NCBI GenBank assembly: GCA_032433765.1
Contig: JAVIAB010000159.1
Span: forward strand, 55,132,972-55,196,971
Source: Megaustenia siamemsis
Lineage: Eukaryota; Mollusca; Gastropoda; Stylommatophora; Ariophantidae
Length of the DNA: 64,000 nucleotides
Direction of reading: 5' to 3'
Shown here one piece after another: positions 1 through 64,000 of this stretch; the first letter of the stretch is position 1; each line of letters begins with the position of its first letter. Position numbers and translations under genes: made by a program. The notes below the pieces were generated by a model. The model saw only the letters and a list, made by a program, of their open reading frames with translations. It had not been told where the DNA came from and did no database searches.

Positions 1-765
1 AATAGACTATAGTTAATTAAGGATATACCGCCAAGGTTAAGGGAAGGGTATACCGCCATAAAGGCGTGCAGTCCATGGGGAACATGAAGTCCACTGAGTA
101 TGGACCGTATGCTAGAAACAGACTTAGCTAGGGTCAAGGTTAATTGGGTAAGACAGAGGTCTGGAAGGTTCGTGACGTGACGTGTTAAGTGTGAGTAGTA
201 AACAAAGGAAAGAGTAGAAATGATTGGTTACAAAGGATGCTGGGATAGTGAATGGTAGGGAAGTACAAATAGTTGGGACGAGAGAAAACGCTCGCTCTCT
301 CTCTCACCGGTCGTGAACGAATTCAGACATGTTACTAATGGATGGTTTTGTGCATGTGGAAGACTTGAATTATAGTAGATGTTGTACAGTGTTGTCATGT
401 AATTAAAATTATTATAATGTTAACCACTTGTTATTTCTACATCAAACAAGCCATCGCGGCGTTAGCCTATGACATTAGATATCAAATTCGGTGCCGTAAC
501 TATAACATGAAGACCATAACCGGCACTAATTGTCGACTGCTCCCCAACACCATCCACCACCTGCTCCAATGGCTTCACATAACCCTGATAGGGGGGCTAA
601 ACGGGAGCCCCACCTTGCCCAGGGGCGTCCCGAAGACTAGCGGACGAAAGGAGACGTCTTACTCCTCCTTTGGTAGGGCAGAACTTTACCTCTCTAGCCC
701 GTTTGTTAGCACAGACATGTATACAGAGGGAAATATAGAATAAATTTATCATTTTTTGTTCTTCG
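1..765. other. Unassigned left edge, no gene recognised
   Basis: I recognise no gene here. An open frame of 108 codons at 417-743 (plus) has no family resemblance and gene-like codon use is not evident. A short CT run lies at 294-304. The stretch may be the flank or 3' untranslated part of the LINE fragment that follows on the minus strand. Confidence 0.4.
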
Positions 766-1020
766 TCTTCTGCGATTATGGCACATTCAGAGTGGGACTC
801 CGAACTCTCTTATGAAGGCCGTTGTCTGTGTAAGTGATTCGGTTGCCCCGTAGAGTTTCTCTTCCAGGGAAGTGGGTGTGGGCCATATTGTCCTTCTCAG
901 GTCTGTGTACTGGGGGCAATCCTGTAGGACATGTTTTGTTGTCATTTTATCCAGGGTACAGTGGCACTGGGTGGTAGTTCCTATTTCGAGTTTGGTGAAC
1001 AGGTGATTTGTACACGTTAT
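766..1020 (-). mobile_element. LINE 3' end fragment, family 1 (jockey/I-like C-terminus)
   Basis: The minus strand reads, with breaks, as the C-terminal tail of a non-LTR retrotransposon polyprotein: a segment of the form HVLQDCPQY...LRRTIWP...FI, typical of the region after reverse transcriptase and RNase H in jockey/I-type LINEs. A second copy lies at 31325-31575 and a short one at 56165-56240. No intact frame remains. Confidence 0.6.
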
Positions 1021-1469
1021 TCAAAATATGAGTGTCTTATTACGGTAATAAATGTGACGAATTAACAGAATGAAATGAAAAAAAAAAAACAATGATCATT
1101 TACAATCTACAATTAATAGGATGAACCACTATTAACATAATAAGGAAGCATGATTACAAGATGGATAGACTACTTAATTAAAGTAGTTACTAAGTAATGA
1201 CAACAGAGGTGATATTAAATGTGTAATACGTTTATAAAGAGTAAGTTTGACAAATACTGACATAAGAAAATTAAGATGCAGCACCAAATATTAAAATATG
1301 ATAATCAAGCGGACCAGCAAGTTTTTATATTTGTAATAATGCAGTAGCTATAATTCGAAGCTCATGATTTCCAAATCAAATGTTTATCCCCCCATACTTA
1401 TGCTGGTAAACAACAGAAGATAACGCAAATAAAATGGGTATATTTTAAAACAATCCATCATCACCATCA
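1021..1469. other. AT-rich stretch without recognisable features
   Basis: Low-GC sequence with a short poly-A run near 1078-1090. I see no coding potential or repeat structure. Confidence 0.4.
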
Positions 1470-1840
1470 TTGAGTGCCGTATTCACATCGAAGATGGCTG
1501 CCATGGAGCACCATTCCTCTCTGTCTCTTGCCTTGATGGTGCAGGTTGTCAGAGGCTGACCTGCCCATCTTTTGATGTTAATCATCCGTGTTAGTCTTGG
1601 TCTACCTCACCTTCTTTTACCTTGTGTTTTCTCTATCAATATTCTTTTAGTAGGCTGCTGAGCCTTTTGACATGCCCCAACAATCTAATTTTAACTAGTT
1701 TGAATCATTATTAGTAGTTCTCTTTTAATTGTTTGTTCTTGTAAGACTCATTCATTTGTTTTCTTTTCTTACATTCCAGTTCTTAATATTCTTCTATCAA
1801 TCCACATTAGTAAGGCTTCAATTTTATGTTATGTTTTCTT
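1470..1840 (-). mobile_element. LINE C-terminal fragment, family 2
   Basis: The minus strand encodes a decayed version of a segment seen best at 37005-37250: HVKR, then KRGRGRPRLTW, TIKARDRAEWRS and ending VHCGDGTR. The upstream part carries an ALLMWIDRRILR-like segment equivalent to the EMWFYRRMLRI segment of RTE-type LINE tails. Other copies: 28820-28960, 44590-44790 and 47800-48080. Confidence 0.65.
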
Positions 1841-2044
1841 GTTTAATGTTCATGTTTCTTCATGAATGTGGAGAAGATATAAAACTTTTCTATACTTTGC
1901 TTTAGCGTTGGTGTATTTAACAAACATGCAATATCAGACCCTGTATTATAAAATGTGCCTGTTTGAACACTAAAGTGTGTCTACATCCACATGTTTTGTC
2001 ATCAGATTTATTTTAATATACATAGTGAGATTATTTTAAGATCC

Positions 2045-2580
2045 AATAGGAGCATGTCGTAGGTCATAATATAGATAATCTAAGGTATGCTGATGATACA
2101 GTCTTATTGCTAAGAGTGAAAAGGAGTAATACAAAATGTAAGACACTTTAGTAAAGGAAAGATAAGAAGGAAAACACACAAATAAAGGACTCAGTCTTAA
2201 TAGTAGAACGACAGATAGAACGACAGAAAAAGTGGTAGCAACAAAGCAAAACCTGCACCGCAATGCACAATAAAGACAAGTGGAACAATATTGAAACAGG
2301 TAAACGAATTTAAATATCTGGGGAAAAGTTAACCTCATTTGATAGATGTACAACAGAGATGAGATGCAAAATGGCTCAGGCAAAAGCAGCTTTCCAAAAA
2401 ATGAGGAAGATATTATGCAATCCATTTTTGACAACAGAAATAAGAAAAAGCGTTCTTAAATGTTATGTAGATCCAGTCTTAACATATGGATGTAAATCAT
2501 GGACAATAGAACAACAGACAAGACAATCAACGGAAGCTGTAAAGATTCGGTTTTACAGAAGAATATATACAGAAAAATTG
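2045..2580 (+). mobile_element. LINE reverse transcriptase fragment, family 3 (RTE-like)
   Basis: Plus-strand translation contains the polymerase motif C region (NLRYADDTVLLL near 2070-2110) and, after frame breaks, MAQAKAAFQKMRKILCN, VLTYGCKSWTIEQQTRQS and a KIRFYRRI end. This is the C-terminal half of a reverse transcriptase of the RTE-like kind most abundant in this window. Best parallel copies: 38547-39340, 45205-45770, 46850-47800. Truncated at both ends and frame-broken. Confidence 0.75.
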
Positions 2581-5072
2581 TAATTGTATGTGAAGACTTT
2601 AACAGCCATTCACAGAGCTGGGGCTATGAACATATGGACAAGAGAGGTGAAGAACTTGAAAATTGGCAGGATGACAATGGGCTTACACTATTAAACCAGA
2701 CAACAGATACGCCAACATTCTACTCCAGATCATGGCATACCACATCTACATCAGACCTTGTTTTCCATTCACCAGACCTGGATTGGAATATCACACGAAT
2801 TGTTGAGAAACAACTTGGAGGCAGTGACCATCGACCAGTCTTTTTAGTGGTGCAAAATGAGGCCGTCAGGGAGAACAGCACTCTCTCCAGATGGAATTAC
2901 AAAAAGGCAGACTGGAAAATGTATCAACATTACACCAGTGTACTGACTAAAGATCTAAATACAGACAGAGACATCAACACAATAGTTGATGAATTCAGTA
3001 GACTAATAATACAAGCTGCCAGTAAAACAATACCTAGAGGGGCACCGAAACACTACAAACCATACTGGAGTAGTGAACTAGAGCAACTGCGCAATGACAT
3101 TGAAACATCTCGAAACCAAGCAGAAAATAACCCTTGCCAGGAACACCACAATAACTATCAGCATGCTAAAGCCAAATTTCAATGGACTAAACTACAAGCC
3201 AGACCGAGCAGCTGGAAAGAGAAAACAGAGTCCTTTAATCTTGAACGAGACACAAGAAAAGTGTGGAAGCTTGTAAAACAGCTGAATGATGAGAGTACAG
3301 AAAGGAACACCAAAATTACACTGAAGAAGGATGGAGACATCCTAACAGGTAAGCATGCAGCAAAGCACTTTGCAGACTTCTTTGCAAATGACAATAATAT
3401 TGAAATTAGTCTAGAGAAACGACAAGAGGCCCGTTTAACACAACAAAATGCAAGACAAGAAGAGACCACTCATGAAATCATGGAAATACCCATTACACAA
3501 AGAGAGCTAGAGCTGGCAATAAAAAAGTAAAGTACCCCCGTCACGCCAAGTGGCGTACAGGGAAATATGATGTTAGTGACCCTATATTTTACAGACCTTC
3601 AGCACATGAATTTTTGGGGTGTTGTGGTCAGTATTACGTCCGTGTTGCTTTGCATTATCCAAATTAAAAATGAAAAAGTCACCGGGCAGTGATGGAGTGT
3701 CCAATGAAATGATTAAGAACTTGGGAACTGCAACTAAAGCAAAACTACTGCAGATCTACAACATTTGCTGGATCACAGGTAGAGTGCCACAGGCATGGAG
3801 AGAAGCAATTATAATACCATTACTAAAGCCAGGAAAAGATGGTTCAACGACATCCATCTATAGACCAATCAGCCTTACAAGATGTTTGTGTTAAACAATG
3901 GAACGTATAATCAATCTCAGACTGCAGTGGTACCTGGAAAGTGAAAATCTCCTTGTCCCACAACAAGCAGGCTTTAGACAGTGTTACTCTACCGAAGATC
4001 AGGCAACCTGTCTTTCCCAGGAAATTGAGGACGCGTTTCAAGAAAAGAAACTGGTACTAGCAGCATGGATAGACCTAAAGAAAGCATTTGATAAGGTATG
4101 GAAGGAAGGGCTTTTGAAGAAACTGAGAAATTATGGAGTAAATGGCAGGATGTACAAATGGTTCAAACCATACCTGCATAACAGGAGAGCCAGAGTGCAA
4201 CTGTGTGGTCTTAAGAGTAAGACGGTCTTACTGCGCCAGGGCGTTCCACATGGAGCGGTACTATCTCAAACACTTTTTTTCTGATCTACATCAATGACCT
4301 AGTTACTTAACTACCACATGGCATCAAAGTGGCAGTGTATGCATATGACTTGGTAATGTGGTGCACAGAGGAGTATGCAACAGTGGCCTCCAAGTTGCTA
4401 CAAAGAGCTATGAATGCACTGAATTCATAGACAAATAGATGGTGTATCAGCATCAATACAGACAAATGCAGCACTACACTTTTCACTCTCTCTCCAAAAC
4501 AAAAAGCAGGAGCCATCTACATAAACAATGAGCCTGTGAAAGAAGACATACAAGCTACGTATCTTGGAGTTACATTTGATAACAAACTATCTTGGAAACA
4601 GCAGATAAATAAGGCAACCCAAAAAGCAAGGAGGAAATTGGCTATTCTAAGAAAGCTGTTTGGAATCACATGGGGTGCGAGTGGGAAAATACTCAGTAAA
4701 GTTTACCAACAGAGTATACGCCCACATTTAGAATATGGATCATCCGCATGGTGCTCAGCATCAAACACCACACTGCAAGAACTGGATAAAGTACAAAACC
4801 AGGCACTTAGGGTCATAACAGGAGCAATGAAATCAACACCAATATTGGAGATGGAGAAATTGTGGAGGATACCAGCACCGAGAGAACGGAGGAACACAAA
4901 GGTGCTGTATCAGGCAGAAAAATGTGCATGCATACCGAGACATCTAATGAAGGACCGATTTCAAAATGTTGCATTGGGACGACTTAAGAGAAGCAGTTGT
5001 ATCCACCAAGCCAAGCGTATTAGTAGACAAACACTAGACATGCCAAACAGGCCTAAACAAAAATTGATCTAA
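2581..5072 (+). pseudogene. Decayed LINE: endonuclease and reverse transcriptase pseudogene
   Basis: A 5'-truncated non-LTR retrotransposon. The first open part (to 3530) holds the C-terminal half of an apurinic-type endonuclease: a CEDFNSHSQSWG segment, TSTSDLVF and the catalytic SDHRP motif near 2825. The reverse transcriptase follows: KSPGSDGVSNEMIK and YRPISL near 3670-3880, motif A AWIDLKKAFDKVW near 4055-4095, motif B QGVPHGAVLS near 4240, motif C altered to AYAYDLVMW near 4340, then YLGVTFDNKLSWKQ and RPHLEYGSSAW. Stops at 3892-3894 and near 4425, a frame change near 4280, and a SINE inserted at 3526-3655 show it is dead. The altered catalytic box independently says inactive. Confidence 0.85.
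3526..3655 (-). mobile_element. SINE-A fragment inserted in the LINE
   Basis: Reverse-oriented 3' part of the SINE seen in full at 16078-16335 and 54897-55160: it begins with the AGTAAAGTACCCCCGTCACG end and runs to the GTAATACCGACCAC region. It splits the LINE reading frame between the linker and the reverse transcriptase, so it is younger than that LINE. Confidence 0.8.
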
Positions 5073-5330
5073 TAGTCAATATTAAGAAGAAACAATCATC
5101 ATTTTTGGGGCCATGTAATGAAAAGGGAACAGCATGAATATAATGTACCAACTGGAAATTTGATCGACAACGTGATAGAGGGAAGAACAAAGAAAATATA
5201 CCAGACAGCTTAAGAGAATGGCTTGGCAGAAGGTCAACAACAGAAATGATAAACAACTGACGAGATTAAAAGTTGTGGAGAGACATGATCACCTACGCCA
5301 GAAGACCCGGTACTTGTTGATGATGATTAT
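5073..5330 (+). mobile_element. LINE tail fragment, family 3
   Basis: Frame-broken plus-strand translation matches the end of the RTE-like family: [20 protein letters not shown] start, [16 protein letters not shown] and an [10 protein letters not shown] segment near 5240. Same tail as the minus-strand copies at 16540-17220, 20860-21150 and 45815-46315. Confidence 0.65.
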
Positions 5331-5408
5331 GATGATTTAGAGAATGGCAGTATGCAAGAAGAGACTCAGCGATGATTTTCAGCCACAAGTAAACACAAAA
5401 GATAATAA

Positions 5409-5519
5409 TTGACGGACTACCAGTACTCAACAAGAGATCGGGTTCGATCCTTTCCGACGGCTTCCGGGTTCACCCAGCCTTAAATGGAAACCGGATTTTT
5501 TTCTAAGAAAGTAAAGTGG
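5409..5519 (+). mobile_element. SINE-A, 5' part, split by the Polinton insertion
   Basis: tRNA-derived SINE with a B box GGTTCGATCC near 5441, then the common body (GACGGCTTCCGGGTTCACCC, CCGGATTTTTT, AAGTAAAG-GGCACGGG). The SINE continues at 15021-15135, on the far side of the 9.5-kb element, so the two parts are one SINE interrupted at its CACGGG hexamer. Confidence 0.85.
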
Positions 5520-5525
5520 CACGGG
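5520..5525. repeat. Left target site duplication CACGGG
   Basis: Six bases identical to 15021-15026, immediately outside the terminal inverted repeats. Uninterrupted SINE copies carry this hexamer once (GCGGCACGGGCGTAATACC). Six-base duplications are the rule for Polinton/Maverick integration. Confidence 0.93.
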
Positions 5526-6369
5526 AGTAGTGTAGGTGACTGTGAACTCAACAGAAAAGTGGAATAACATGCACCGAAATACAATAGATTTGGCACCGAC
5601 TTTGCACCGACTTTGCACCAAAACGGTGCCAAAAAAAAAAAAAATTTTTTTTCGAATTCGCGATTTTTTCGAACTTCATAATTTTTTTTTGGGAAAAATT
5701 TTTTTTTGGGAAAAAATTTTTTTTTGGTGTTCGTCAGTTTGTCGAATCACTGAGAGCTTAACCGCAGGTAAATTCAATGGAGACTCGGTGCTAATCCGGT
5801 GATCGTCGTTCCGTGTCCGGTGATCGCCTCGCTCGTGTTAGAAATTTGTGAAAGAGTATTTTAAAAGAGTATGTGATAAATATGTTTCAAAACGTTAAGA
5901 AATATAGTTAAATGTGATAAAACTGATTTTTAAAAAAGGCGAAATAATAAAAACTATGAAAAAAAATAAGCTGTAAATACTGACGGAAAACTAGTCAAGA
6001 AACTGGAATGACATTTTTGTTGACTGGGCTAGTGGTACTTGAGGAATGCTATTGTTAGAATCGCTTACAAGGAATCGTGGTCATTGTTAGGAGCTTCATT
6101 GTTAGGCTCCGTGTTTAGAGTTAAAGTTAGGTAGAGGCATGTCGGGGACAGCGGTTCTAAAAGGGGGTATCTCGCGGGTCGGATGGCGGGTCGTCGTGCG
6201 GGTGGGGAAAGGTGCCTTTATTGGTTATCATCATGTGTGGGTATTAGGCAACAGGAGGCGACATGTAAAAAAAAAAATGCTGACAAGCAATTATTAGTAT
6301 CGTTAGCATCATGTATTCTGACCTTCCCTCCTTGTTTTCTAACACAACTTCCTAGATTTCTGACCATGC

Positions 6370-6650
6370 CCCTCAACATCCCCCTTCATGTGCCTACTAT
6401 CATCATGTGCCTCAACACTATCACCATGTCCCTCAACACTATCATGTGCCACCCTCAACACCACCCTTCATCTTGTGCCACCCTCATCATCATCATCATC
6501 ATGTGCCTCAACACCACCCTTCATCTTGTGCCACCCTCATCATCATCATCATGTGCCTCAACACCACCCTTCATATCAGCCACCCTCAAGACTATCATCA
6601 TCATCATGTGCCTCAACACCACCCTTCATATCATCAAGCCACACAAAGTA
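6370..6650. repeat. CAT-rich minisatellite inside the left inverted repeat
   Basis: Irregular repeats built from CATCATCATGTGCCTCAACA and CACCCTTCAT units. The mirrored copy in the right repeat (13915-14190) has a different number and order of units, so this block is the main source of divergence between the two ends. Open frames through it (histidine/serine-rich) are low-complexity and I do not regard them as genes. Confidence 0.8.
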
Positions 6651-6714
6651 TCAATCATCTCTCTCACACATTCATGGTAAACCAAAACAAAACTCGTTCT
6701 ATATTTCTCACAGC

Positions 6715-6720
6715 TTTATT
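6715..6720 (-). terminator. AATAAA poly(A) signal for the PC4-like gene
   Basis: AATAAA on the minus strand about 32 bases after the stop codon at 6752, within the left inverted repeat. The same signal in the right repeat serves the protease gene, so the two outermost genes share duplicated 3' ends. Confidence 0.6.
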
Positions 6721-6751
6721 ATTAATACAACAAATATACGACACATATATA

Positions 6752-7432
6752 TTAATGTCCGGTCGTTGATAATTTTAAGCGTCTGGGTTTCCTCCCTCCT
6801 GTTTTGGTGGTACTGTTTGTTAAATGTCTATCAAACACGGGTGCATAGGAAGTTTCATTAGCCTTCAAAACACAACCGCCCTCCATTTTGACAAAACCTT
6901 GATCAAAGCTGGAATAGGTAATCGGTGACTCTGCTGAAACACCCGCGGCATTCATATTGGGTGCCGGATCTGTCGTCTGATTAACAAGAGCGAGGTTCCC
7001 TTGATTAACAAAGGGGGGCGTGTAGTCGATGAGATTCGTGTTAACAAGAGATGGTATGTAGTTTTGGTGGTTAACGACAGGCGGCGTGTAGTTGATCTGA
7101 TTAACGAGAGGTGGCGTGTAGCTGATCTGGTTAACAACAGGCGGCGTGTAGTTGAGGTTAGCATAAGCGGTTAAAATTTCCTCTCGCATCTCGACTAACG
7201 TGATAAATTCCTCTCTCGATAGTGTTATCCCAGTTCTGGTAGGAAACTTAAAAAAACTATCACCGCTATATGTCCTTATATTTATCAATGGTCTGTTACG
7301 AAAAACACAAACCGAGACTGCCTTAACGCCATCTTTAGACAATGGAACTACAGTCTCATTTCCACGTGACATAAATATGCGCTGATCACTGAGATCAAAC
7401 GAAATTGGCGTATTCAAGCTACACGACTCCAT
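6752..7432 (-). CDS. PC4-like single-stranded DNA-binding protein of the Polinton-type element
   Basis: 226 residues from the first ATG (an upstream in-frame TTG at 7438 is not needed). Residues about 18-90 resemble the PC4/p15 transcriptional coactivator fold: a basic start, alternating strand residues, PLINIRTY (about 48-55), then TRTGITLSREEF (about 65-76), which fits the family pattern of a P-x-R/K-x-GI-x-L-x-x-E turn, and a final helix. PC4 domains bind single-stranded or melted DNA. Residues 94-145 carry five imperfect ten-residue repeats of the form NYTPPVVNQI; the tail is basic (GRKPRR). It is the only gene on this strand of the element and is transcribed divergently from the ATPase. 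The stop lies inside the inverted repeat. The PC4 assignment rests on visible motifs only; a role in element replication or transcription is inference. Confidence 0.75.
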   Translation of the reverse strand: MESCSLNTPISFDLSDQRIFMSRGNETVVPLSKDGVKAVSVCVFRNRPLINIRTYSGDSFFKFPTRTGITLSREEFITLVEMREEILTAYANLNYTPPVVNQISYTPPLVNQINYTPPVVNHQNYIPSLVNTNLIDYTPPFVNQGNLALVNQTTDPAPNMNAAGVSAESPITYSSFDQGFVKMEGGCVLKANETSYAPVFDRHLTNSTTKTGGRKPRRLKLSTTGH

Positions 7433-7879
7433 ATTCAAAGAAAAAACAAACCACCTGGCAACAGACGTTGGTTATGTGTGTGTGTGTGTACACTGCTCGA
7501 CTGGGGGGTTTTTATACCCGTTTATCGGGTCGAGGACCGTCTATTATCGGGTCGAGGACCGTCTATTTATAGCAGCTAACGCAATACGTTATCAGGCGTG
7601 GTAATCAGTCGTGTTGCGACATGTTCAGTGACCTCTGGAACTGACCCAATAGGGGGGTGATGTGTGGGGAAATATGATGCGTGTAACAATTCGGTCTCAG
7701 GTAACGCGGCTTGAGACTAGGAAACTCCTCCTCCTCCTCCCCCTGTCGTGTTTATATAGGTTGTGGATTTTAAAAATAGGTGTTAGTTGAAGAGGGGGAA
7801 ACCTCGCGCGCTGACCTAAAATCACTCGTTGTTATTTTCGTCGGGGGCGTAATCACTAAAGTTAGTAGCACTTGCGAGG
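7433..7879. promoter_or_regulatory. Divergent promoter region between the PC4-like and ATPase genes
   Basis: A 447-bp gene-free stretch separating the two divergent transcription units. On the minus strand TATAAAAA (7516-7509) lies 77 bases before the PC4-like ATG. On the plus strand TTATATAG (7752-7759) lies about 120 bases before the ATPase ATG. A perfect 22-bp direct repeat (TATCGGGTCGAGGACCGTCTAT) occupies 7523-7566 and a TG repeat 7473-7489. It is the only long non-coding stretch inside the element apart from the inverted repeats, so it may also hold a replication or control site. Confidence 0.6.
7523..7566. repeat. 22-bp direct repeat in the divergent promoter
   Basis: Two adjacent identical 22-bp units containing GGGTCGAGGACC, immediately upstream of the minus-strand TATA box. 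A binding site for an element-encoded factor is possible but not shown. Confidence 0.75.
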
Positions 7880-8497
7880 ATGGATCCCCGATGGAATCAT
7901 CCCTTCACAGCTCTGATAGCCGGTCCTACCGGGTGTGGGAAAACGGTATTTGTGCAAAAGTTTATACAGAACCTTCACGAGCTAGCTGTCCCCGTACCGG
8001 AGGAAGTTATATGGTGTTATGGGGAATGGCAGCCGATATACGAGACTATGGGGTCAGTGAGATTTATCGAGGGTCTACCAGACGTCGATAAATTGGAAGG
8101 TGGTAAGAAGAGAAGACTGATCGTCATCGATGACTTGATGTCTGAGACGGACGAGCGGGTAACAAAATTATTCACCAAAGGTAGTCATCACAGAGATATT
8201 AGTGTGATGTACATTGTTCAAAATCTATTCGGAAAAAATAAAGAACATCGAACCATAAGTCTCAATACGCACTATTTAGTCCTTTTCAAGAACCCGAGAG
8301 ACGGGAGTCAAATTATGAATCTGGGTAAACAAATGTACCCGGGTCGGGTGGGGTACCTCCAAGATAGTTTTAAGGACGCGACAGCGACTCCTCACGGTTA
8401 TTTGCTGGTCGATCTTCGTCAGGACACACCTGATAATCTTAGGTTGAGAACAAAAATATTCCCGAGGGAGAGACAAATCGTCTACGTGCCAAAGTAG
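7880..8497 (+). CDS. A32-like/FtsK-HerA packaging ATPase
   Basis: 205 residues. P-loop GPTGCGKT at residues 15-22, Walker B with LIVIDD at 80-85, and a conserved YIVQNLF stretch at 111-117 in the position of the sensor/motor helix. This set is typical of the genome-packaging ATPases of Polintons, adenovirus-like and NCLDV-type elements, which pump DNA into a preformed capsid. The ATG follows a TATATA box by about 120 bases and no upstream in-frame ATG is closer. It heads the plus-strand gene row. Length is near that of other Polinton ATPases. Intact. Confidence 0.9.
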   Translation: MDPRWNHPFTALIAGPTGCGKTVFVQKFIQNLHELAVPVPEEVIWCYGEWQPIYETMGSVRFIEGLPDVDKLEGGKKRRLIVIDDLMSETDERVTKLFTKGSHHRDISVMYIVQNLFGKNKEHRTISLNTHYLVLFKNPRDGSQIMNLGKQMYPGRVGYLQDSFKDATATPHGYLLVDLRQDTPDNLRLRTKIFPRERQIVYVPK

Positions 8498-8503
8498 AGA
8501 ATC

Positions 8504-8830
8504 ATGTGTGATCAAGCACTTAGACGGCACGGTGAAATGTTGAAATGTATGCGCGCCGCCTCGCCGACCGGTTTAAGAGCCATATTAAAAACAGCCTCTC
8601 CCAAACTCATTAACTTTTTGTGCGAGTGTTGTCATAACATATTAAAAGGTAATGTTAGACTCACTCAGCGACAGAAGTGCGAGCTACGTCGACACAAGAA
8701 CAAGTTGAGACTTCTCACTAAAAAGAAACCGAGTCTTAAGCGGCGGAAAGAGATTCTACAAACCGGTGGGTTCATAGGTGCTTTGCTCCGTCCTATATTA
8801 AGTATTCTCGGTGGAGTACTAGGTGCGTAA
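8504..8830 (+). CDS. Small basic protein with hydrophobic C-terminus, possible minor virion protein
   Basis: 108 residues, starting six bases after the ATPase stop. The middle is strongly basic (RRHKNKLRLLTKKKPSLKRRK, about 62-82). The end is hydrophobic and glycine-rich (GGFIGALLRPILSILGGVLGA). QTGG-F at 86-90 and ILGG-V at 101-105 fit the adenovirus-protease pattern xGG-x, so the C-terminal peptide could be released by the element's own protease. Proteins of this style sit next to the ATPase in related invertebrate elements. I know no established function; a membrane-active or DNA-condensing minor virion peptide is inference. Confidence 0.7.
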   Translation: MCDQALRRHGEMLKCMRAASPTGLRAILKTASPKLINFLCECCHNILKGNVRLTQRQKCELRRHKNKLRLLTKKKPSLKRRKEILQTGGFIGALLRPILSILGGVLGA

Positions 8831-8832
8831 CA

Positions 8833-9297
8833 ATGGCCAAAAAAATGATTTTGGTGGATCCTCGATTCCTCGAGGGTCTTAAACAGACTACTACCACGTC
8901 CTATAGCCCACCCGAGGTGATCGGTGACAACTTGAGAGATTTAGATGATGAAATGCAACGCATCCTATTCCGCGATGATTTAGCACCCGCCGATAAGGCC
9001 AGAGTGTACCAACGTGCCCTGCATCAATATTTAACTAGATTGGAGCAGTATAAACGACGCTCATTGGGCTCGGTCGATCTCATTCAACACAACACGGCAA
9101 CAGAAAAAACACATTCCCCACCAACACCATCATTCGAGCTATCACCAGAGCAGACCAAGACACCACCACCACCACCAGCGGAAACCCCAAAGGTAGGTAA
9201 TGAAACCACTCCGCCCGTAGCCACGTATAAACTGAGACCTAAAAAAAGAAAGAGCGGAATCCCAACACCAAAATGGGAACGGTGGAGAAAATATTGA
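8833..9297 (+). CDS. Uncharacterised Polinton protein with proline-rich linker
   Basis: 154 residues, starting two bases after the preceding stop. Residues 1-75 are mixed helical, with a segment LDDEMQRILFRDDLAPADKA then a helix rich in Tyr and Arg (about 57-75). Residues 90-120 are a Pro/Thr-rich linker including PPPPP. The end is basic (KLRPKKRKSG, then WERWRKY). The last 25 bases overlap the integrase start in another frame. I recognise no named domain; its position between ATPase and integrase is shared with related elements. Function unknown, a virion or DNA-binding role being possible from the basic tail. Confidence 0.7.
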   Translation: MAKKMILVDPRFLEGLKQTTTTSYSPPEVIGDNLRDLDDEMQRILFRDDLAPADKARVYQRALHQYLTRLEQYKRRSLGSVDLIQHNTATEKTHSPPTPSFELSPEQTKTPPPPPAETPKVGNETTPPVATYKLRPKKRKSGIPTPKWERWRKY

Positions 9298-10342
9298 GAC
9301 GTCGTTACTTTGACCCTAGTCGACCAGGGGCGTATAGTGGTGCAACGGCCCTGCAACGTAACACCAAACTGGGACTCGCAAAGATCAAACAATGGCTGAG
9401 TCATCAGGATACCTATACCCTTCATAAACCAATTCGTCGCAGATTTGAAAGGCGTCCCATTATAACGAGTGGCCCCCAACAGCAATATCAGGCAGACCTA
9501 ATCGATTTGAGACATTTGAAAAAACACAACGATGGATATTCCTATTTGGTTTCTTGCGTGGACGTTTTTAGTAAATTCGCGTGGTCTGTACCGATACGAA
9601 CCAAAACGGGGAAATCCTTAGTGGAAGCCGTCGGTAAGATATTTCTCGATGGGAAACCCGCAAGTTTTCAAACCGATAAGGGGTCAGAGTTTCTGAACAG
9701 AACATTTCAGAAATTCCTCGCTGACAACAACGTTCACTTTTTCACTACGCAGAACGAAGATATCAAGGCCGCCGTGGTGGAACGCTTTAATAGGACTCTG
9801 AAACAACGGATGTGGCGATATTCACGAAATCCAATAAGTTGTCTTATGTCCGAGTCCTCCCCGCCCTACTTCGAAGTTATAACCATTCGTATCACAGAAG
9901 TATAAAAATGGCACCGGTCGACGTCAACGCAGACAATCAAGAACAGGTATGGAACACGTTGTATAATAGCAAACGTAACTTTAAATTTGAAAGACCCCTG
10001 TACAAGCCCGGTGATCGAGTTAGACTGGTCCTGGGCAGAGCCAATTTTAAAAAGGGTTATGCCCCGGCTTGGACGGAGGAACTGTTTTCCATCAGTCGAG
10101 TAAATGAAACAAACCCCGTTACATATGTGTTGAAGGATGATAAGGGCGATGAGATAGAGGGGTCATTCTACACACCGGAAATTCAAAAAGTTGGAGACAA
10201 ACACGAGTACAGAATCGAGAGTGTCATAACCGAGCGTCGCACATCCTTTGGGCGAAAGGAGTGTTTAGTCAAATGGTTTGGGTACGATTCCTCATTTAAC
10301 ACTTGGATACCGTCCAAGGACATTGTCAGATACAAAAACTAG
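9273..10342 (+). pseudogene. DDE (retroviral-type) integrase with C-terminal chromodomain, frame-broken
   Basis: Catalyses insertion of the element's DNA ends into the host. The core has D75 (in QADLID), D135 (in QTDKGSEF) and E170 (in VVERFNRT), 34 residues between the last two. The C-terminal part holds an SH3-like stretch (KPGDRVRLV, about 9995-10025) and a chromodomain (YRIESVI ... LVKWFGY ... TWIPSKD, 10208-10326), which would read histone marks during target choice. The reading frame changes by one base near 9817-9825: homologous sequence continues in the -1 frame, while the first frame runs on into unrelated residues until 9905. No slippery heptamer is visible there, so a one-base deletion is more likely than programmed shifting. 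The rest is well preserved, so the damage is recent. The start ATG lies inside the previous gene. Confidence 0.9.
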
Positions 10343-10344
10343 AG

Positions 10345-10650
10345 ATGCGAGAAGAAGAAGAGGAGGAAGTGGTAACTTTTGGTGGAGAGCCCGATTTGCG
10401 AGCCGTAAACTCGGGAGTCGGGAGAGACGGCGAATCGCGCTGGTGGGGGTCGATGTTTGGGAAACTATCCCCCTACTTAGAACTTGTCTTTATTTGTCAA
10501 GTGGTAGTTATATATACAGTTGTAGCGGTCTCGCTGTTCAATCTGACCACCGAAAAGCCAGACGCGAAGGAGGGAAAACTGTGGATAGCCCTACTGAGCA
10601 GCTGTTTGGGTTACATGCTACCGAATCCAAACTTGGAGAGGCGACGGTGA
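10345..10650 (+). CDS. Small membrane protein of the element
   Basis: 101 residues from the first ATG, two bases after the integrase stop (an in-frame TTG at 10303 would overlap the chromodomain and is not preferred). The N-terminus is acidic (EEEEEE at 3-8), then a hydrophobic helix of about 22 residues (YLELVFICQVVVIYTVVAVS) and a second hydrophobic stretch LWIALLSSCLGYML before a short basic tail. Looks like a one- or two-pass membrane protein. Similar small hydrophobic proteins with an LL-S-S-x-x-GY end occur at this place in related invertebrate elements. Function unknown. Confidence 0.7.
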   Translation: MREEEEEEVVTFGGEPDLRAVNSGVGRDGESRWWGSMFGKLSPYLELVFICQVVVIYTVVAVSLFNLTTEKPDAKEGKLWIALLSSCLGYMLPNPNLERRR

Positions 10651-10669
10651 AACGAGTAAAAAAAAAAAA

Positions 10670-11467
10670 ATGAGTTTTTATGTCACCCTGCCCAGCAACG
10701 CATCTATGGAACTTTTTAAGGATAATAACCCAGGCCACTTTTTCGTTAAACTCCCTCAGACCATTGACATTTCGACGCAGTATGAGATCGCGCTGGTGGA
10801 GATACAGTTTCCGCTAAATTATTTCAATGTAATAGAGGGTGATGTCTGGATTCGCTACGAATCTCTCGATAACGACGATATTTGCGACGCCAGATTTTAT
10901 TTCAACGTGACATTGGAACCTGGGTTATACACGAAACCCGATGCGTTCATCGGCTCGTTGAACGCGTCGATCGTAAAAGCGGAGGATGAGTCGTACAGGG
11001 GAGAGAAAGGGAAAAAAATGAGATTCATTTACGCAAAAGAGGTGAATAAAGCCATCTTGAAACTTTACGAGAAAGGAGTCAGTGTTACCATAAGCGACAC
11101 TTTGAAAAACATGTTAGCCTTCCCCACGACCACAATATCAGACACGGCTCCCGATATCTTCAGCGTGGGTGTAATGGACTTGGAAAGTGTTGCGAAGAAT
11201 GTCTACGTCTACTGCGATCTCGTTTCCCCCAGACCGGTCGGGGATGTGATGGTGCCTCTCCTCAGGAGCGTGCCTGTTCTCAATAGAAATCACACCTCGG
11301 TGTTTCAGATCTACGATAAGCCTCACTACCTACCCCTGAGTAGATTTTCCTTCGATACCGTCGAGATCCTTTTAGCCAACGAACACGGAAAAACCATTCC
11401 ATTCACCAGCGGGACGTCGGTGCTAACGGTACACTTTCGAGTCAAGAAGCATCTCGAGCTGGTATAA
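10670..11467 (+). CDS. Penton/minor-capsid-like protein
   Basis: 265 residues. Starts MSFYVTLPSNASM, has KLPQTIDIS near 28-36 and EIALVEIQFP near 39-48, and ends with a predicted run of short beta strands (TVHFRVKKHLELV). Proteins with this beginning are regularly found upstream of the major-capsid-like gene in Polinton-type elements of invertebrates and are taken to be the vertex (penton) or another minor capsid protein with a single jelly roll. I see strand-rich sequence but no diagnostic motif, so the structural role is inferred from family likeness and place. The stop overlaps the next start by one base (TAATG). Confidence 0.7.
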   Translation: MSFYVTLPSNASMELFKDNNPGHFFVKLPQTIDISTQYEIALVEIQFPLNYFNVIEGDVWIRYESLDNDDICDARFYFNVTLEPGLYTKPDAFIGSLNASIVKAEDESYRGEKGKKMRFIYAKEVNKAILKLYEKGVSVTISDTLKNMLAFPTTTISDTAPDIFSVGVMDLESVAKNVYVYCDLVSPRPVGDVMVPLLRSVPVLNRNHTSVFQIYDKPHYLPLSRFSFDTVEILLANEHGKTIPFTSGTSVLTVHFRVKKHLELV

Positions 11468-11940
11468 TGGTGAAACACACTCCCCTTCATAGAGATTTTG
11501 AGTTATACGAAGACTTTTACTGTTGTCAGGCGGGCGATGGGATGCCCGTGTTTATAGGAGGTCGAAGTCAGAGCGGTCGAGGAATCGGTAGTTTCTTCGG
11601 TGGAATCGGGAGGGCTATTTTACCCTGGTTAAAAACCGGCGGTAAGGCCTTGCTCAGAGAAGGCTTGGGGACCGGTCTGCAGGTCGCACAGGACGCATTG
11701 GCCGGGAAAAATGTCGGTGAAGCTTTCAAAGAACGAGCTAAGGAGGCCGGTCAGCGGTTGCTACACGGGGCCGTAGACCACTTGCGTGATAACGACCAAT
11801 CAGGAAGTGGTTTACGTCAAAGCAGAAAGCGAGTTATGAAGCTACCTCCACCAGGAGAACCCGTTACGAAGAGGATAAAACCGACAGCTGGACGGTTCCC
11901 CCTTCATTCGGTGCACAACAGAGGAAGAAGACGAGGGTGA
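11467..11940 (+). CDS. Core/pVI-pX-like virion protein with protease cleavage motifs
   Basis: 157 residues. Three sites fit the adenovirus-protease consensus (M/I/L/N/Q)xGx-G: QAGD-G at 21-25, QSGR-G at 35-39 and QSGS-G at 111-115. Between the last two lies an amphipathic, glycine-rich region (IGSFFGGIGRAILPWLK at 40-56, then alternating basic helix to about 107), like the membrane-lytic or core peptides of adenoviruses and Polintons. The tail is basic (RKRVMKLPPP, VTKRIKP, RRRG). Maturation by the protease encoded at 13283 is therefore likely. The start overlaps the previous stop by one base, suggesting coupled translation or separate initiation on overlapping messages. Confidence 0.78.
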   Translation: MVKHTPLHRDFELYEDFYCCQAGDGMPVFIGGRSQSGRGIGSFFGGIGRAILPWLKTGGKALLREGLGTGLQVAQDALAGKNVGEAFKERAKEAGQRLLHGAVDHLRDNDQSGSGLRQSRKRVMKLPPPGEPVTKRIKPTAGRFPLHSVHNRGRRRG

Positions 11941-11962
11941 CAAAGGATATTTTCGACTAATA

Positions 11963-13267
11963 ATGTCCCTCATTCACCCCAAATCGTGCGAATGTCTTCA
12001 CTCTGGTTTGGATTTATTTAGCGTTCCACCAACGCAGACATCTCTCGACTCTGGCCAGTTTATTGAAATTCGGCCGATCGCAGCTTTGTCGCATAGCGCA
12101 CCAATAGAGTTTTTCATTTCTGGAAACAGCGAGGAGTATCTAGATCTTTTCAACACGTTTTTACATCTGCGGGTCAAGATCACCCTCCCGAATGGTGATA
12201 GTGTACCTGTCGATGCTGAGGTAGGACCGGTCAACAATTATCTTCACAGTCTATTTTCACAAGTCGACGTATCGCTAAACGACACGTTGGTTACACCGTC
12301 GGAGAATACCTATCCTTTTAGAGCGGTGTTTGAGGCCACGCTAAATTACGGAGAGGATGCGAAAACGGGATACTTGACGGCCGCTCTGTTCTACAAAGAC
12401 ACAGCTGGCCACCATGACGATTTGAAAGAAAATGAGGGTTTTAAAACACGGCGCGATTTGACTTCGGGTAGTAAAGAGGTTGAAATGATGGGTCGTTTGC
12501 ACTTTGATGTCTTTGTGCAGGATCGTTACATGTTAAACAGAGTCGATGTAAAGATAAAACTCACGCCCTCGAAGGATGTGTTCAGCCTCGCGACTCACGA
12601 TAACTCTGTGGGTTATAAGAGTGTTATCACCTACGCCGCGCTCGTGGTAAGGAAAGCTAAGCTAAACCCCGCGATTTCTCTGGCCCACGAAAAGGCTCTC
12701 TTGAGCGGGAATGCGCGGTACCCGATCAAGAGGGTTACCATCAAGACCTTTTCCATCGCTAGCGGGATGCTTTCCCACAGTCAAGACAATTTATTTTTGT
12801 CTCAAACACCGACCCGTATAGTGATAGGTCTGATTACGGCCAGTGCTTTTAATGGTGTTTACACAGCTAACCCGTTCAATTTTCAACACTTTGGTCTGAT
12901 TTATATGAACCTGACGGTCGACGGGAAATGTATCTCGGGAAAGCCTCTAACTATGGACTTTGAACGAAATCAATACGCGAGAGCTTTCTTCGGCACAAAT
13001 CTGGCCATGGGTCTGATTGGTAAAGACGCTGGGAATAACGTTGATTATAGAGAATTCAAGGACGGATACTGCCTATTTGGTTTTGACCTCTCGTCCAGCC
13101 TACTGGACGGCTCCCATTTTGAGCTAGCCACAAGCGGACCCTTGTCGATAGAACTCAAGTTTGCCGCTCCCACCACTACTCCCCTACAAGTTATCGTCTA
13201 CGCAGAGTTGGACTCGGTGCTCGAGGTGTCCAAGACAAGGCAGATTCTAACAGACTTCGCCGTTTGA
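11963..13267 (+). CDS. Major-capsid-like protein (F54H12.2-like)
   Basis: 434 residues, the largest product of the element. It resembles the protein widely annotated in invertebrate genomes as F54H12.2-like, which accompanies Polinton integrases and is considered a double jelly-roll capsid protein. Visible marks: SLDSGQFIEIRPI (28-40), PIEFFISG (48-55), a conserved NNYLHSLFSQVDVSLN stretch (about 91-106), YPFRAVFE (117-124), and strand-rich C-terminal half with FQHFGLIYMNLTVDG (about 309-323) and a final LQVIVYAELD. It is shorter than the 550-700 residues common for capsid proteins of classical Polintons. Intact. Function as capsomer is by family likeness. Confidence 0.82.
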   Translation: MSLIHPKSCECLHSGLDLFSVPPTQTSLDSGQFIEIRPIAALSHSAPIEFFISGNSEEYLDLFNTFLHLRVKITLPNGDSVPVDAEVGPVNNYLHSLFSQVDVSLNDTLVTPSENTYPFRAVFEATLNYGEDAKTGYLTAALFYKDTAGHHDDLKENEGFKTRRDLTSGSKEVEMMGRLHFDVFVQDRYMLNRVDVKIKLTPSKDVFSLATHDNSVGYKSVITYAALVVRKAKLNPAISLAHEKALLSGNARYPIKRVTIKTFSIASGMLSHSQDNLFLSQTPTRIVIGLITASAFNGVYTANPFNFQHFGLIYMNLTVDGKCISGKPLTMDFERNQYARAFFGTNLAMGLIGKDAGNNVDYREFKDGYCLFGFDLSSSLLDGSHFELATSGPLSIELKFAAPTTTPLQVIVYAELDSVLEVSKTRQILTDFAV

Positions 13268-13282
13268 GAGAGAGAGTCGAAT

Positions 13283-13837
13283 ATGAACACGAGGGAGATT
13301 TACAACCTTTTGATGTCGGATATTTTCGTTCGACGTTGTTCCCTTGTTAGTGTCATTCCACGAAACCACTTACCGCCGAGCATCGACCCAACGGCGACCG
13401 CGGCCTTTGTCATAAACACCGACCCTGCCCACGAACCCGGTGAGCATTGGGTGGCCCTATTTTACAACGGTCTCGGCGAATGTGAGTATTTCGATTCCTA
13501 CGGTTTGCCTCCCAGACACGTGGATATTTTAAACTTTATAGAGCAAAACTCACACGTTCCATTCGTCTACAACCCGCGGGTGTTGCAAGATTTGTTTAGC
13601 AACACGTGCGGTCTATATTGTGTTTATTATATACTTCTTAAGTGTCGTGGCGCGAAACTTAACAGAATTCTCATGCCTTTTTCATCGAGACAGCACGTAA
13701 ACGACCGTATCATTTATCGTTTGCTCGCCCGTGGATACTTCGGCTTCGAGGGGCCCGCCCAGACGCTTAAAATTATCAACGACCGGACAGTAATATATAT
13801 GTGTCGTATATTTGTTGTATTAATAATAAAGCTGTGA
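13283..13837 (+). CDS. Adenovirus-type (adenain) cysteine protease
   Basis: 184 residues. Catalytic set in the order of the adenain/Ulp1 clan: H55 in EHWVALF, D71 in EYFDSYGLPP, Q102 in VLQDLFS and C109 in NTCGLYCVYY. These enzymes cut virion precursor proteins at (M/I/L/N/Q)xGx-G sites during maturation; such sites are visible in the 11467 product. The last 27 codons lie inside the right inverted repeat, in a different frame from the PC4-like tail in the left repeat, so the C-terminus (about residues 159-184, hydrophobic VLIIKL end) is probably a by-product of reading into the repeat. It closes the plus-strand gene row. Confidence 0.9.
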   Translation: MNTREIYNLLMSDIFVRRCSLVSVIPRNHLPPSIDPTATAAFVINTDPAHEPGEHWVALFYNGLGECEYFDSYGLPPRHVDILNFIEQNSHVPFVYNPRVLQDLFSNTCGLYCVYYILLKCRGAKLNRILMPFSSRQHVNDRIIYRLLARGYFGFEGPAQTLKIINDRTVIYMCRIFVVLIIKL

Positions 13838-15020
13838 GAAATATAGAACGAGTTTTGTTTTGGTTTACCATGAATGTGTGAGAGAGATGATTGATACTTT
13901 GTGTGGCTTGATGATATGAAGGGTGGTGTTGAGGCACATGATGATGATGATAGTCTTGAGGGTGGCTGATATGAAGGGTGGTGTTGAGGCACATGATGAT
14001 GATGATGAGGGTGGTACAAGATGATGATAGTGTTGAGGGTGGCACATGATAGTGTTGAGGGTGGATAGTGTTGAGGCACATGCTGATAGTAGGAAGGGGT
14101 TGTTGAGGGTGGCACATGATAGTGTTGAGGGACATGGTGATAGTGTTGAGGCACATGATGATAGTAGGAAGGGGGATGTTGAGGGGCATGGTCAGAAATC
14201 TAGGAAGTTGTGTTAGAAAACAAGGAGGGAAGGTCAGAATACATGATGCGAACGATACTAATAATTGCTTGTCAGCATTTTTTTTTACATGTCGCCTCCT
14301 GTTGCCTAATACCCACACATGATGATAACCAATAAAGGCACCTTTCCCCACCCGCACGACGACCCGCCATCCGACCGCGAGATACCCCCTTTTAGAACCG
14401 CTGTCCCCGACATGCCTCTACCTAACTTTAACTCTAAACACGGAGCCTAACAATGCAGCTCCTAACAATGACCACGATTCCTTGTAAGCGATTCTAACAA
14501 TAGCATTCCTCAAGTACCACTAGCCCAGTCAACAAAAATGTCATTCCAGTTTCTTGACTAGTTTTCCGTCAGTATGTTAACTTATTTTTTTCATAGTTTT
14601 TATTATTTCGCCTTTTTTAAAAATCAGTTTTATCACATTTAACTATATTTCTTAACGTTTTGAAACATATTTATCACATACTCTTTTAAAATACTCTTTC
14701 ACAAATTTCTAACACGAGCGAGGCGATCACCGGACACGGAGCGACGATCACCGGATTAGCACCGAGTCTCCATTGAATTTACCTGAGTTAAGCTCTCAGT
14801 GATTCGACAAACTGACGAACACAAAAAAAAAAATTTTTCCCAAAAAAAAATTTTTCCCAAAAAAAATTATGAAGTTCGAAAAAATCGCGAATTCGAAAAA
14901 AAATTTTTTTTTTTTGGCACCGTTTTGGTGCAAAGTCGGTGCAAAGTCGGTGCCAAATCTATTGTATTTCGGTGCATGTTATTCCACTTTTCTGTTGAGT
15001 TCACAGCCACCTACACTACT
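13758..15020 (-). repeat. Right terminal inverted repeat (1263 bp)
   Basis: Complement of 5526-6787; inner limit where CCCAGACGC stops matching, outer limit CTACACTACT at 15011-15020. Differences from the left copy are a handful of substitutions (for example G/A at the thirteenth or fourteenth base), A/T-run lengths and unit number in the CAT-rich block. Confidence 0.93.
13825..13830 (+). terminator. AATAAA poly(A) signal at the protease 3' end
   Basis: AATAAA overlapping the last codons of the protease gene within the right inverted repeat, mirror of the signal at 6720-6715. It would end the plus-strand transcripts. Confidence 0.6.
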
Positions 15021-15026
15021 CACGGG
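15021..15026. repeat. Right target site duplication CACGGG
   Basis: Identical to 5520-5525; see the left copy. Confidence 0.93.
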
Positions 15027-15135
15027 CGTAATACCGATCACATTACCTCAAAAATCACGAGTCTATAAAAATGATGGTCGCTTACACCATATTCTCTATT
15101 CACCACTTATCGTGACGGAGCACTTTACTTTTTTT
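15021..15135 (+). mobile_element. SINE-A, 3' part, split by the Polinton insertion
   Basis: Continues the SINE broken at 5519: CACGGGCGTAATACCGATCA, then a body ending in GTGACGGAGCACTTTACTTT. Together the two parts give one near-full SINE copy in plus orientation. Confidence 0.85.
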
Positions 15136-15179
15136 GTTACCAGTAGTCACAAATTCTAGAGGCAAAACGAGCACTCTAC

Positions 15180-15640
15180 AATACAATCTTCATCCCAAAG
15201 TTGTGCTACCAATGCCAGACATGAACCCTAGATGCAACAAAAATAAGAAAAATAACCTCTACTGAGATGAAATGTGTTAATCGAATGATAGGAAACAGTC
15301 TGAGAGATAAGATCAGAAATAAAGAACTGAGAAAAAAGCAAAAAGGAATACCCCTGCCATAGAATATATAAGGAAACAACAGATAAAATGGTTTGGCCAC
15401 GTGACAAGGCAGAGATCAAAACACAACACGAGTCTTCAGCAAACGTTGTGAGAACAGCAGACTCAAGGGTCGAGCACGAAAACGATGGATCGATGGAATA
15501 TTAGAAGCACTAGGAAACATAACAGCAAAAGGGGCGAACAGAAGAGCAAAAGACCGAAAATTATATCTCCACTCGACGCCGAAAGGCAAATGAGGAAGGA
15601 AAGAGGAAGAGGAAGAAGACTCACACGATGAAGAAATGGC
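15180..15640 (+). mobile_element. LINE C-terminal fragment, family 4
   Basis: Plus-strand translation with breaks: [19 protein letters not shown], then QQIKWFGHVTRQ and a tail ending in LDAERQMRKE. Related copies at 24000-24380, 30955-31260 and 46425-46790. This is the segment after the reverse transcriptase in RTE-like LINEs. Confidence 0.65.
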
Positions 15641-15714
15641 ACTCCAGCTTACAACATAAAAGTTACTTAAGGTAAAACGATTTTGTTCTTCTAAAGCTGG
15701 ACAATATATGATCA

Positions 15715-16050
15715 CTTGTGGTTTCCCAGGAGGATGTTTAAAGTTCCAAGGACAGCTGTGAAGACCAACCAGGAAATTCTCAAAGCGGTCAGCACAAAAA
15801 AGGAAGCTCCTAAGAAACATCAGATAGAAACAGTCAACATTTTTCGCGCACATAATGAGAAGAAAGTTGGTCTGTGTGGTTACAACTGGCAAAATGAAAC
15901 TAAAGAGAGAACATGGGCAACAAAGAGTGATAATACTAGATAGTTTGGTGTGCTGGCATGGAAAACAGCCAGCGACAAAAGAAATATCCGATAAACACGG
16001 TGACAGCTCTGGCACTAAGTGTGGCCTTACTCTAGACAAATAGGACATCG
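15715..16050 (+). mobile_element. LINE C-terminal fragment, family 5
   Basis: Broken frames giving RMFKVPRTAVKTNQEILK, IFRAHNEKK and GKMKLKREHGQQ-like segments. Better copies at 34570-35030 (plus) and 57917-58510 (minus). Confidence 0.65.
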
Positions 16051-16077
16051 CAATGTTAGTTTTTTTTTTAATTTAGG

Positions 16078-16335
16078 AGCCGTGATAGCTCAGTGGTTAG
16101 TGAACTGGACTAAAAAGTATAAGAGGTAGATTTCCATCCCAACCGACGGCTTCCTGGTTCATCCATTCTTAAATGGGTACCGGATTTTTTATGGGAAAGT
16201 AAAGCGGCACGGGCGTAATACCGACCACATTACCCAACCAATCATGTGCTGAAGGTCTGTACAATTTATGGTCACTAACTCCCTATTCCCTAATCGCCAC
16301 TTGGCGTGACGGGCACTTTACTTTTTTTACTGACT
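16078..16335 (+). mobile_element. SINE-A, full-length tRNA-derived SINE
   Basis: About 258 bp. Polymerase III A box TAGCTCAGTGG near 16086-16096, a weakened B box near 16130, then the family body (GACGGCTTCC, CCGGATTTTT, GCGGCACGGGCGTAATACC) and an end with GGCGTGACGGGCACTTTAC followed by T-rich sequence. It shows the uninterrupted target into which the Polinton-type element inserted elsewhere. Confidence 0.88.
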
Positions 16336-16539
16336 ATAATAAAACTGATGGCATGAATAGAATAGAATGTTGATATATATTGTTTCTGATTATTACTGTA
16401 ATGTGTATCATGATGTGGTTTAGATAGCCAATGAACTGATTATCAAGGATAACGAAGATCTACGTGATGCAAATCATTGTAACAATAGTGGAAGTCATAT
16501 CTTGGTGGTTTTAATATTGAAATTCAATCAATCATCATC

Positions 16540-17220
16540 ATCAAGTGTCGTGCCTGCAGGCGTAAGTGATCATGTCTCTCCGCAATTTTTGATCTTGATT
16601 GTTATTTATCATTTATGTTGTTCTTCAGCCAAGCCATTCTCTTAAGCTGTCTGGTATCTTTAATATTTGCTTCCCTCTGTCTGTACGTCCATAAATTTTT
16701 CAAATTTTTACAATGTAACCCAGCTGTTCTATTCTCATTACATGGCCACAAAATGATGATTGTTTCTTCCTAATATTGGATATTAGCCCTCTTTTTGCTT
16801 TGGCCACTTTCAGGATGTTTTTATTACACTTCTTTGGTGTCCATGGCATTCTCAACATTCTACTGTAAAACCACATTTCAACAGCCTTTAGTGATTTTCT
16901 TGTCTGTTGTTCTATTGTCCATGATTCACATCCATTTGTTAAGAATGACTCTACATAACATATAAGAACTATATTTCTTGTTTATATTGTCAAAATTGGA
17001 TTCCACAATATCTTCCTCATTTTTTGGAAAGCTCATTTTTTCTGGGTCATTCTTCATCTCACTTATGTTGCACATCTACCATATAACGTTAATTCTGTTC
17101 CTAGATATTTGAATTCATTTACCTGTTTTAATATTATTCCACTTGTCTTGTTGTGCATTGTTGAGATGTCTCATTGTTGTTACCATTATTTATGTCTTTT
17201 GGCTATTAAAGCTTAGACTT
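16540..17220 (-). mobile_element. LINE tail fragment, family 3
   Basis: Minus strand, read with frame breaks, gives the family 3 C-terminal segments: VEMWFYSRMLRMPWTPKK-like, [18 protein letters not shown] and [13 protein letters not shown]. Decayed, no open frame of note. Confidence 0.65.
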
Positions 17221-17224
17221 ATTT

Positions 17225-17640
17225 TTGCTTTCCCTCACTATATATATGGCCATTTTCGTCTTGTTAGACGATCTAGTGGAGTCTATTGTGTATTTTTTTG
17301 AGGTTTTGTTTTTGTCGAACAGCTTCTCTCGTGGCTTATTCTACCAATGTTTGACAAACACACACGGTCACATAATGAACAAGTCAGGCTCACCAATACA
17401 CAGGGTTTACCATCCTTTTTCATGAGGCTTTTCTCTTCTAAGTTTTGTCTCAGCACTGTCTCAAATGATGTTATACCATTCCTCATACATGCTCTACATG
17501 ATGTGCGATCACTTGCCAGATGTTCCCAGTCATTTTCACATACGGAGAAGTCTTTCAGAGATGATTTACATATATCTTTATATCGTAGCTTAGGTCTGCC
17601 GATTTGTCAATTTTCCGTGTATTAGTTCACCATATAGTAT
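17225..17640 (-). mobile_element. LINE fragment, family 6
   Basis: About 80 percent similar by eye to 37612-38010, which continues into a recognisable reverse transcriptase tail (SETWTTYSNQEKRLNVFHMR). Other copies at 48400-48671 with 50777-50850. Confidence 0.65.
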
Positions 17641-17736
17641 TCCCTCACTATAATGTCAACATTTCTTGTAACTTACGTTCACTCTTTCAGTTAATAATAT
17701 AAACAAAATAAAAACACTGTTAATGTGGAAAACTAT

Positions 17737-17742
17737 TTTATT
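17737..17742 (-). terminator. AATAAA poly(A) signal of glutamine synthetase
   Basis: AATAAA on the minus strand about 127 bases after the stop codon at 17869. Other AATAAA-like strings occur nearby, so the exact signal is uncertain. Confidence 0.4.
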
Positions 17743-17868
17743 GACATTTGAATAAATATAAGTGACCAATTAAAGAGTGAATATTCAGCTTAAATAAAGT
17801 TCACATGTTGCTTGTATTGTGTTCTTTAATGCATCATCAATCTGGCAAGCATTTCTAACAGCATTGAT

Positions 17869-18003
17869 TTATTCATTAAGTAGAGTTGTCCTAACGATGA
17901 TCTCTGTAACCTGGTACGGGTCACAGTTTGAGGACGGTCTTCGGTCCTCGATATAGCCTTTCTGGTCTTCTGCCACCTGGCGGGGATACGGATACTGGCA
18001 GCT
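17869..18003 (-). CDS. Glutamine synthetase exon, C-terminal, with apparent one-base deletion
   Basis: Encodes [20 protein letters not shown] and ends [13 protein letters not shown]. With the acceptor CCCAG|AGCTGCC the first residues read AASIRIP, the conserved substrate-binding stretch, but the frame is then lost at a run of four C bases (minus strand, about 17987-17984). Using an AG two bases further on (CAGAG|CTGCC) keeps the downstream frame but changes this stretch to [10 protein letters not shown]. Either one C is missing (real or assembly error) or the gene has begun to decay. Confidence 0.8.
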
Positions 18004-21000
18004 CTGGGAGAAAAAAAATAACAAAGTCAAGTACACTTCAGGGAATACCGAAGGTTGGGTAATTAACTGGTTGTGAATTGTAGCTATCTTCATAAACAAT
18101 ATAGTGGAGAATGTAGCAGATACATTTATATTAGGCAAAGATGATGCAGGCCTCTAAGAGTTAATGTTGATATGACAAGGTAGAATGTTTCCTTGTGAAA
18201 TAATCTGGTAGAGGGTTGACACGATCTCTGTTTTAGAAAAGGGAGTGGATGGATGGATGCGTTTGCCCGATGATTTGAGGTATTCTAGCGGATACGAACC
18301 GTAGCCTTCCTCCTCGTCATCCGCCCTTAAAAGGACGTTAAGTGGACGTAGTTACGTTGTGTTGAAGTTTGCAGTGTAACACTGTGATATCTGCGCCTTT
18401 CGGCCCAACACATCCGACTTCAGCACGACTTTTTTGAGTACCGGGTTGTCTTCCCTCTTCGATCCCTGCTCGCTTGGCCAGACTAGACAGGTTAGTCTGT
18501 TTCTGGAGGCACCGCGGAGAGGTGTAGCAGGGTCTGGATGGTTTTGGTTCACCGATCCTGGCGCAAGCCGTCAGCTATGAGTCGCTGACAACTTCCAGCT
18601 CTGGTGCTGGGGGGGGGGGCGCCTTCGCCTCCAGAAAAGGGAGTGAAAAGGGGGTTTCCTAGTTTAGAAAATAACGCGCCATTCAACCAAAGCGTTGGCT
18701 AAAATTTATACCTTAGTCCAGTCTCGAGGAAATCAGCGAAACAAGTGTGACGCCGTCAAAGGACACATAGGACTCTGTTCTTGATTATGACTGCAGAGGG
18801 AGTTATCTGATGTCAGAGACAGTGTAACATATCTTATTTCATAATTGATCCTCATTCACAGGGTCAAGGCCAAGAAATGACATAAGTGCATAACACAGTG
18901 AAGTTGCAGTTAAATTAATTTGTGAGGAGAAATGAAACAAAAATGTACAAAAAAATAGATATAGAAATAATAGATATAGAAAAAAATACGGAAGAACAGT
19001 AAGGTTAAAGCTTTACATAGTAAGTGGACAACACAAACCAGAACCAGAACTTTTTTTTCTGGTTTATGTTGTCCACGTGTTATATGAAGTTTTAAATATT
19101 GTTCTAGCTAGTGTTGTCCACGTGTTATGTGAAGCTTTAAATATTGTTCTAGCTAGTGTTGTCCACGTGTTATGTGAAGCTTTAAATATTGTTTGACTGT
19201 GTTGTCCACTTGTTATGTGAAGCTTGAAATATTGTTCTAGCTAGTGTTGTCCACTTGTTATGTGAAGTTTTAAATATTGTTCTATCTAGTGTTGTCCACT
19301 TGTTATGTGACGTTTTAAATATTGTTGTAACTGTGTTGTCCACTTGTTATGTGAAGTTTTAAATATTGTTGTGACTGTGTTGTCCACTTGTAATGTGAAG
19401 CTTTAAATATTGTTCTAGCTAGTGTTGTCCACGTGTTATGTGACGCTTTAAATATTATAATAGCTAGTGTTGTCCACGTGTTATGTGAAGCTTTAAATAT
19501 TGTTGTGACTGTGTTGTCCACTTGTTATGTGAAGTTTAAACAAATCCGATTTTTTTTGTGTCCTATTGATTTATTTATATCTATTTTTTTTTATTTCTCA
19601 TCATCTTTCACAACAGTATCTTCAAGTTATCCAGTATTAATGCTGCTCTATCTCTCTCTCCTTCACCAACCCTGACGCAGGCGAGGATAATACCAACAAC
19701 TGACAGACGGTGGGTAGCACAGAACACAGTCTGAGTTGGATAGCACCAAGAAATGACAGATGGTGGGTAGCACAGAACACAGTCTGAGTTGGATAGCACC
19801 AAGAAATGACAGATGGTGGGTAGCACAGAACACAGACTGAGTTGGATAGCACCAAGAACTGACAGACGGTGGGTAGCACAGAACACAGACTGAGTTGGAT
19901 AGCACCAAGAATTGACAGACGATAGGTAGCACAGAGCACAGACTGAGTTGGATAGTGCCAACAGAAAGACGGTAGGTCTCACATAACACCGTCTAAGTTG
20001 GATAGCACCAATCACTGACAGACGATAGGTAGCACGGAACACAGACTGAGTTGGATAGTGCCAACAGACAGACGGTAGGTCTCACATAACACCGTCTAAG
20101 TTGGATAGCACCAATAACTGACAGACTATAGGTAGCACAGAAAATAAACTGAGTTGTCATTAAAATTAAGAATAGATAAACAACAACTTACCTGTTTGCG
20201 ACACCTGCAGAGAATGAGTCGATGCTGGACGTTTCATGCGAACCAAGAAGTCTCCTGAGGTTGTCGCGGCCATTGTTAGGATCATAGACCTGAATATGCT
20301 CTTTCTGTTTCTTGCTCAGCTTTTCTATTGCACTGTCAATGGCTCTATTAAACGAAAGAAAATTATAAAGTCGTACTGTCAAGAAATTAATTTAATTAAA
20401 ACAAGAAATTAGAGAAATCACCAATCAAGCACTAATATCTACAGTAATAGAGAAAAGGCGATGGTCATATGTTGGACATGTAGTGAGAAGAGATAATAAC
20501 CAAATAGCAAATCAAGCCCCCAAGTGGGAAATAACAGGTAAGAGAAAAAGGGGAAGACCCAGAGAGACACTGAGAAGAACGTTGATGAGAGGGGCAAGAG
20601 TCGTCTCCCTCAATGAGATAGAGCTGCTTGCATAAAACGGCGACAAATGTCGAGATTTGATAAAATATCTTTAAAATAATTGAAAACTGCTAGAACAAAA
20701 ATTCAGATAAGTGATAGAGTATCTTGGTCTACGTCCTATGGACCGGCTACGGCTCGAAAGGTCACTAGATAGATAGAATGGCTTTCAAGAGAGATTGCAT
20801 TTTAATACAAACTATATAAAATAGCGATATGTAATTTGAAGATAATATATAATACATCATTATCATCATCAAGTACCAGGCCTGCTGGCGTAGGTGATCA
20901 TGTCTCTCCACAACTTTCAATCTCGACAGTTATTAATCATTTCTGTTGTTGAACTTCTGCCAAGCCATTCTCTTAAGCTATCTGGTATTTTTGTTTCTCT

Positions 21001-24000
21001 TTGCTACCCTCTATCTCTTCGTCCCTCAATTTTCCCAGCTGTTACAATATATTCCAGTTGTTCTCTTCTCATTACATGGCCAAAAAAACGATGATTGTTT
21101 CTTCCTAATATTTGAAATCTTTTTGCTTTGGCCTCTTTCAGAATACATAGTACAATACATTTATGCAGTAAAAAACTACTGAAATTCTATAGTCATGTTT
21201 TTTAGCTCGTGCACTGATAAATGCGATGCCGTGTTTTGAAGAAGAAAAAAAGCAGAAGTAAAGGTTCCCCAAATCATTGTTAGTCTTATGAGAATATGGT
21301 GTCAATGACCTTTTTTCGAAATCGACAAAAGCTTTTGGGTGATATGGTCAGTCTTACGCCCGGTCGCCCTTCCTTCCCAGATAACATTCTTGTACCCTGT
21401 TTTAAATGTTGGATGAGCTCCGAAGCATTCTAGGTTCGTAAATGAAAATATTCACCATATTTGAGAATTCAAACTTTGGTCTTCTAGTCAACAGCGAGCA
21501 CACTAACCGCTCTGCTACGTAGAGTTCGGTTGTGATTGCAGGTCCTGTTAAACTAACCTAATAAGTTTTGTTTCGTGAATTACAAGGATCCATAATTGTG
21601 TGTGCCTTCCGATGTTTCATATTCGACTAGAGAATGAAAAACATATATGTGGTACTAACCTCCCTTTGTCGACCTCAGCATTTGTTTACCAAAATGCTCA
21701 ATCTGATTCTAGGACCACCGTGAGGTGTTTGTTGTCTGCTCTTTGTCAGCTCTGAGTCACTGTTTCTGAAGCTAAGCAGGCCGATCTGAGTCGCTATCAG
21801 CCACCACCTCATCGCTACCATCCCCACGATTTTAACGTTGTTTGTGTAAGTTTGATTACTTAGCGAACATCATCTGCATACTGCACTTCTGTAAAATGTG
21901 CATAGTATCTCAATGCCACTCATACACAAACTAGAGCCATGTTCGAGCGCAGGCAGCCGTGATAGCGCAATGGTTAGTGAACTGGACTACAAAGGACAAG
22001 AGGTAGGGTTCGATCCCAACCAATGGCTTCCGGGTTCACCCAGCCTTAAATAGGTACCGGATTTTTTTCTGGGAAGGTAAAGCGGCACGGGCGTAATACC
22101 GACCACATTACCACAAAAATCATGTGCTGAAGGTCTGTAAAATTTATGGTCACTGACACCATATTCCCTATACGCCACTTGGCGTCACGGGTGTACTTCA
22201 TTTATTTATTTAATTCTTTTTCATTTAAAAAGGCCCCCTATTAGTTCAAAACAAACATTAATTTCACTGGCGTTTGAGCCCCCAAGCCATCAGGACGGCA
22301 GGGGATTACAATAGTCATTACACCATGGGGCTCTTAGGAGAAAAAAAAAAAGAAGTGTGGAACCGTTTATGTAGAAAAAGAGAATATCTAACGTTGTGTG
22401 TCGGATATCAAATGAAGAAGCAATAATGAATTGCTAAAAAAACGACACTTGTGTACTCCCAACGTTTATATACGCCATGAGGCTTCTTTCACGTGCAATT
22501 ATTTCGACTCTTATAATTTCACAACTCACTTGATTCCGCCATCTGATCTCATTGCCAAGGTACTGTAGTTACAGTGAGCTCCAGCACCATTCCAGTTTCC
22601 GGTCTGAATCTTGGGGTCAAAGGTTGCCACAATACCAAACTCCTCAGCCACTCTGTGGAGCAGGTATCTAGCAACCCACAACTCATCTCCCATTGAGATT
22701 CCCTCACAGGGACCAACTTGGAACTCCCACTGAAAAAAAAAAAAAATAAAATAGAAAAATAAATAGAACAATGAATAGATAATGAAAAAATAAATAGAAA
22801 AATGAATAAATAATAAACAAATAACAGAAAAATGAATAAATAATAGAAAAAATAAATACATAGAAAAATGTATAAATAAATAGATAGAAAAAAATGACAG
22901 AAAAAAAAGATAGAAAAATAATTAAATAGCAACAAAATAAATAGAAAAATAAATAAATAAAGGGATAGATTTAGACAAATAAATACATGTATACAATACC
23001 TGAAATACGAATGAAACATGAATACAATAAATGAAAATATAATACAATGTCACTACTTTGAAGTTAGATAGGTGTAAGACAAGGTGCGTATTATCGCCCC
23101 TACTGTTTATTACATACATGGACTATATATGCAGGTTAGCCAACCCATCAGATACAACGGATATCAACGAGCTTTTATTTGCAGACGATCAGGCACTAAT
23201 ACATGGAACATTAGAAGACCTGCAAGAACAAGTGAATAGACTCAACAGCACAGGCACAAAATACAACATGAAAATCAACATCAACAAAGCAGAAGTCATG
23301 CACATCGAAATAGAGACTATGTTCATAGACATAACTATAGACTGCAGAAGAATGAAAAAAAAGTAGAGGAATTAAACTACCTAGGAAATCTAGTGACAAA
23401 CGACAATTCGAAAACAGCAGAAACAGAAATGAACAGCTATCCCCATTGTTTTCCAACGAGAAGATAACTCTGGAGGGAAAACGGGCACTCTACATTACAC
23501 TTGTCATCCCCATGTGCAATCAATGCCAGACCTGGACCCTAGATGCAAGAACAATAAGACAAATAACCATAATTTTAGAGGTAAAATAGACAATCTACAT
23601 TGCAATCTTCATCCCAACGTTCTTCTTCTTCTTCTATCCTTCCTCTGCTGCTGTTGGCGTCGAGGAGAGATACAATCTGCGATTCTTTGCTCTTCTGTTG
23701 GTCTCTTCTGGTGTTATTCCTCCTAGTGACTCTAGTATTCCCTTTATCAATCTCTTTCTCGTCTTCCTCTTAATCTGGCGTTTTCGTAGCGTTTGTTTAT
23801 GGCTCTTTGAGTCATTGTTAGTTCTTTTTGTCTTGTTATGTGGCCAAAGAAATGTAACTGTTGTTTCTTTATGTATTCGATGGCTGGTTCAATTTCGAGT
23901 TTCTTCCTCGTGTTTCTTACTCTGTCCCTTAACTGTTTCCTGTCATTCTTCTGACACACTTCATCGTACATCCCTACGTTGTACTACCAATATCAGTACT

Positions 24001-27000
24001 GGACTCTTGATGCAAGAACAATACGAAGAAAAAACCCTCCACTTAGATGAAATGTGTTAGACGAATTACAGGAAACAGTCTGAGAGATAAGATCAGAAAT
24101 GAAGAACTGAGAAAAAAAAAGCTAGGAATAACTCCCACCATAGAATTTATAAAGAAACAACAGATAAAATGGTACGGTCAAGACAAGGCAGGAAGATCAA
24201 AACTCAACACAAGGAGCACTCAATAAACATTGCGAGAACACTAGACCTAAGAGCTGAACAAGATGGATTGACGGAATATTAGAAACAGAAGAAAACATAT
24301 CAGCAACAGAGGCGAACAGAAGAGCAAAAGACAGCAAAGTGTGTCTACCTCGACGCTAATTGGCAAATGAGGAAAGAGAGAAGAAAAATAAAATTATTTC
24401 TGATAAGGTTTTGCACACGTGCTTTCTGTGATTTAAAAATTAGGCACAATGAGACTCAAGTAAAAATAGAAAATGTTAGGGACTAACAAGCAGAAGGTAT
24501 AACTAAAGTATAGAGGAAGAAAGAAAAGAAAAGATAATGGAAAGAAAAGATCTGAAGTAGACATCAAAGAAAAATAGAGGATTGAAGTAATGAGGAGACA
24601 AGAAGCAGAATAATGAAACGAAGGTAAAGAAGATTAACAAAAAAGAGAAGGATGAAGATTACAAAAAGAGGATGATGAATAAGTTAAGGAAATGGAAGGT
24701 GAGAAAGAGGAGAATAGGAAAAGTAGGATTAGGAGGAATGTAAGAGAAGCATGAGGAGATGAGGAAGATATAGTAGTAGCAGTAGTAGTAATAGTAGTAA
24801 TAGTAGTATTAGAAGAAGAGGAAGAAGATTTAGAAGACGATATTACATACAATGTTATCAATACAAACGAGAAATGAAAAGAGTAAATTATTGAACATTG
24901 ACAGCGCTATCACTACTTTGTATATTGGTATGTCCTATACAGAGACAATAAACTTTCTATTGCTTTCCTCTACATTCATGTCGTTTTTTTAATGTGTAGC
25001 TTATGTTTACACACTATGCTCACCTGAGAGGGCATGACCTCTGCGTTGACCCCACTGATGTTGATACCTGCATAGAGACAAGCCCTGTAGTGGGCTTCCA
25101 CAACATCTCTGCCGTAGACCCTGTTGGCTCCCACACCACAGTAGTAGGGACCTGTAAAAAGCATGGTGTTTAAATTCCCCCATTAGTTTATTATCTATGA
25201 GCGTGACCATTTTCCATTATGTTGATTAATATATACGAATACTTGCAAATCGTGGACAGCTTAAGTAAAGCAGGAAGGAATACTAGATACATTCCACATG
25301 CGATGTGTGCTCCGTATTCGTGGTTATTTCGTTATGGAAGGCCCCGGTATCACTGCAAACGAATTAAAATCCATAATTGCTCAACCGCCTGTGCCAGCGT
25401 AATCATCCCAATTAATATCTCATCTCCCAAACAAATAAAGGTAACTGTAGTCCCCATCGTAGCAATCTCAGCACACACCAAAAGACATAAACCACGCGGA
25501 AAGTGAACACAGCCAACTGTTCCCTGTCATGCGATATCATCATTCATCGTAAACATTTGGAATATTGAAACATGATCAAAACGGATGAGATACACAGCTC
25601 ACGGTGTGCACAGAGCACTTAACTCAGTAGTTCCTGCAACAAGCCGGACTTGGAATATGAGGAAACTGCAACAAGGAACACTTTTCATGCCTAGCCGTAT
25701 TCGTTGTATCATATGGAAGGACAAACTTGGGGATCCTCACTAATACAGGCCTCCTGAACAGCTACTCACTGCTCAAACAACATAGGTTATGTTGGCTTGG
25801 CCACGTATACCATATGAAAGATGGCCGTATACTAAACAACATGGACAATTTAAAAAAAAAAAAACTAATTTATGCTTTAATCTTCCTCTCTTCATCTGAC
25901 CCGTCATTACCTTCTCTTATAAATAAGACGAATGAATAAAAACAAAAGTACAAATAACTAGAACCAAAGAAAAGTGATGACGATGCAGACGCTGTAGAAG
26001 GGAAGGTAAAATAGGATGAAGAAAACAAAGGAAACAAGTAAAATAATGAAAATAAGTAAAAGAAGAGAATAGTAAATTGTACCCTTCATGCCCTCTCCCC
26101 CCCCCCCCCCAAAAAAAAAAAAAAAGAAAAACATGAAGAATCAGATTACAAAATAGAAGAAAAATAAAAATTAAGAATATAAAGACCATGAAGGAAAAGG
26201 ATAAATCAAGAACAAGACGATTACTCTGAAGTGCCAATAATTTCAGCGAATTTTTTTTTGTTTTAGAAAACAATTACTGCAACACTTCTTCGTCTTTCTT
26301 TCTTTTCGCTTTTTCACTGATACCTAAAAGGTGTCTTGGTTATGCCATTTGTCGTTTTTGAGCTGCTCGAACTGTCTGTATTAGTGATTTTCCATTGTTG
26401 TTACATGTCTCTATCCATCTTCTTCTGGATCTTCCTCTTGGTCTTTTTCCATGCATTCTCGAGAAGAATGCCCTTGATGGTGATTGGTGAGGATTCATTC
26501 TGACCAGGTGGCCAAACCATTTAAGTTGTTGTTCTACTACAACACTAGAGCTTTTAATTTAGCTTCGAGAACATGTGTACATAAGTAAGTGGGGAAAAGT
26601 GTGAAAATACAAATATCTAGAAGTAACTCATAAAATATAACCCATTAGAGAAATAAAGAAAGAAAGTAATGAATATGTACTTCATATTACTGAATATGCC
26701 TCACATATCGATATAAATGTTAAACAGTTAAAACAAAAACATGAATCAAAAGTCAATTTTAAATCAACATCAAGTCCCACTTGCCTTGTGGACCTGGATA
26801 TCCATTCTTGGGCCAGCCCAGAGGGTACCCATCATAGTCCAGCAGAGAGTACTCCTGCTCAATGCCAAACCACGGTTTGGAATCTTTTGCCTTCTCCATC
26901 ACTTCATTGCATGTTTTACGTTTGTTGCTGGCTGTAGATTTCACAAGAAACTCTCACATTTAGCTCATCAAGAAACACAGGACATTAATTAAAGTAAGTG

Positions 27001-29375
27001 GCGATAAAAGGTAATGGTAAAGTACAAGACCTCAATCCGCGTCTTAGTACGTGAGTGTTCACTCATATGTGCTCAACCACGTATCCAAAATTGTTCGGAG
27101 ACTTCTGGATATTGTCGCTTCAGGCATCGAAACTCACGATGCGAGGCGGCATTCCTCACCTTCCCAGAGTGCTTCCTTGGTTCTCATTTCTGCCAGCGGC
27201 TGGGTCGAACACAAGTGTAATTTGTTTTCCCAAACACGAGTACAACTCACACTGCTTCCAGCGGGAATCGAACACGGCTTGTCCGAACGTCGGTAGTCCA
27301 GTGGGTGGTTTTCCCAACTAGGCTACCGAAGCCCCCAAAAGTGGTGGTTTCCTACCCCTAGCTTTCTACGCGAATGGTATTAATTAATGACCATGTTTTC
27401 CATGGTCACGGCATATTTTTTGTAGACGTGGTCAATATCACGTCAGGCCGCCTTTACTTTCCCAAAAATCTCTGGCACAAATTTTCAGCTGCAATTTTGA
27501 ACTATGAAGCCTTTGTCAGCTCCATAAAAAAATCAACTATTTCTGGTAATCGAACCCAGTCATCTCTGATCGGGAAGCAAGCGCACTAATCACACACACA
27601 GCCACCGAGGCTTGGAAATTGTTATAATATATATATATATATATGTAATATATAATCAAAACGGGAATTTTATGTACCATGACAGGACATGAATTTACTA
27701 TTTAAAACAAAAAATTAAACGTTGACACACAACTTTTAAACTTTTAGTTACCTTAACAACATTGTACACACATCTATTAATGACATCAACAATAATGTAC
27801 ATATGATTTTAATGGCCTCAACAACAATGCACATACAGCTGTTAATGGCCTCAACTACAATGTACACATGATTTTAATTACAACACTGTAAACACAACTT
27901 TTACCGACCTCTACAACAATGTAAGCACAACTTGTATCGACCTCAACAACAATGTAAACACAACTTTTATCGATCACAACAAAAATGTAAGCACAGGTTT
28001 TACCGATCTCATAACAATTTAAACACAACTTTTACCGACCTCAACAACAATGTAAACACAGCTTTTATCGATCTCAACAATAATGGAAACACAACTTTTA
28101 CCGACCTCAACAACAATGTAAACACAGCTTTTATCGATCTCAACAACAATGTAAACACAGCTTTTATCGATCTCAACAACAATGTAAACACAGCTTTTAT
28201 CGATCTCAACAACAATGTAAACACAGCATTTATCGATCTCAACAACAATGTAAACACAGCTTTTATAGATCTCACAACAATGTAAACACAACTTTATCGA
28301 CTGCAACAATAATGCAAACACAGCTTTTATAGATCTCAACAACAATGTAAACACAACTTTTATCGACCTCAACAACAATGTAAACACAACGTTTATAGAC
28401 CTCAACAACAATGTAAACACAACGTTTACCGACCTCAACAACAATGTAAACACAACGTTTACCGACCTCAACAACAATGTAAACACAACTTTTATCGACC
28501 TCAACAACAATGTAAACACAACGTTTACCGACCTCAACAACAATGTATACACAGCATGTATCGACCACAACAACAATGTAAACACAGCTTTTACCGACCA
28601 TAACAACAATCTACACACAAATTATAAGTGACCTCAACAATTTGTGCAACTACTCATAATTTTGACATACAAAAGCTGCAGTAGATAAGTTGTTAGTGCG
28701 TCCACATTGGACCATAATCTGTCAGGGTTGAACATTACTTCAATGTCGAATCATTATCATTGTAACATGTATATGGGGGGGGGGGGGGGGGGGGGGCGCG
28801 GGGGGGGGGGGTTTAACTCTAACATTCATTATTGAGTGTCGTCTCCGCATTGAATATTGGCTACCATGGAGCACAATTCCGCTCAGTCTCTTGCTTTGAT
28901 GGTGCAGGTTATCATAGACTGACTTGTCCATCTTTTAATTACTCTCATTAAAACTAAACTTGCACAAATAAATCTTCATAATAAAACAGGTAACTACAGC
29001 ATTTGCATGAACTACAACAAATTGTGGTCAAGACAAATGTAAAACATAAAAAGTACAACCAAAATGAAACACACAAAAGCAATCATAAAAATATACTGTT
29101 CCCAGCACAAACATTGAGAGCTATATATTCGCATAACAGTAACATTCCGCCCCTTCATAAAAACGTTCACACTACAACAAATCCCAGTAAACAAAGCAGC
29201 AGGTGACACCTACCTACGGGTTTCTTGTCGGGCGTGTATACCTCACAGAGGACCAATTTGTTGTTGCCAAGTCTGAACGGATCCCTGAATAGTGCCACTG
29301 GGTAGAGATAGAGGTCTGAGTTTGAGCCCTCTGATTGGTACGTGCTTGAGCCATCAAAGTTCCACACAGCCAAAT
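17869..29375 (-). CDS. Glutamine synthetase, spliced gene (six exons found, 5' coding part not found)
   Basis: Type II (eukaryotic) glutamine synthetase, which joins ammonia to glutamate using ATP. Exons on the minus strand: 29375-29214, 26931-26785, 25151-25024, 22729-22530, 20344-20192 and 18003-17869. Signatures in order: [28 protein letters not shown]...[50 protein letters not shown] and [11 protein letters not shown]. Joints keep phase across the first five exons. Missing are the first roughly 60-65 codons, including the usual IDGTGE segment; I could not find it between 29.4 and 40 kb. The last exon has a one-base problem near 17984 (see its entry). Introns of 1.6-2.4 kb are filled with LINEs, SINEs and minisatellites. 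The ending LLNE-stop lacks the ETGDEPFQYKN-like tail common in animals. Confidence 0.9.
18020..18720. other. Glutamine synthetase intron segment, unassigned
   Basis: Intron sequence. 18240-18720 is more GC-rich than its surroundings and contains a G run (18609-18618) and an imperfect palindrome around CCGTCAGCTATGAGTCGCTGAC (interrupted) near 18569-18590. It may be a fragment of a transposon I do not recognise. Confidence 0.35.
19040..19540. repeat. 45-bp minisatellite, about 11 copies
   Basis: Tandem units around GTGTTGTCCACGTGTTATGT followed by GAAGCTTTAAATATTGTTCT; some units are shortened by the change from TTCTAGCTAG to TTGTGACT. Lies in the last intron of glutamine synthetase. Confidence 0.9.
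19690..20150. repeat. 53-bp minisatellite, about 8-9 copies
   Basis: Tandem units containing GACAGACGGTGGGTAGCACA and CTGAGTTGGATAGCACCAA; the last copies are a variant with AGTGCCAACAGA. Begins only 150 bp after the 45-bp array, in the same intron. Open minus-strand frames here are a product of the repeat. Confidence 0.9.
20192..20344 (-). CDS. Glutamine synthetase exon (IEKLSKK to GVANR)
   Basis: 153 bp, acceptor AATAG|AGCC and donor ACAG|GTAAGT. Holds [14 protein letters not shown] and SFSAGVAN, part of the active-site wall. Confidence 0.9.
20400..20660 (+). mobile_element. LINE C-terminal fragment
   Basis: Plus strand reads [20 protein letters not shown] and [14 protein letters not shown], the after-polymerase tail of a CR1/RTE-type LINE, in an intron of glutamine synthetase. 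Confidence 0.65.
20860..21150 (-). mobile_element. LINE tail fragment, family 3
   Basis: Minus-strand copy of the same tail as 5073-5330, beginning after a short CAT repeat and the shared AAGTACCAGGCCTGCTGGCG end. Confidence 0.65.
21380..21545 (-). mobile_element. SINE-C, tRNA-derived
   Basis: Minus strand begins with a tRNA-like head: A box TAGCAGAGCGG and, about 35 bases on, GTTTGAATTC as a weak B box. One copy only in this window; the 3' limit is uncertain. Confidence 0.5.
21955..22200 (+). mobile_element. SINE-A copy
   Basis: Head GATAGCGCAATGGTTAGTGA, B box GGTTCGATCCC near 21997, and body as in the 16078 copy; ends GGCGTCACGGGTGTACTT. Confidence 0.88.
22530..22729 (-). CDS. Glutamine synthetase exon ([10 protein letters not shown] to SDGGI)
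   Basis: 200 bp, acceptor after a T-rich run (TTTTCAG|TGGGAG), donor CAA|GTGAGT. Contains the glutamate- and ATP-binding [10 protein letters not shown] and NWNGAGAH segments; all expected core residues are visible. Confidence 0.93.
22731..23000. repeat. A-rich low-complexity block
   Basis: Irregular AATAAATAGAAAAATG-type units, directly next to the exon acceptor at 22730. Minus-strand open frames here (Phe/Tyr/Ile-rich) are artefacts of composition. Confidence 0.8.
23060..23540 (+). mobile_element. LINE reverse transcriptase fragment
   Basis: Plus strand holds reverse transcriptase motif B ([13 protein letters not shown]) and motif C ([12 protein letters not shown]), then [10 protein letters not shown]. 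Followed by frame loss. The YMDYI and [14 protein letters not shown] segments are typical of RTE-like enzymes. Confidence 0.75.
23590..24000 (-). mobile_element. LINE C-terminal fragment, minus copy
   Basis: Minus strand gives [20 protein letters not shown] and [14 protein letters not shown], parallel to family 4. It faces the plus copy that starts at 24000. Confidence 0.6.
24000..24380 (+). mobile_element. LINE C-terminal fragment, family 4
   Basis: Reads [24 protein letters not shown], with QQIKWYGQ and a terminal [14 protein letters not shown] end; broken. Confidence 0.6.
24381..25010. other. Purine-rich intron stretch
   Basis: About 400 bp dominated by GA- and AGTAGT-type runs (24640-24840), then unremarkable AT-rich sequence up to the exon at 25024. 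Confidence 0.5.
25024..25151 (-). CDS. Glutamine synthetase exon (PYYCGVGA to EVMPSQ)
   Basis: 128 bp, acceptor TTACAG|GTCCC and donor CTCAG|GTGAGC. Holds the ammonium/glutamate-site stretch with [10 protein letters not shown] and NAEVMPSQ. Confidence 0.93.
25290..25720 (+). repeat. Unassigned interspersed repeat, copy 1
   Basis: Shares about 400 bp of similar sequence with 35750-36160 in the opposite direction, with a conserved frame giving [20 protein letters not shown] and [15 protein letters not shown]. The protein-like conservation suggests a transposon coding fragment of a family I do not recognise. Confidence 0.55.
25720..25860 (+). mobile_element. LINE C-terminal fragment
   Basis: Short open piece [20 protein letters not shown], the post-polymerase motif of CR1-type LINEs. 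Confidence 0.55.
25870..26275. other. Low-complexity intron stretch
   Basis: GA-rich sequence with a C run then an A run at 26096-26123. No coding signal. Confidence 0.5.
26290..26535 (-). mobile_element. LINE C-terminal fragment, family 7
   Basis: Minus strand matches the first part of 54235-54760, whose open frame reads [20 protein letters not shown] and [13 protein letters not shown]. Confidence 0.7.
26785..26931 (-). CDS. Glutamine synthetase exon (SNKRKTC to YPGPQ), GC donor
   Basis: 147 bp, acceptor CTACAG|CCAGC. The downstream joint is CCACAAG|GCAAGT: reading frame and homology need the exon to end there, which makes this a GC-AG intron with the strong AG|GCAAGT consensus usual for such introns. 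Contains [13 protein letters not shown] with the metal-binding glutamates. Confidence 0.92.
27010..27335 (-). mobile_element. SINE-B, tRNA-derived
   Basis: Minus strand: head GGTAGCCTAGTTGGGAAAAC (A box) and GTTCGATTCCC (B box) near 27255, then a GC-rich body. Second copy at 29482-29822. Confidence 0.8.
27336..27620 (-). mobile_element. SINE-D, tRNA-derived
   Basis: Minus strand begins GCCTCGGTGGCTGTGTGTGT, with B box GGGTTCGATTACC near 27553. Lies directly beside SINE-B. A TA repeat follows at 27626-27644. Confidence 0.6.
27730..28640. repeat. 33-bp minisatellite, about 25 copies
   Basis: Units AACAACAATGTAAACACAAC plus TTTTATCGACCTC. Unit length is a multiple of three, so long frames stay open on both strands (for example the [11 protein letters not shown] repeat); these are not genes. 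Lies in the glutamine synthetase intron before 26931. Confidence 0.92.
28740..28960 (-). mobile_element. LINE fragment, family 2, beside a G run
   Basis: Copy of the 37005-37250 tail, split from upstream sequence by a G-rich run at 28776-28811. Confidence 0.6.
29214..29375 (-). CDS. Glutamine synthetase exon ([11 protein letters not shown] to KKPV)
   Basis: 162 bp, acceptor CACTCAG|ATTTGG, donor CCGTAG|GTAGGT. Contains [17 protein letters not shown] and [14 protein letters not shown]. First exon I can identify. Confidence 0.93.
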
Positions 29376-29458
29376 CTGAGTGATTTGATAAATATACTAA
29401 CTTTACTGTTTTTTTTCCTCTTATTCTATATAACTCTCTCATTTAGTCATCTGTCTTA

Positions 29459-29940
29459 ATTGGTATGTACTTGAACCATCATAGGTCAAAGAAAGGTCAA
29501 GGTCAAGTACGAGACTTGAACCGGAGTCTTAGCACGCGAGTTTCCACCCATATGTGCTCGGCCGCCTATCCAGAAATGTTCGGAGATTTCTGGATAGTGT
29601 CGCCTCAAGCATCGAAACTCACGATGCGAGGCGACATTCCTCACCTTCCCAGGGTAATACCCTGGTATCCATTTCTGCCAACGGCTGGGTCGACCGTGGG
29701 AGTATTTTTTTTTTCAACCACGAGTACAACTCAAACTGCTCCCAGCGGGAATCGAACACGGGTTGTCCGAACGTCGGTAGCCCGGTCGGGTGGTTTTCCC
29801 AACTTGGCTACCGAGGCCCCCACTTGAGCCATCAAAGTTCCACACAACCAAATCTGAGAGATTTTATAAAAATACTAACTTTACTGGTTTTTTTTCTATC
29901 ATATTCTATATAACTCTCTCATTTAGTCATGTCTCATAAT
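29459..29940 (-). pseudogene. Duplicate of the exon's 5' end, split by SINE-B
   Basis: 29334-29457 (last part of the upstream intron, splice acceptor and the first 13 codons of the WNFDGSS exon) is repeated in tandem at 29459-29481 plus 29823-29940. The copy still shows the acceptor and [16 protein letters not shown] sits inside it, flanked by a 12-bp duplication CTTGARCCATCA. Confidence 0.8.
29482..29822 (-). mobile_element. SINE-B copy in the duplicated exon piece
   Basis: 341 bp between the 12-bp duplications at 29470-29481 and 29823-29834. Head with A box TAGCCAAGTTGGG and B box GTTCGATTCCC on the minus strand. Confidence 0.85.
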
Positions 29941-29948
29941 TCCTTTGT

Positions 29949-29955
29949 CTGTCTG

Positions 29956-30005
<50 letters not shown>
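29949..30005. repeat. CT dinucleotide repeat
   Basis: Nearly pure CT run of about 55 bp. Confidence 0.9.
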
Positions 30006-30008
<3 letters not shown>

Positions 30009-30109
30009 CGGGAGCTGCATTTTAATTGCAAATAAAGGAAAGACAAACATAAATAAACTTGTGTTTTGTTTCTGATTCAAGAGAAAAGTAACTGAGAAAA
30101 GGAAACTCG

Positions 30110-30485
30110 CCATCGATCATTGCAGCATCCATGGTTATAAATCTTCATTGCAGCATCCATGGTTATAAATCTTCATTGCAGCATCCATGGTTATAAATCT
30201 TCATTGCAGCATCCATGGTTATAAATCTTCATTGCAGCATCCATGTTATAAATCTTCATTGCTGCATACATGGTTATAAATCTTCATTACAGCATCCATG
30301 GTTATAAATCTTCATTGCAGCATCCATGTTATAAATCTTCATTTCTGCATCAATGGTTATAAATCTTCATTGCAGCATCCATGGTTATAAATCTTCATTG
30401 CAGCATCCATGTTATAAATCTTCATTTCTGCATCAATGGTTATAAATCTTCATTGCAGCATCCATGGTTATAAATCTTCATTGCG
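30110..30485. repeat. 28-bp minisatellite, about 13 copies
   Basis: Units ATTGCAGCATCCATGGTTAT plus AAATCTTC; some units lack one G or have TTTCTGCATCAATGG. Confidence 0.92.
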
Positions 30486-30740
30486 GAGGTCAAGAACTAA
30501 CTAATCAATTTAAAGTAGGAAGATGGAAAATGATAAGTATTAAAAGATATGCCGGTAACCATCTTCGATAACTCGTATGCATTTACTAAGTTTAACATCA
30601 AGTAATAGAAGCAACTAAATAAGCTTTCTTATTTTCTTAACATTATAACTAACGGAATAACATATATTTTATAAATAATGTTAAGGAGAAAAGGATAAAG
30701 ACGATTATTGAAGACACCAAAAAATATCAATTTTCTTTAT
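30486..30740. other. AT-rich stretch, nothing recognised
   Basis: No coding signal or repeat. Confidence 0.4.
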
Positions 30741-30741
30741 A

Positions 30742-30930
30742 TAAAAAAAGTAAAGTACCCCAGTCATGCCAAGTGGGCGTATAGGGAATATTGTGTTAGT
30801 GACCATACATTTTACAGACCTTCGGCACATGGTTTTTGGAGTAATGTGATTGGTCCGCTTTACTATCCCAGCAAAAAATCTGGTACCGTAGTCCCAGTTC
30901 ATTAACCACTGAGCTATCGCTGCTCCCTTA
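30742..30930 (-). mobile_element. SINE-A copy, internally deleted
   Basis: Reverse copy from AGTAAAGTACCCCAGTCATG to the A box complement CCACTGAGCTATC; the B box region is missing. Confidence 0.8.
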
Positions 30931-30954
30931 TATAAGAAAATTAATATATATATA

Positions 30955-31260
30955 TAAACAGTCTGAGAGATAAGATCAGAAATGAAGAACTGAGAAAAAA
31001 GCTAGGAATAGCCCCCGCCATAGAATATATAAGGAAACAACAGATAAAATGGTTTAGCCACGTGACAAGGCAGAAAGAACAAAACACAACGAGCCTTCAA
31101 CAAACGTTGTGAGAACACCAGAGCCAAGGGTCAACCACGAAAAAGATAGGTCGATGAAATATTAGAAGCACAAGGAAACATAACAGCAGCAGAGGCGAAC
31201 AGAAGAGCAAAAGACCGCAAATTATATCTCCCCTCGACGCTGAAAGGCAGATGAGCAAAG
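30955..31260 (+). mobile_element. LINE C-terminal fragment, family 4
   Basis: Same segments as 15240-15600 ([17 protein letters not shown] and QQIKWFSHVTRQ); ends at a GAAA/TA repeat (31260-31322). Confidence 0.65.
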
Positions 31261-31276
31261 AAAGAAAGAAAGAAAG

Positions 31277-31318
<42 letters not shown>

Positions 31319-31324
31319 TATATT

Positions 31325-31575
31325 CTTCTGTTGCGATCATGGCTCATTCAGACTAGGACTCCGGCGCTCATATAAAGACAGCTGCTTATTTCAGTGATTC
31401 GGTTCCCCTGTAAAGTGTCTTTTCCAGGGATGAAGGTGTGGGCCACACCGTTCACCTCAGGCCTGTGTCTTAGGGGCAATCCTGTAGAACGTGTTTTGTT
31501 GTCATGTTATCCAGGCATTATCTGGTAGTTTTTATTTTGATTTTCGTGAACATGTGGTTTCTTATTATGTTATTT
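31325..31575 (-). mobile_element. LINE 3' end fragment, family 1
   Basis: Second copy of the 766-1020 segment, similar order and length. Confidence 0.6.
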
Positions 31576-31734
31576 AAAGAAAAATAAATCTAAATACAAA
31601 TACAATAAATGAGAGAATAAGAAATAGCGACGGGAGTTACGTTGATGAAACAAAACAGTGAGACAGTTAGTTGATATCCAGTAAAGACAAAAAAATAGCT
31701 GGTTATCAACAATAAAGTGTGTCTCTGAGAGAAT

Positions 31735-32310
31735 ATCAATTCCCTTTCACAACGCAACTTATCTACTGGGGGAATATTTTCTTTCACAACGCAACTTATC
31801 TACTGGGGGAATATTTTCTTTCACAACGCAACTTATCTACTGGGAGAACATTTTCTTTCACAGCGCAACTTATCTACTGGGGGAATATTTTCTTTCACAA
31901 CGCAACTTATCTACTGGGGGAATATTTTCTTTCACAACGCAACTTATCTACTGGGGTAACATTTTCTTTCACAACATAACTTATCTACTGGGGGAATATT
32001 TTCTTTCACAACATAACTTATCTACTGGGAGAACATTTTTCTTTCACAACGCAACTTATCTACTGGGGAAACATTTTCTTTCACAACGCAACTTATCTAC
32101 TGGGGGAATATTTTCTTTCACAATGCAACTTATCTACTGGGGAACATTTCCTTCCACAACATAACTAATCTACTGGGAGAACATTTCCTTCCACAACGCA
32201 ACTAATCTACTGGGGGAATATTTCCTTCCACAACACAACTAATCTACTGGGGAACATTTCCTTTCATAACACAACTAATCTACTGGGGGAACATTTCCTT
32301 TCATAACACA
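31735..32310. repeat. 37-bp minisatellite, about 15 copies
   Basis: Units CACAACGCAACTTATCTACT plus GGGGGAATATTTTCTTT; drift at the right end (ATAACACAACTAATC). Confidence 0.92.
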
Positions 32311-34560
32311 CTTAATTTAATTATTCTAATTTAATTATTGTTTCTCTGCAGTGATGACGATCGGTCTCTTGTCTTCTAATATTAATATAAATATAATTTT
32401 AATCTACCCTAACACACGCGTATGACCATTATCAAACTTGACTACTAAAACTGTTTTTTGTTATTTGATTAAGTTTTCTAATATAAACTACACCACTTGA
32501 AATGATTAAAACACCAATTTTTTTTCATTAATTTAAAACGTTGGACATTTCTCCTTTGAATAACTATGTGTGGCGAGATTTCGTTGAGAGTTATGCCTCT
32601 TGACTAACTCAAACATAACAATAATGACGCTTCAAAACAAACTGTGGTAGGTCACAGGTCAGGCTCATTGATAAAATGAAAACTTGAAATGATTATTTGT
32701 TGTAAACTTTTGAGTGAACACAGACAGGTATTCTTGATTTATAAAATGAGAATTCGACACAGGTAAATTTTAGAACTTGTAAAGTAGTTGTTTGAATTTT
32801 GACCTCAGCGGTTCACGACGACTTGTCTATGTGTTCATTCGTTAAATTTTTATGTCTTTCTTATTAACTTGACTTCTTTCTTTTTTTCAACCCAGGTTTG
32901 TTTTGCGTCAATGGACACCAAATAAATAACATTTGTTATATACACGCACTGTTTATTTTATTATCTTTGTTCATAAGGCATATTGAATGTATTAATCATC
33001 AGGTATTTCTTTATCAACAATATTCATCAACTTACGAACTGTAGAATGTAAAACACACAAGTTCTTGGAACACTTTAAAACACTTGCACAGCACTAATGT
33101 TCATATACTCATCAACTTACCTAATAACTTATCTGCTGTCTTAATAATCTCTCAACTGAGTTACAACTAGAACTTGAAGATTCCTAACTGACTTTGCTAA
33201 CTGCCTTCACTTTCTAATCTTAACTTTCTAACTGTTCTGACTCTAACTTCGGACTAATTCATCTTTAACTGTAACTTCCTAATATCCTAATCTTGCACTA
33301 TCTTACTATCTTGAACTATCTTGAACTATCTTCTCTGCCTCTCTAACTGAATTAATCTAGTTGTGTAGGCGTTTAAATACTCAACTACTCTCTTCTGCCT
33401 GAAAATTAGTGACCAATAAGATCGTCTCAAAATTGACCACTTGCGACCCTCTCCTCTGGTCACTTGCAGGCTCGTGTCCGAGGACTTGACCGTTCAATGA
33501 GGTCAATGCATGCTGTTGGTGTGATGGTCACTTTCACAACAACAAAGTTGTTTTGAAAACCCGCATGGGCATCATGGAGATTTTCCATTAACCTTATGTC
33601 CAGGCTAATTCTGGACCCTCTCCTTCCTTACTTCTGTGTGTTCCTACCCCTATATTTCTACCGAAACTTAACGTGTTGTATCTGGAAAATTACCATACTT
33701 AAATTTAAACTAACCACTGCTGGTCGCTACTATATGATGCTGCTATAGTCTATTGAGAAGCGGGTAACAACTAAGTTACCTGCCCCCATGCTCTCACTAA
33801 CCTAACTCTATTACACAAGTCGCTTTTCCCGACTAAATTGTCTACATTTGACGCAGAAACCAGATGAGTCGACATGTCTCGAGTGAATTTGTCCAATACA
33901 CATTTGTTGGCGTTAGAACTTCAACTATAGAGATTATTATAAAATTGTTTATCTGTCAGATCACCTATGTTTAACCACACAATTTATAGATCATTTACAT
34001 TTCCGTCAAGATGTAGACTTTAGTTACAACAGCATCCAGACAATCGACGGTAGAAGTTTGCTGTTTCATGAATTCTTCATCTTTATCTGTAACATAATAC
34101 AAAGCTCGTGTCTGTGCGATATTTGAATCTTGCGTTTCTAGAAACAATTGACCTCTGCTACACCAGTCTGCTTTATCTCTATGAATGCTTCTCTCAAAAG
34201 AGTTCCACACTTTGAAGCATGTAAAATTGAGCTTACTTTTCTTAGAGGTTTTCATGATTATATCTTTCCGTTTATATTAACATTACTGACCTTAGCGTTA
34301 CGTGGATTGTCTGTAGACAATTAATGTGAAGAGTTCTTTCACGGCCTCACTCTCGGTCAACATTTATCCACGGATGCTTTTGAGATGTGCTTTCCATACA
34401 TGAGATGAAACAAGCTTCCATACTACATGTGCCACGCCCCTGTAATTTCTTCATGTTTTGATCTTACATGAACCAAAGTTCAGGTTAGTCTCCACTGGGC
34501 TGTTGCTGTTATCTCTGTTCTATCAAACATTGCAGTTCTGTCTCCATCACTTAGTCTGGG
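32311..34560. other. No gene recognised
   Basis: AT-rich sequence. A minus-strand open frame of 86 codons at 33995-34255 matches nothing I know and could be a receptor or transposon remnant; I do not call it a gene. 33180-33370 is rich in loose CTAACT/CTTACTATC units. Confidence 0.4.
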
Positions 34561-34564
34561 ATCT

Positions 34565-35030
34565 ATGTTAATATAAGTGAGAAAGAGAGTTCATCGGTGC
34601 TATATAGAACCAATTCTGACCTATGGAAGCGAATCATGGCAGTAGACAAACACATGAAAAGACGATTAGAGGCCACAGAGATGGAATTTATCAAAAGAAT
34701 GTTCAAAGTTCCATTGACAGCTAAAAAGACAAAAGAGGAAATTCTCAAAGAGGCCAACACTAAAAGGGAGCTACTAAAAACGTCAGAAAGAAACATTCAT
34801 CACATTTTTCGGGCACATTATGAGTAGAGGAAAGTTGGAATACCTGGTTACAATTGGCAAAATAAAAGGAAAGAGAGATCGCGGACGACGAAGAGAGAAA
34901 ATACTGGATAGCTTGGTATCATGGCATGGAAAACAGTCAACAACATAACTGATACGATGCACTGTAGATAGACGATTGTGGAAGGACATGATCGGCAACG
35001 CCAAACGGTACGGCACATGATGATGATGAA
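34565..35030 (+). mobile_element. LINE C-terminal fragment, family 5
   Basis: Reads VLYRTNSDLWKRIMAVDKHM, EFIKRMFKVPLTAKKTKEE and GKIKGKRDRGRR-like segments. Mirror of 57917-58510. Confidence 0.7.
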
Positions 35031-35745
35031 TAAAGGCAATTAGTTCTCTATTAGAAGGAGATTAGAAAATCAAGGTGTACATGTTTGGTGATGATAGATG
35101 CCCATCATTTTTTTTTTTTTCTGCTTTTCTGCTTTCTTGGAAATTCACTTCTGTGTTTACTACGGTAAAGTTACTGCCAGGTCCAGAAAGCAGGGTACAT
35201 TATGCCCTTCGCAGCAGCTTAAGCCACGTAGCGGTGATTGGGAAGTCAAGGAGGACTCTATCCGTCATCTGTTCTCTTTACTTCAATGCAAACATGATTC
35301 ATGTAAGCTTTGCACGTTATTTGTTCTATAGCATCCTCTACGAATAAACCATGCATTTCAATGTGTAACGCATTTCTTGTCACTAGGATACAACAATTAA
35401 CTAGAACGATTAAATTATTTACCAAAAAAGATTGATTTATGCATGTGAATCATACAGTTCAAGGATCAATACCACGGACAGGTAATGTCCGTTTACATAT
35501 ACATGTGATACTCATCAGCGTCGTATTAGGCAGATTATTAATCCAAGTCATCGTAATGGCTCATCGTATACCCCTAAACCGACCATACGCTAATCTTACG
35601 GTATGTTGTTTGATGTGCGACGAGGATAATCTGACGACTAACTGTGTGTTTATATGTTCGACAGTGGAGTAAATATAAATTGCCTAACATTATCAAGCTT
35701 ATACGTAAAAAAATAAATTATGACGATCATCATTTTTAGGAGGAT
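35031..35745. other. No gene recognised
   Basis: Short open frames only; no family resemblance. Confidence 0.4.
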
Positions 35746-35749
35746 GTGA

Positions 35750-36160
35750 ACTTCCAGTATATGATAGATAGGCGACAGGACCATTGCAGGCGATGTATGA
35801 AAAGTGTTCCGTGTTGCAGTTTCCTCATACTCCAAGTCCGGATTGTTGAGAAGCTACTTGCACGCCGTGAGCTGTGTGTCTCATCCGTTTTGATCATGTT
35901 TCGATATTCCAATTGTTCACGATGAATGATGAAATCGTATGACAGGGAACATTTGGCTGTGTTCACTTTCTGCGCGGTTTCTCCTTATATTTTTTGACGT
36001 GTGCTGAGACTGCTGCAATGGGGACTACAGTTACCTTTCTTTGTTTGGGAGATGAGATATTAATTCGGATGATTCCGCTGGCACGGGCGGTTGAGCAATT
36101 ATGGATTTTAGTTCCTTTGCAGTGATGCCGGGGCCTTCCATAACCAAATAACCAAATAAC
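35750..36160 (-). repeat. Unassigned interspersed repeat, copy 2
   Basis: Minus-strand partner of 25290-25720; frame gives [20 protein letters not shown] and NISSPKQRKVTVVPI. Confidence 0.55.
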
Positions 36161-37000
36161 ATCCAAGTGGCCAATAACAAATTTAATTAACATAAAATTA
36201 ACCACAGTCAACGAATATCATTATTTAAAAAACACATAAGTAGACTCTTTTTTCAGATATAAATAATCGTTTAATGGAACACAATCACAATATATACCAA
36301 ACACATATTTTATATTAGCCAATATAAGTTGTTGATAGCGTAGCAAATGGGAAATCTAAAAGTAAAAGTTAACGTTTAGAAAAGGAACGACGTCAATATG
36401 GAATCCAAAATAGATTCAACAAATGAAATAAACAAATATGTGTTATATGTATTATACAATAGATTTACAATTATTATGTAGCAAACAGTACTCTCACTAC
36501 TTTATGGTACTATCCTATTAGTTTGTTCATTCTTGTGTTACGTCAGTTAATTAAATGTGAAATGGCTTGTATTATGGGCGCTTACTTTGGCTTAGAGATT
36601 AGAGAAAAAGTGTATTTAGAGACATGAACTCTGACTCATCCAATGGGTTGACGAGCGTATTTCTACGTGTATGTGCATCTTACAATGACAAAGAATGTGT
36701 ATAACATAATCACTGGGACTGACATAAGCATTAAAATAATAACAACATACAAATTTTTTATAATTAAAAAAAAACATGTTATAAATTAAAAAAAAATAAA
36801 ACTTCTCTCTTTTTTCTTTTCCTTAAATGAACGTGTCTTGAAAGTCCAGGTGTTTATATATAGTGATACATTTTGTACAGTAAAAGAAAGGGATTACATT
36901 GCTACTATAAAAAGAAACGTGTATCTGTCGATTTATGAAATGTATTGGTCTCTTTCTCACATATTGATCCAAGCTTTTTATTACAGTAATATTGTCGATA
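36161..37000. other. AT-rich stretch, nothing recognised
   Basis: No coding signal or tandem structure. Confidence 0.4.
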
Positions 37001-37004
37001 TATA

Positions 37005-37250
37005 TCATCGTTATCATCGAGTGCCATCTCCGCAATGAACGTTGGCTACCATGGAGCGCCATTCTGCTCTGTCTCTGGCTTTGATGGTGCAGGTTGTCAT
37101 AGGCTGATTTGTCCATCTTTTGATGTTACTAGTCCATGTTAGTCTTGGTCTGCCTCTGCCTCTTTTTACCTTGTATTTTCCCTCCAAGATTACTTTTAGT
37201 AGGATGTTGTGTCTTTTAACATGGGCCAAAAATCGCATGTCTATTTTAAA
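37005..37250 (-). mobile_element. LINE C-terminal fragment, family 2 (best copy)
   Basis: Minus-strand open frame of 74 codons with HVKRHNILLKVILEGK, KRGRGRPRLTWTSNIKRW and DRAEWRSMVANVHCGDGTR. Confidence 0.75.
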
Positions 37251-37376
37251 TTGTGTTTAATAGTTAACTCTTCATTTTTAGTGTCGATATATAAAACGGG
37301 TTAAAATATCCAGGCAGGCGGTTCTGTCACAAGAGAGTAATAAGAGAAAAATTGTATCAAACTTTGTTATGTATAT

Positions 37377-37378
37377 AT

Positions 37379-37437
<59 letters not shown>

Positions 37438-37542
37438 ATATATATATATATATATATATATACCTAACAAATATAATATATATATATATATATATCTATA
37501 TAATATATATATATATTATTACTAGTATATATATTATACTAT

Positions 37543-37606
<64 letters not shown>

Positions 37607-37610
37607 ATAT
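37377..37610. repeat. TA repeat block
   Basis: Long interrupted TA runs; the tyrosine/isoleucine open frame through it is an artefact. Confidence 0.95.
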
Positions 37611-37611
37611 G

Positions 37612-38340
37612 GCCCTTTTCGTCTTGTCAGACGGTCTAGTGGAGGCTATTGCGTATTTTTTTGAGGTATTGTTTTTGCCGAACAGCTTCTCTCGTGGCTA
37701 ATTCTACCAGTGTTTGACAAACACACGCGGTCACATAATGAACAGGTCAGGCTCGCTGGTCCACAGGGTTTACCATCCTTTTTCATGAGTCTCTTCTCTT
37801 CTAAGTCCTGTCTTAGAACAGTCTCAAATGTTGTTATACCGTTCCTTATACGTGCTCTCCATGATGTGCGATCACTTGCCAGATGTTGCCAGTCGTTTTC
37901 ACAGATGGAGAAGTCTTTCAGAGATGATTTGCAGATATCTCTATATCGTAGTTTAGGTCTGCCGATTTGTCGTTTTCCGTGTTTAGCTCGCCATATAGTA
38001 TTTGCTTAGGAATGCGTTTTTCTTCCATCCGTTGGACATGCCCCAGCCATCTTAGCCTTCGACTTCTGAGCATCGACATGATTGCTAGGGTCTTAGCACG
38101 TTGCAGGACAGTTAAGTTGGTTATTTTGTCCTGCCATTTGATGTGCATTATTTTGCGGAGACATCGCATGTGGAAGACATTTAGTCTTTTTTCCTGGTTT
38201 GAGTATGTTGTCCAGGTTTCGGATCCATATAGTAGTGTGCTAAGCACACATGTTTGATATATTAAGAGTTTAGTCTTTTGAGTTAGTTTCGTGTTGTTCC
38301 ATGCCCTTTTGTGAGTTTGCCGAAGGTCGTAGCTTTATAT
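37612..38340 (-). mobile_element. LINE C-terminal fragment, family 6 (best copy)
   Basis: Minus-strand frame with LLYGSETWTTYSNQEKRLNV, HMRCLRKIMHIKWQDKITN and RRLRWLGHVQRMEEKRIPKQ, the standard post-polymerase tail of CR1-like LINEs. Confidence 0.8.
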
Positions 38341-38475
38341 ATATATAAAGCGAAGAACAAATTATCATACATGTTATGTATACATATATATACCTTAAAT
38401 GTATGAAACCTTTGCTTATTAATCCCTTTTGACAGAACCGCCTGCCTGAACATTTTAGCCCGCCTTACATAAATC

Positions 38476-38476
38476 C

Positions 38477-38546
<70 letters not shown>
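38476..38546. repeat. TA repeat
   Basis: About 70 bp of TA. Confidence 0.95.
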
Positions 38547-38547
<1 letters not shown>

Positions 38548-39340
38548 TCTACATAACATTAAGAACTCGTTTTCTTGTCCCTATTGTCAAAAATGGATTG
38601 CACAGTATCTTCCCCATTTTTTGGAAAGGTAATTTTGCCTGAGCGCTTCTGCATCTCACCTCTGTTGTAGATATACCATCGGATGTTAACAGTGTTCCCA
38701 GATTGCCATTTACCTGTTTTATTATCGTTCCACCTGTCCTTTTTGTGCATTACGATGATATTTTTTTTCTTTGTTGTTACTATTACTTCTGTCTTTTTGC
38801 TATTAAGGCTGAATCCTGTATTTTTTAAATTTCTTTCACAATAATGTCTAACAGTTCTTATAACTCATTTTCACTCTTGGAGACTGTATCATCAGCATAC
38901 CTTATATTATGACCTCCGATAGTTATTCCAGGCATGCCCCTTATGGATCTTAAAATAATCTCACTATACATAATAAATAAATCTGATGACACCACACATC
39001 CTTGTCCAACACCATGTTTTATTTGTTTAAACTTTGACAATTGATTTGCTGTTTTTATGGCTGCTGTTTGTTGATAGTACATGTTCTTTATTATTCTTAG
39101 ATGTTTGCTGTCTACATTTAAACCATCTAAAATTGTGTTTAGTTATTGGTGCTTTACTTTGTCAAATGCTTTGGTATACTCTATGAAGCACAGGTATAGA
39201 TTGTCTTCACTACTATGGCTATTCCTACTAAAGATCTTTTGATGAGATACAAACTGATTAATTGAAAAAAGAAGTGAATAAAACAAAAAGAAATAAAGAA
39301 CATTTCTATGGGTGCTGCAAAATCCATAATTAAATAATGT
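38547..39340 (-). mobile_element. LINE reverse transcriptase fragment, family 3
   Basis: Minus strand carries motif A (CFIEYTKAFDKVKHQ), motif B (GVGQGCVVSSDLF), motif C (NIRYADDTV) and the C-terminal segment around QSIFDNRDKKTSS; frame-broken. This is the most complete polymerase core of the RTE-like family here. Confidence 0.8.
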
Positions 39341-39365
39341 CAACTACGTCTGGCGGATATATATG

Positions 39366-39384
39366 CATATGATATATATGCATA

Positions 39385-39439
<55 letters not shown>

Positions 39440-39440
39440 T
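39366..39440. repeat. TA repeat
   Basis: About 65 bp of TA with GCATATA interruptions. Confidence 0.95.
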
Positions 39441-40405
39441 AGAGAATTAACCATGAACCTTCGACATGTGGTATTTTAATTAATATATAAAACAAAAAGA
39501 GGAAGTGTTTTTTATTTTCGTTGAAATAAGCGACAGAATATGACATCCTAGACTCAGCATGTCCGACAATATTTGATGTCAAGTGTCAGATCTTACTCAG
39601 GACTAATGTATTATTTCACGCGTCCGTGTTATGTGTCAACCGCTCAATCTCGGCAATAGAGCGCATCTCCGCTGTAGTTGTCACTCTCCTCAGTTTTCAT
39701 TTTAGTGTTTTCTCTAGGTCAGTATCTGTTTCTTTTACCCTCTTCTTCCATGTTCATGTTTTTCTTTGAGCATCTCCTGATTGTAATACAAAGACATGAA
39801 TGTTGAAGAGTCTGTGTGTGTTTGTTTTATTATAGGGAGGCAAGACGTGATAGTCTTCATAGAATATCACGATTAAAACGCATATACACATGTTATAAGA
39901 TGATACAATGATAAAGCAATAACTTAATGTTTTATTTACATTTTTTCATCTGTTTTGTTTTTAATTTTAAATATATTACTGAATTGTTTCTCTCTCACTA
40001 ACGCTCTCTTTATATCGATAGGATATATTTTTTTTTTCATGCGAGATAAAAGTGTGATTTTTTTTTAAAACACATTTTCATTAAAATGATTCGAGGTAAA
40101 ACTAAAGATAATTATTTTATTGTTTTCTTCCACGACATTGAACAGATGTAGTGTCCGTAAGTTTTTTAGGATGCAATAAAGTGAAAATGAAGTTCAAAGT
40201 CAGTGCAGCCTTGTCACGTTGATGAACAGATCTCACAGTTACGATGTATTGCGAACATATTCATACTCATATTGTATCTATTAAATTAAAATTTTATATT
40301 TCTGATATCTCTTCATGACTAATGTACATTAATCTACACTCAATTTGATATTATTTTGGGTCAATATATTTCTAGACGCATCTCATATATATGTAATTAT
40401 ATTAC
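39441..40405. other. No gene recognised
   Basis: AT-rich sequence downstream of the receptor pseudogene; may include its 3' untranslated part. Confidence 0.4.
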
Positions 40406-40409
40406 GATA

Positions 40410-43400
40410 TTACGATTTTCTTCCTCCAAGCCGGAACTTTTCCCATTTATCTTGTAGTACAGGAATAATGTACATAAATGGGTTTGCTGCAGACCTTATG
40501 GGAATAACGAGAACCGTTGTCCAGCCATAAACGTCATTGTTAATCTCGTGTCCGCCTAAAGCTATAAATCCAAGAAGTCCTAAGGAAACCAACAGAGAAT
40601 GTTGGACAGAGATAACAGAGATAACTGTTTGTTCATTACTGTATCTTCTATCAACACAGTGGTCAAAATAAGCCTCCTCTCTGACATAGCTCGGTAGATG
40701 ACTCTTTGAGAGAAAGTGATGGCGAAACAAAGCAAGAAGTTGAGCACAATGAACACGCCAAATGAGAACGCCCAGCCATTGATCCGCATTGTTGACAAAG
40801 GTAAGCCAATACACATCGAGTTAGAAGATTGTAACTCAAACCTGAACACAATTGACGTCAGTGCAAGAAGAATAGCTATGATCCAAGACAACAAGAGAGC
40901 AATGATTTTAATAAAGTTTGGAATATTTCCTTCAGCAAATGAAAACTTCATTGTCAAGCATCTGTCCAAATTAATGAGAAAAATTAGGAACATGGACGCC
41001 TCACTAGACAGGGTAGCCAGGACACCAGCAAGTCTACACAAGATATGTTGTCTCCAGAACCAGTCGTTTAAAACATAAACGTCCCGATAGTAGTGATCTG
41101 CGCCAATAATAATGACCAGATAGGTTCCCATAATAAAGTCGGATATACCTAAGCTCGTCACACAAAGTTCAAAACACGTTCTCTCAGATAACCTTCCCCA
41201 GAGTACACGACAGACAGTTACACCAACATTTCCAACAACGATAAGACAAGAACCGCCCAGAGGAGAACGGCTTGGGTTTTGTCACCAACCAGATCAAAAC
41301 AAGAAGAAATGACGTTGACAGGGGCGTGGCACATATAGTCTGGTACATTGTTTCCTCTCATATGTGGACAACACATCTCAAAATTGTCCGTGTACAGATG
41401 TTGTCTCATATTGAGGCCGTTAAGAAAATCTGAAGTAAAACTGTTCAAATGTAATCCACGCAGACCTAATGTTTGGAAGGTCACCATAAAGGGAAAGAGA
41501 CGTTTATGAAACCTCTCGACAAATGTAAAACTCAGATCTAAATGTTTCAGAGTAGGAAACTCTTTAATGAAAGATTCGTGAAGATAGAACAGGCTCGTAT
41601 GGGAGAGGTCCAGGGTTTCTAGAAAATGAAGCTGTAAATGTTGCACAGACACGAGTTCTGCATTATGGGACAAGTTCAAAAGACGAATATAAAGAGATTC
41701 ATAGAACAAAAAATCCCTGCCATCGATTGCTTGTATTTGGTTATAACTAAAGTCTACATCTTGAAGGGAGTATAACTGAGCTAGAAACTTTGAGTTTAAA
41801 AGACGGATCTGACATTTAGAAAATTTAATAAAAACCACTTTTGGGGGATTTTGGCTCCAATAAAATTTATCGCTGAAAGATCTACTCCGGACATGTCCAC
41901 ACATCTCGTTTCTTTGTCAAATAAAGGGAATTTTGATAGTGGGATGGATTTGTTGTAACTTGATACAGTGACTGTCCCCGACACACAGCGGAAACCTTCA
42001 GAGCACTTCAAGTCACAATCCACTTCGTCGTCTTTATGTGGACAGTCAGGATGTCCGTTACAGACTAGGTCTGGATGTAGACACACTTTACTATCCCAAC
42101 AGGCAAAGTTTCCATTGCATGGTCGAATAGTATCACTTTGTTCGTCTTCTCCTGTAGGACAATCGTTAGTTTTATCAAGAACATAATGTTGAGGGATACA
42201 GTATGTGCTCGGACATTTAACATATCCAACTGGGCATATAAAGTCTGTACATTTCTCTAGATGGGACATATCTCTACAGCCTAGAACAACCCCGTACGTG
42301 TTTCTAACATAGACACACCTGGGAGACCATGTACTATATCCCTTTCGCTTGTGACAAGTGTCTACTGTTTCCAGTTGTCCTATAGTCTCGTCCAACGGTC
42401 CTTCCCATCCAATACAGTCAACGTGCCCATCATTGAGCTGGGAGAGCCGAACGCATCTGTCATTACAATAGAAGACACATGTCTCGTTTCTGTTTAGTTC
42501 TTGTGTAGGGCTTCATTTTCATCGCTGGACTCAACCCCAGTGCTGTAACCAGAAACAATACAATCAACTTCTCCATCATTAACCCACCGCCACAACAAAC
42601 AAGAACCGTCACAACAATAGATCCCATGACACAGATTAAAACTTAGTCCCCTGTTTTCTATGCTACGATCTGAACACAAATCTTCATCGCGGTTGTTACT
42701 GCAATCAGTGACGCCGTCACAGACCATAGAGTAGGAGATGTATGTTGACGTGATTGTGTCTACTGCACAGTCAAAGAGGGGAAATAACTCGTATTCTGTT
42801 TGATGGAGAAATTGGAGGAAATCTTTGTTGGCAAAGTTAAATGAAACAGACACAAGGTTATCTTTAAACTTGACAAAACTTCCACTTTGTAAAGCTCTGT
42901 TGAAGCTTTCATTCGTGGCTGGTTTGATGGTCAAAGTAAAGTTGTCCTCAATTCTACGAGGTAGGGAAAATTCACACATAAGAAACAGTATTTTTATTTG
43001 ACAATCAACATCGACCCATCCATCAACCCAATGTCCTCCATACTGGGTCTTGTTAGAGACATTCTTGAGATCTTCAATCCAGTCAAACTGCCAGACGACG
43101 CATTCTTTACTGTACCCACCAGAAGGTTTACCGGAAGCCAATGATTAACGACAAGTGGACGTTTCACAGATTTCTGATATACTTTCCAACCAAATGTTTT
43201 GGAAATTTGTGTTAAGTCTCTTACAATCGCCAAAGGAAAGAACGCTGAAATAGGAAAATGCCGGCTTCCTTGTCTGATGTTATTAAGAAACGAGTATATT
43301 TGAATTTGCACAAATACCAACTCTATTTTACTCTCAATAGCAATATCATTTGCCATTAGGTAAGTATAACAATCATCGTATGCCATTTCAACTTTTCCAT

Positions 43401-44099
43401 ATGCCGTTTTTTTTAACATCCAGAAAATTGTAACACGAAATAGCCTCAACGCCGACTTTATGTTCAAACTTCATCCACGATGTCACACACTGGTTGCATA
43501 TGGCTAGAGTTAAAGATGTTCTTCATAACCATATGTTTTATAGTCCAAAAGAAGTGTGTCTTTAAGATGAACAATTTGTTTTTCCCATTTTACATTGGTT
43601 ACCATAGCAAATAGTTTTATATCTGTATCTTGTTGTTGTAAAATGTGCGGTACCATTCTCCTTTCCTCAAACGACAACCCGAACCCATCAATAAATACAA
43701 CAGCCAATCGGGTGACGTTCTTCCTGGCTCCGCCCATCTCAGAAAACAAACGTAGAATAAATTTGACTTTCAATTCAATCGTTTCATTGATGCTCTCATA
43801 GTTTTGTACTGTGGAAACGTGAGAATTAAGTTCTTTGATTGCCCATACATATTCTTCACTAAAACGCCATGAGCTTACGTTAAAGTTTGGATTGTCCACA
43901 GAGTACCAGTCGTAGACTCCAGCAAAGAGAACTCGTGGATTTGTCGTGTTGTAAGGGAAGCTAAAGAGATGACGAACAAAATAATCACAAAACCATATTC
44001 ATTTCCGTGATAGGTTCCAGAAAACAGACACAACAGGTCCATCTTATGTGTGGAGCAGTCGTCTAACGGGAAGTTTTGAAACCTTTTACATGAAATCAC
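40410..44099 (-). pseudogene. GRL101-type receptor pseudogene (VWA + lectin-like + LDLa + LRR + 7TM)
   Basis: A paralogue of the gene at 60774-64000 with at least six frame changes. Segments in order: 44099-43875 N-terminal piece; 43899-43510 a von Willebrand A-like half domain (LAVVFIDGFGLSFEERRM, IKLFAMVTN); 43467-42994 a C-type lectin-like region (WLPVN... then in the next frame KPSGGYSKECVVWQFDW); 43141-42494 and 42395-41796 LDL-receptor A modules (CHGIYCCDGSCL, CPSTYCIPQHYVLD, CHPDLVCNGHPDCPHKDDEVDC with an initial L); 41904-41218 leucine-rich repeats (LETLDLSHTSL, LKHLDLSFTF); 41161-40410 a rhodopsin-like seven-helix part with LINLDRCLTMKF in the DRY position and NPFMYIIPV at the end. 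Frame breaks lie near 43880, 43100, 42450, 41850, 41200 and 40700, so no receptor is made. Confidence 0.88.
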
Positions 44100-44585
44100 T
44101 GGAAAAAAAACATGAATTAATTAACATATATTATTTACAATTTTATAATGACATTTATATATCACAATGTGTTAACATTAACACTGTTTGTTGATGCAGT
44201 TGCCAGTTAGTCCATCCGGCTTTATAAGATAAACATAAAGAGACCACCAAGAAGAAATGATCTTTGTAAATTATTCAACTGAGGGTGCTATCGCTATTCA
44301 ATGGAAACTATATTTTCAGGCAAACATAGAAGGAGAGAACTGAAAACATGAGGCCACATAGAATGAACAATTCTCAACAGTTGAAAGGGTTAAATAATGA
44401 AAATAGAGATTAGAACAGAGAGCATTAAACAAAACATAAAACAATCAGTTATCCACGATTCGTATCCTACACGAGTAATTATATATAACACAAAGCAGCC
44501 TTCCGGCTTTTACTGTTTTTGTTTGACATAAAAGTGACATCTGCGAGTAGACAGATAGAATCATCACATAAGTGTATGAAACTAC
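44100..44585. other. No gene recognised
   Basis: AT-rich upstream sequence of the receptor pseudogene. Confidence 0.4.
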
Positions 44586-44589
44586 CATC

Positions 44590-44790
44590 ATTACCAGCAT
44601 CGATTGCTCATGCGGCATCGAAGGTTAGTTACCATCCAGCTCAATTCCGCACTGTCTCTTGCTTTGATTCTGTAGGTTGTCATAGATTGATTTATTCATC
44701 TTTTGAACTTACTCGTCCATGTTAGTCTCTGACTCTTTTACCTTGTATTTCCCCTTCCAAGATGACTTTTTGAAGTATATGAATAAAATT
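44590..44790 (-). mobile_element. LINE fragment, family 2
   Basis: Decayed copy of the 37005-37250 tail. Confidence 0.6.
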
Positions 44791-44960
44791 CTTAAATAGG
44801 TACCGGATTATTTTCTGTGAAAGTAAAGCGGCACAGGCTTAATACCTACCACATTAGGCCAAAAATAATTTACCAAAGGTATGTAAACATTATGGTCACT
44901 AACACCATATTCCCTATACGTCACTTGGTGTGACGGGTGCTCTTTACTTTTTTTTAAAAT
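44791..44960 (+). mobile_element. SINE-A, 5'-truncated copy
   Basis: Starts at the TTAAATAGGTACCGGATTA region and ends GGTGTGACGGGTGCTCTTTA; the tRNA head is missing. Confidence 0.8.
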
Positions 44961-45204
44961 GTAACTTCAGTACAAGGTGCTTAGATAAAGTGTTTTATAC
45001 GGAACCGTCTTCGACACATTCACACACTGTCACTATATGGTCTTGAGTACATTCAACACTTTTTATGATACTGCGTTTATGAGACTAGCCAGACCAAGAG
45101 ACTTGAAAGTATGTTAGTTACAATTTGGAAGGAGCTCAACACTTTTAAAATGCATGCCTAATTTCTTGTGTGTGTGTGGAAATGTCCAGCATTAGATTTA
45201 TGTG

Positions 45205-45770
45205 TGTTATTTATCTCAGTGCAAAATAAAGACAAGTGGAACACTATTAAAACAGTTAAATATATTTAAATATTTGGGAAATTTGTTAACCTCGGAGGGA
45301 AGATCTACATTAGAGATGGGCTCAGGCAAAAGCAGCTTTCCAAAAAAAATGAGAAAGATACTATGTAATCCATTTTTTGACAATAGAAACAAGAAAAAGA
45401 TTTCTTAAATGTTATGTAGAGCCAGTCTTAACATATGAATGTGAATCATGTACAATAGGACACCAGACAAGAAAATCAATGGAGTCTGTAGAAATGTGGT
45501 TTTACAGAAGAATGTTGAGAATACCAAGGATAGCTAAGAAGAGTAATGAAAACGTTCTGAAAGAGGCCAAAACAAAAACATAGCTAATTTCCAATATTAG
45601 GAAGAAACAAGCATCATTTTTTGGCCATGGAATGCGAAGAGAACAGCTGGAATATATTGTAACAATTGGGAAAATTGAGGGACGAAGAGATAGAGGGAAG
45701 CAAAGAGAAAAGATACCAGACAGCTTAAGAGAATGGCTTTGCAGATTGTCATACACTTTTCAGATAATTT
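45205..45770 (+). mobile_element. LINE C-terminal fragment, family 3
   Basis: Reads MTIETRKRFLKCYVEPVLTY, ESCTIGHQTRKSMESVEM, FYRRMLRIPRIAKKSNENV and [18 protein letters not shown]; broken by small indels. Confidence 0.75.
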
Positions 45771-45814
45771 AAATACGCATTCTGTTTACAATATACAATA
45801 TGTAATTCTCATCA

Positions 45815-46315
45815 TCATCATCATCATCAAGTACCGGGCCTGTTGGCGTAGGTGATCATGTCTCTCCACAACTTTCGATATCGACACTTATTTATCATTT
45901 ATGTTGTTGACCTTCTGCCAAGCCATTCTCTTAAGCTGTCTGGTATATTTTCTCTTTGCTTCTTTCTATCTCTTCGTCGCTCAATTTTCCCAGTTGTCGC
46001 AATTTATTCCAGTTGTTCTCTTCTCAGTACATGGCCAAAAATGATGATTGTTTCTTCCTAATATTGATAATGAGCTCTCTATTTGCTTTGGAAACTTTCA
46101 GAACGTTTTCATTACTCCTTTTAGCTGTCCATGATATTCTCAACATTCTTCTGTAAAGCAACATTTCTACAGACTACAGTGATTTTCTTGTCTGTTGTCC
46201 TATTGTCCATGACTCACATCCATATGTTAAGAATGACTCTACATAACATTTAAGAATTCTTGGTCTTGTTTCTATTGTCAAAAATGGATTGTATAATATC
46301 TTCCTCATTTTTTAA
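45815..46315 (-). mobile_element. LINE tail fragment, family 3
   Basis: Opposite-strand copy of nearly the same segment, 45 bp from the previous one, giving an inverted pair around 45780-45815. Confidence 0.7.
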
Positions 46316-46317
46316 AA

Positions 46318-46425
<108 letters not shown>

Positions 46426-46790
46426 CTGGCCCTAAATGTAAGAACAATAGGAAAGAAAGACCTCTACTGAGATTAAATGTGTTAGACGAATGACAGGAAA
46501 CAGTCTGAGAAATAAGATCAGAAATGAAGAATTGTGAAAAATGTTAGAAATAACCCCCGCCACAGAATATATACAGACAACAAAATAAAATGGATTGGCT
46601 ATGTGACAAGGCAGATTGATCAATAGCAAATCAACGAGCCTTCAATAAACGTTGAGATTCCACCAGACCCAAAGGCCGGCCACTTAAACGATGGATCAAC
46701 GGAAACATAGACATTAAACAAGAAAACAGAACATAACATTGAAGCCTTTAAAGTCTCGATTTATAGAAGAATATGAACAATTTAGTGGAC
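46426..46790 (+). mobile_element. LINE C-terminal fragment, family 4
   Basis: Segments SLRNKIRNEEL and TTKQNGLAM-type decay of KQQIKWFGHV; parallels 15240-15600. Confidence 0.6.
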
Positions 46791-46849
46791 ATAAATAAAA
46801 TAAAGTACGTCTTAAAACAAATAAAAATGAAAAGAGAATTATTATCAAG

Positions 46850-47800
46850 TATCATGCCTACTGGCGTAGGTGATCATGTCTCGCGACAACTTTCGAATTC
46901 GATAGCTCTTTAACATTTCAATTGTTGGTCATCTGCCAAAGCCACTCTCTTAAGCTGTATGGTATCTTTTCTCATTGCTTCCCTCTATCTCTTCGTCCCT
47001 CAATTTTTGCAGTTGTTACAGTATATTCCAGCTGTTCCTTTCTCATAACATGTCCACAAAAGTTATTGTTTTGTTATAATTTGAATATTAACTCTATATT
47101 TGCTTTGGTCTCATTCAGAAAGTTTTCATTGCTCTTCTAAGATGTTCATTGTATTCTCAATATTCTTCTATATAACCACATTTCTACAGCCTCCAGTTAT
47201 TTTTCTGTCTGTTGTCATATTGTCCATTATTCACATTCGTATGATAATACTGGTACTACATAACATTTAAGAAATATTTTTCTTGTTTCAATTGTAAAAA
47301 ATGGATTGAACAGTATCTTCCTCATTTTTTTTGGAAAGCTGCTTTTGCCTGAGTTAATATGCATCTTATTTCTGTTGTACATTTACCATCTGAGGTTAAC
47401 ATTTTCCCCAGTATTTAAATTCATTTACCTGTTTTAATATTGTTTCACTTCTCTTTATTGTGCAATGCGTTGAAGTCATTTTCATTATTGCTACCATTAC
47501 TTCTCTTTGTTACAATTACCTCTGTCTTTTGCCATTAGGCTGAGTCCCTTATTTTTGCTTTCTTCTCTATAATGCCTAACATTTCCTGTAACTCATTTTC
47601 ACATTTACAGATTTCTACTGTATCATCAGCATATCTTATGTTATTTATATCATGACCTACGATTGTTATTCCAGGCATGTCCCATATAGATCTTAAAATA
47701 GTCGCACTATAAATATGAAACAAACCTGGTGACAGCACACAACCTTGCCTAATACCCTGTTTTATTTGTTGAAACATCCCAACTGATTTCCAGATATTAT
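46850..47800 (-). mobile_element. LINE reverse transcriptase fragment, family 3
   Basis: Minus strand includes QIKQGIRQGCVLSPGLF, NNIRYADDTVEICK and ELQEMLGIIEKKAKI, then the usual tail; broken by stops. Confidence 0.8.
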
Positions 47801-48080
47801 GGCTGCTAGCAGAGAACTACTAATCACAATTCAAACAAGACAAATGCCTTTTTGGGGGCATGTTAAAAGACATAACAGCCTTATAAAAGTAAGCTTGGAA
47901 CAGAAAGTAGAAGGTAAAAGTGGCAAAGACAAACCAAGAATAATATGGACGAGTAACATCAAAATATGAACAGGTCAACATATGATAACCCGCACTATCA
48001 ATTAAAGAAAAGAAAGAGCGGAATGGCGCTCTATTGTTGTCAACCTTCGATGTGGAGACAGCACACAGTGATTTTGATGA
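47801..48080 (+). mobile_element. LINE C-terminal fragment, family 2
   Basis: Plus-strand copy of the tail that reads HVKRHNSLIKVSLEQKVEGK-like and ends with NLRCGDSTQ. Confidence 0.65.
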
Positions 48081-48199
48081 AGCGAAACAGCTAGTCATTA
48101 GGAAATACTTTGTTGAAATCGGCCAACTTCGAATTTGCAAATATTCCTCTTCAATAAACCCGTAAAGAGTAATGACTAATTTATATATATGTACACGTA

Positions 48200-48325
48200 T
48201 ATATATGTCGTATGAGGCACTAATGATCGATGGCTTGACAAGCTGTCATTGTAAAAAAGTATTGTTATGGAAACAGCGCCATATATTTTAGAGCATATCT
48301 CTGCATATGGCACGCATTTCTGATT
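48200..48325 (+). repeat. Unassigned interspersed repeat, copy 1
   Basis: Contains GCTTGACAAGCTGTCATTGT and AGTATTGTTATGGAAACAG, shared in inverted direction with 53640-53750. Confidence 0.6.
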
Positions 48326-48332
48326 TTGAGAT

Positions 48333-48334
48333 AT

Positions 48335-48398
<64 letters not shown>
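48333..48398. repeat. TA repeat
   Basis: About 65 bp of TA. Confidence 0.95.
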
Positions 48399-48399
<1 letters not shown>

Positions 48400-48401
<2 letters not shown>

Positions 48402-48671
48402 CTTATATACGTCTTATCAGACGGTATAGTGGAGGCCAATGTGTTTTTTTTTAGGTTTTGTTTTTGTCGAACAGCTTCTCTCGTGGCTACTCCTACCAAT
48501 GTTTGACGAATATACACGGTCACAGAATGAACAAGTCAGGCCCACTGATCCACAGGGTTTTCCATCCTTTTTCATAAGTCTTTTCTATTCTAAGTTTTGC
48601 CTCAGCACAGTCTCTTATGATGTTATACCATTCCTTATGCATGCTCTCCATGATGTGCGATCACTAGCTAT
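48400..48671 (-). mobile_element. LINE family 6 fragment, left of the transposon
   Basis: Matches 37612-37890 and stops at GCGATCACTAGCTA; the sequence resumes at 50777 with TTCCCAGTCATTCTCCCACA, so the LINE was split by the DNA transposon. Confidence 0.75.
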
Positions 48672-50776
48672 AGCTTGTTTCATAACTCGTGCCCAACTTT
48701 TAAAATCGATAGCTTTTTAACCGCTTGTTGTAAGTTGTTCAAAATTTGCATGTAAGGTTATAATGATTAGAACCCAACAGGGAATTAATTTCATTAAAAA
48801 AAACATTTGGTTATTATTGTTGCTTATTTGATTTATATAAATTTATAACGACCCATTGATGTAGTCAAAACTTAATGTTTACAGTATTTTAAGTTAAAAA
48901 TAGCAAGTAAAAATCCATACACGGTAAAATTGACCTGTTTGCACGCTTTCTCCGTGGTTTTTTGACACAATTAGACACTTGTAAAAAACACGAAAAATGG
49001 TGTGTTCCATTTCCGTTCATTCATAGGTGCAGACGTGGAACGATAACATTTATCATGAGTCTTAAAATGAAATTCTGCAGTTTACAAAATATCGCAATAA
49101 AAATGTATGACTATTTTTGCAAAGAGGCTAAACGAGGAAGATTATTTCATTCTTTAGAAAACCCTGAGAATAGGGCAAGACACATTTTGGATTTATCTAA
49201 ACGGTCATTTAATCGCTGGATTCAAGCACGTGACCGTCAATGTTCAAAATATACAAAATCACAAGGAAGAGTAAAAATGTTGGATAATTTCGACAGTGAA
49301 CTTATTAGAAGTTGACAAAATGTTGGGTATGAATGAAACTGTTACAATAAGAAAATTAAAAGTATCGCTGAAAAAGAACAACAGTATTGAAATATCAAAG
49401 TCTACATTATGGAGGAATGTGAGAGCTGCAGGCTTTACATTCAGAAAGTATTCCAATGGACGAAACATCATCTGTGAGAAGCCACATATAGTAGTCATGA
49501 GAAGCAAGTACTTACGTGAAGTAAAATAGGTGCGCAAGCAAGGTTATGATATTGTGTACTTGGATGAAACATGGATCAATGCTCACCACACTAACTAAAG
49601 GGAATGGCAGTCATCAGATGGAAAGATTAAGAGATTAATACCTAGCAGCAAAGGACAGCGCTTGATAATTGCTCATGCAGGTAGTCGACAACATGGACTA
49701 ATACAGAATGCAGAGCTCATTTTTCTTTCAAAATCCATAGACAATCGGGATTATCACTATGAGATGAATGGTCATATATTTAGACATTGGATTGAAAATT
49801 ATGTTCTCCCATCACTAGATCGACCATCTTGCCTAATAATGGACAATGCAGCGTACCACAACATTGTTGCACTTGAAGATAAAGACCAGACGTCACCCAG
49901 TACAAAAGATGCTATTAAGATATGGCTCACAAAGGAGCACATACAATTTAATAACATGTACTTAAAACCTGAATTACTATCTCTAGTAAAGCAAAAACAA
50001 AGGACACAGATTTTTCAAATAGATAAGATTATCCAAGAGCACGGTCATATAAGTTTGAGGCTGCCACCTTACCATGCTCATTTAAATCCAATAGAACTAA
50101 TGTGGGCAAAATTAAAAGGACAAGTGGCAGATGAAAATACAACATTCAAAATATGCGATGTAAAGACTCTTGCTAATCTCGCTTTATTAAATATAGACAA
50201 AGATTATTGGGCTAAATGTGAAGACCACGTCTTAAAACAGGAAGAGGAATATTGGAAAAATGTTGGTTTGTGGAATGTTCAACCCCAAACAGTTATTAAT
50301 CTTTTAGACTCGTCTGATTCAGAATGAAAGTATATAGCCCCCACAATGTTGGCCCCTATATTACCTTAAATTAGTTCAACAAACGGTCCTTATCAGGACC
50401 ACACAACTATGAAAATTGGACATACAGGTATACCTTGATATTATCGTCCGTCCTCGAACTGAGAAGACAATAATTCTCGTGGTGTTTTGTATTATTAGGT
50501 TATTTCCCCATTACGGCCACGCCTTTACGTAGTGAAAATTAATCATAGACCAGCAACTACGGTAATTTCTATTATTTAGGGGTTCACAATTTACAATTTT
50601 GACAAACATCAAAGAAATTCACCGCTTTAAGAAAACTGCAGCTGCAAGATATTTGTTAAATATACATTTAAAGGGTCTTTTGCATTCTAATAACATTTGG
50701 AAAATTTCAACAGTTTTTAACAAACGGTTACTGAGTAATAGCGTTTTGAAGTTGGGCACGTGATTTGAAACGAGCT
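48672..50776 (+). mobile_element. Tc1/mariner-related DNA transposon, long D-E spacing
   Basis: About 2.1 kb. Imperfect terminal inverted repeats: left AGCTTGTTTCATAACTCGTG, right end the complement of AGCTCGTTTCAAATCACGTG, both followed by CCCAACTT and looser similarity to about 80 bp. It sits in a LINE family 6 copy whose halves flank it. The expected TA duplication is not clear on the right. It holds the transposase pseudogene at 49055-50327. Confidence 0.8.
49055..50327 (+). pseudogene. IS630/Tc1/mariner-type transposase, broken, DD83E spacing
   Basis: About 420 codons. N-terminal helix-turn-helix region (LDLSKRSFNRWIQA near 49185-49225), then the catalytic core: first Asp in YLDETWINAH (about 49560), second Asp in LIMDNAAYHN (about 49840), Glu in HLNPIELMWAKLKG (about 50090). 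I count 83 residues between the second Asp and the Glu, far from DD34-41 of usual Tc1/mariner families and next to the DD82E families reported in this superfamily. A frame change near 49300, a TAG at 49527 and a TAA near 49597 kill it. Confidence 0.85.
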
Positions 50777-50850
50777 GTCATTGTTCCCAGTCATTCTCCC
50801 ACATGGAGAAGTCATTCAGAGAAGATTTACAGATATCTCTATATCGTAAT
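50777..50850 (-). mobile_element. LINE family 6 fragment, right of the transposon
   Basis: Continues the LINE interrupted at 48671 (TCATTCTCCCACATGGAGAA, GATATCTCTATATCG). Confidence 0.7.
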
Positions 50851-51500
50851 GTAATGAGTAATTACTAACAATGATGTTTATGTGTATATTTGTTATTCTT
50901 CTCTTCATTTTGTACAATGAATCTGCCGTTATACTTTAAACATCGTGTTCTTGCTATCTATTAAGCAATGTTGCGTATATGCATTGAATTCTTAAACCGT
51001 TTACTTAGCATGTCTCTCCTTTAGCATAAATTATGTCATTCCGGTCCAACGCGTATCTTCTCCACAGCAAACACGGCAATAATCATATCCTCTAGTTTAT
51101 TTCATCTTACATCTGGTTGCCCTAACACACAAGTGACTCATCTTTGTCACAATTTACCTCTTTTGAGACTACAACCAGCGCAATCTCATCTAACCCACAC
51201 ATATGATATCTTCCAAACAATGCCAAACTATTGTCATGATCTCTATCGTCAAATTGTTATATGTAAAAAAAAACCGACTTCTGTTTGTGTAAAGGACCTA
51301 GTTTAGGGACATACATTATTTAAGTTCGAGTAGAGTAACGTCCCATTGACGTAATATTAAACCTTATTCGGTAGTTATCTAATCTGTTGTTAGAATGTCA
51401 TTAATTGTAGACAAAATAGAAGCAACATGAGGGTAAGTTATATTAACTAATCTTAACTTTAACCCCAAATTAAAAATAATGCGTTGGAGATGAACATAGA
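50851..51500. other. No gene recognised
   Basis: AT-rich, no open frame or repeat of note. Confidence 0.4.
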
Positions 51501-51504
51501 GATA

Positions 51505-52510
51505 ATTTGCAGTATTTGAGAACAACTTGTATTGATTGAGAACAACTTGTAGTATTTGAGAACAACTTGTAGTATTTGAGAACAACTTGTAGTATTTGGA
51601 ACAACTTGTAGTATTGGAGAACTACTTGTAGTATTTGAGAACAACTTGTAGTATTTAGAACAAATATTAGTATTTGAGAACAACGTGTAGTATTTGATAA
51701 CAACTTGTAGTAATTTAAAACAACCTGTAGTATTTCAGAACAACCGGTAGTATTTGAGAACAACTTGTAGTATTTGAGAACTTGTAGTATTTGAGAACAA
51801 CTTGTAGTATTTGAGAACAACTGGTAGTATTTAGAACAACTATTAGTATTTCAGAACAACGTGTAGTATTTGATAACAATTTGTAGTATTGGAAAACAGC
51901 CTGTAGTATATGAGAACAATTTGTAGAATTTGAGAACAATTTGTAGTATTTGAGAATAACTTGTAGTATTTGAGAATAACTTCTAGTATTTGAGAACAAA
52001 TTGTAGTATTTGAGAACAACCTGTAGTATTTGAGAACAACTTGTAGTATTTGAGAATAACTTGTAGTATTTCAGAACACTTGTAGTATTTGAGAACAACT
52101 TGTAGTATTTGAGATTAACATGTAATATTTGAGAACAACCTGTAGTATTTGAGAACAACTTGTAGTATTTGAGAACAACTTGTAGTATTTGAGTACAACT
52201 TGTAGTATTTGAGAACAACTTGTAGTATTTGAGAACAACTTGTAGTATTTGAGTACAACTTGTAGTATTTGAGAACAACTTGTAGTATTTGATAACAACT
52301 TGTAGTATTTGAGAACAACTTGTAGTATTTCAGAACAACTTGTAGTATTTGAGAACAACTTGTAGTATTTGAGTACAACTTGTAGTATTTGAGAACAACT
52401 TGTAGTATTTGAGATTAACATGTAATATTGAGAACAACTTGTAGTATTTCAGAAGAACTTGTAGTATTTGAGAAGAACTTGTAGTATTTGAGAAGAACTT
52501 GAATGTAGAG
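51505..52510. repeat. 20-bp minisatellite, about 50 copies
   Basis: Units of AACTTGTAGTATTTGAGAAC, nearly perfect between 52080 and 52400, looser to the left. Minus-strand frames stay open through it (LQVVLKYYKLFSNTTSCSQI repeat); not a gene. Confidence 0.95.
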
Positions 52511-52637
52511 AATAGCCTGCAAAAGATTTCCTTCTAAAAGTAAGAAAACTATATAAAAAACAAGATTGTCGATCAACAGAGAAACTTGCTTGTAGTGCAC
52601 CTCCACGTTGTGGTAAGACAAAGACAAGCAAATATTT

Positions 52638-53582
<945 letters not shown>

Positions 53583-54230
53583 TTGTCCTTTCGAGCCGAA
53601 GACGGCACATAGGGTAGAACCACAATCTCAAAAACAAAACCCTTGCGTGCCAAAATGGCACATATTGCAGAGATCACTGCTTCTAAAATCTACGGCTCTG
53701 TTTCCATAACAATACTTTTTACAATGACAGCTTGTCAAGATATCGATCAATCTCCTTAGTCGCTTCTTACGGCATGTCTGAAAGGTCACAGTGCCACTAT
53801 CTTCTTCACCTCCCTCATAATGAGGCCCCGGGAACACACGGATAACACACGACATTTCTTTACGGTATGTTAAAACACACTCATCGTGTTCTTTATTTTT
53901 ATTTCCGGTCATGTTAGTGTTGGATGTAACTAAAGAGCGAATAGATTGGCAGGTTATGCGATCATATCTATGGGCATGCAACATATTGGGCAAGTTGTAT
54001 CAACTCTTTCAGTATGTTTCCCCGCACTGTGCGCCATACCGATTTCGGCAAGGTACATTTCGTCGCATAATGCGCCACGCTCAATTTTATTAGTGTGAAC
54101 ACCATCAAACCATATTCATTTTACATGTTTTGTATCATCCTGATATTGTTGAAATCTAATAACTTGTTCAATTATCTAAAAACGCATATATACTATGTTA
54201 GATGCTAAATATAAATTCTTCCTCTTCTTC
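53583..54230. other. Mostly unassigned, with inverted repeat copy 2
   Basis: 53640-53750 is the inverted copy of 48200-48325. The remaining sequence has a 121-codon minus-strand frame (53993-53628) with Cys-rich end and no recognised domain; probably part of the same repeat family. Confidence 0.45.
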
Positions 54231-54234
54231 TTTT

Positions 54235-54760
54235 CTCTTGTCACTGATACCTAAGAGGTGTCGTGGTTTATATCAATTGTTGTTCTTGTGCTGCTCGAAT
54301 TGTCTGAGTTAGTGATTTTCCTTTGTTGTTACATGTCTCTGTCACTGCATCTATCCATCTTCTTCTGGGTCTTCCTCTTGGTCTTTTTCCATGCATTCTC
54401 GAGAAGAACGCCCTTGGTGGTGATTGGTAAGGATTCATTCTGACCAGGTGGCCAAACCATTTAAGTTGTTGTTGTTCTATATATTCTTGGCAGGGTTTTG
54501 TTCCTACTATTTTTCTTATGGATTCATTTGGTATTCTATCTCTTCTTGTGTTGTTTGTAACTTTTCTCAAGCAACGCATCTCACATGTATTGATCTTTCT
54601 TAAATGTGATTTAGAAAGGGTCCATGTTTGACTTTCATAGCACAAAGTTGGTATGAAGATGCTATTTATCATTTGTTGTTTAGCTGGCATAGAAATGCTT
54701 GGATGTCTTAGCGATGGTGAAAGCTGGTATGTGACAGCATTTGCTTTTTGTATTCTCATA
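54235..54760 (-). mobile_element. LINE C-terminal fragment, family 7 (open frame of 163 codons)
   Basis: Minus-strand frame with [40 protein letters not shown] and KRPRGRPRRRWIDAVTETCN. This is the tail after the polymerase core. It is the best preserved LINE piece in the window; a second copy is at 26290-26535. Confidence 0.8.
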
Positions 54761-54896
54761 CAAAAATATAATTAGCTAAATATAATTAGTTAGGATACAT
54801 ATAAATATGTAGATTGATTCTTAAAAGGATGAAACATTTTGTCTCTGAAATCTCTTCCGTTGCGTCGGTAAAAAGCTTCCTTACGGAAAGAGTTAG

Positions 54897-55160
54897 GAGC
54901 CGCGATAGCTCAGTGGTTAGTGTACTGGACTACAAAGGACAAGGGGTAGGGTTCGATCCCAACGGACGGCTTCCGGGTTCACCCAGCCTTAAATGGGTAC
55001 CGGATTTTTTCTGGGAAAGTAAAGCGGCTCGGGCGTAATACCGACCACATTACCCTAAAAATCATGTGCCGAAGGTCTGTAAAATGTATGGTCACTAACA
55101 CCATATTCCCTATACACCGCCACTTGGCGTGACGGGGTACTTTACTTTTTTTTTACTATG
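54897..55160 (+). mobile_element. SINE-A, full-length copy
   Basis: A box TAGCTCAGTGG (54906-54916), B box GGTTCGATCCC near 54950, body and end as in the family; about 260 bp. Confidence 0.9.
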
Positions 55161-55784
55161 GAAAGAGTTAACATCATCACAAGTTTTTGCAGATCACTTT
55201 GAAGGTAGTCATAAACTATACTTTTTTTCTGGACTGTATGATCTGGGAGAGACGTTTTTATATTTGCAGAATAGATTTCTACTTTAGACGAACGAAAGGA
55301 ATAGACAACAAACACTGACATGGTATAGTAGGTCTCTGAGTGCTGATGAACGTTATAATGAAATGATCGAAGCACCTATGGATGTGATCGGAGTACATCG
55401 ATGATGATCTAAACACTAAAAGGCGTGACCATTAACAAAATAAGTAACATTAAACATTAATATCAAATAAGTGATAAACAGTAACAACAACAGACAGACA
55501 AGTATTTAATTTGGATAATCCTTTTTATTGTAAACTGTTACAAAGATTTGTTATACCAACATAGACAGATACGCAAACATTTACGAGATATTTAAAGAAG
55601 CAAAGGAGAGCTCAAAGGGAACAAAGTAAAATAAAAGATTAAAGACATCAATGTGAAGCCATACATAAGTGTACATTAATTGTTTATAAACTTCACGTTT
55701 TGTAAAAATAGATTTACATTTTAAAAAGAAAAATATCAGTAATCTTGTGATATGTGTATTCTATTAAATATATATATATATAAA
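55161..55784. other. AT-rich stretch, nothing recognised
   Basis: No coding signal. Confidence 0.4.
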
Positions 55785-56037
55785 AAAGTAAAGTACCCCC
55801 GTCACGCCAAGTGGCGTATAGGGAAATATGGTGTTAGTGACCCTATATTTTACAGACCTTCAGCACATGATTTTTGGGGTAATGTGGTCGGTATTACGCC
55901 CGTGCTGCTTTTACTTTCCCAGAAAAAATCCGGTACCCATTTAAGGCTGGGTGAACCCGGAGCCGTCGGTTGGGATCGAACCCTACCCCTTGTCCGTAGT
56001 AGTCCAGTTCACTAACCACTGAGCTATCGCGGCTCCT
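55785..56037 (-). mobile_element. SINE-A, full-length reverse copy
   Basis: From AGTAAAGTACCCCCGTCACG to the A box complement CCACTGAGCTATCGCGGCTC; together with 54897-55160 it forms a widely spaced inverted pair. Confidence 0.9.
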
Positions 56038-56066
56038 ACTAATTTTTAGGGAATTAGTAAAACCCA

Positions 56067-56144
56067 GGTGTCCTCGCCAGGATTACGAACCCCGGCTGTT
56101 GCCGTGGTAAGCCAACCGCCTATCGATTGCGCTAACCGGACACC
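56067..56144 (-). other. tRNA-like sequence beside SINE-A
   Basis: 78 nt on the minus strand. Ends pair as a 7-bp acceptor stem (GGTGTCC with GGACACC), a D-arm-like GGTTAGCGCAATCGATAGGC and a T-arm with loop TTCGTAA are present, but the anticodon stem pairs poorly (four pairs around an 11-base loop). It is either a decayed tRNA gene or the head of another SINE. Confidence 0.5.
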
Positions 56145-56164
56145 CAAATATATATATATGCTGG

Positions 56165-56240
56165 GAATATATATATCTGCGATCAAGACTCAATCATTGT
56201 AGGATTCCAGACACTCTCATGAAGTCAGCTGTCTGTTTAA
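56165..56240 (-). mobile_element. Short LINE family 1 fragment
   Basis: TGCGATCAAGACTCAATCAT and following bases parallel the start of 31325-31420. Confidence 0.45.
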
Positions 56241-56459
56241 GTGCTTCTATATATACTTTTTATTTTCAATGAACCGGTATAGTTAATGTTAACATAAGTA
56301 TCAGGTCGGGGCCGGCGCCTTAACTTTCTACATCAATTATTTAGTTCTCAGTTTGAGAGCTTGTCCTCATTGAAGCAATTGCATTATTGTTTTTTTTTTT
56401 TAAGTTTGAGCAATGCTTTGTTTACATTATGTGATGTTGGTTATATTGCGGTATATTCA

Positions 56460-57600
56460 TCTTTAAACGGGGACATATACACCATTACAAAACAGGTAAC
56501 AAGTCGTGTTTCTCTTCAGACACCGTGGCGGCATTGTCATCACTAGACTCTCCACGGGTACTGTAATAACCACGAGTACAACAAACTTTACCATCACTGA
56601 TTCGGTAACATTAAAAACCTTGACAAAAATAGATCCTGGGACAAACATTAACGTCTAATAACAAACAAAAACCCACACAACAATAGATCCAGGGACAAAT
56701 ATTTACATCTAGTAACAAACAAAAACCCACACAAAAATAGATCCTGGGACAAAAATTAACATCTAGTAACAAACAAAAACCCCCACAATAATAAATCCAG
56801 GGACAAACATTAACATCTAGTAACAAACAAAAACCCACACAATAATAAACCCAGGGACAAACATTAACATCTAGTAACAAACAAAAACCCACATAATAAT
56901 AAATCCAGGGACAAACATTAACATCTAGTAACAAACAAAAACCCACACAACAATATATCCAGGGACAAACATTAACATCTAGTAACAAACAAAAACCCAC
57001 ACAAAAATAGATCCTGGGACAAACATCAACATCTAGTAACAAACAAAAACCCACACAACAATAGATCCATGGACAAATATTAACATCTAGTAACAAGCAA
57101 AAACCCACACAACAATAGATCCAGGGACAAACATTAACATCTAGTAACAAACAAAACCCACACAACAATAGATCCAGTGACAAACATTAACATCTAGTAA
57201 CAAACAAAAATCCACACAACAATAGATCCAGGGACAAACATTAAAATCTTGTTTTTTATTTCCCTCCACGAAATGGTCCTGTGATACATTTTCATTTCCT
57301 TTGTTATTCCGATCAGTGATACTGTCACATAATGTAGATATATGCAGAAGTGATAACATCTAAATGAGAGTGAAGAGCTGAAACAGCTCGTGTATTTTAA
57401 AAAATATATATATTTTGATAAAATTTGTTGACAATGTTGATTCAGCCAGATTCAATTACATTTTAAAACTCCACAAAATCTCAAACATATATAGAGCTTT
57501 TAGAACATTTCTCTTGTGGCTAGTTTGATGCCACTACCAAATTTCTCGTTAATGAGTAAATGATCACTCACAAAATATGCACATCGAACATAGTTAGGTG
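56460..57600 (-). pseudogene. Remnant of a third GRL101-type receptor
   Basis: Minus strand, from high to low coordinates: 57530-57490 resembles the pseudogene around 42920 (GGCTAGTTTGATG); 57359-57240 reads STLCDSITDRNNKGNENVSQ then CPWIYCC, parallel to the LDLa segment with CDGVTDCSNNRDEDLC and CHGIYCC of the copy at 42.6 kb; after the minisatellite, 56600-56540 reads SDGKVCCTRGYYSTRGESSD, parallel to NDGEVDCIVSGYSTGVESSD. Only this small part of the receptor is left. Confidence 0.75.
56635..57250. repeat. 54-bp minisatellite derived from receptor coding sequence, about 11 copies
   Basis: Minus-strand unit reads CPWIYCCVGFCLLLDVNV, clearly related to CHGIYCCDGSCLLWRWVN of the receptor LDLa segment. 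Unit length is 18 codons, so the frame stays open for 190 codons. It sits exactly where that segment belongs in the receptor remnant. Confidence 0.85.
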
Positions 57601-57910
57601 GATGCAATAAAAGGAATCCAACTACGTTGTAGTAGAATACAGAGACGCTGAGACAACCATTTTAAAACTAATGCAACACAGGAAATCAGTTATCAAAGAA
57701 ACGCATATTGTTTAAAAGAATAAGCTATAATGTAAACAAAAACATGACACAAGACAGTAATTCTTGCGACATTGTGCTACATCTAACAAATATGAACGTT
57801 GAATCAAAGGAGAAGCAATATATTACAACTATCGAGATGTTTCAGAGAACACCCTATGTAACAATAACAAACACCATAACAATTGAATACATTAAGAAAG
57901 TGTAAAAGTT
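57601..57910. other. No gene recognised
   Basis: AT-rich; perhaps further decayed receptor sequence. Confidence 0.35.
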
Positions 57911-57916
57911 ACTCCA

Positions 57917-58510
57917 GTGATCATCTTTGTACATCATCATCATGTGCCATACCCGTTGCGTAGGTGTTCATGTCCCTCCACTATCTTCTATCCACAGTGC
58001 ATCGTATCAGTTCTGTTGATGACTGTTTTTCATGCCATGACACCAAGCTATCCAGTATTTTCTCTCATTGTTGTCCGCGATCTCTCTTTCCTTTTATTTT
58101 GCCAGTTGTAACCAAGAATTCCAACTTTCTTCTCCTCATGATGTGCCCGAAAAATGTTGATTGCTTCTTTCTGATGTTTTTTAAGAGTTCCCTTTTTGTG
58201 TTGGTCTCTTTGAGAACTTCCTCATTGGTCTTTTTAGCTGTCCAGGGAACATTCAACATTCTTCTGAGAAATCCCATCTCTGTGACCTCCAATCTTCTTT
58301 TCATTTGTTTGTCTAATGTCCATGATTCGCTTCCAGAATTGGTTCTATATAGCACCGATGAACTCTCTTTCTCATTTTTATTGACACAGATTTGTTGCAT
58401 AAGATATGTTTAACCTTCTGAAATGCTATTTTGGCCTGAGCTTTTCTGCTTTTTATTTCTGTGGTGCATCTCCCATCTGATGTTATTGCTTTGTACATAG
58501 AAACACATAA
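57917..58510 (-). mobile_element. LINE C-terminal fragment, family 5 (best copy)
   Basis: Minus-strand frame with SSVLYRTNSGSESWTLDKQM, EMGFLRRMLNVPWTAKKTNE and IRKKQSTFFGHIMRRRKLEF. Confidence 0.75.
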
Positions 58511-58739
58511 CATGTAGTTCTCTTAACGCCAATAACCAAATGGTTAAAGTAAAAAAGAAAAACTGCAACAAACAAAAGTGGTAGAGGAAGGAATTCTAAG
58601 ATATGAACAAACGAAATATCTGGAAGCACAACAGGATCGATAATGAATCGAAACAAAAAGCACTGTCAAGACCTTCTATGAAATACATCGACAATGAAAG
58701 TGAAAAAAAAAACATCACAAACATGTGAAAAGAAAATAC

Positions 58740-59645
58740 CATTAAATTATATAAGCTCTGAAAATAAACAACAAAGAAAATAATGCCTTAGGTATATTCC
58801 GCTCGATTTCTAATCAATTGTATATATTTAATGAGGGATGCAATTTGATGCGAAATGCTCCTTTGTTAATCTAATTTGATGTGCAGTTTTTCAATATTCA
58901 CGTAGCCGCAAATAAAACGCCATCCAAGAGCTAATTTAGCCTCATTCACTCTTTTATTCTGTACAGCTTTTTGGACCTTGTTTAATTATTTTTATTTCTA
59001 TCTATAAACGTATCCATACTTTCATCTTATATATGATTCTGCATGATGAGCATTCCTATGTATGTTCTTCTCTTATAATTGTGTCTATCCACATGTCTCC
59101 TTTCATGCGTCTGACATATCCCATTTCAGTTGCGCAGTGTTAATTGAACTTAAAATATAGATGTCACTTGTCTAAAGAAATTTCAAAATACAATAGAATA
59201 CACAAGTAAACGTACAAAAATAAAGTATACATAAACACGTACGTATAACAATAAAATAGCTTTAAATTATACAAGTCCTGAAAATAAATAATAAAGAAAA
59301 CAGTAACGTAATATATTGTTATTTTCTGCACACTTTGAAATCAATTTGATATCATTAATGGGGGAGGCAGTTTTCTGTGATTTGCCCCTTTCATCATCTA
59401 ATCTGATATGAAGTTTCTGATTATTCATGTACCGACATATCGTCATCCAGGAAGTAATTTAGCATCTTTCCTTCTAGTATTTTTTACAGCATTTTTGGAC
59501 CTTGATTTGTTAGTTTAGTCAAAAAACGTAGTCAAACTTTCATCTTACAGATGTTTCTGTTTCATGATCATTGTTATGTGTGTTGTTCTCTTATGTTTGT
59601 GTTTATCTACATATCTCTTTTCATACGTCTGACACATTAAATTCC
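58740..59645. repeat. Direct duplication of about 400 bp
   Basis: 58740-59150 and 59260-59645 are diverged copies in the same direction (shared CTGAAAATAAACAACAAAGA-like start, TTTTTGGACCTTG, and CACATGTCTCCTTTCATGCG versus CATATCTCTTTTCATACG). The second runs into the LINE at 59585-60600, so these are probably two copies of that LINE's 3' end. Confidence 0.6.
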
Positions 59646-60600
59646 AGTTCTTTCTTCTTCTACCCTCAGCTCGCAGTGGAGCATAGGTCTTCAACAAACA
59701 CTTTCCAAGACGTTCTGTGTCTTGCCATACTTTTAAAATCATTCCATGTCTTTCCCATAATCCTCATATCTACATCCACCTGTCTTCCTCAAGAATTATT
59801 CGGTCTTCCCCTTTATCAATTCCCCTGGGGATTCCAAAAAAGGGCATGTTTTGAAATGTTCTCAGTTGGCTTCCGCAGTGTGTGTCCTATCCAGCGCTAT
59901 CGTCTTCGCTGTATCTCTTTATCCACTGGTATTTGACTGGTACATTTCCATAATTCTATGTTAGTGATTTTGTCCTGTCATTTCCATCCTTTTATACTGC
60001 GTAAGCATCCATTAATGAAAGTCTGTACCTTTATGATTATCAATTTTTTTGTTCTCCATGTTTCATAGCCATATAATAAGACTGACTTAACATTGGAGAT
60101 GAACGTTTTTATTTTTGTATTTAATCTAATTTCTTTGGATTTCCATATGTTTCACAGTGCAACGAAAGCTCCTCTTGCTTTTGATATCCTTATTTTGGTA
60201 ACATTTTCTGTTCCTCCCTCTTTATCTATATTACTACCCTGATATATGTAAGAGTTTACGTCTAGTAGAGGTATTTCTCCTAATTTTATTTGGTTATTGC
60301 CAACTGCATTAATTCTCATAATGTTGGTCTTATTTCTAATGATTGTCAGTCCTAGCTGTTGTGATCTTTCATCAAGTATGCTAATTTTATCCTGCATCTG
60401 TTGATGGCTGTGTGATATGAGAGCTATGTCATCAGCAAAGTTTAAATCATCAAGTTGCTTGGTCAGTGACCACTGGATTCCGTTTCTGTTATTTTGAGTT
60501 ATTCTCATAATCCAATCTATGGTCAATAAAAAGAGAAATGAGACAGACGGCATCCCTGCCTTACTCCCGTTCTTATTTCAAATGCTTCTGTAAGCTGCGC
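59585..60600 (-). mobile_element. LINE reverse transcriptase fragment, family 8
   Basis: Minus strand holds polymerase motif C (DDLNFADDIALISHSHQQMQ), then LGLTIIRNKTNIMRINA and a broken C-terminal tail ending WKVFVEDLCSTAS. Reverse transcriptase N-terminal motifs are missing. Confidence 0.8.
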
Positions 60601-60618
60601 TTCATGCACCATACTACA

Positions 60619-60619
<1 letters not shown>

Positions 60620-60684
<65 letters not shown>
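60620..60684. repeat. TA repeat
   Basis: About 60 bp of TA, 90 bp past the receptor stop codon. Confidence 0.95.
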
Positions 60685-60687
<3 letters not shown>

Positions 60688-60773
60688 CGATCTTACATTA
60701 GAAAATACTGGTAAAAAAAAAATACCATCAATATAAAAATAGATATCGGCATTACAGTAGAATACACAAGTCT

Positions 60774-63700
60774 TCAGCCCCCTGTTCTGAACTTCCTCCA
60801 CTTGTCCACAATAACAGGAAGTGTGTACAGAAATGGGTTTGCTGCAGAATTTATGGGGAGAACGATAACCGATATCCAGGCATAGACATCATTGCTGATT
60901 TCGCGTCCAGTAAAAGACAAACACCCTATGACCCCTATAGGAAACCAACAGAGAAAACTGAATAGAGCTACCAAAGATAGTTGCTTGGCCACTAGAATAT
61001 CTTCCGCCCTACGGGAGGACGTGTTTGTCCCTGTTCGAGTAATTCTGTTTCCCGACATGGCTCCAAAGATGACTCTTTGACCGTAAGCGATAACCAAACA
61101 AAGTGAGAGGTTGAGAACGACGAACACGCCAAACGAGAACTCCCAGCCTTTAAGATGTTTAGATGTCAAAGGTAAGCCAATACACATGGCGTTGGAAGGG
61201 TTCATCTCAAACATGAACACAACTGGTGTCAATGCAAGTAGAAAAGCAATGATCCAAGACAACAACAAAGCAATACAATTACCCATTTTTGAAAACTTGA
61301 CTTGACCAAAAGGAAACTTCATTATCAAAAATCTGTCAAGTGTGATAAGAAAAATGAAGAAAATTGATGCCTCACTAGAAAGAGTAGCCAGAAATCCAGC
61401 AAGTCTGCACCAGTTACTATTTCTCCATCTCTTGTCAAACAGAACATAAATGTCACGATAGTAATAATCGGCCCCTGTAATAATGAACAAATATACTCCC
61501 ATAATGCAGTCTGATATACCCAAGTTTGTCACAAACAGACCATAACCTTTTGCAAGAGATGACCTGTCCCAGATTAAGCGATAGACGATAACTGTTACGT
61601 TCCCCACAACAGCAAGAACCTCAACCACCCACATAAGAACTCGCTGAACATTGGCACCTACCAGATCATAACAAGAGGAGATGGCGTCGACTGGGCCGTG
61701 ACAAGTGTAGTATGGAATGTTGTTTCCCCTGATCTGTGGACAACACATCTCAAAACTGTCCGTGTACAGATGTTGACTGATAGTGAGACCGTTAAAGACA
61801 TCTTCATAGAAGCTACCCACCGTTAGTCCACGCAAGTCTAGTGTATGTAAGTTCCATACAGATGGAAACGTTCGTTTATCAAAGCTAGTTATAAATGTAA
61901 AGCTCAAGTCTAAATGTTTCAGAACGGGGAACTCTATAAGGAAAGAAGCATTCATATGGGAGAGTTTTGTGTGGGATAGGTCCAGGGTTTCTAGAAGAGG
62001 AAGTACCAAAAAAGCCACCGACACTAGTTCTCTATTGTAGGACATGTTTAAGCGGCGAATTGGTAGAGATTCAGAGAACATGCTATCTCTACCATCCATT
62101 ACCTTGATCCTGTTGTAGCTAATGTCAAAATCCTGAAACAAAATTACACGTCCTTCACCAACGTACAAGTGTTCTACGTTGCATTTTGACAATTTAAGAA
62201 CTTTTGTTTTGATCGGCATAAAAAAATCCATCAGGTATGTATCCAACATATTAATACCTGACATGTCGATGTATCTAGTTTGTGAGGCGAAAACAGGGAA
62301 AACATCTAAAGGGACTGACTTGTTATAAGTTGATACAGTGACTGTTCCAGACACACAACGGAAACCTTCCTCGCATGTTAATGTACAATCCACTTCGTCG
62401 TCTTTATGTGGACATTCAGGATGTCCATTACAGACCAGGTCAGGATGTAGACAAATTTTACTTCCCCAACAGGCAAAGTTGTCCTTACATCGACCGACGA
62501 TGTCTATTACTTCGTCTTCACCTGCAGGGCAGTCTCCTTTCTCATCCATGACATAATGTTGAGGTATGCAGTATGTGCTTGGACATTTATAATATCCAAC
62601 TGGACATTCAAAGTCTGTACAGTTCTCTAGATGGGACATATCTCGACATCCTAGAATAGCTCCGTACAAATCTATGATATAGACACACCTGGGGGCCCAG
62701 ATGATACGACCATTTACGTTCCCACAAGTGTCTACTGTTTTGAGCTTTCCAATAGTCTCGTCCAAGGGTCCTTCCGCTCCTTCACAATCGATGTATCCAT
62801 CGTTAAGCTTTGAGGTGTCAATGCATTCACTATAGTTACAAATAAAGACGCATGACTCATATGTCGTTAGACTGTCCATAAGAACTTCACTTTCATCGTT
62901 GTATTGCTGTCCTGTGAGACTATCACAAACAAGACAATCAATCTCGCCATCGTTAACCCACTGTGGATACAAACAAGAACCATCACAACAGTAGATCCCA
63001 ATACAATGTTTAATAAAATAGCTCCACTTATCCGTTTCTTGTTCCCTGCACATATACTCGTCGCGCTTGTCGCTGCATTCAGGGACGCTGTTACAGAGCA
63101 AGGCGTAGGAAATATATCGAGGATTTCGCCCGCCAACTTCACAATCAAATAAGGGGAACAACTCGTAGTTTATTTCATGAAGAAAGTTTCGGAAGTCATT
63201 GTTGTTCATGTTGAATGAGACAGACACAATAGAACCTTCATAATTTATAAATGCTCCGCTATTTAAGGCTCGACGGAGACGTTCATTCGTGGCTGGTTTG
63301 ATAGCAAACAGGCCGCTGTCCTCAGTTGCACGAGGCATGGAAGTCTCACACAAAATGTGTGAACTTTCAAACCCACAATCAACATCAGCCCACCCATCAA
63401 CAACATCAAACCACCCATCAACAACATCAACCCACCCATCACCAACATCATCCTCATATATTGAAATGTTTGTGACGTCACTTCTATGTTCGCTCCAGTC
63501 AAACCTCCACACAGCACATCCATTACTAAACCCACCAGAAGGTTTACCAGGCAGCCAATTGTTGACCACTAGTGGACGACTTACAGATCGTTGATATAAC
63601 TCCCAACGAAATCTTCTGGTAACGCTACCAGCGTCTCTGTAAAGTCCAATAACAAATGTGATTGCAGAATCTAAAGATAAATTGCGATTTCTTGTGTCAG

Positions 63701-64000
63701 TGAAATATGAACTTATCTTATTCTGTAAAAATGCCATCTCACTTCTACTTTCAACTGTAACCAGATTTGAATCTTCCCCATCGACACAAGTAGAATATGC
63801 TTCTTTACTGTCGCTTCCATCATCAGACTTGAACATCTTGTAACAAGAGATAAAGTTAGCTCCTCCACTCTGTTCAAACTTCCACCATCCTTCAAGACAC
63901 TGGTTACACATTGCTAGAGATAATAAATGTTTGTAAGGGATTGATGCGTAATAGTCCACAAGAAGTGTGTCTTTGAGATGAACTATTTGGGCTACCAACA
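60774..64000 (-). CDS. GRL101-type G-protein coupled receptor with lectin-like, LDLa and LRR domains (5' end cut)
   Basis: Open for 1074 codons in a single exon and continuing past the window edge; the true start is not in the window. Order: lectin-like domain at about residues 30-235 (CLEGWWKFEQ, WLPGKPSGG, CAVWRFDW, DVDC...ILCE); LDL-receptor A modules at about 285-545 (for example CPSTYCIPQHYVMD, LVCNGHPECPHKDDEVDC); leucine-rich repeats at about 560-740 (LETLDLSHTKLSHM, LKHLDLSFTFI); Cys-rich cap CCPQIRGNNIP; seven helices at about 785-1065, with LITLDRFLIMKF for DRY, CWFP in helix 6 and NPFLYTLPVI in helix 7. LRR-bearing receptors of this kind resemble relaxin/LGR receptors and snail GRL101. 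A repeated GDGWVDV/DGWFDV/DGWADV stretch at about 206-224 comes from a short in-frame tandem repeat (63370-63450). Short acidic spacers and all cysteines seem intact; probably functional. Ligand unknown. Confidence 0.92.
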   Translation of the reverse strand, partial: LVAQIVHLKDTLLVDYYASIPYKHLLSLAMCNQCLEGWWKFEQSGGANFISCYKMFKSDDGSDSKEAYSTCVDGEDSNLVTVESRSEMAFLQNKISSYFTDTRNRNLSLDSAITFVIGLYRDAGSVTRRFRWELYQRSVSRPLVVNNWLPGKPSGGFSNGCAVWRFDWSEHRSDVTNISIYEDDVGDGWVDVVDGWFDVVDGWADVDCGFESSHILCETSMPRATEDSGLFAIKPATNERLRRALNSGAFINYEGSIVSVSFNMNNNDFRNFLHEINYELFPLFDCEVGGRNPRYISYALLCNSVPECSDKRDEYMCREQETDKWSYFIKHCIGIYCCDGSCLYPQWVNDGEIDCLVCDSLTGQQYNDESEVLMDSLTTYESCVFICNYSECIDTSKLNDGYIDCEGAEGPLDETIGKLKTVDTCGNVNGRIIWAPRCVYIIDLYGAILGCRDMSHLENCTDFECPVGYYKCPSTYCIPQHYVMDEKGDCPAGEDEVIDIVGRCKDNFACWGSKICLHPDLVCNGHPECPHKDDEVDCTLTCEEGFRCVSGTVTVSTYNKSVPLDVFPVFASQTRYIDMSGINMLDTYLMDFFMPIKTKVLKLSKCNVEHLYVGEGRVILFQDFDISYNRIKVMDGRDSMFSESLPIRRLNMSYNRELVSVAFLVLPLLETLDLSHTKLSHMNASFLIEFPVLKHLDLSFTFITSFDKRTFPSVWNLHTLDLRGLTVGSFYEDVFNGLTISQHLYTDSFEMCCPQIRGNNIPYYTCHGPVDAISSCYDLVGANVQRVLMWVVEVLAVVGNVTVIVYRLIWDRSSLAKGYGLFVTNLGISDCIMGVYLFIITGADYYYRDIYVLFDKRWRNSNWCRLAGFLATLSSEASIFFIFLITLDRFLIMKFPFGQVKFSKMGNCIALLLSWIIAFLLALTPVVFMFEMNPSNAMCIGLPLTSKHLKGWEFSFGVFVVLNLSLCLVIAYGQRVIFGAMSGNRITRTGTNTSSRRAEDILVAKQLSLVALFSFLCWFPIGVIGCLSFTGREISNDVYAWISVIVLPINSAANPFLYTLPVIVDKWRKFRTGG

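What the first reader, a model, noticed from the sequence alone, without database searches (positions are those of the whole stretch)
5526..15020. Complete mini-Polinton without DNA polymerase
Both inverted repeats, the 6-bp duplication and a virion/integration gene set (ATPase, integrase, protease, two capsid-like proteins, core protein) are present, yet there is no family B polymerase and no gap large enough for one. It is therefore not a truncated Polinton but a full element of 9.5 kb that must replicate with a host polymerase or one supplied by another element. The gene order and PC4-like gene may define a separate lineage of animal virus-like elements.
Basis: partly seen in the sequence, partly recalled or inferred. 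Interest (0 to 1): 0.9.

Follow-up and report, generated by a model that had tools for sequence, protein, structure and literature searches.

The report
Split Polinton: capsid half lacking polymerase
This mollusc genome carries many copies of a small virus-like element with shell and integration genes but no DNA-copying enzyme, alongside separate elements that share its end sequences and carry that enzyme, as if one virus genome had been divided between two partners.

Summary
Observation confirmed: 5526-15020 is a 9,495-bp element with 1.26-kb inverted repeats, TSD CACGGG, virion, integrase and PC4 genes, no polymerase and no room for one. It is not a one-off deletion. The same 2.59-Gb genome has at least 97 near-identical capsid-gene copies. 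Twenty were sampled. In the 14 whose two ends could be read, matching 6-bp duplications flank a 7.8-10.0-kb unit. Penton and integrase genes show purifying selection (pN/pS 0.09-0.31; core 0.62). The genome also has 8.5-10.5-kb polymerase elements with homologous inverted repeats and the same end motif. In the two searched outside their PolB, no virion, integrase or PC4 gene was found. One PolB-bearing element carries exactly this element's terminus. Among 36 end pairs (from 100 of 548 sites listed) none spans 12-40 kb, so no one-piece element with these ends was seen. Best reading: a split (bipartite) Polinton, one element supplying capsid and integrase, the other the polymerase, both recognised by common ends. 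Trans-replication is inferred, not shown. PC4 is not lineage-defining: a one-piece Polinton in this genome has PC4 and PolB.

The parts
5520..5525 (.). left target-site duplication CACGGG
5526..6787 (+). left terminal inverted repeat, terminus AGTAGTGTAGGTG
   Evidence: outer part homologous to the TIRs of PolB elements
6752..7432 (-). PC4-domain protein (226 aa) with a repeat-rich C-terminal half; its stop codon lies in the TIR
   Evidence: Pfam PC4 E 1.1e-7; found by tblastn in 18 of 20 sampled copies
7433..7879 (.). divergent intergenic region with TATA-like boxes at 7516 (-) and 7753 (+)
   Evidence: 5 TATAWA matches, mean 0.56 in shuffles, 0.65% of shuffles reach 5; promoter function inferred
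7880..8497 (+). packaging-type ATPase (205 aa)
   Evidence: 58% identical to L001, 48% to L003
8504..8830 (+). conserved 108-aa protein, function unknown
   Evidence: 38-39% to L001 and L003
8833..9297 (+). 154-aa protein in the position of a longer (229-273 aa) protein of L003 and L001; similar N-terminus by eye
   Evidence: no tblastn hit
9273..9905 (+). integrase, N-terminal part (rve core), first frame
   Evidence: Pfam rve 3.4e-13; frame break near 9821
9812..10342 (+). integrase, C-terminal part (chromodomain), second frame
   Evidence: Pfam Chromo 1.4e-6
10303..10650 (+). small protein with a hydrophobic stretch, conserved
   Evidence: 45-47% to L002 and L001; start codon uncertain
10670..11467 (+). 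penton-like minor capsid protein (265 aa)
   Evidence: 32% to L001 and L002; pN/pS 0.12 in 28 copies
11467..11940 (+). basic core-like protein (157 aa)
   Evidence: 37-43% to L001-L003; pN/pS 0.62
11963..13267 (+). double-jelly-roll major capsid protein (434 aa, F54H12.2-like)
13283..13837 (+). adenain-like cysteine protease (184 aa); its 3' end runs into the TIR
   Evidence: Pfam C5 6.8e-4; 36-38% to L001-L003
13758..15020 (-). right terminal inverted repeat
15021..15026 (.). right target-site duplication CACGGG

Best explanation
The window element (type V) is the virion-and-integrase half of a split Polinton. Shown: V is integrated in many places as a 7.8-10-kb unit with 6-bp TSDs and has no polymerase. 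A second element type (P, 8.5-10.5 kb) in the same genome carries family B polymerase, has homologous terminal repeats and the same terminal motif, and in the two copies searched has no virion, integrase or PC4 gene. Inferred: PolB made from P starts protein-primed copying at the shared AGTAGT... ends of both element types as free linear DNA; V's ATPase, capsid, penton and protease package V and P; V's integrase inserts both, giving 6-bp duplications; V's PC4 protein binds the single strands set free during copying. The split most likely arose from a one-piece ancestor related to the C47 Polinton.
For: At least 97 V capsid genes at 99-100% identity, 92 of 97 without internal stops (best-scoring ones only). 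Matching 6-bp TSDs in 14 of 14 sampled copies with both ends read, lengths 7.8-10.0 kb. pN/pS penton 0.12, integrase 0.09 and 0.31, capsid 0.17: the V genes stayed under selection while V multiplied without PolB. P elements: TIR similarity to the window of 74-89% over 66-677 bp in four loci (C123, C51, C87, C124), with TSD 6 of 6 at C123 and C87 and 5 of 6 at C51. In the outer 370 bp, ungapped identity V to P is 95-98%, like V to another V subfamily at 97% (many gaps in both). P element C26 (9.8 kb) has PolB 94% identical to C123 over 265 aa, the window's exact left terminus, a second V-type variant as right end, and TSD TGCGGC on both sides. Among 36 V-type end pairs none is 12-40 kb long, while a one-piece element would need about 12.9 kb (arithmetic). 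No V capsid gene lies within 478 kb of any of 33 scored PolB genes. Divergence from the one-piece C47 Polinton is alike for both halves: capsid 67%, protease 60%, PolB palm 67%.
Against: No replication, packaging or expression data. P copies are fewer and mostly broken: 24 places at 80% identity or more over at least 250 aa of the PolB N-terminus, of which only 2 sit in an open frame of 1,500 aa or more. Only two P elements were searched for virion genes, and C124's left end was not found. Other PolB sources are in the genome (the one-piece C47 element, palindromic PolB elements) and could serve V. Only 100 of 548 end sites were listed and 28 of those 100 stayed unpaired. Core (0.62) and PC4 (5 synonymous, 13 nonsynonymous changes in 17 copies) do not show clear purifying selection. 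Six of 20 sampled V copies had no readable end pair.
Confidence: 0.62

Rival explanations
1. V and P are each non-autonomous derivatives of a one-piece Polinton with these ends that is now lost or rare; V spreads on whatever polymerase is around, and P is a separate parasite of V's capsids. There is no stable partnership, only mutual leftovers.
For: One-piece Polintons related to both halves exist in the genome (C47). Other defective derivatives with V-type ends occur: an 8.5-kb class of which three copies are 99-100% identical over 270-294 bp and inverted right-arm duplications. Most P copies are broken.
Against: No one-piece element with these ends was seen among 36 end pairs. Integrase and penton genes of V remain under purifying selection, which is not expected of mere passengers.
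Confidence: 0.25
2. V uses polymerase from the palindromic PolB elements or from one-piece Polintons rather than from the P elements with homologous TIRs.
For: Two palindromic PolB elements (C90, C154) carry in their centre a 140-bp unit bounded by V-type ends; its first 74 bp are 98.6% (C90) and 93.2% (C154) identical to the window end, and the C154 end variant AGTAGTAGCGG also occurs on V copy L039.
Against: The termini of the palindromic elements themselves differ from V (AGTAGTATAGCAGGG, AGTAGTATACAATG), as do end-like motifs at C47. Only the P family among the PolB elements examined shows extended TIR homology.
Confidence: 0.1
3. V is copied by the host replication machinery only and moves as an ordinary integrase-driven transposon.
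For: V encodes an integrase, and no element-encoded polymerase is needed for cut-and-paste movement.
Against: The terminal AGT run varies between copies (AGTAGT to AGTAGTAGT and longer), inverted right-arm duplications occur, and the ends are kept in common with PolB elements. These point to copying of free linear DNA from its ends; that reading rests on recalled adenovirus and phi29 biology.
Confidence: 0.08
4. The window copy is a one-off internal deletion of a larger Polinton at this site.
For: Its gene order equals that of PolB-bearing L001 minus PolB.
Against: Fourteen other sampled copies are integrated separately with the same lay-out or shorter forms of it.
Confidence: 0.01

Closest known systems
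Polinton/Maverick elements and adintoviruses
   Same: 6-bp TSD, long TIRs, rve integrase with chromodomain, packaging-type ATPase, adenain-like protease, double-jelly-roll capsid protein, penton-like protein; L001 has the same order of virion genes
   Different: No PolB in the element. PolB sits in a second element with homologous ends. Adintoviruses as defined in PMC11071296 (section 16 read) encode PolB.
Meldviruses and adabscoviruses without a recognisable PolB (PMC11071296)
   Same: Adenovirus-class virion genes without a recognisable PolB or replicase (passages seen)
   Different: Those genomes are described as lacking PolB and integrase, or as circular with unknown replicase; V keeps the integrase and has a partner with PolB.
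Bidnaviruses (segmented, protein-primed PolB)
   Same: A PolB-using animal DNA virus group with more than one genome segment in some members (passage in PMC11071296); shared segment ends are recalled, from no call
   Different: Parvovirus-type capsid and NS1 helicase; the passage names no integrase.
Virophages and satellite viruses
   Same: Dependence of a capsid-encoding agent on another agent's functions
   Different: Here the supposed partner shares the ends and itself lacks capsid genes, so dependence would be mutual.

Membership tests
Polinton/Maverick | 6-bp target-site duplication | tested here: met
   CACGGG in the window; 14 of 14 sampled copies with both ends read
Polinton/Maverick | long terminal inverted repeats | tested here: met
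   1.26 kb
Polinton/Maverick | retrovirus-like integrase with chromodomain | tested here: met
   Pfam rve and Chromo; frame broken in this copy, one open frame in 8 of 11 others
Polinton/Maverick | double-jelly-roll major capsid protein | tested here: met
   AlphaFold plus Foldseek
Polinton/Maverick | packaging ATPase and adenain-like protease | tested here: met
   Homology to L001 and L003; both are below the Pfam cut-offs
Polinton/Maverick | penton (single jelly-roll) minor capsid protein | tested here: inconclusive
   Homologous to proteins of relatives; fold not tested
[quoted passage not shown]
   Absent from the window element; present in separate elements with homologous ends
Multipartite (segmented) virus | complementary gene sets on separate molecules | tested here: met
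   V without PolB; P with PolB and no virion gene in 2 of 2 searched
Multipartite (segmented) virus | shared terminal sequences on the segments | tested here: met
Multipartite (segmented) virus | co-replication and packaging in virions | not testable with these tools
   Needs material from the animal

The most novel reading that the evidence does not exclude
The first bipartite Polinton: a double-jelly-roll animal DNA virus or transposon whose genome is permanently divided into two separately integrating linear elements with common ends, one with capsid and integrase, one with polymerase, each needing the other.
Probability: 0.45. Interest if true: 0.93.

Novelty: new variant of a known kind. 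Interest (0 to 1): 0.86.

Why it matters
Polintons are described as self-synthesising elements and as viruses; the usual definition includes their own polymerase. A lineage that gave the polymerase to a partner, yet kept its virion and integrase genes under selection through recent multiplication, would show multipartite life in a new branch of DNA viruses, inside one sequenced genome with many dated insertions. It turns questions about how genomes split, how partners stay together through common ends, and whether Polintons make particles in animals into things that can be tested in a living mollusc.

Tried and rejected
Rejected: (1) chance or in-situ deletion, by the independently integrated copies. 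(2) PC4 in place of PolB as a lineage mark, by C47 and L001. (3) Programmed frameshift in the integrase: no slippery heptamer by eye, and an open frame in 8 of 11 copies. (4) The deletion scar sought in the 447-bp gap: no PolB remnant by tblastn.

Led nowhere: PC4 protein searches found no relative at E 0.001 and E 10, although C47 in the same genome has one at 43%, so that search misses distant relatives. Six protein or alignment scans of viral contigs and one end-pattern scan found nothing. The PC4 fold failed (mean pLDDT 34). Contig lengths of capsid homologues (6 of 119 longer than 12 kb) were taken only as a hint, because assembly limits them. Papers: PMC11071308 abstract and section 11; PMC11071296 abstract, passages and section 16; PMC10328495 passages; all others only as search listings. 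That no bipartite Polinton is in print rests, all in one open-access library.
Full report
What is there. The element spans 5526-15020 (9,495 bp) and is flanked by CACGGG on both sides. Its terminal repeats are 1.26 kb; outside a repeat-rich middle part they differ at 7 of 852 and 1 of 254 aligned columns. Between them are a leftward PC4-domain gene and a rightward block: ATPase, two small genes, integrase, a small hydrophobic protein, penton-like, core, major capsid and protease. The capsid model is a double jelly-roll, closest to Sputnik, PBCV-1, iridovirus and mavirus capsid proteins; among viral models the best hit is a bracovirus-encoded protein at 35% identity. No gap exceeds 447 bp, and no PolB remnant was found. 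The integrase of this copy is broken once, near 9821.

A relative with PolB. Three contigs in bacterial MAGs encode relatives of the capsid protein. L001 (11.8 kb, a MAG labelled as an endosymbiont of a tubeworm) has the same order of virion genes plus a 1,401-aa PolB upstream of the ATPase (Pfam DNA_pol_B_2, E 2.8e-9). L003 has ATPase, integrase, capsid and protease genes and starts at the ATPase; L002 has penton, core, a broken capsid gene and protease.

The family in its own genome. The window lies in a 2.59-Gb assembly. The capsid protein has at least 97 places at 99-100% identity (97 scored of 4,451 candidates), 92 without internal stops (best-scoring, so biased to intact ones). I took pieces of 20 copies. 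Both ends could be read in 14, and in all 14 the two flanking 6-mers agree: L034-L043, L045, L046, L048 and L051, twelve different 6-mers. Lengths run from 7.8 to 10.0 kb. Of the other six, three showed end-like runs that I did not resolve and three showed none. PC4 was found in 18 of 20 left arms, with open frames of 239 aa or more in 12. The integrase is one open frame in 8 of 11 copies. Against the window copy, pN/pS is 0.12 for penton (28 copies), 0.17 for capsid (29, biased), 0.09 and 0.31 for the two integrase parts (11), 0.62 for core (29); PC4 had too few changes. An exact 27-base end motif occurs 548 times (reversed control 0). From the 100 places listed, 36 convergent pairs form, 1.3-12.0 kb long, 32 of them 8.5-12.0 kb and none 12-40 kb; 28 sites stayed unpaired.

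The polymerase elements. L001's PolB found 33 PolB places in the same genome, mostly without internal stops (33 scored of 11,254 candidates). None lies within 478 kb of any of the 97 capsid places. I looked around several. (1) P family: C123, C51, C87 and C124. The first three bear ends that match V (AGTAGT..GGTGGCTGTGAACTCAG); C124 has a related right end, and its left end was not found. Similarity of their TIRs to the window TIR is 74-89% over 66-677 bp. Elements: C123 48088154-48098685 (10.5 kb, GTCATG twice), C87 17174075-17184265 (10.2 kb, CCCGTC twice), C51 140763518-140772011 (8.5 kb, CGCGCG/CGCGGG, 5 of 6) (coordinates by arithmetic). All sequence outside PolB was searched in C123 and C51: no capsid, penton, core, ATPase, integrase, protease or PC4 gene at E 0.001; a leftward acidic ORF precedes PolB. 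Their PolB palm segments are 97-98% identical to each other and 67% to C47. (2) C26: a place with PolB 94% identical to C123's lies between two V-type ends, 26606264-26616083 (9.8 kb), TSD TGCGGC twice; the left end equals the window's terminus and the right end is another V variant. Its open frame is 492 aa, and it was not searched for virion genes. (3) C47: one piece, with capsid (67%), protease (60%), PC4 (43%) and PolB in this order. (4) Palindromic PolB elements (see noticed in passing).

How it probably works. V supplies particles and integrase, P supplies polymerase, and the common ends are the address read by both. Terminal AGT triplets that vary in number, inverted right-arm duplications (L090, L091) and P element C26 with two different V-type ends all fit copying of free linear DNA from its ends with template exchange between V and P. 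That step is inference from recalled adenovirus and phi29 biology.

What speaks against it. P copies are fewer and mostly broken: of 24 good places only 2 have frames of 1,500 aa or more. Other polymerases are in the genome. Only two P elements were searched fully. No expression or particle data exist here. V and P could both be leftovers of a lost one-piece element; I give that 0.25.

Known or not. Genomes with adenovirus-class virion genes and no recognisable PolB or integrase have been reported (PMC11071296, section 16 read), and segmented PolB-using bidnaviruses are mentioned there (passage). In seven searches of one open library I saw no listing of a Polinton divided between two elements. 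I rate it a new variant of a known kind.

Noticed in passing
G000:C106 13618653-13631447 (L077, L081, L082); G000:C90 50181514-50192963 (L078, L083, L085); also L076, L079, L080: PolB elements built as head-to-head palindromes: PolB in each arm, TSDs CACGGA (C106) and AACCTG (C90), no virion gene found by tblastn in the pieces, and a 114-220-bp centre bounded by AGTAGT..ACTACT. In C90 and C154 that centre carries the window element's own end sequence. All 5 such pieces examined are palindromic; 2 other PolB flanks (L074, L075) are not. Why the centre holds another element's ends is unexplained.
   Followed up: partly
G000:C124 62877108/62882389, C1 18837316/18841194, C47 28414502/28420164 (L090, L091): Three head-to-head pairs of V capsid genes; the two looked at (C124, C1) are inverted duplications of the right arm, like defective genomes of linear DNA viruses.
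   Followed up: partly
G000:C8 12210468, C24 24992891, C46 56488809 (L117-L119, L122): A third class of 8.5-8.6-kb elements with V-type ends (5 of 36 pairs by length). The three sampled copies are 99-100% identical over 270-294 bp; the 1.8 kb read hold repeats and scraps of integrase only.
   Followed up: partly
L001, L002, L003: Contigs in bacterial MAGs (labelled Escarpia endosymbiont, Breoghania, Nomurabacteria) that carry Polinton-type virion genes, so probably contamination.
   Followed up: no
window 40580-43141 and 60774-63998 (-): Two related receptor-like genes with LDL-A-like, leucine-rich and 7-helix parts, resembling the snail receptor GRL101 (recalled name, no search made); they fit a mollusc host.
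   Followed up: no
window 2499-3530, 4536-5072, 49662-50327: ORFs that look like remains of a non-LTR retrotransposon and of a Tc1/mariner-like transposase (judged by eye, no search made).
   Followed up: no
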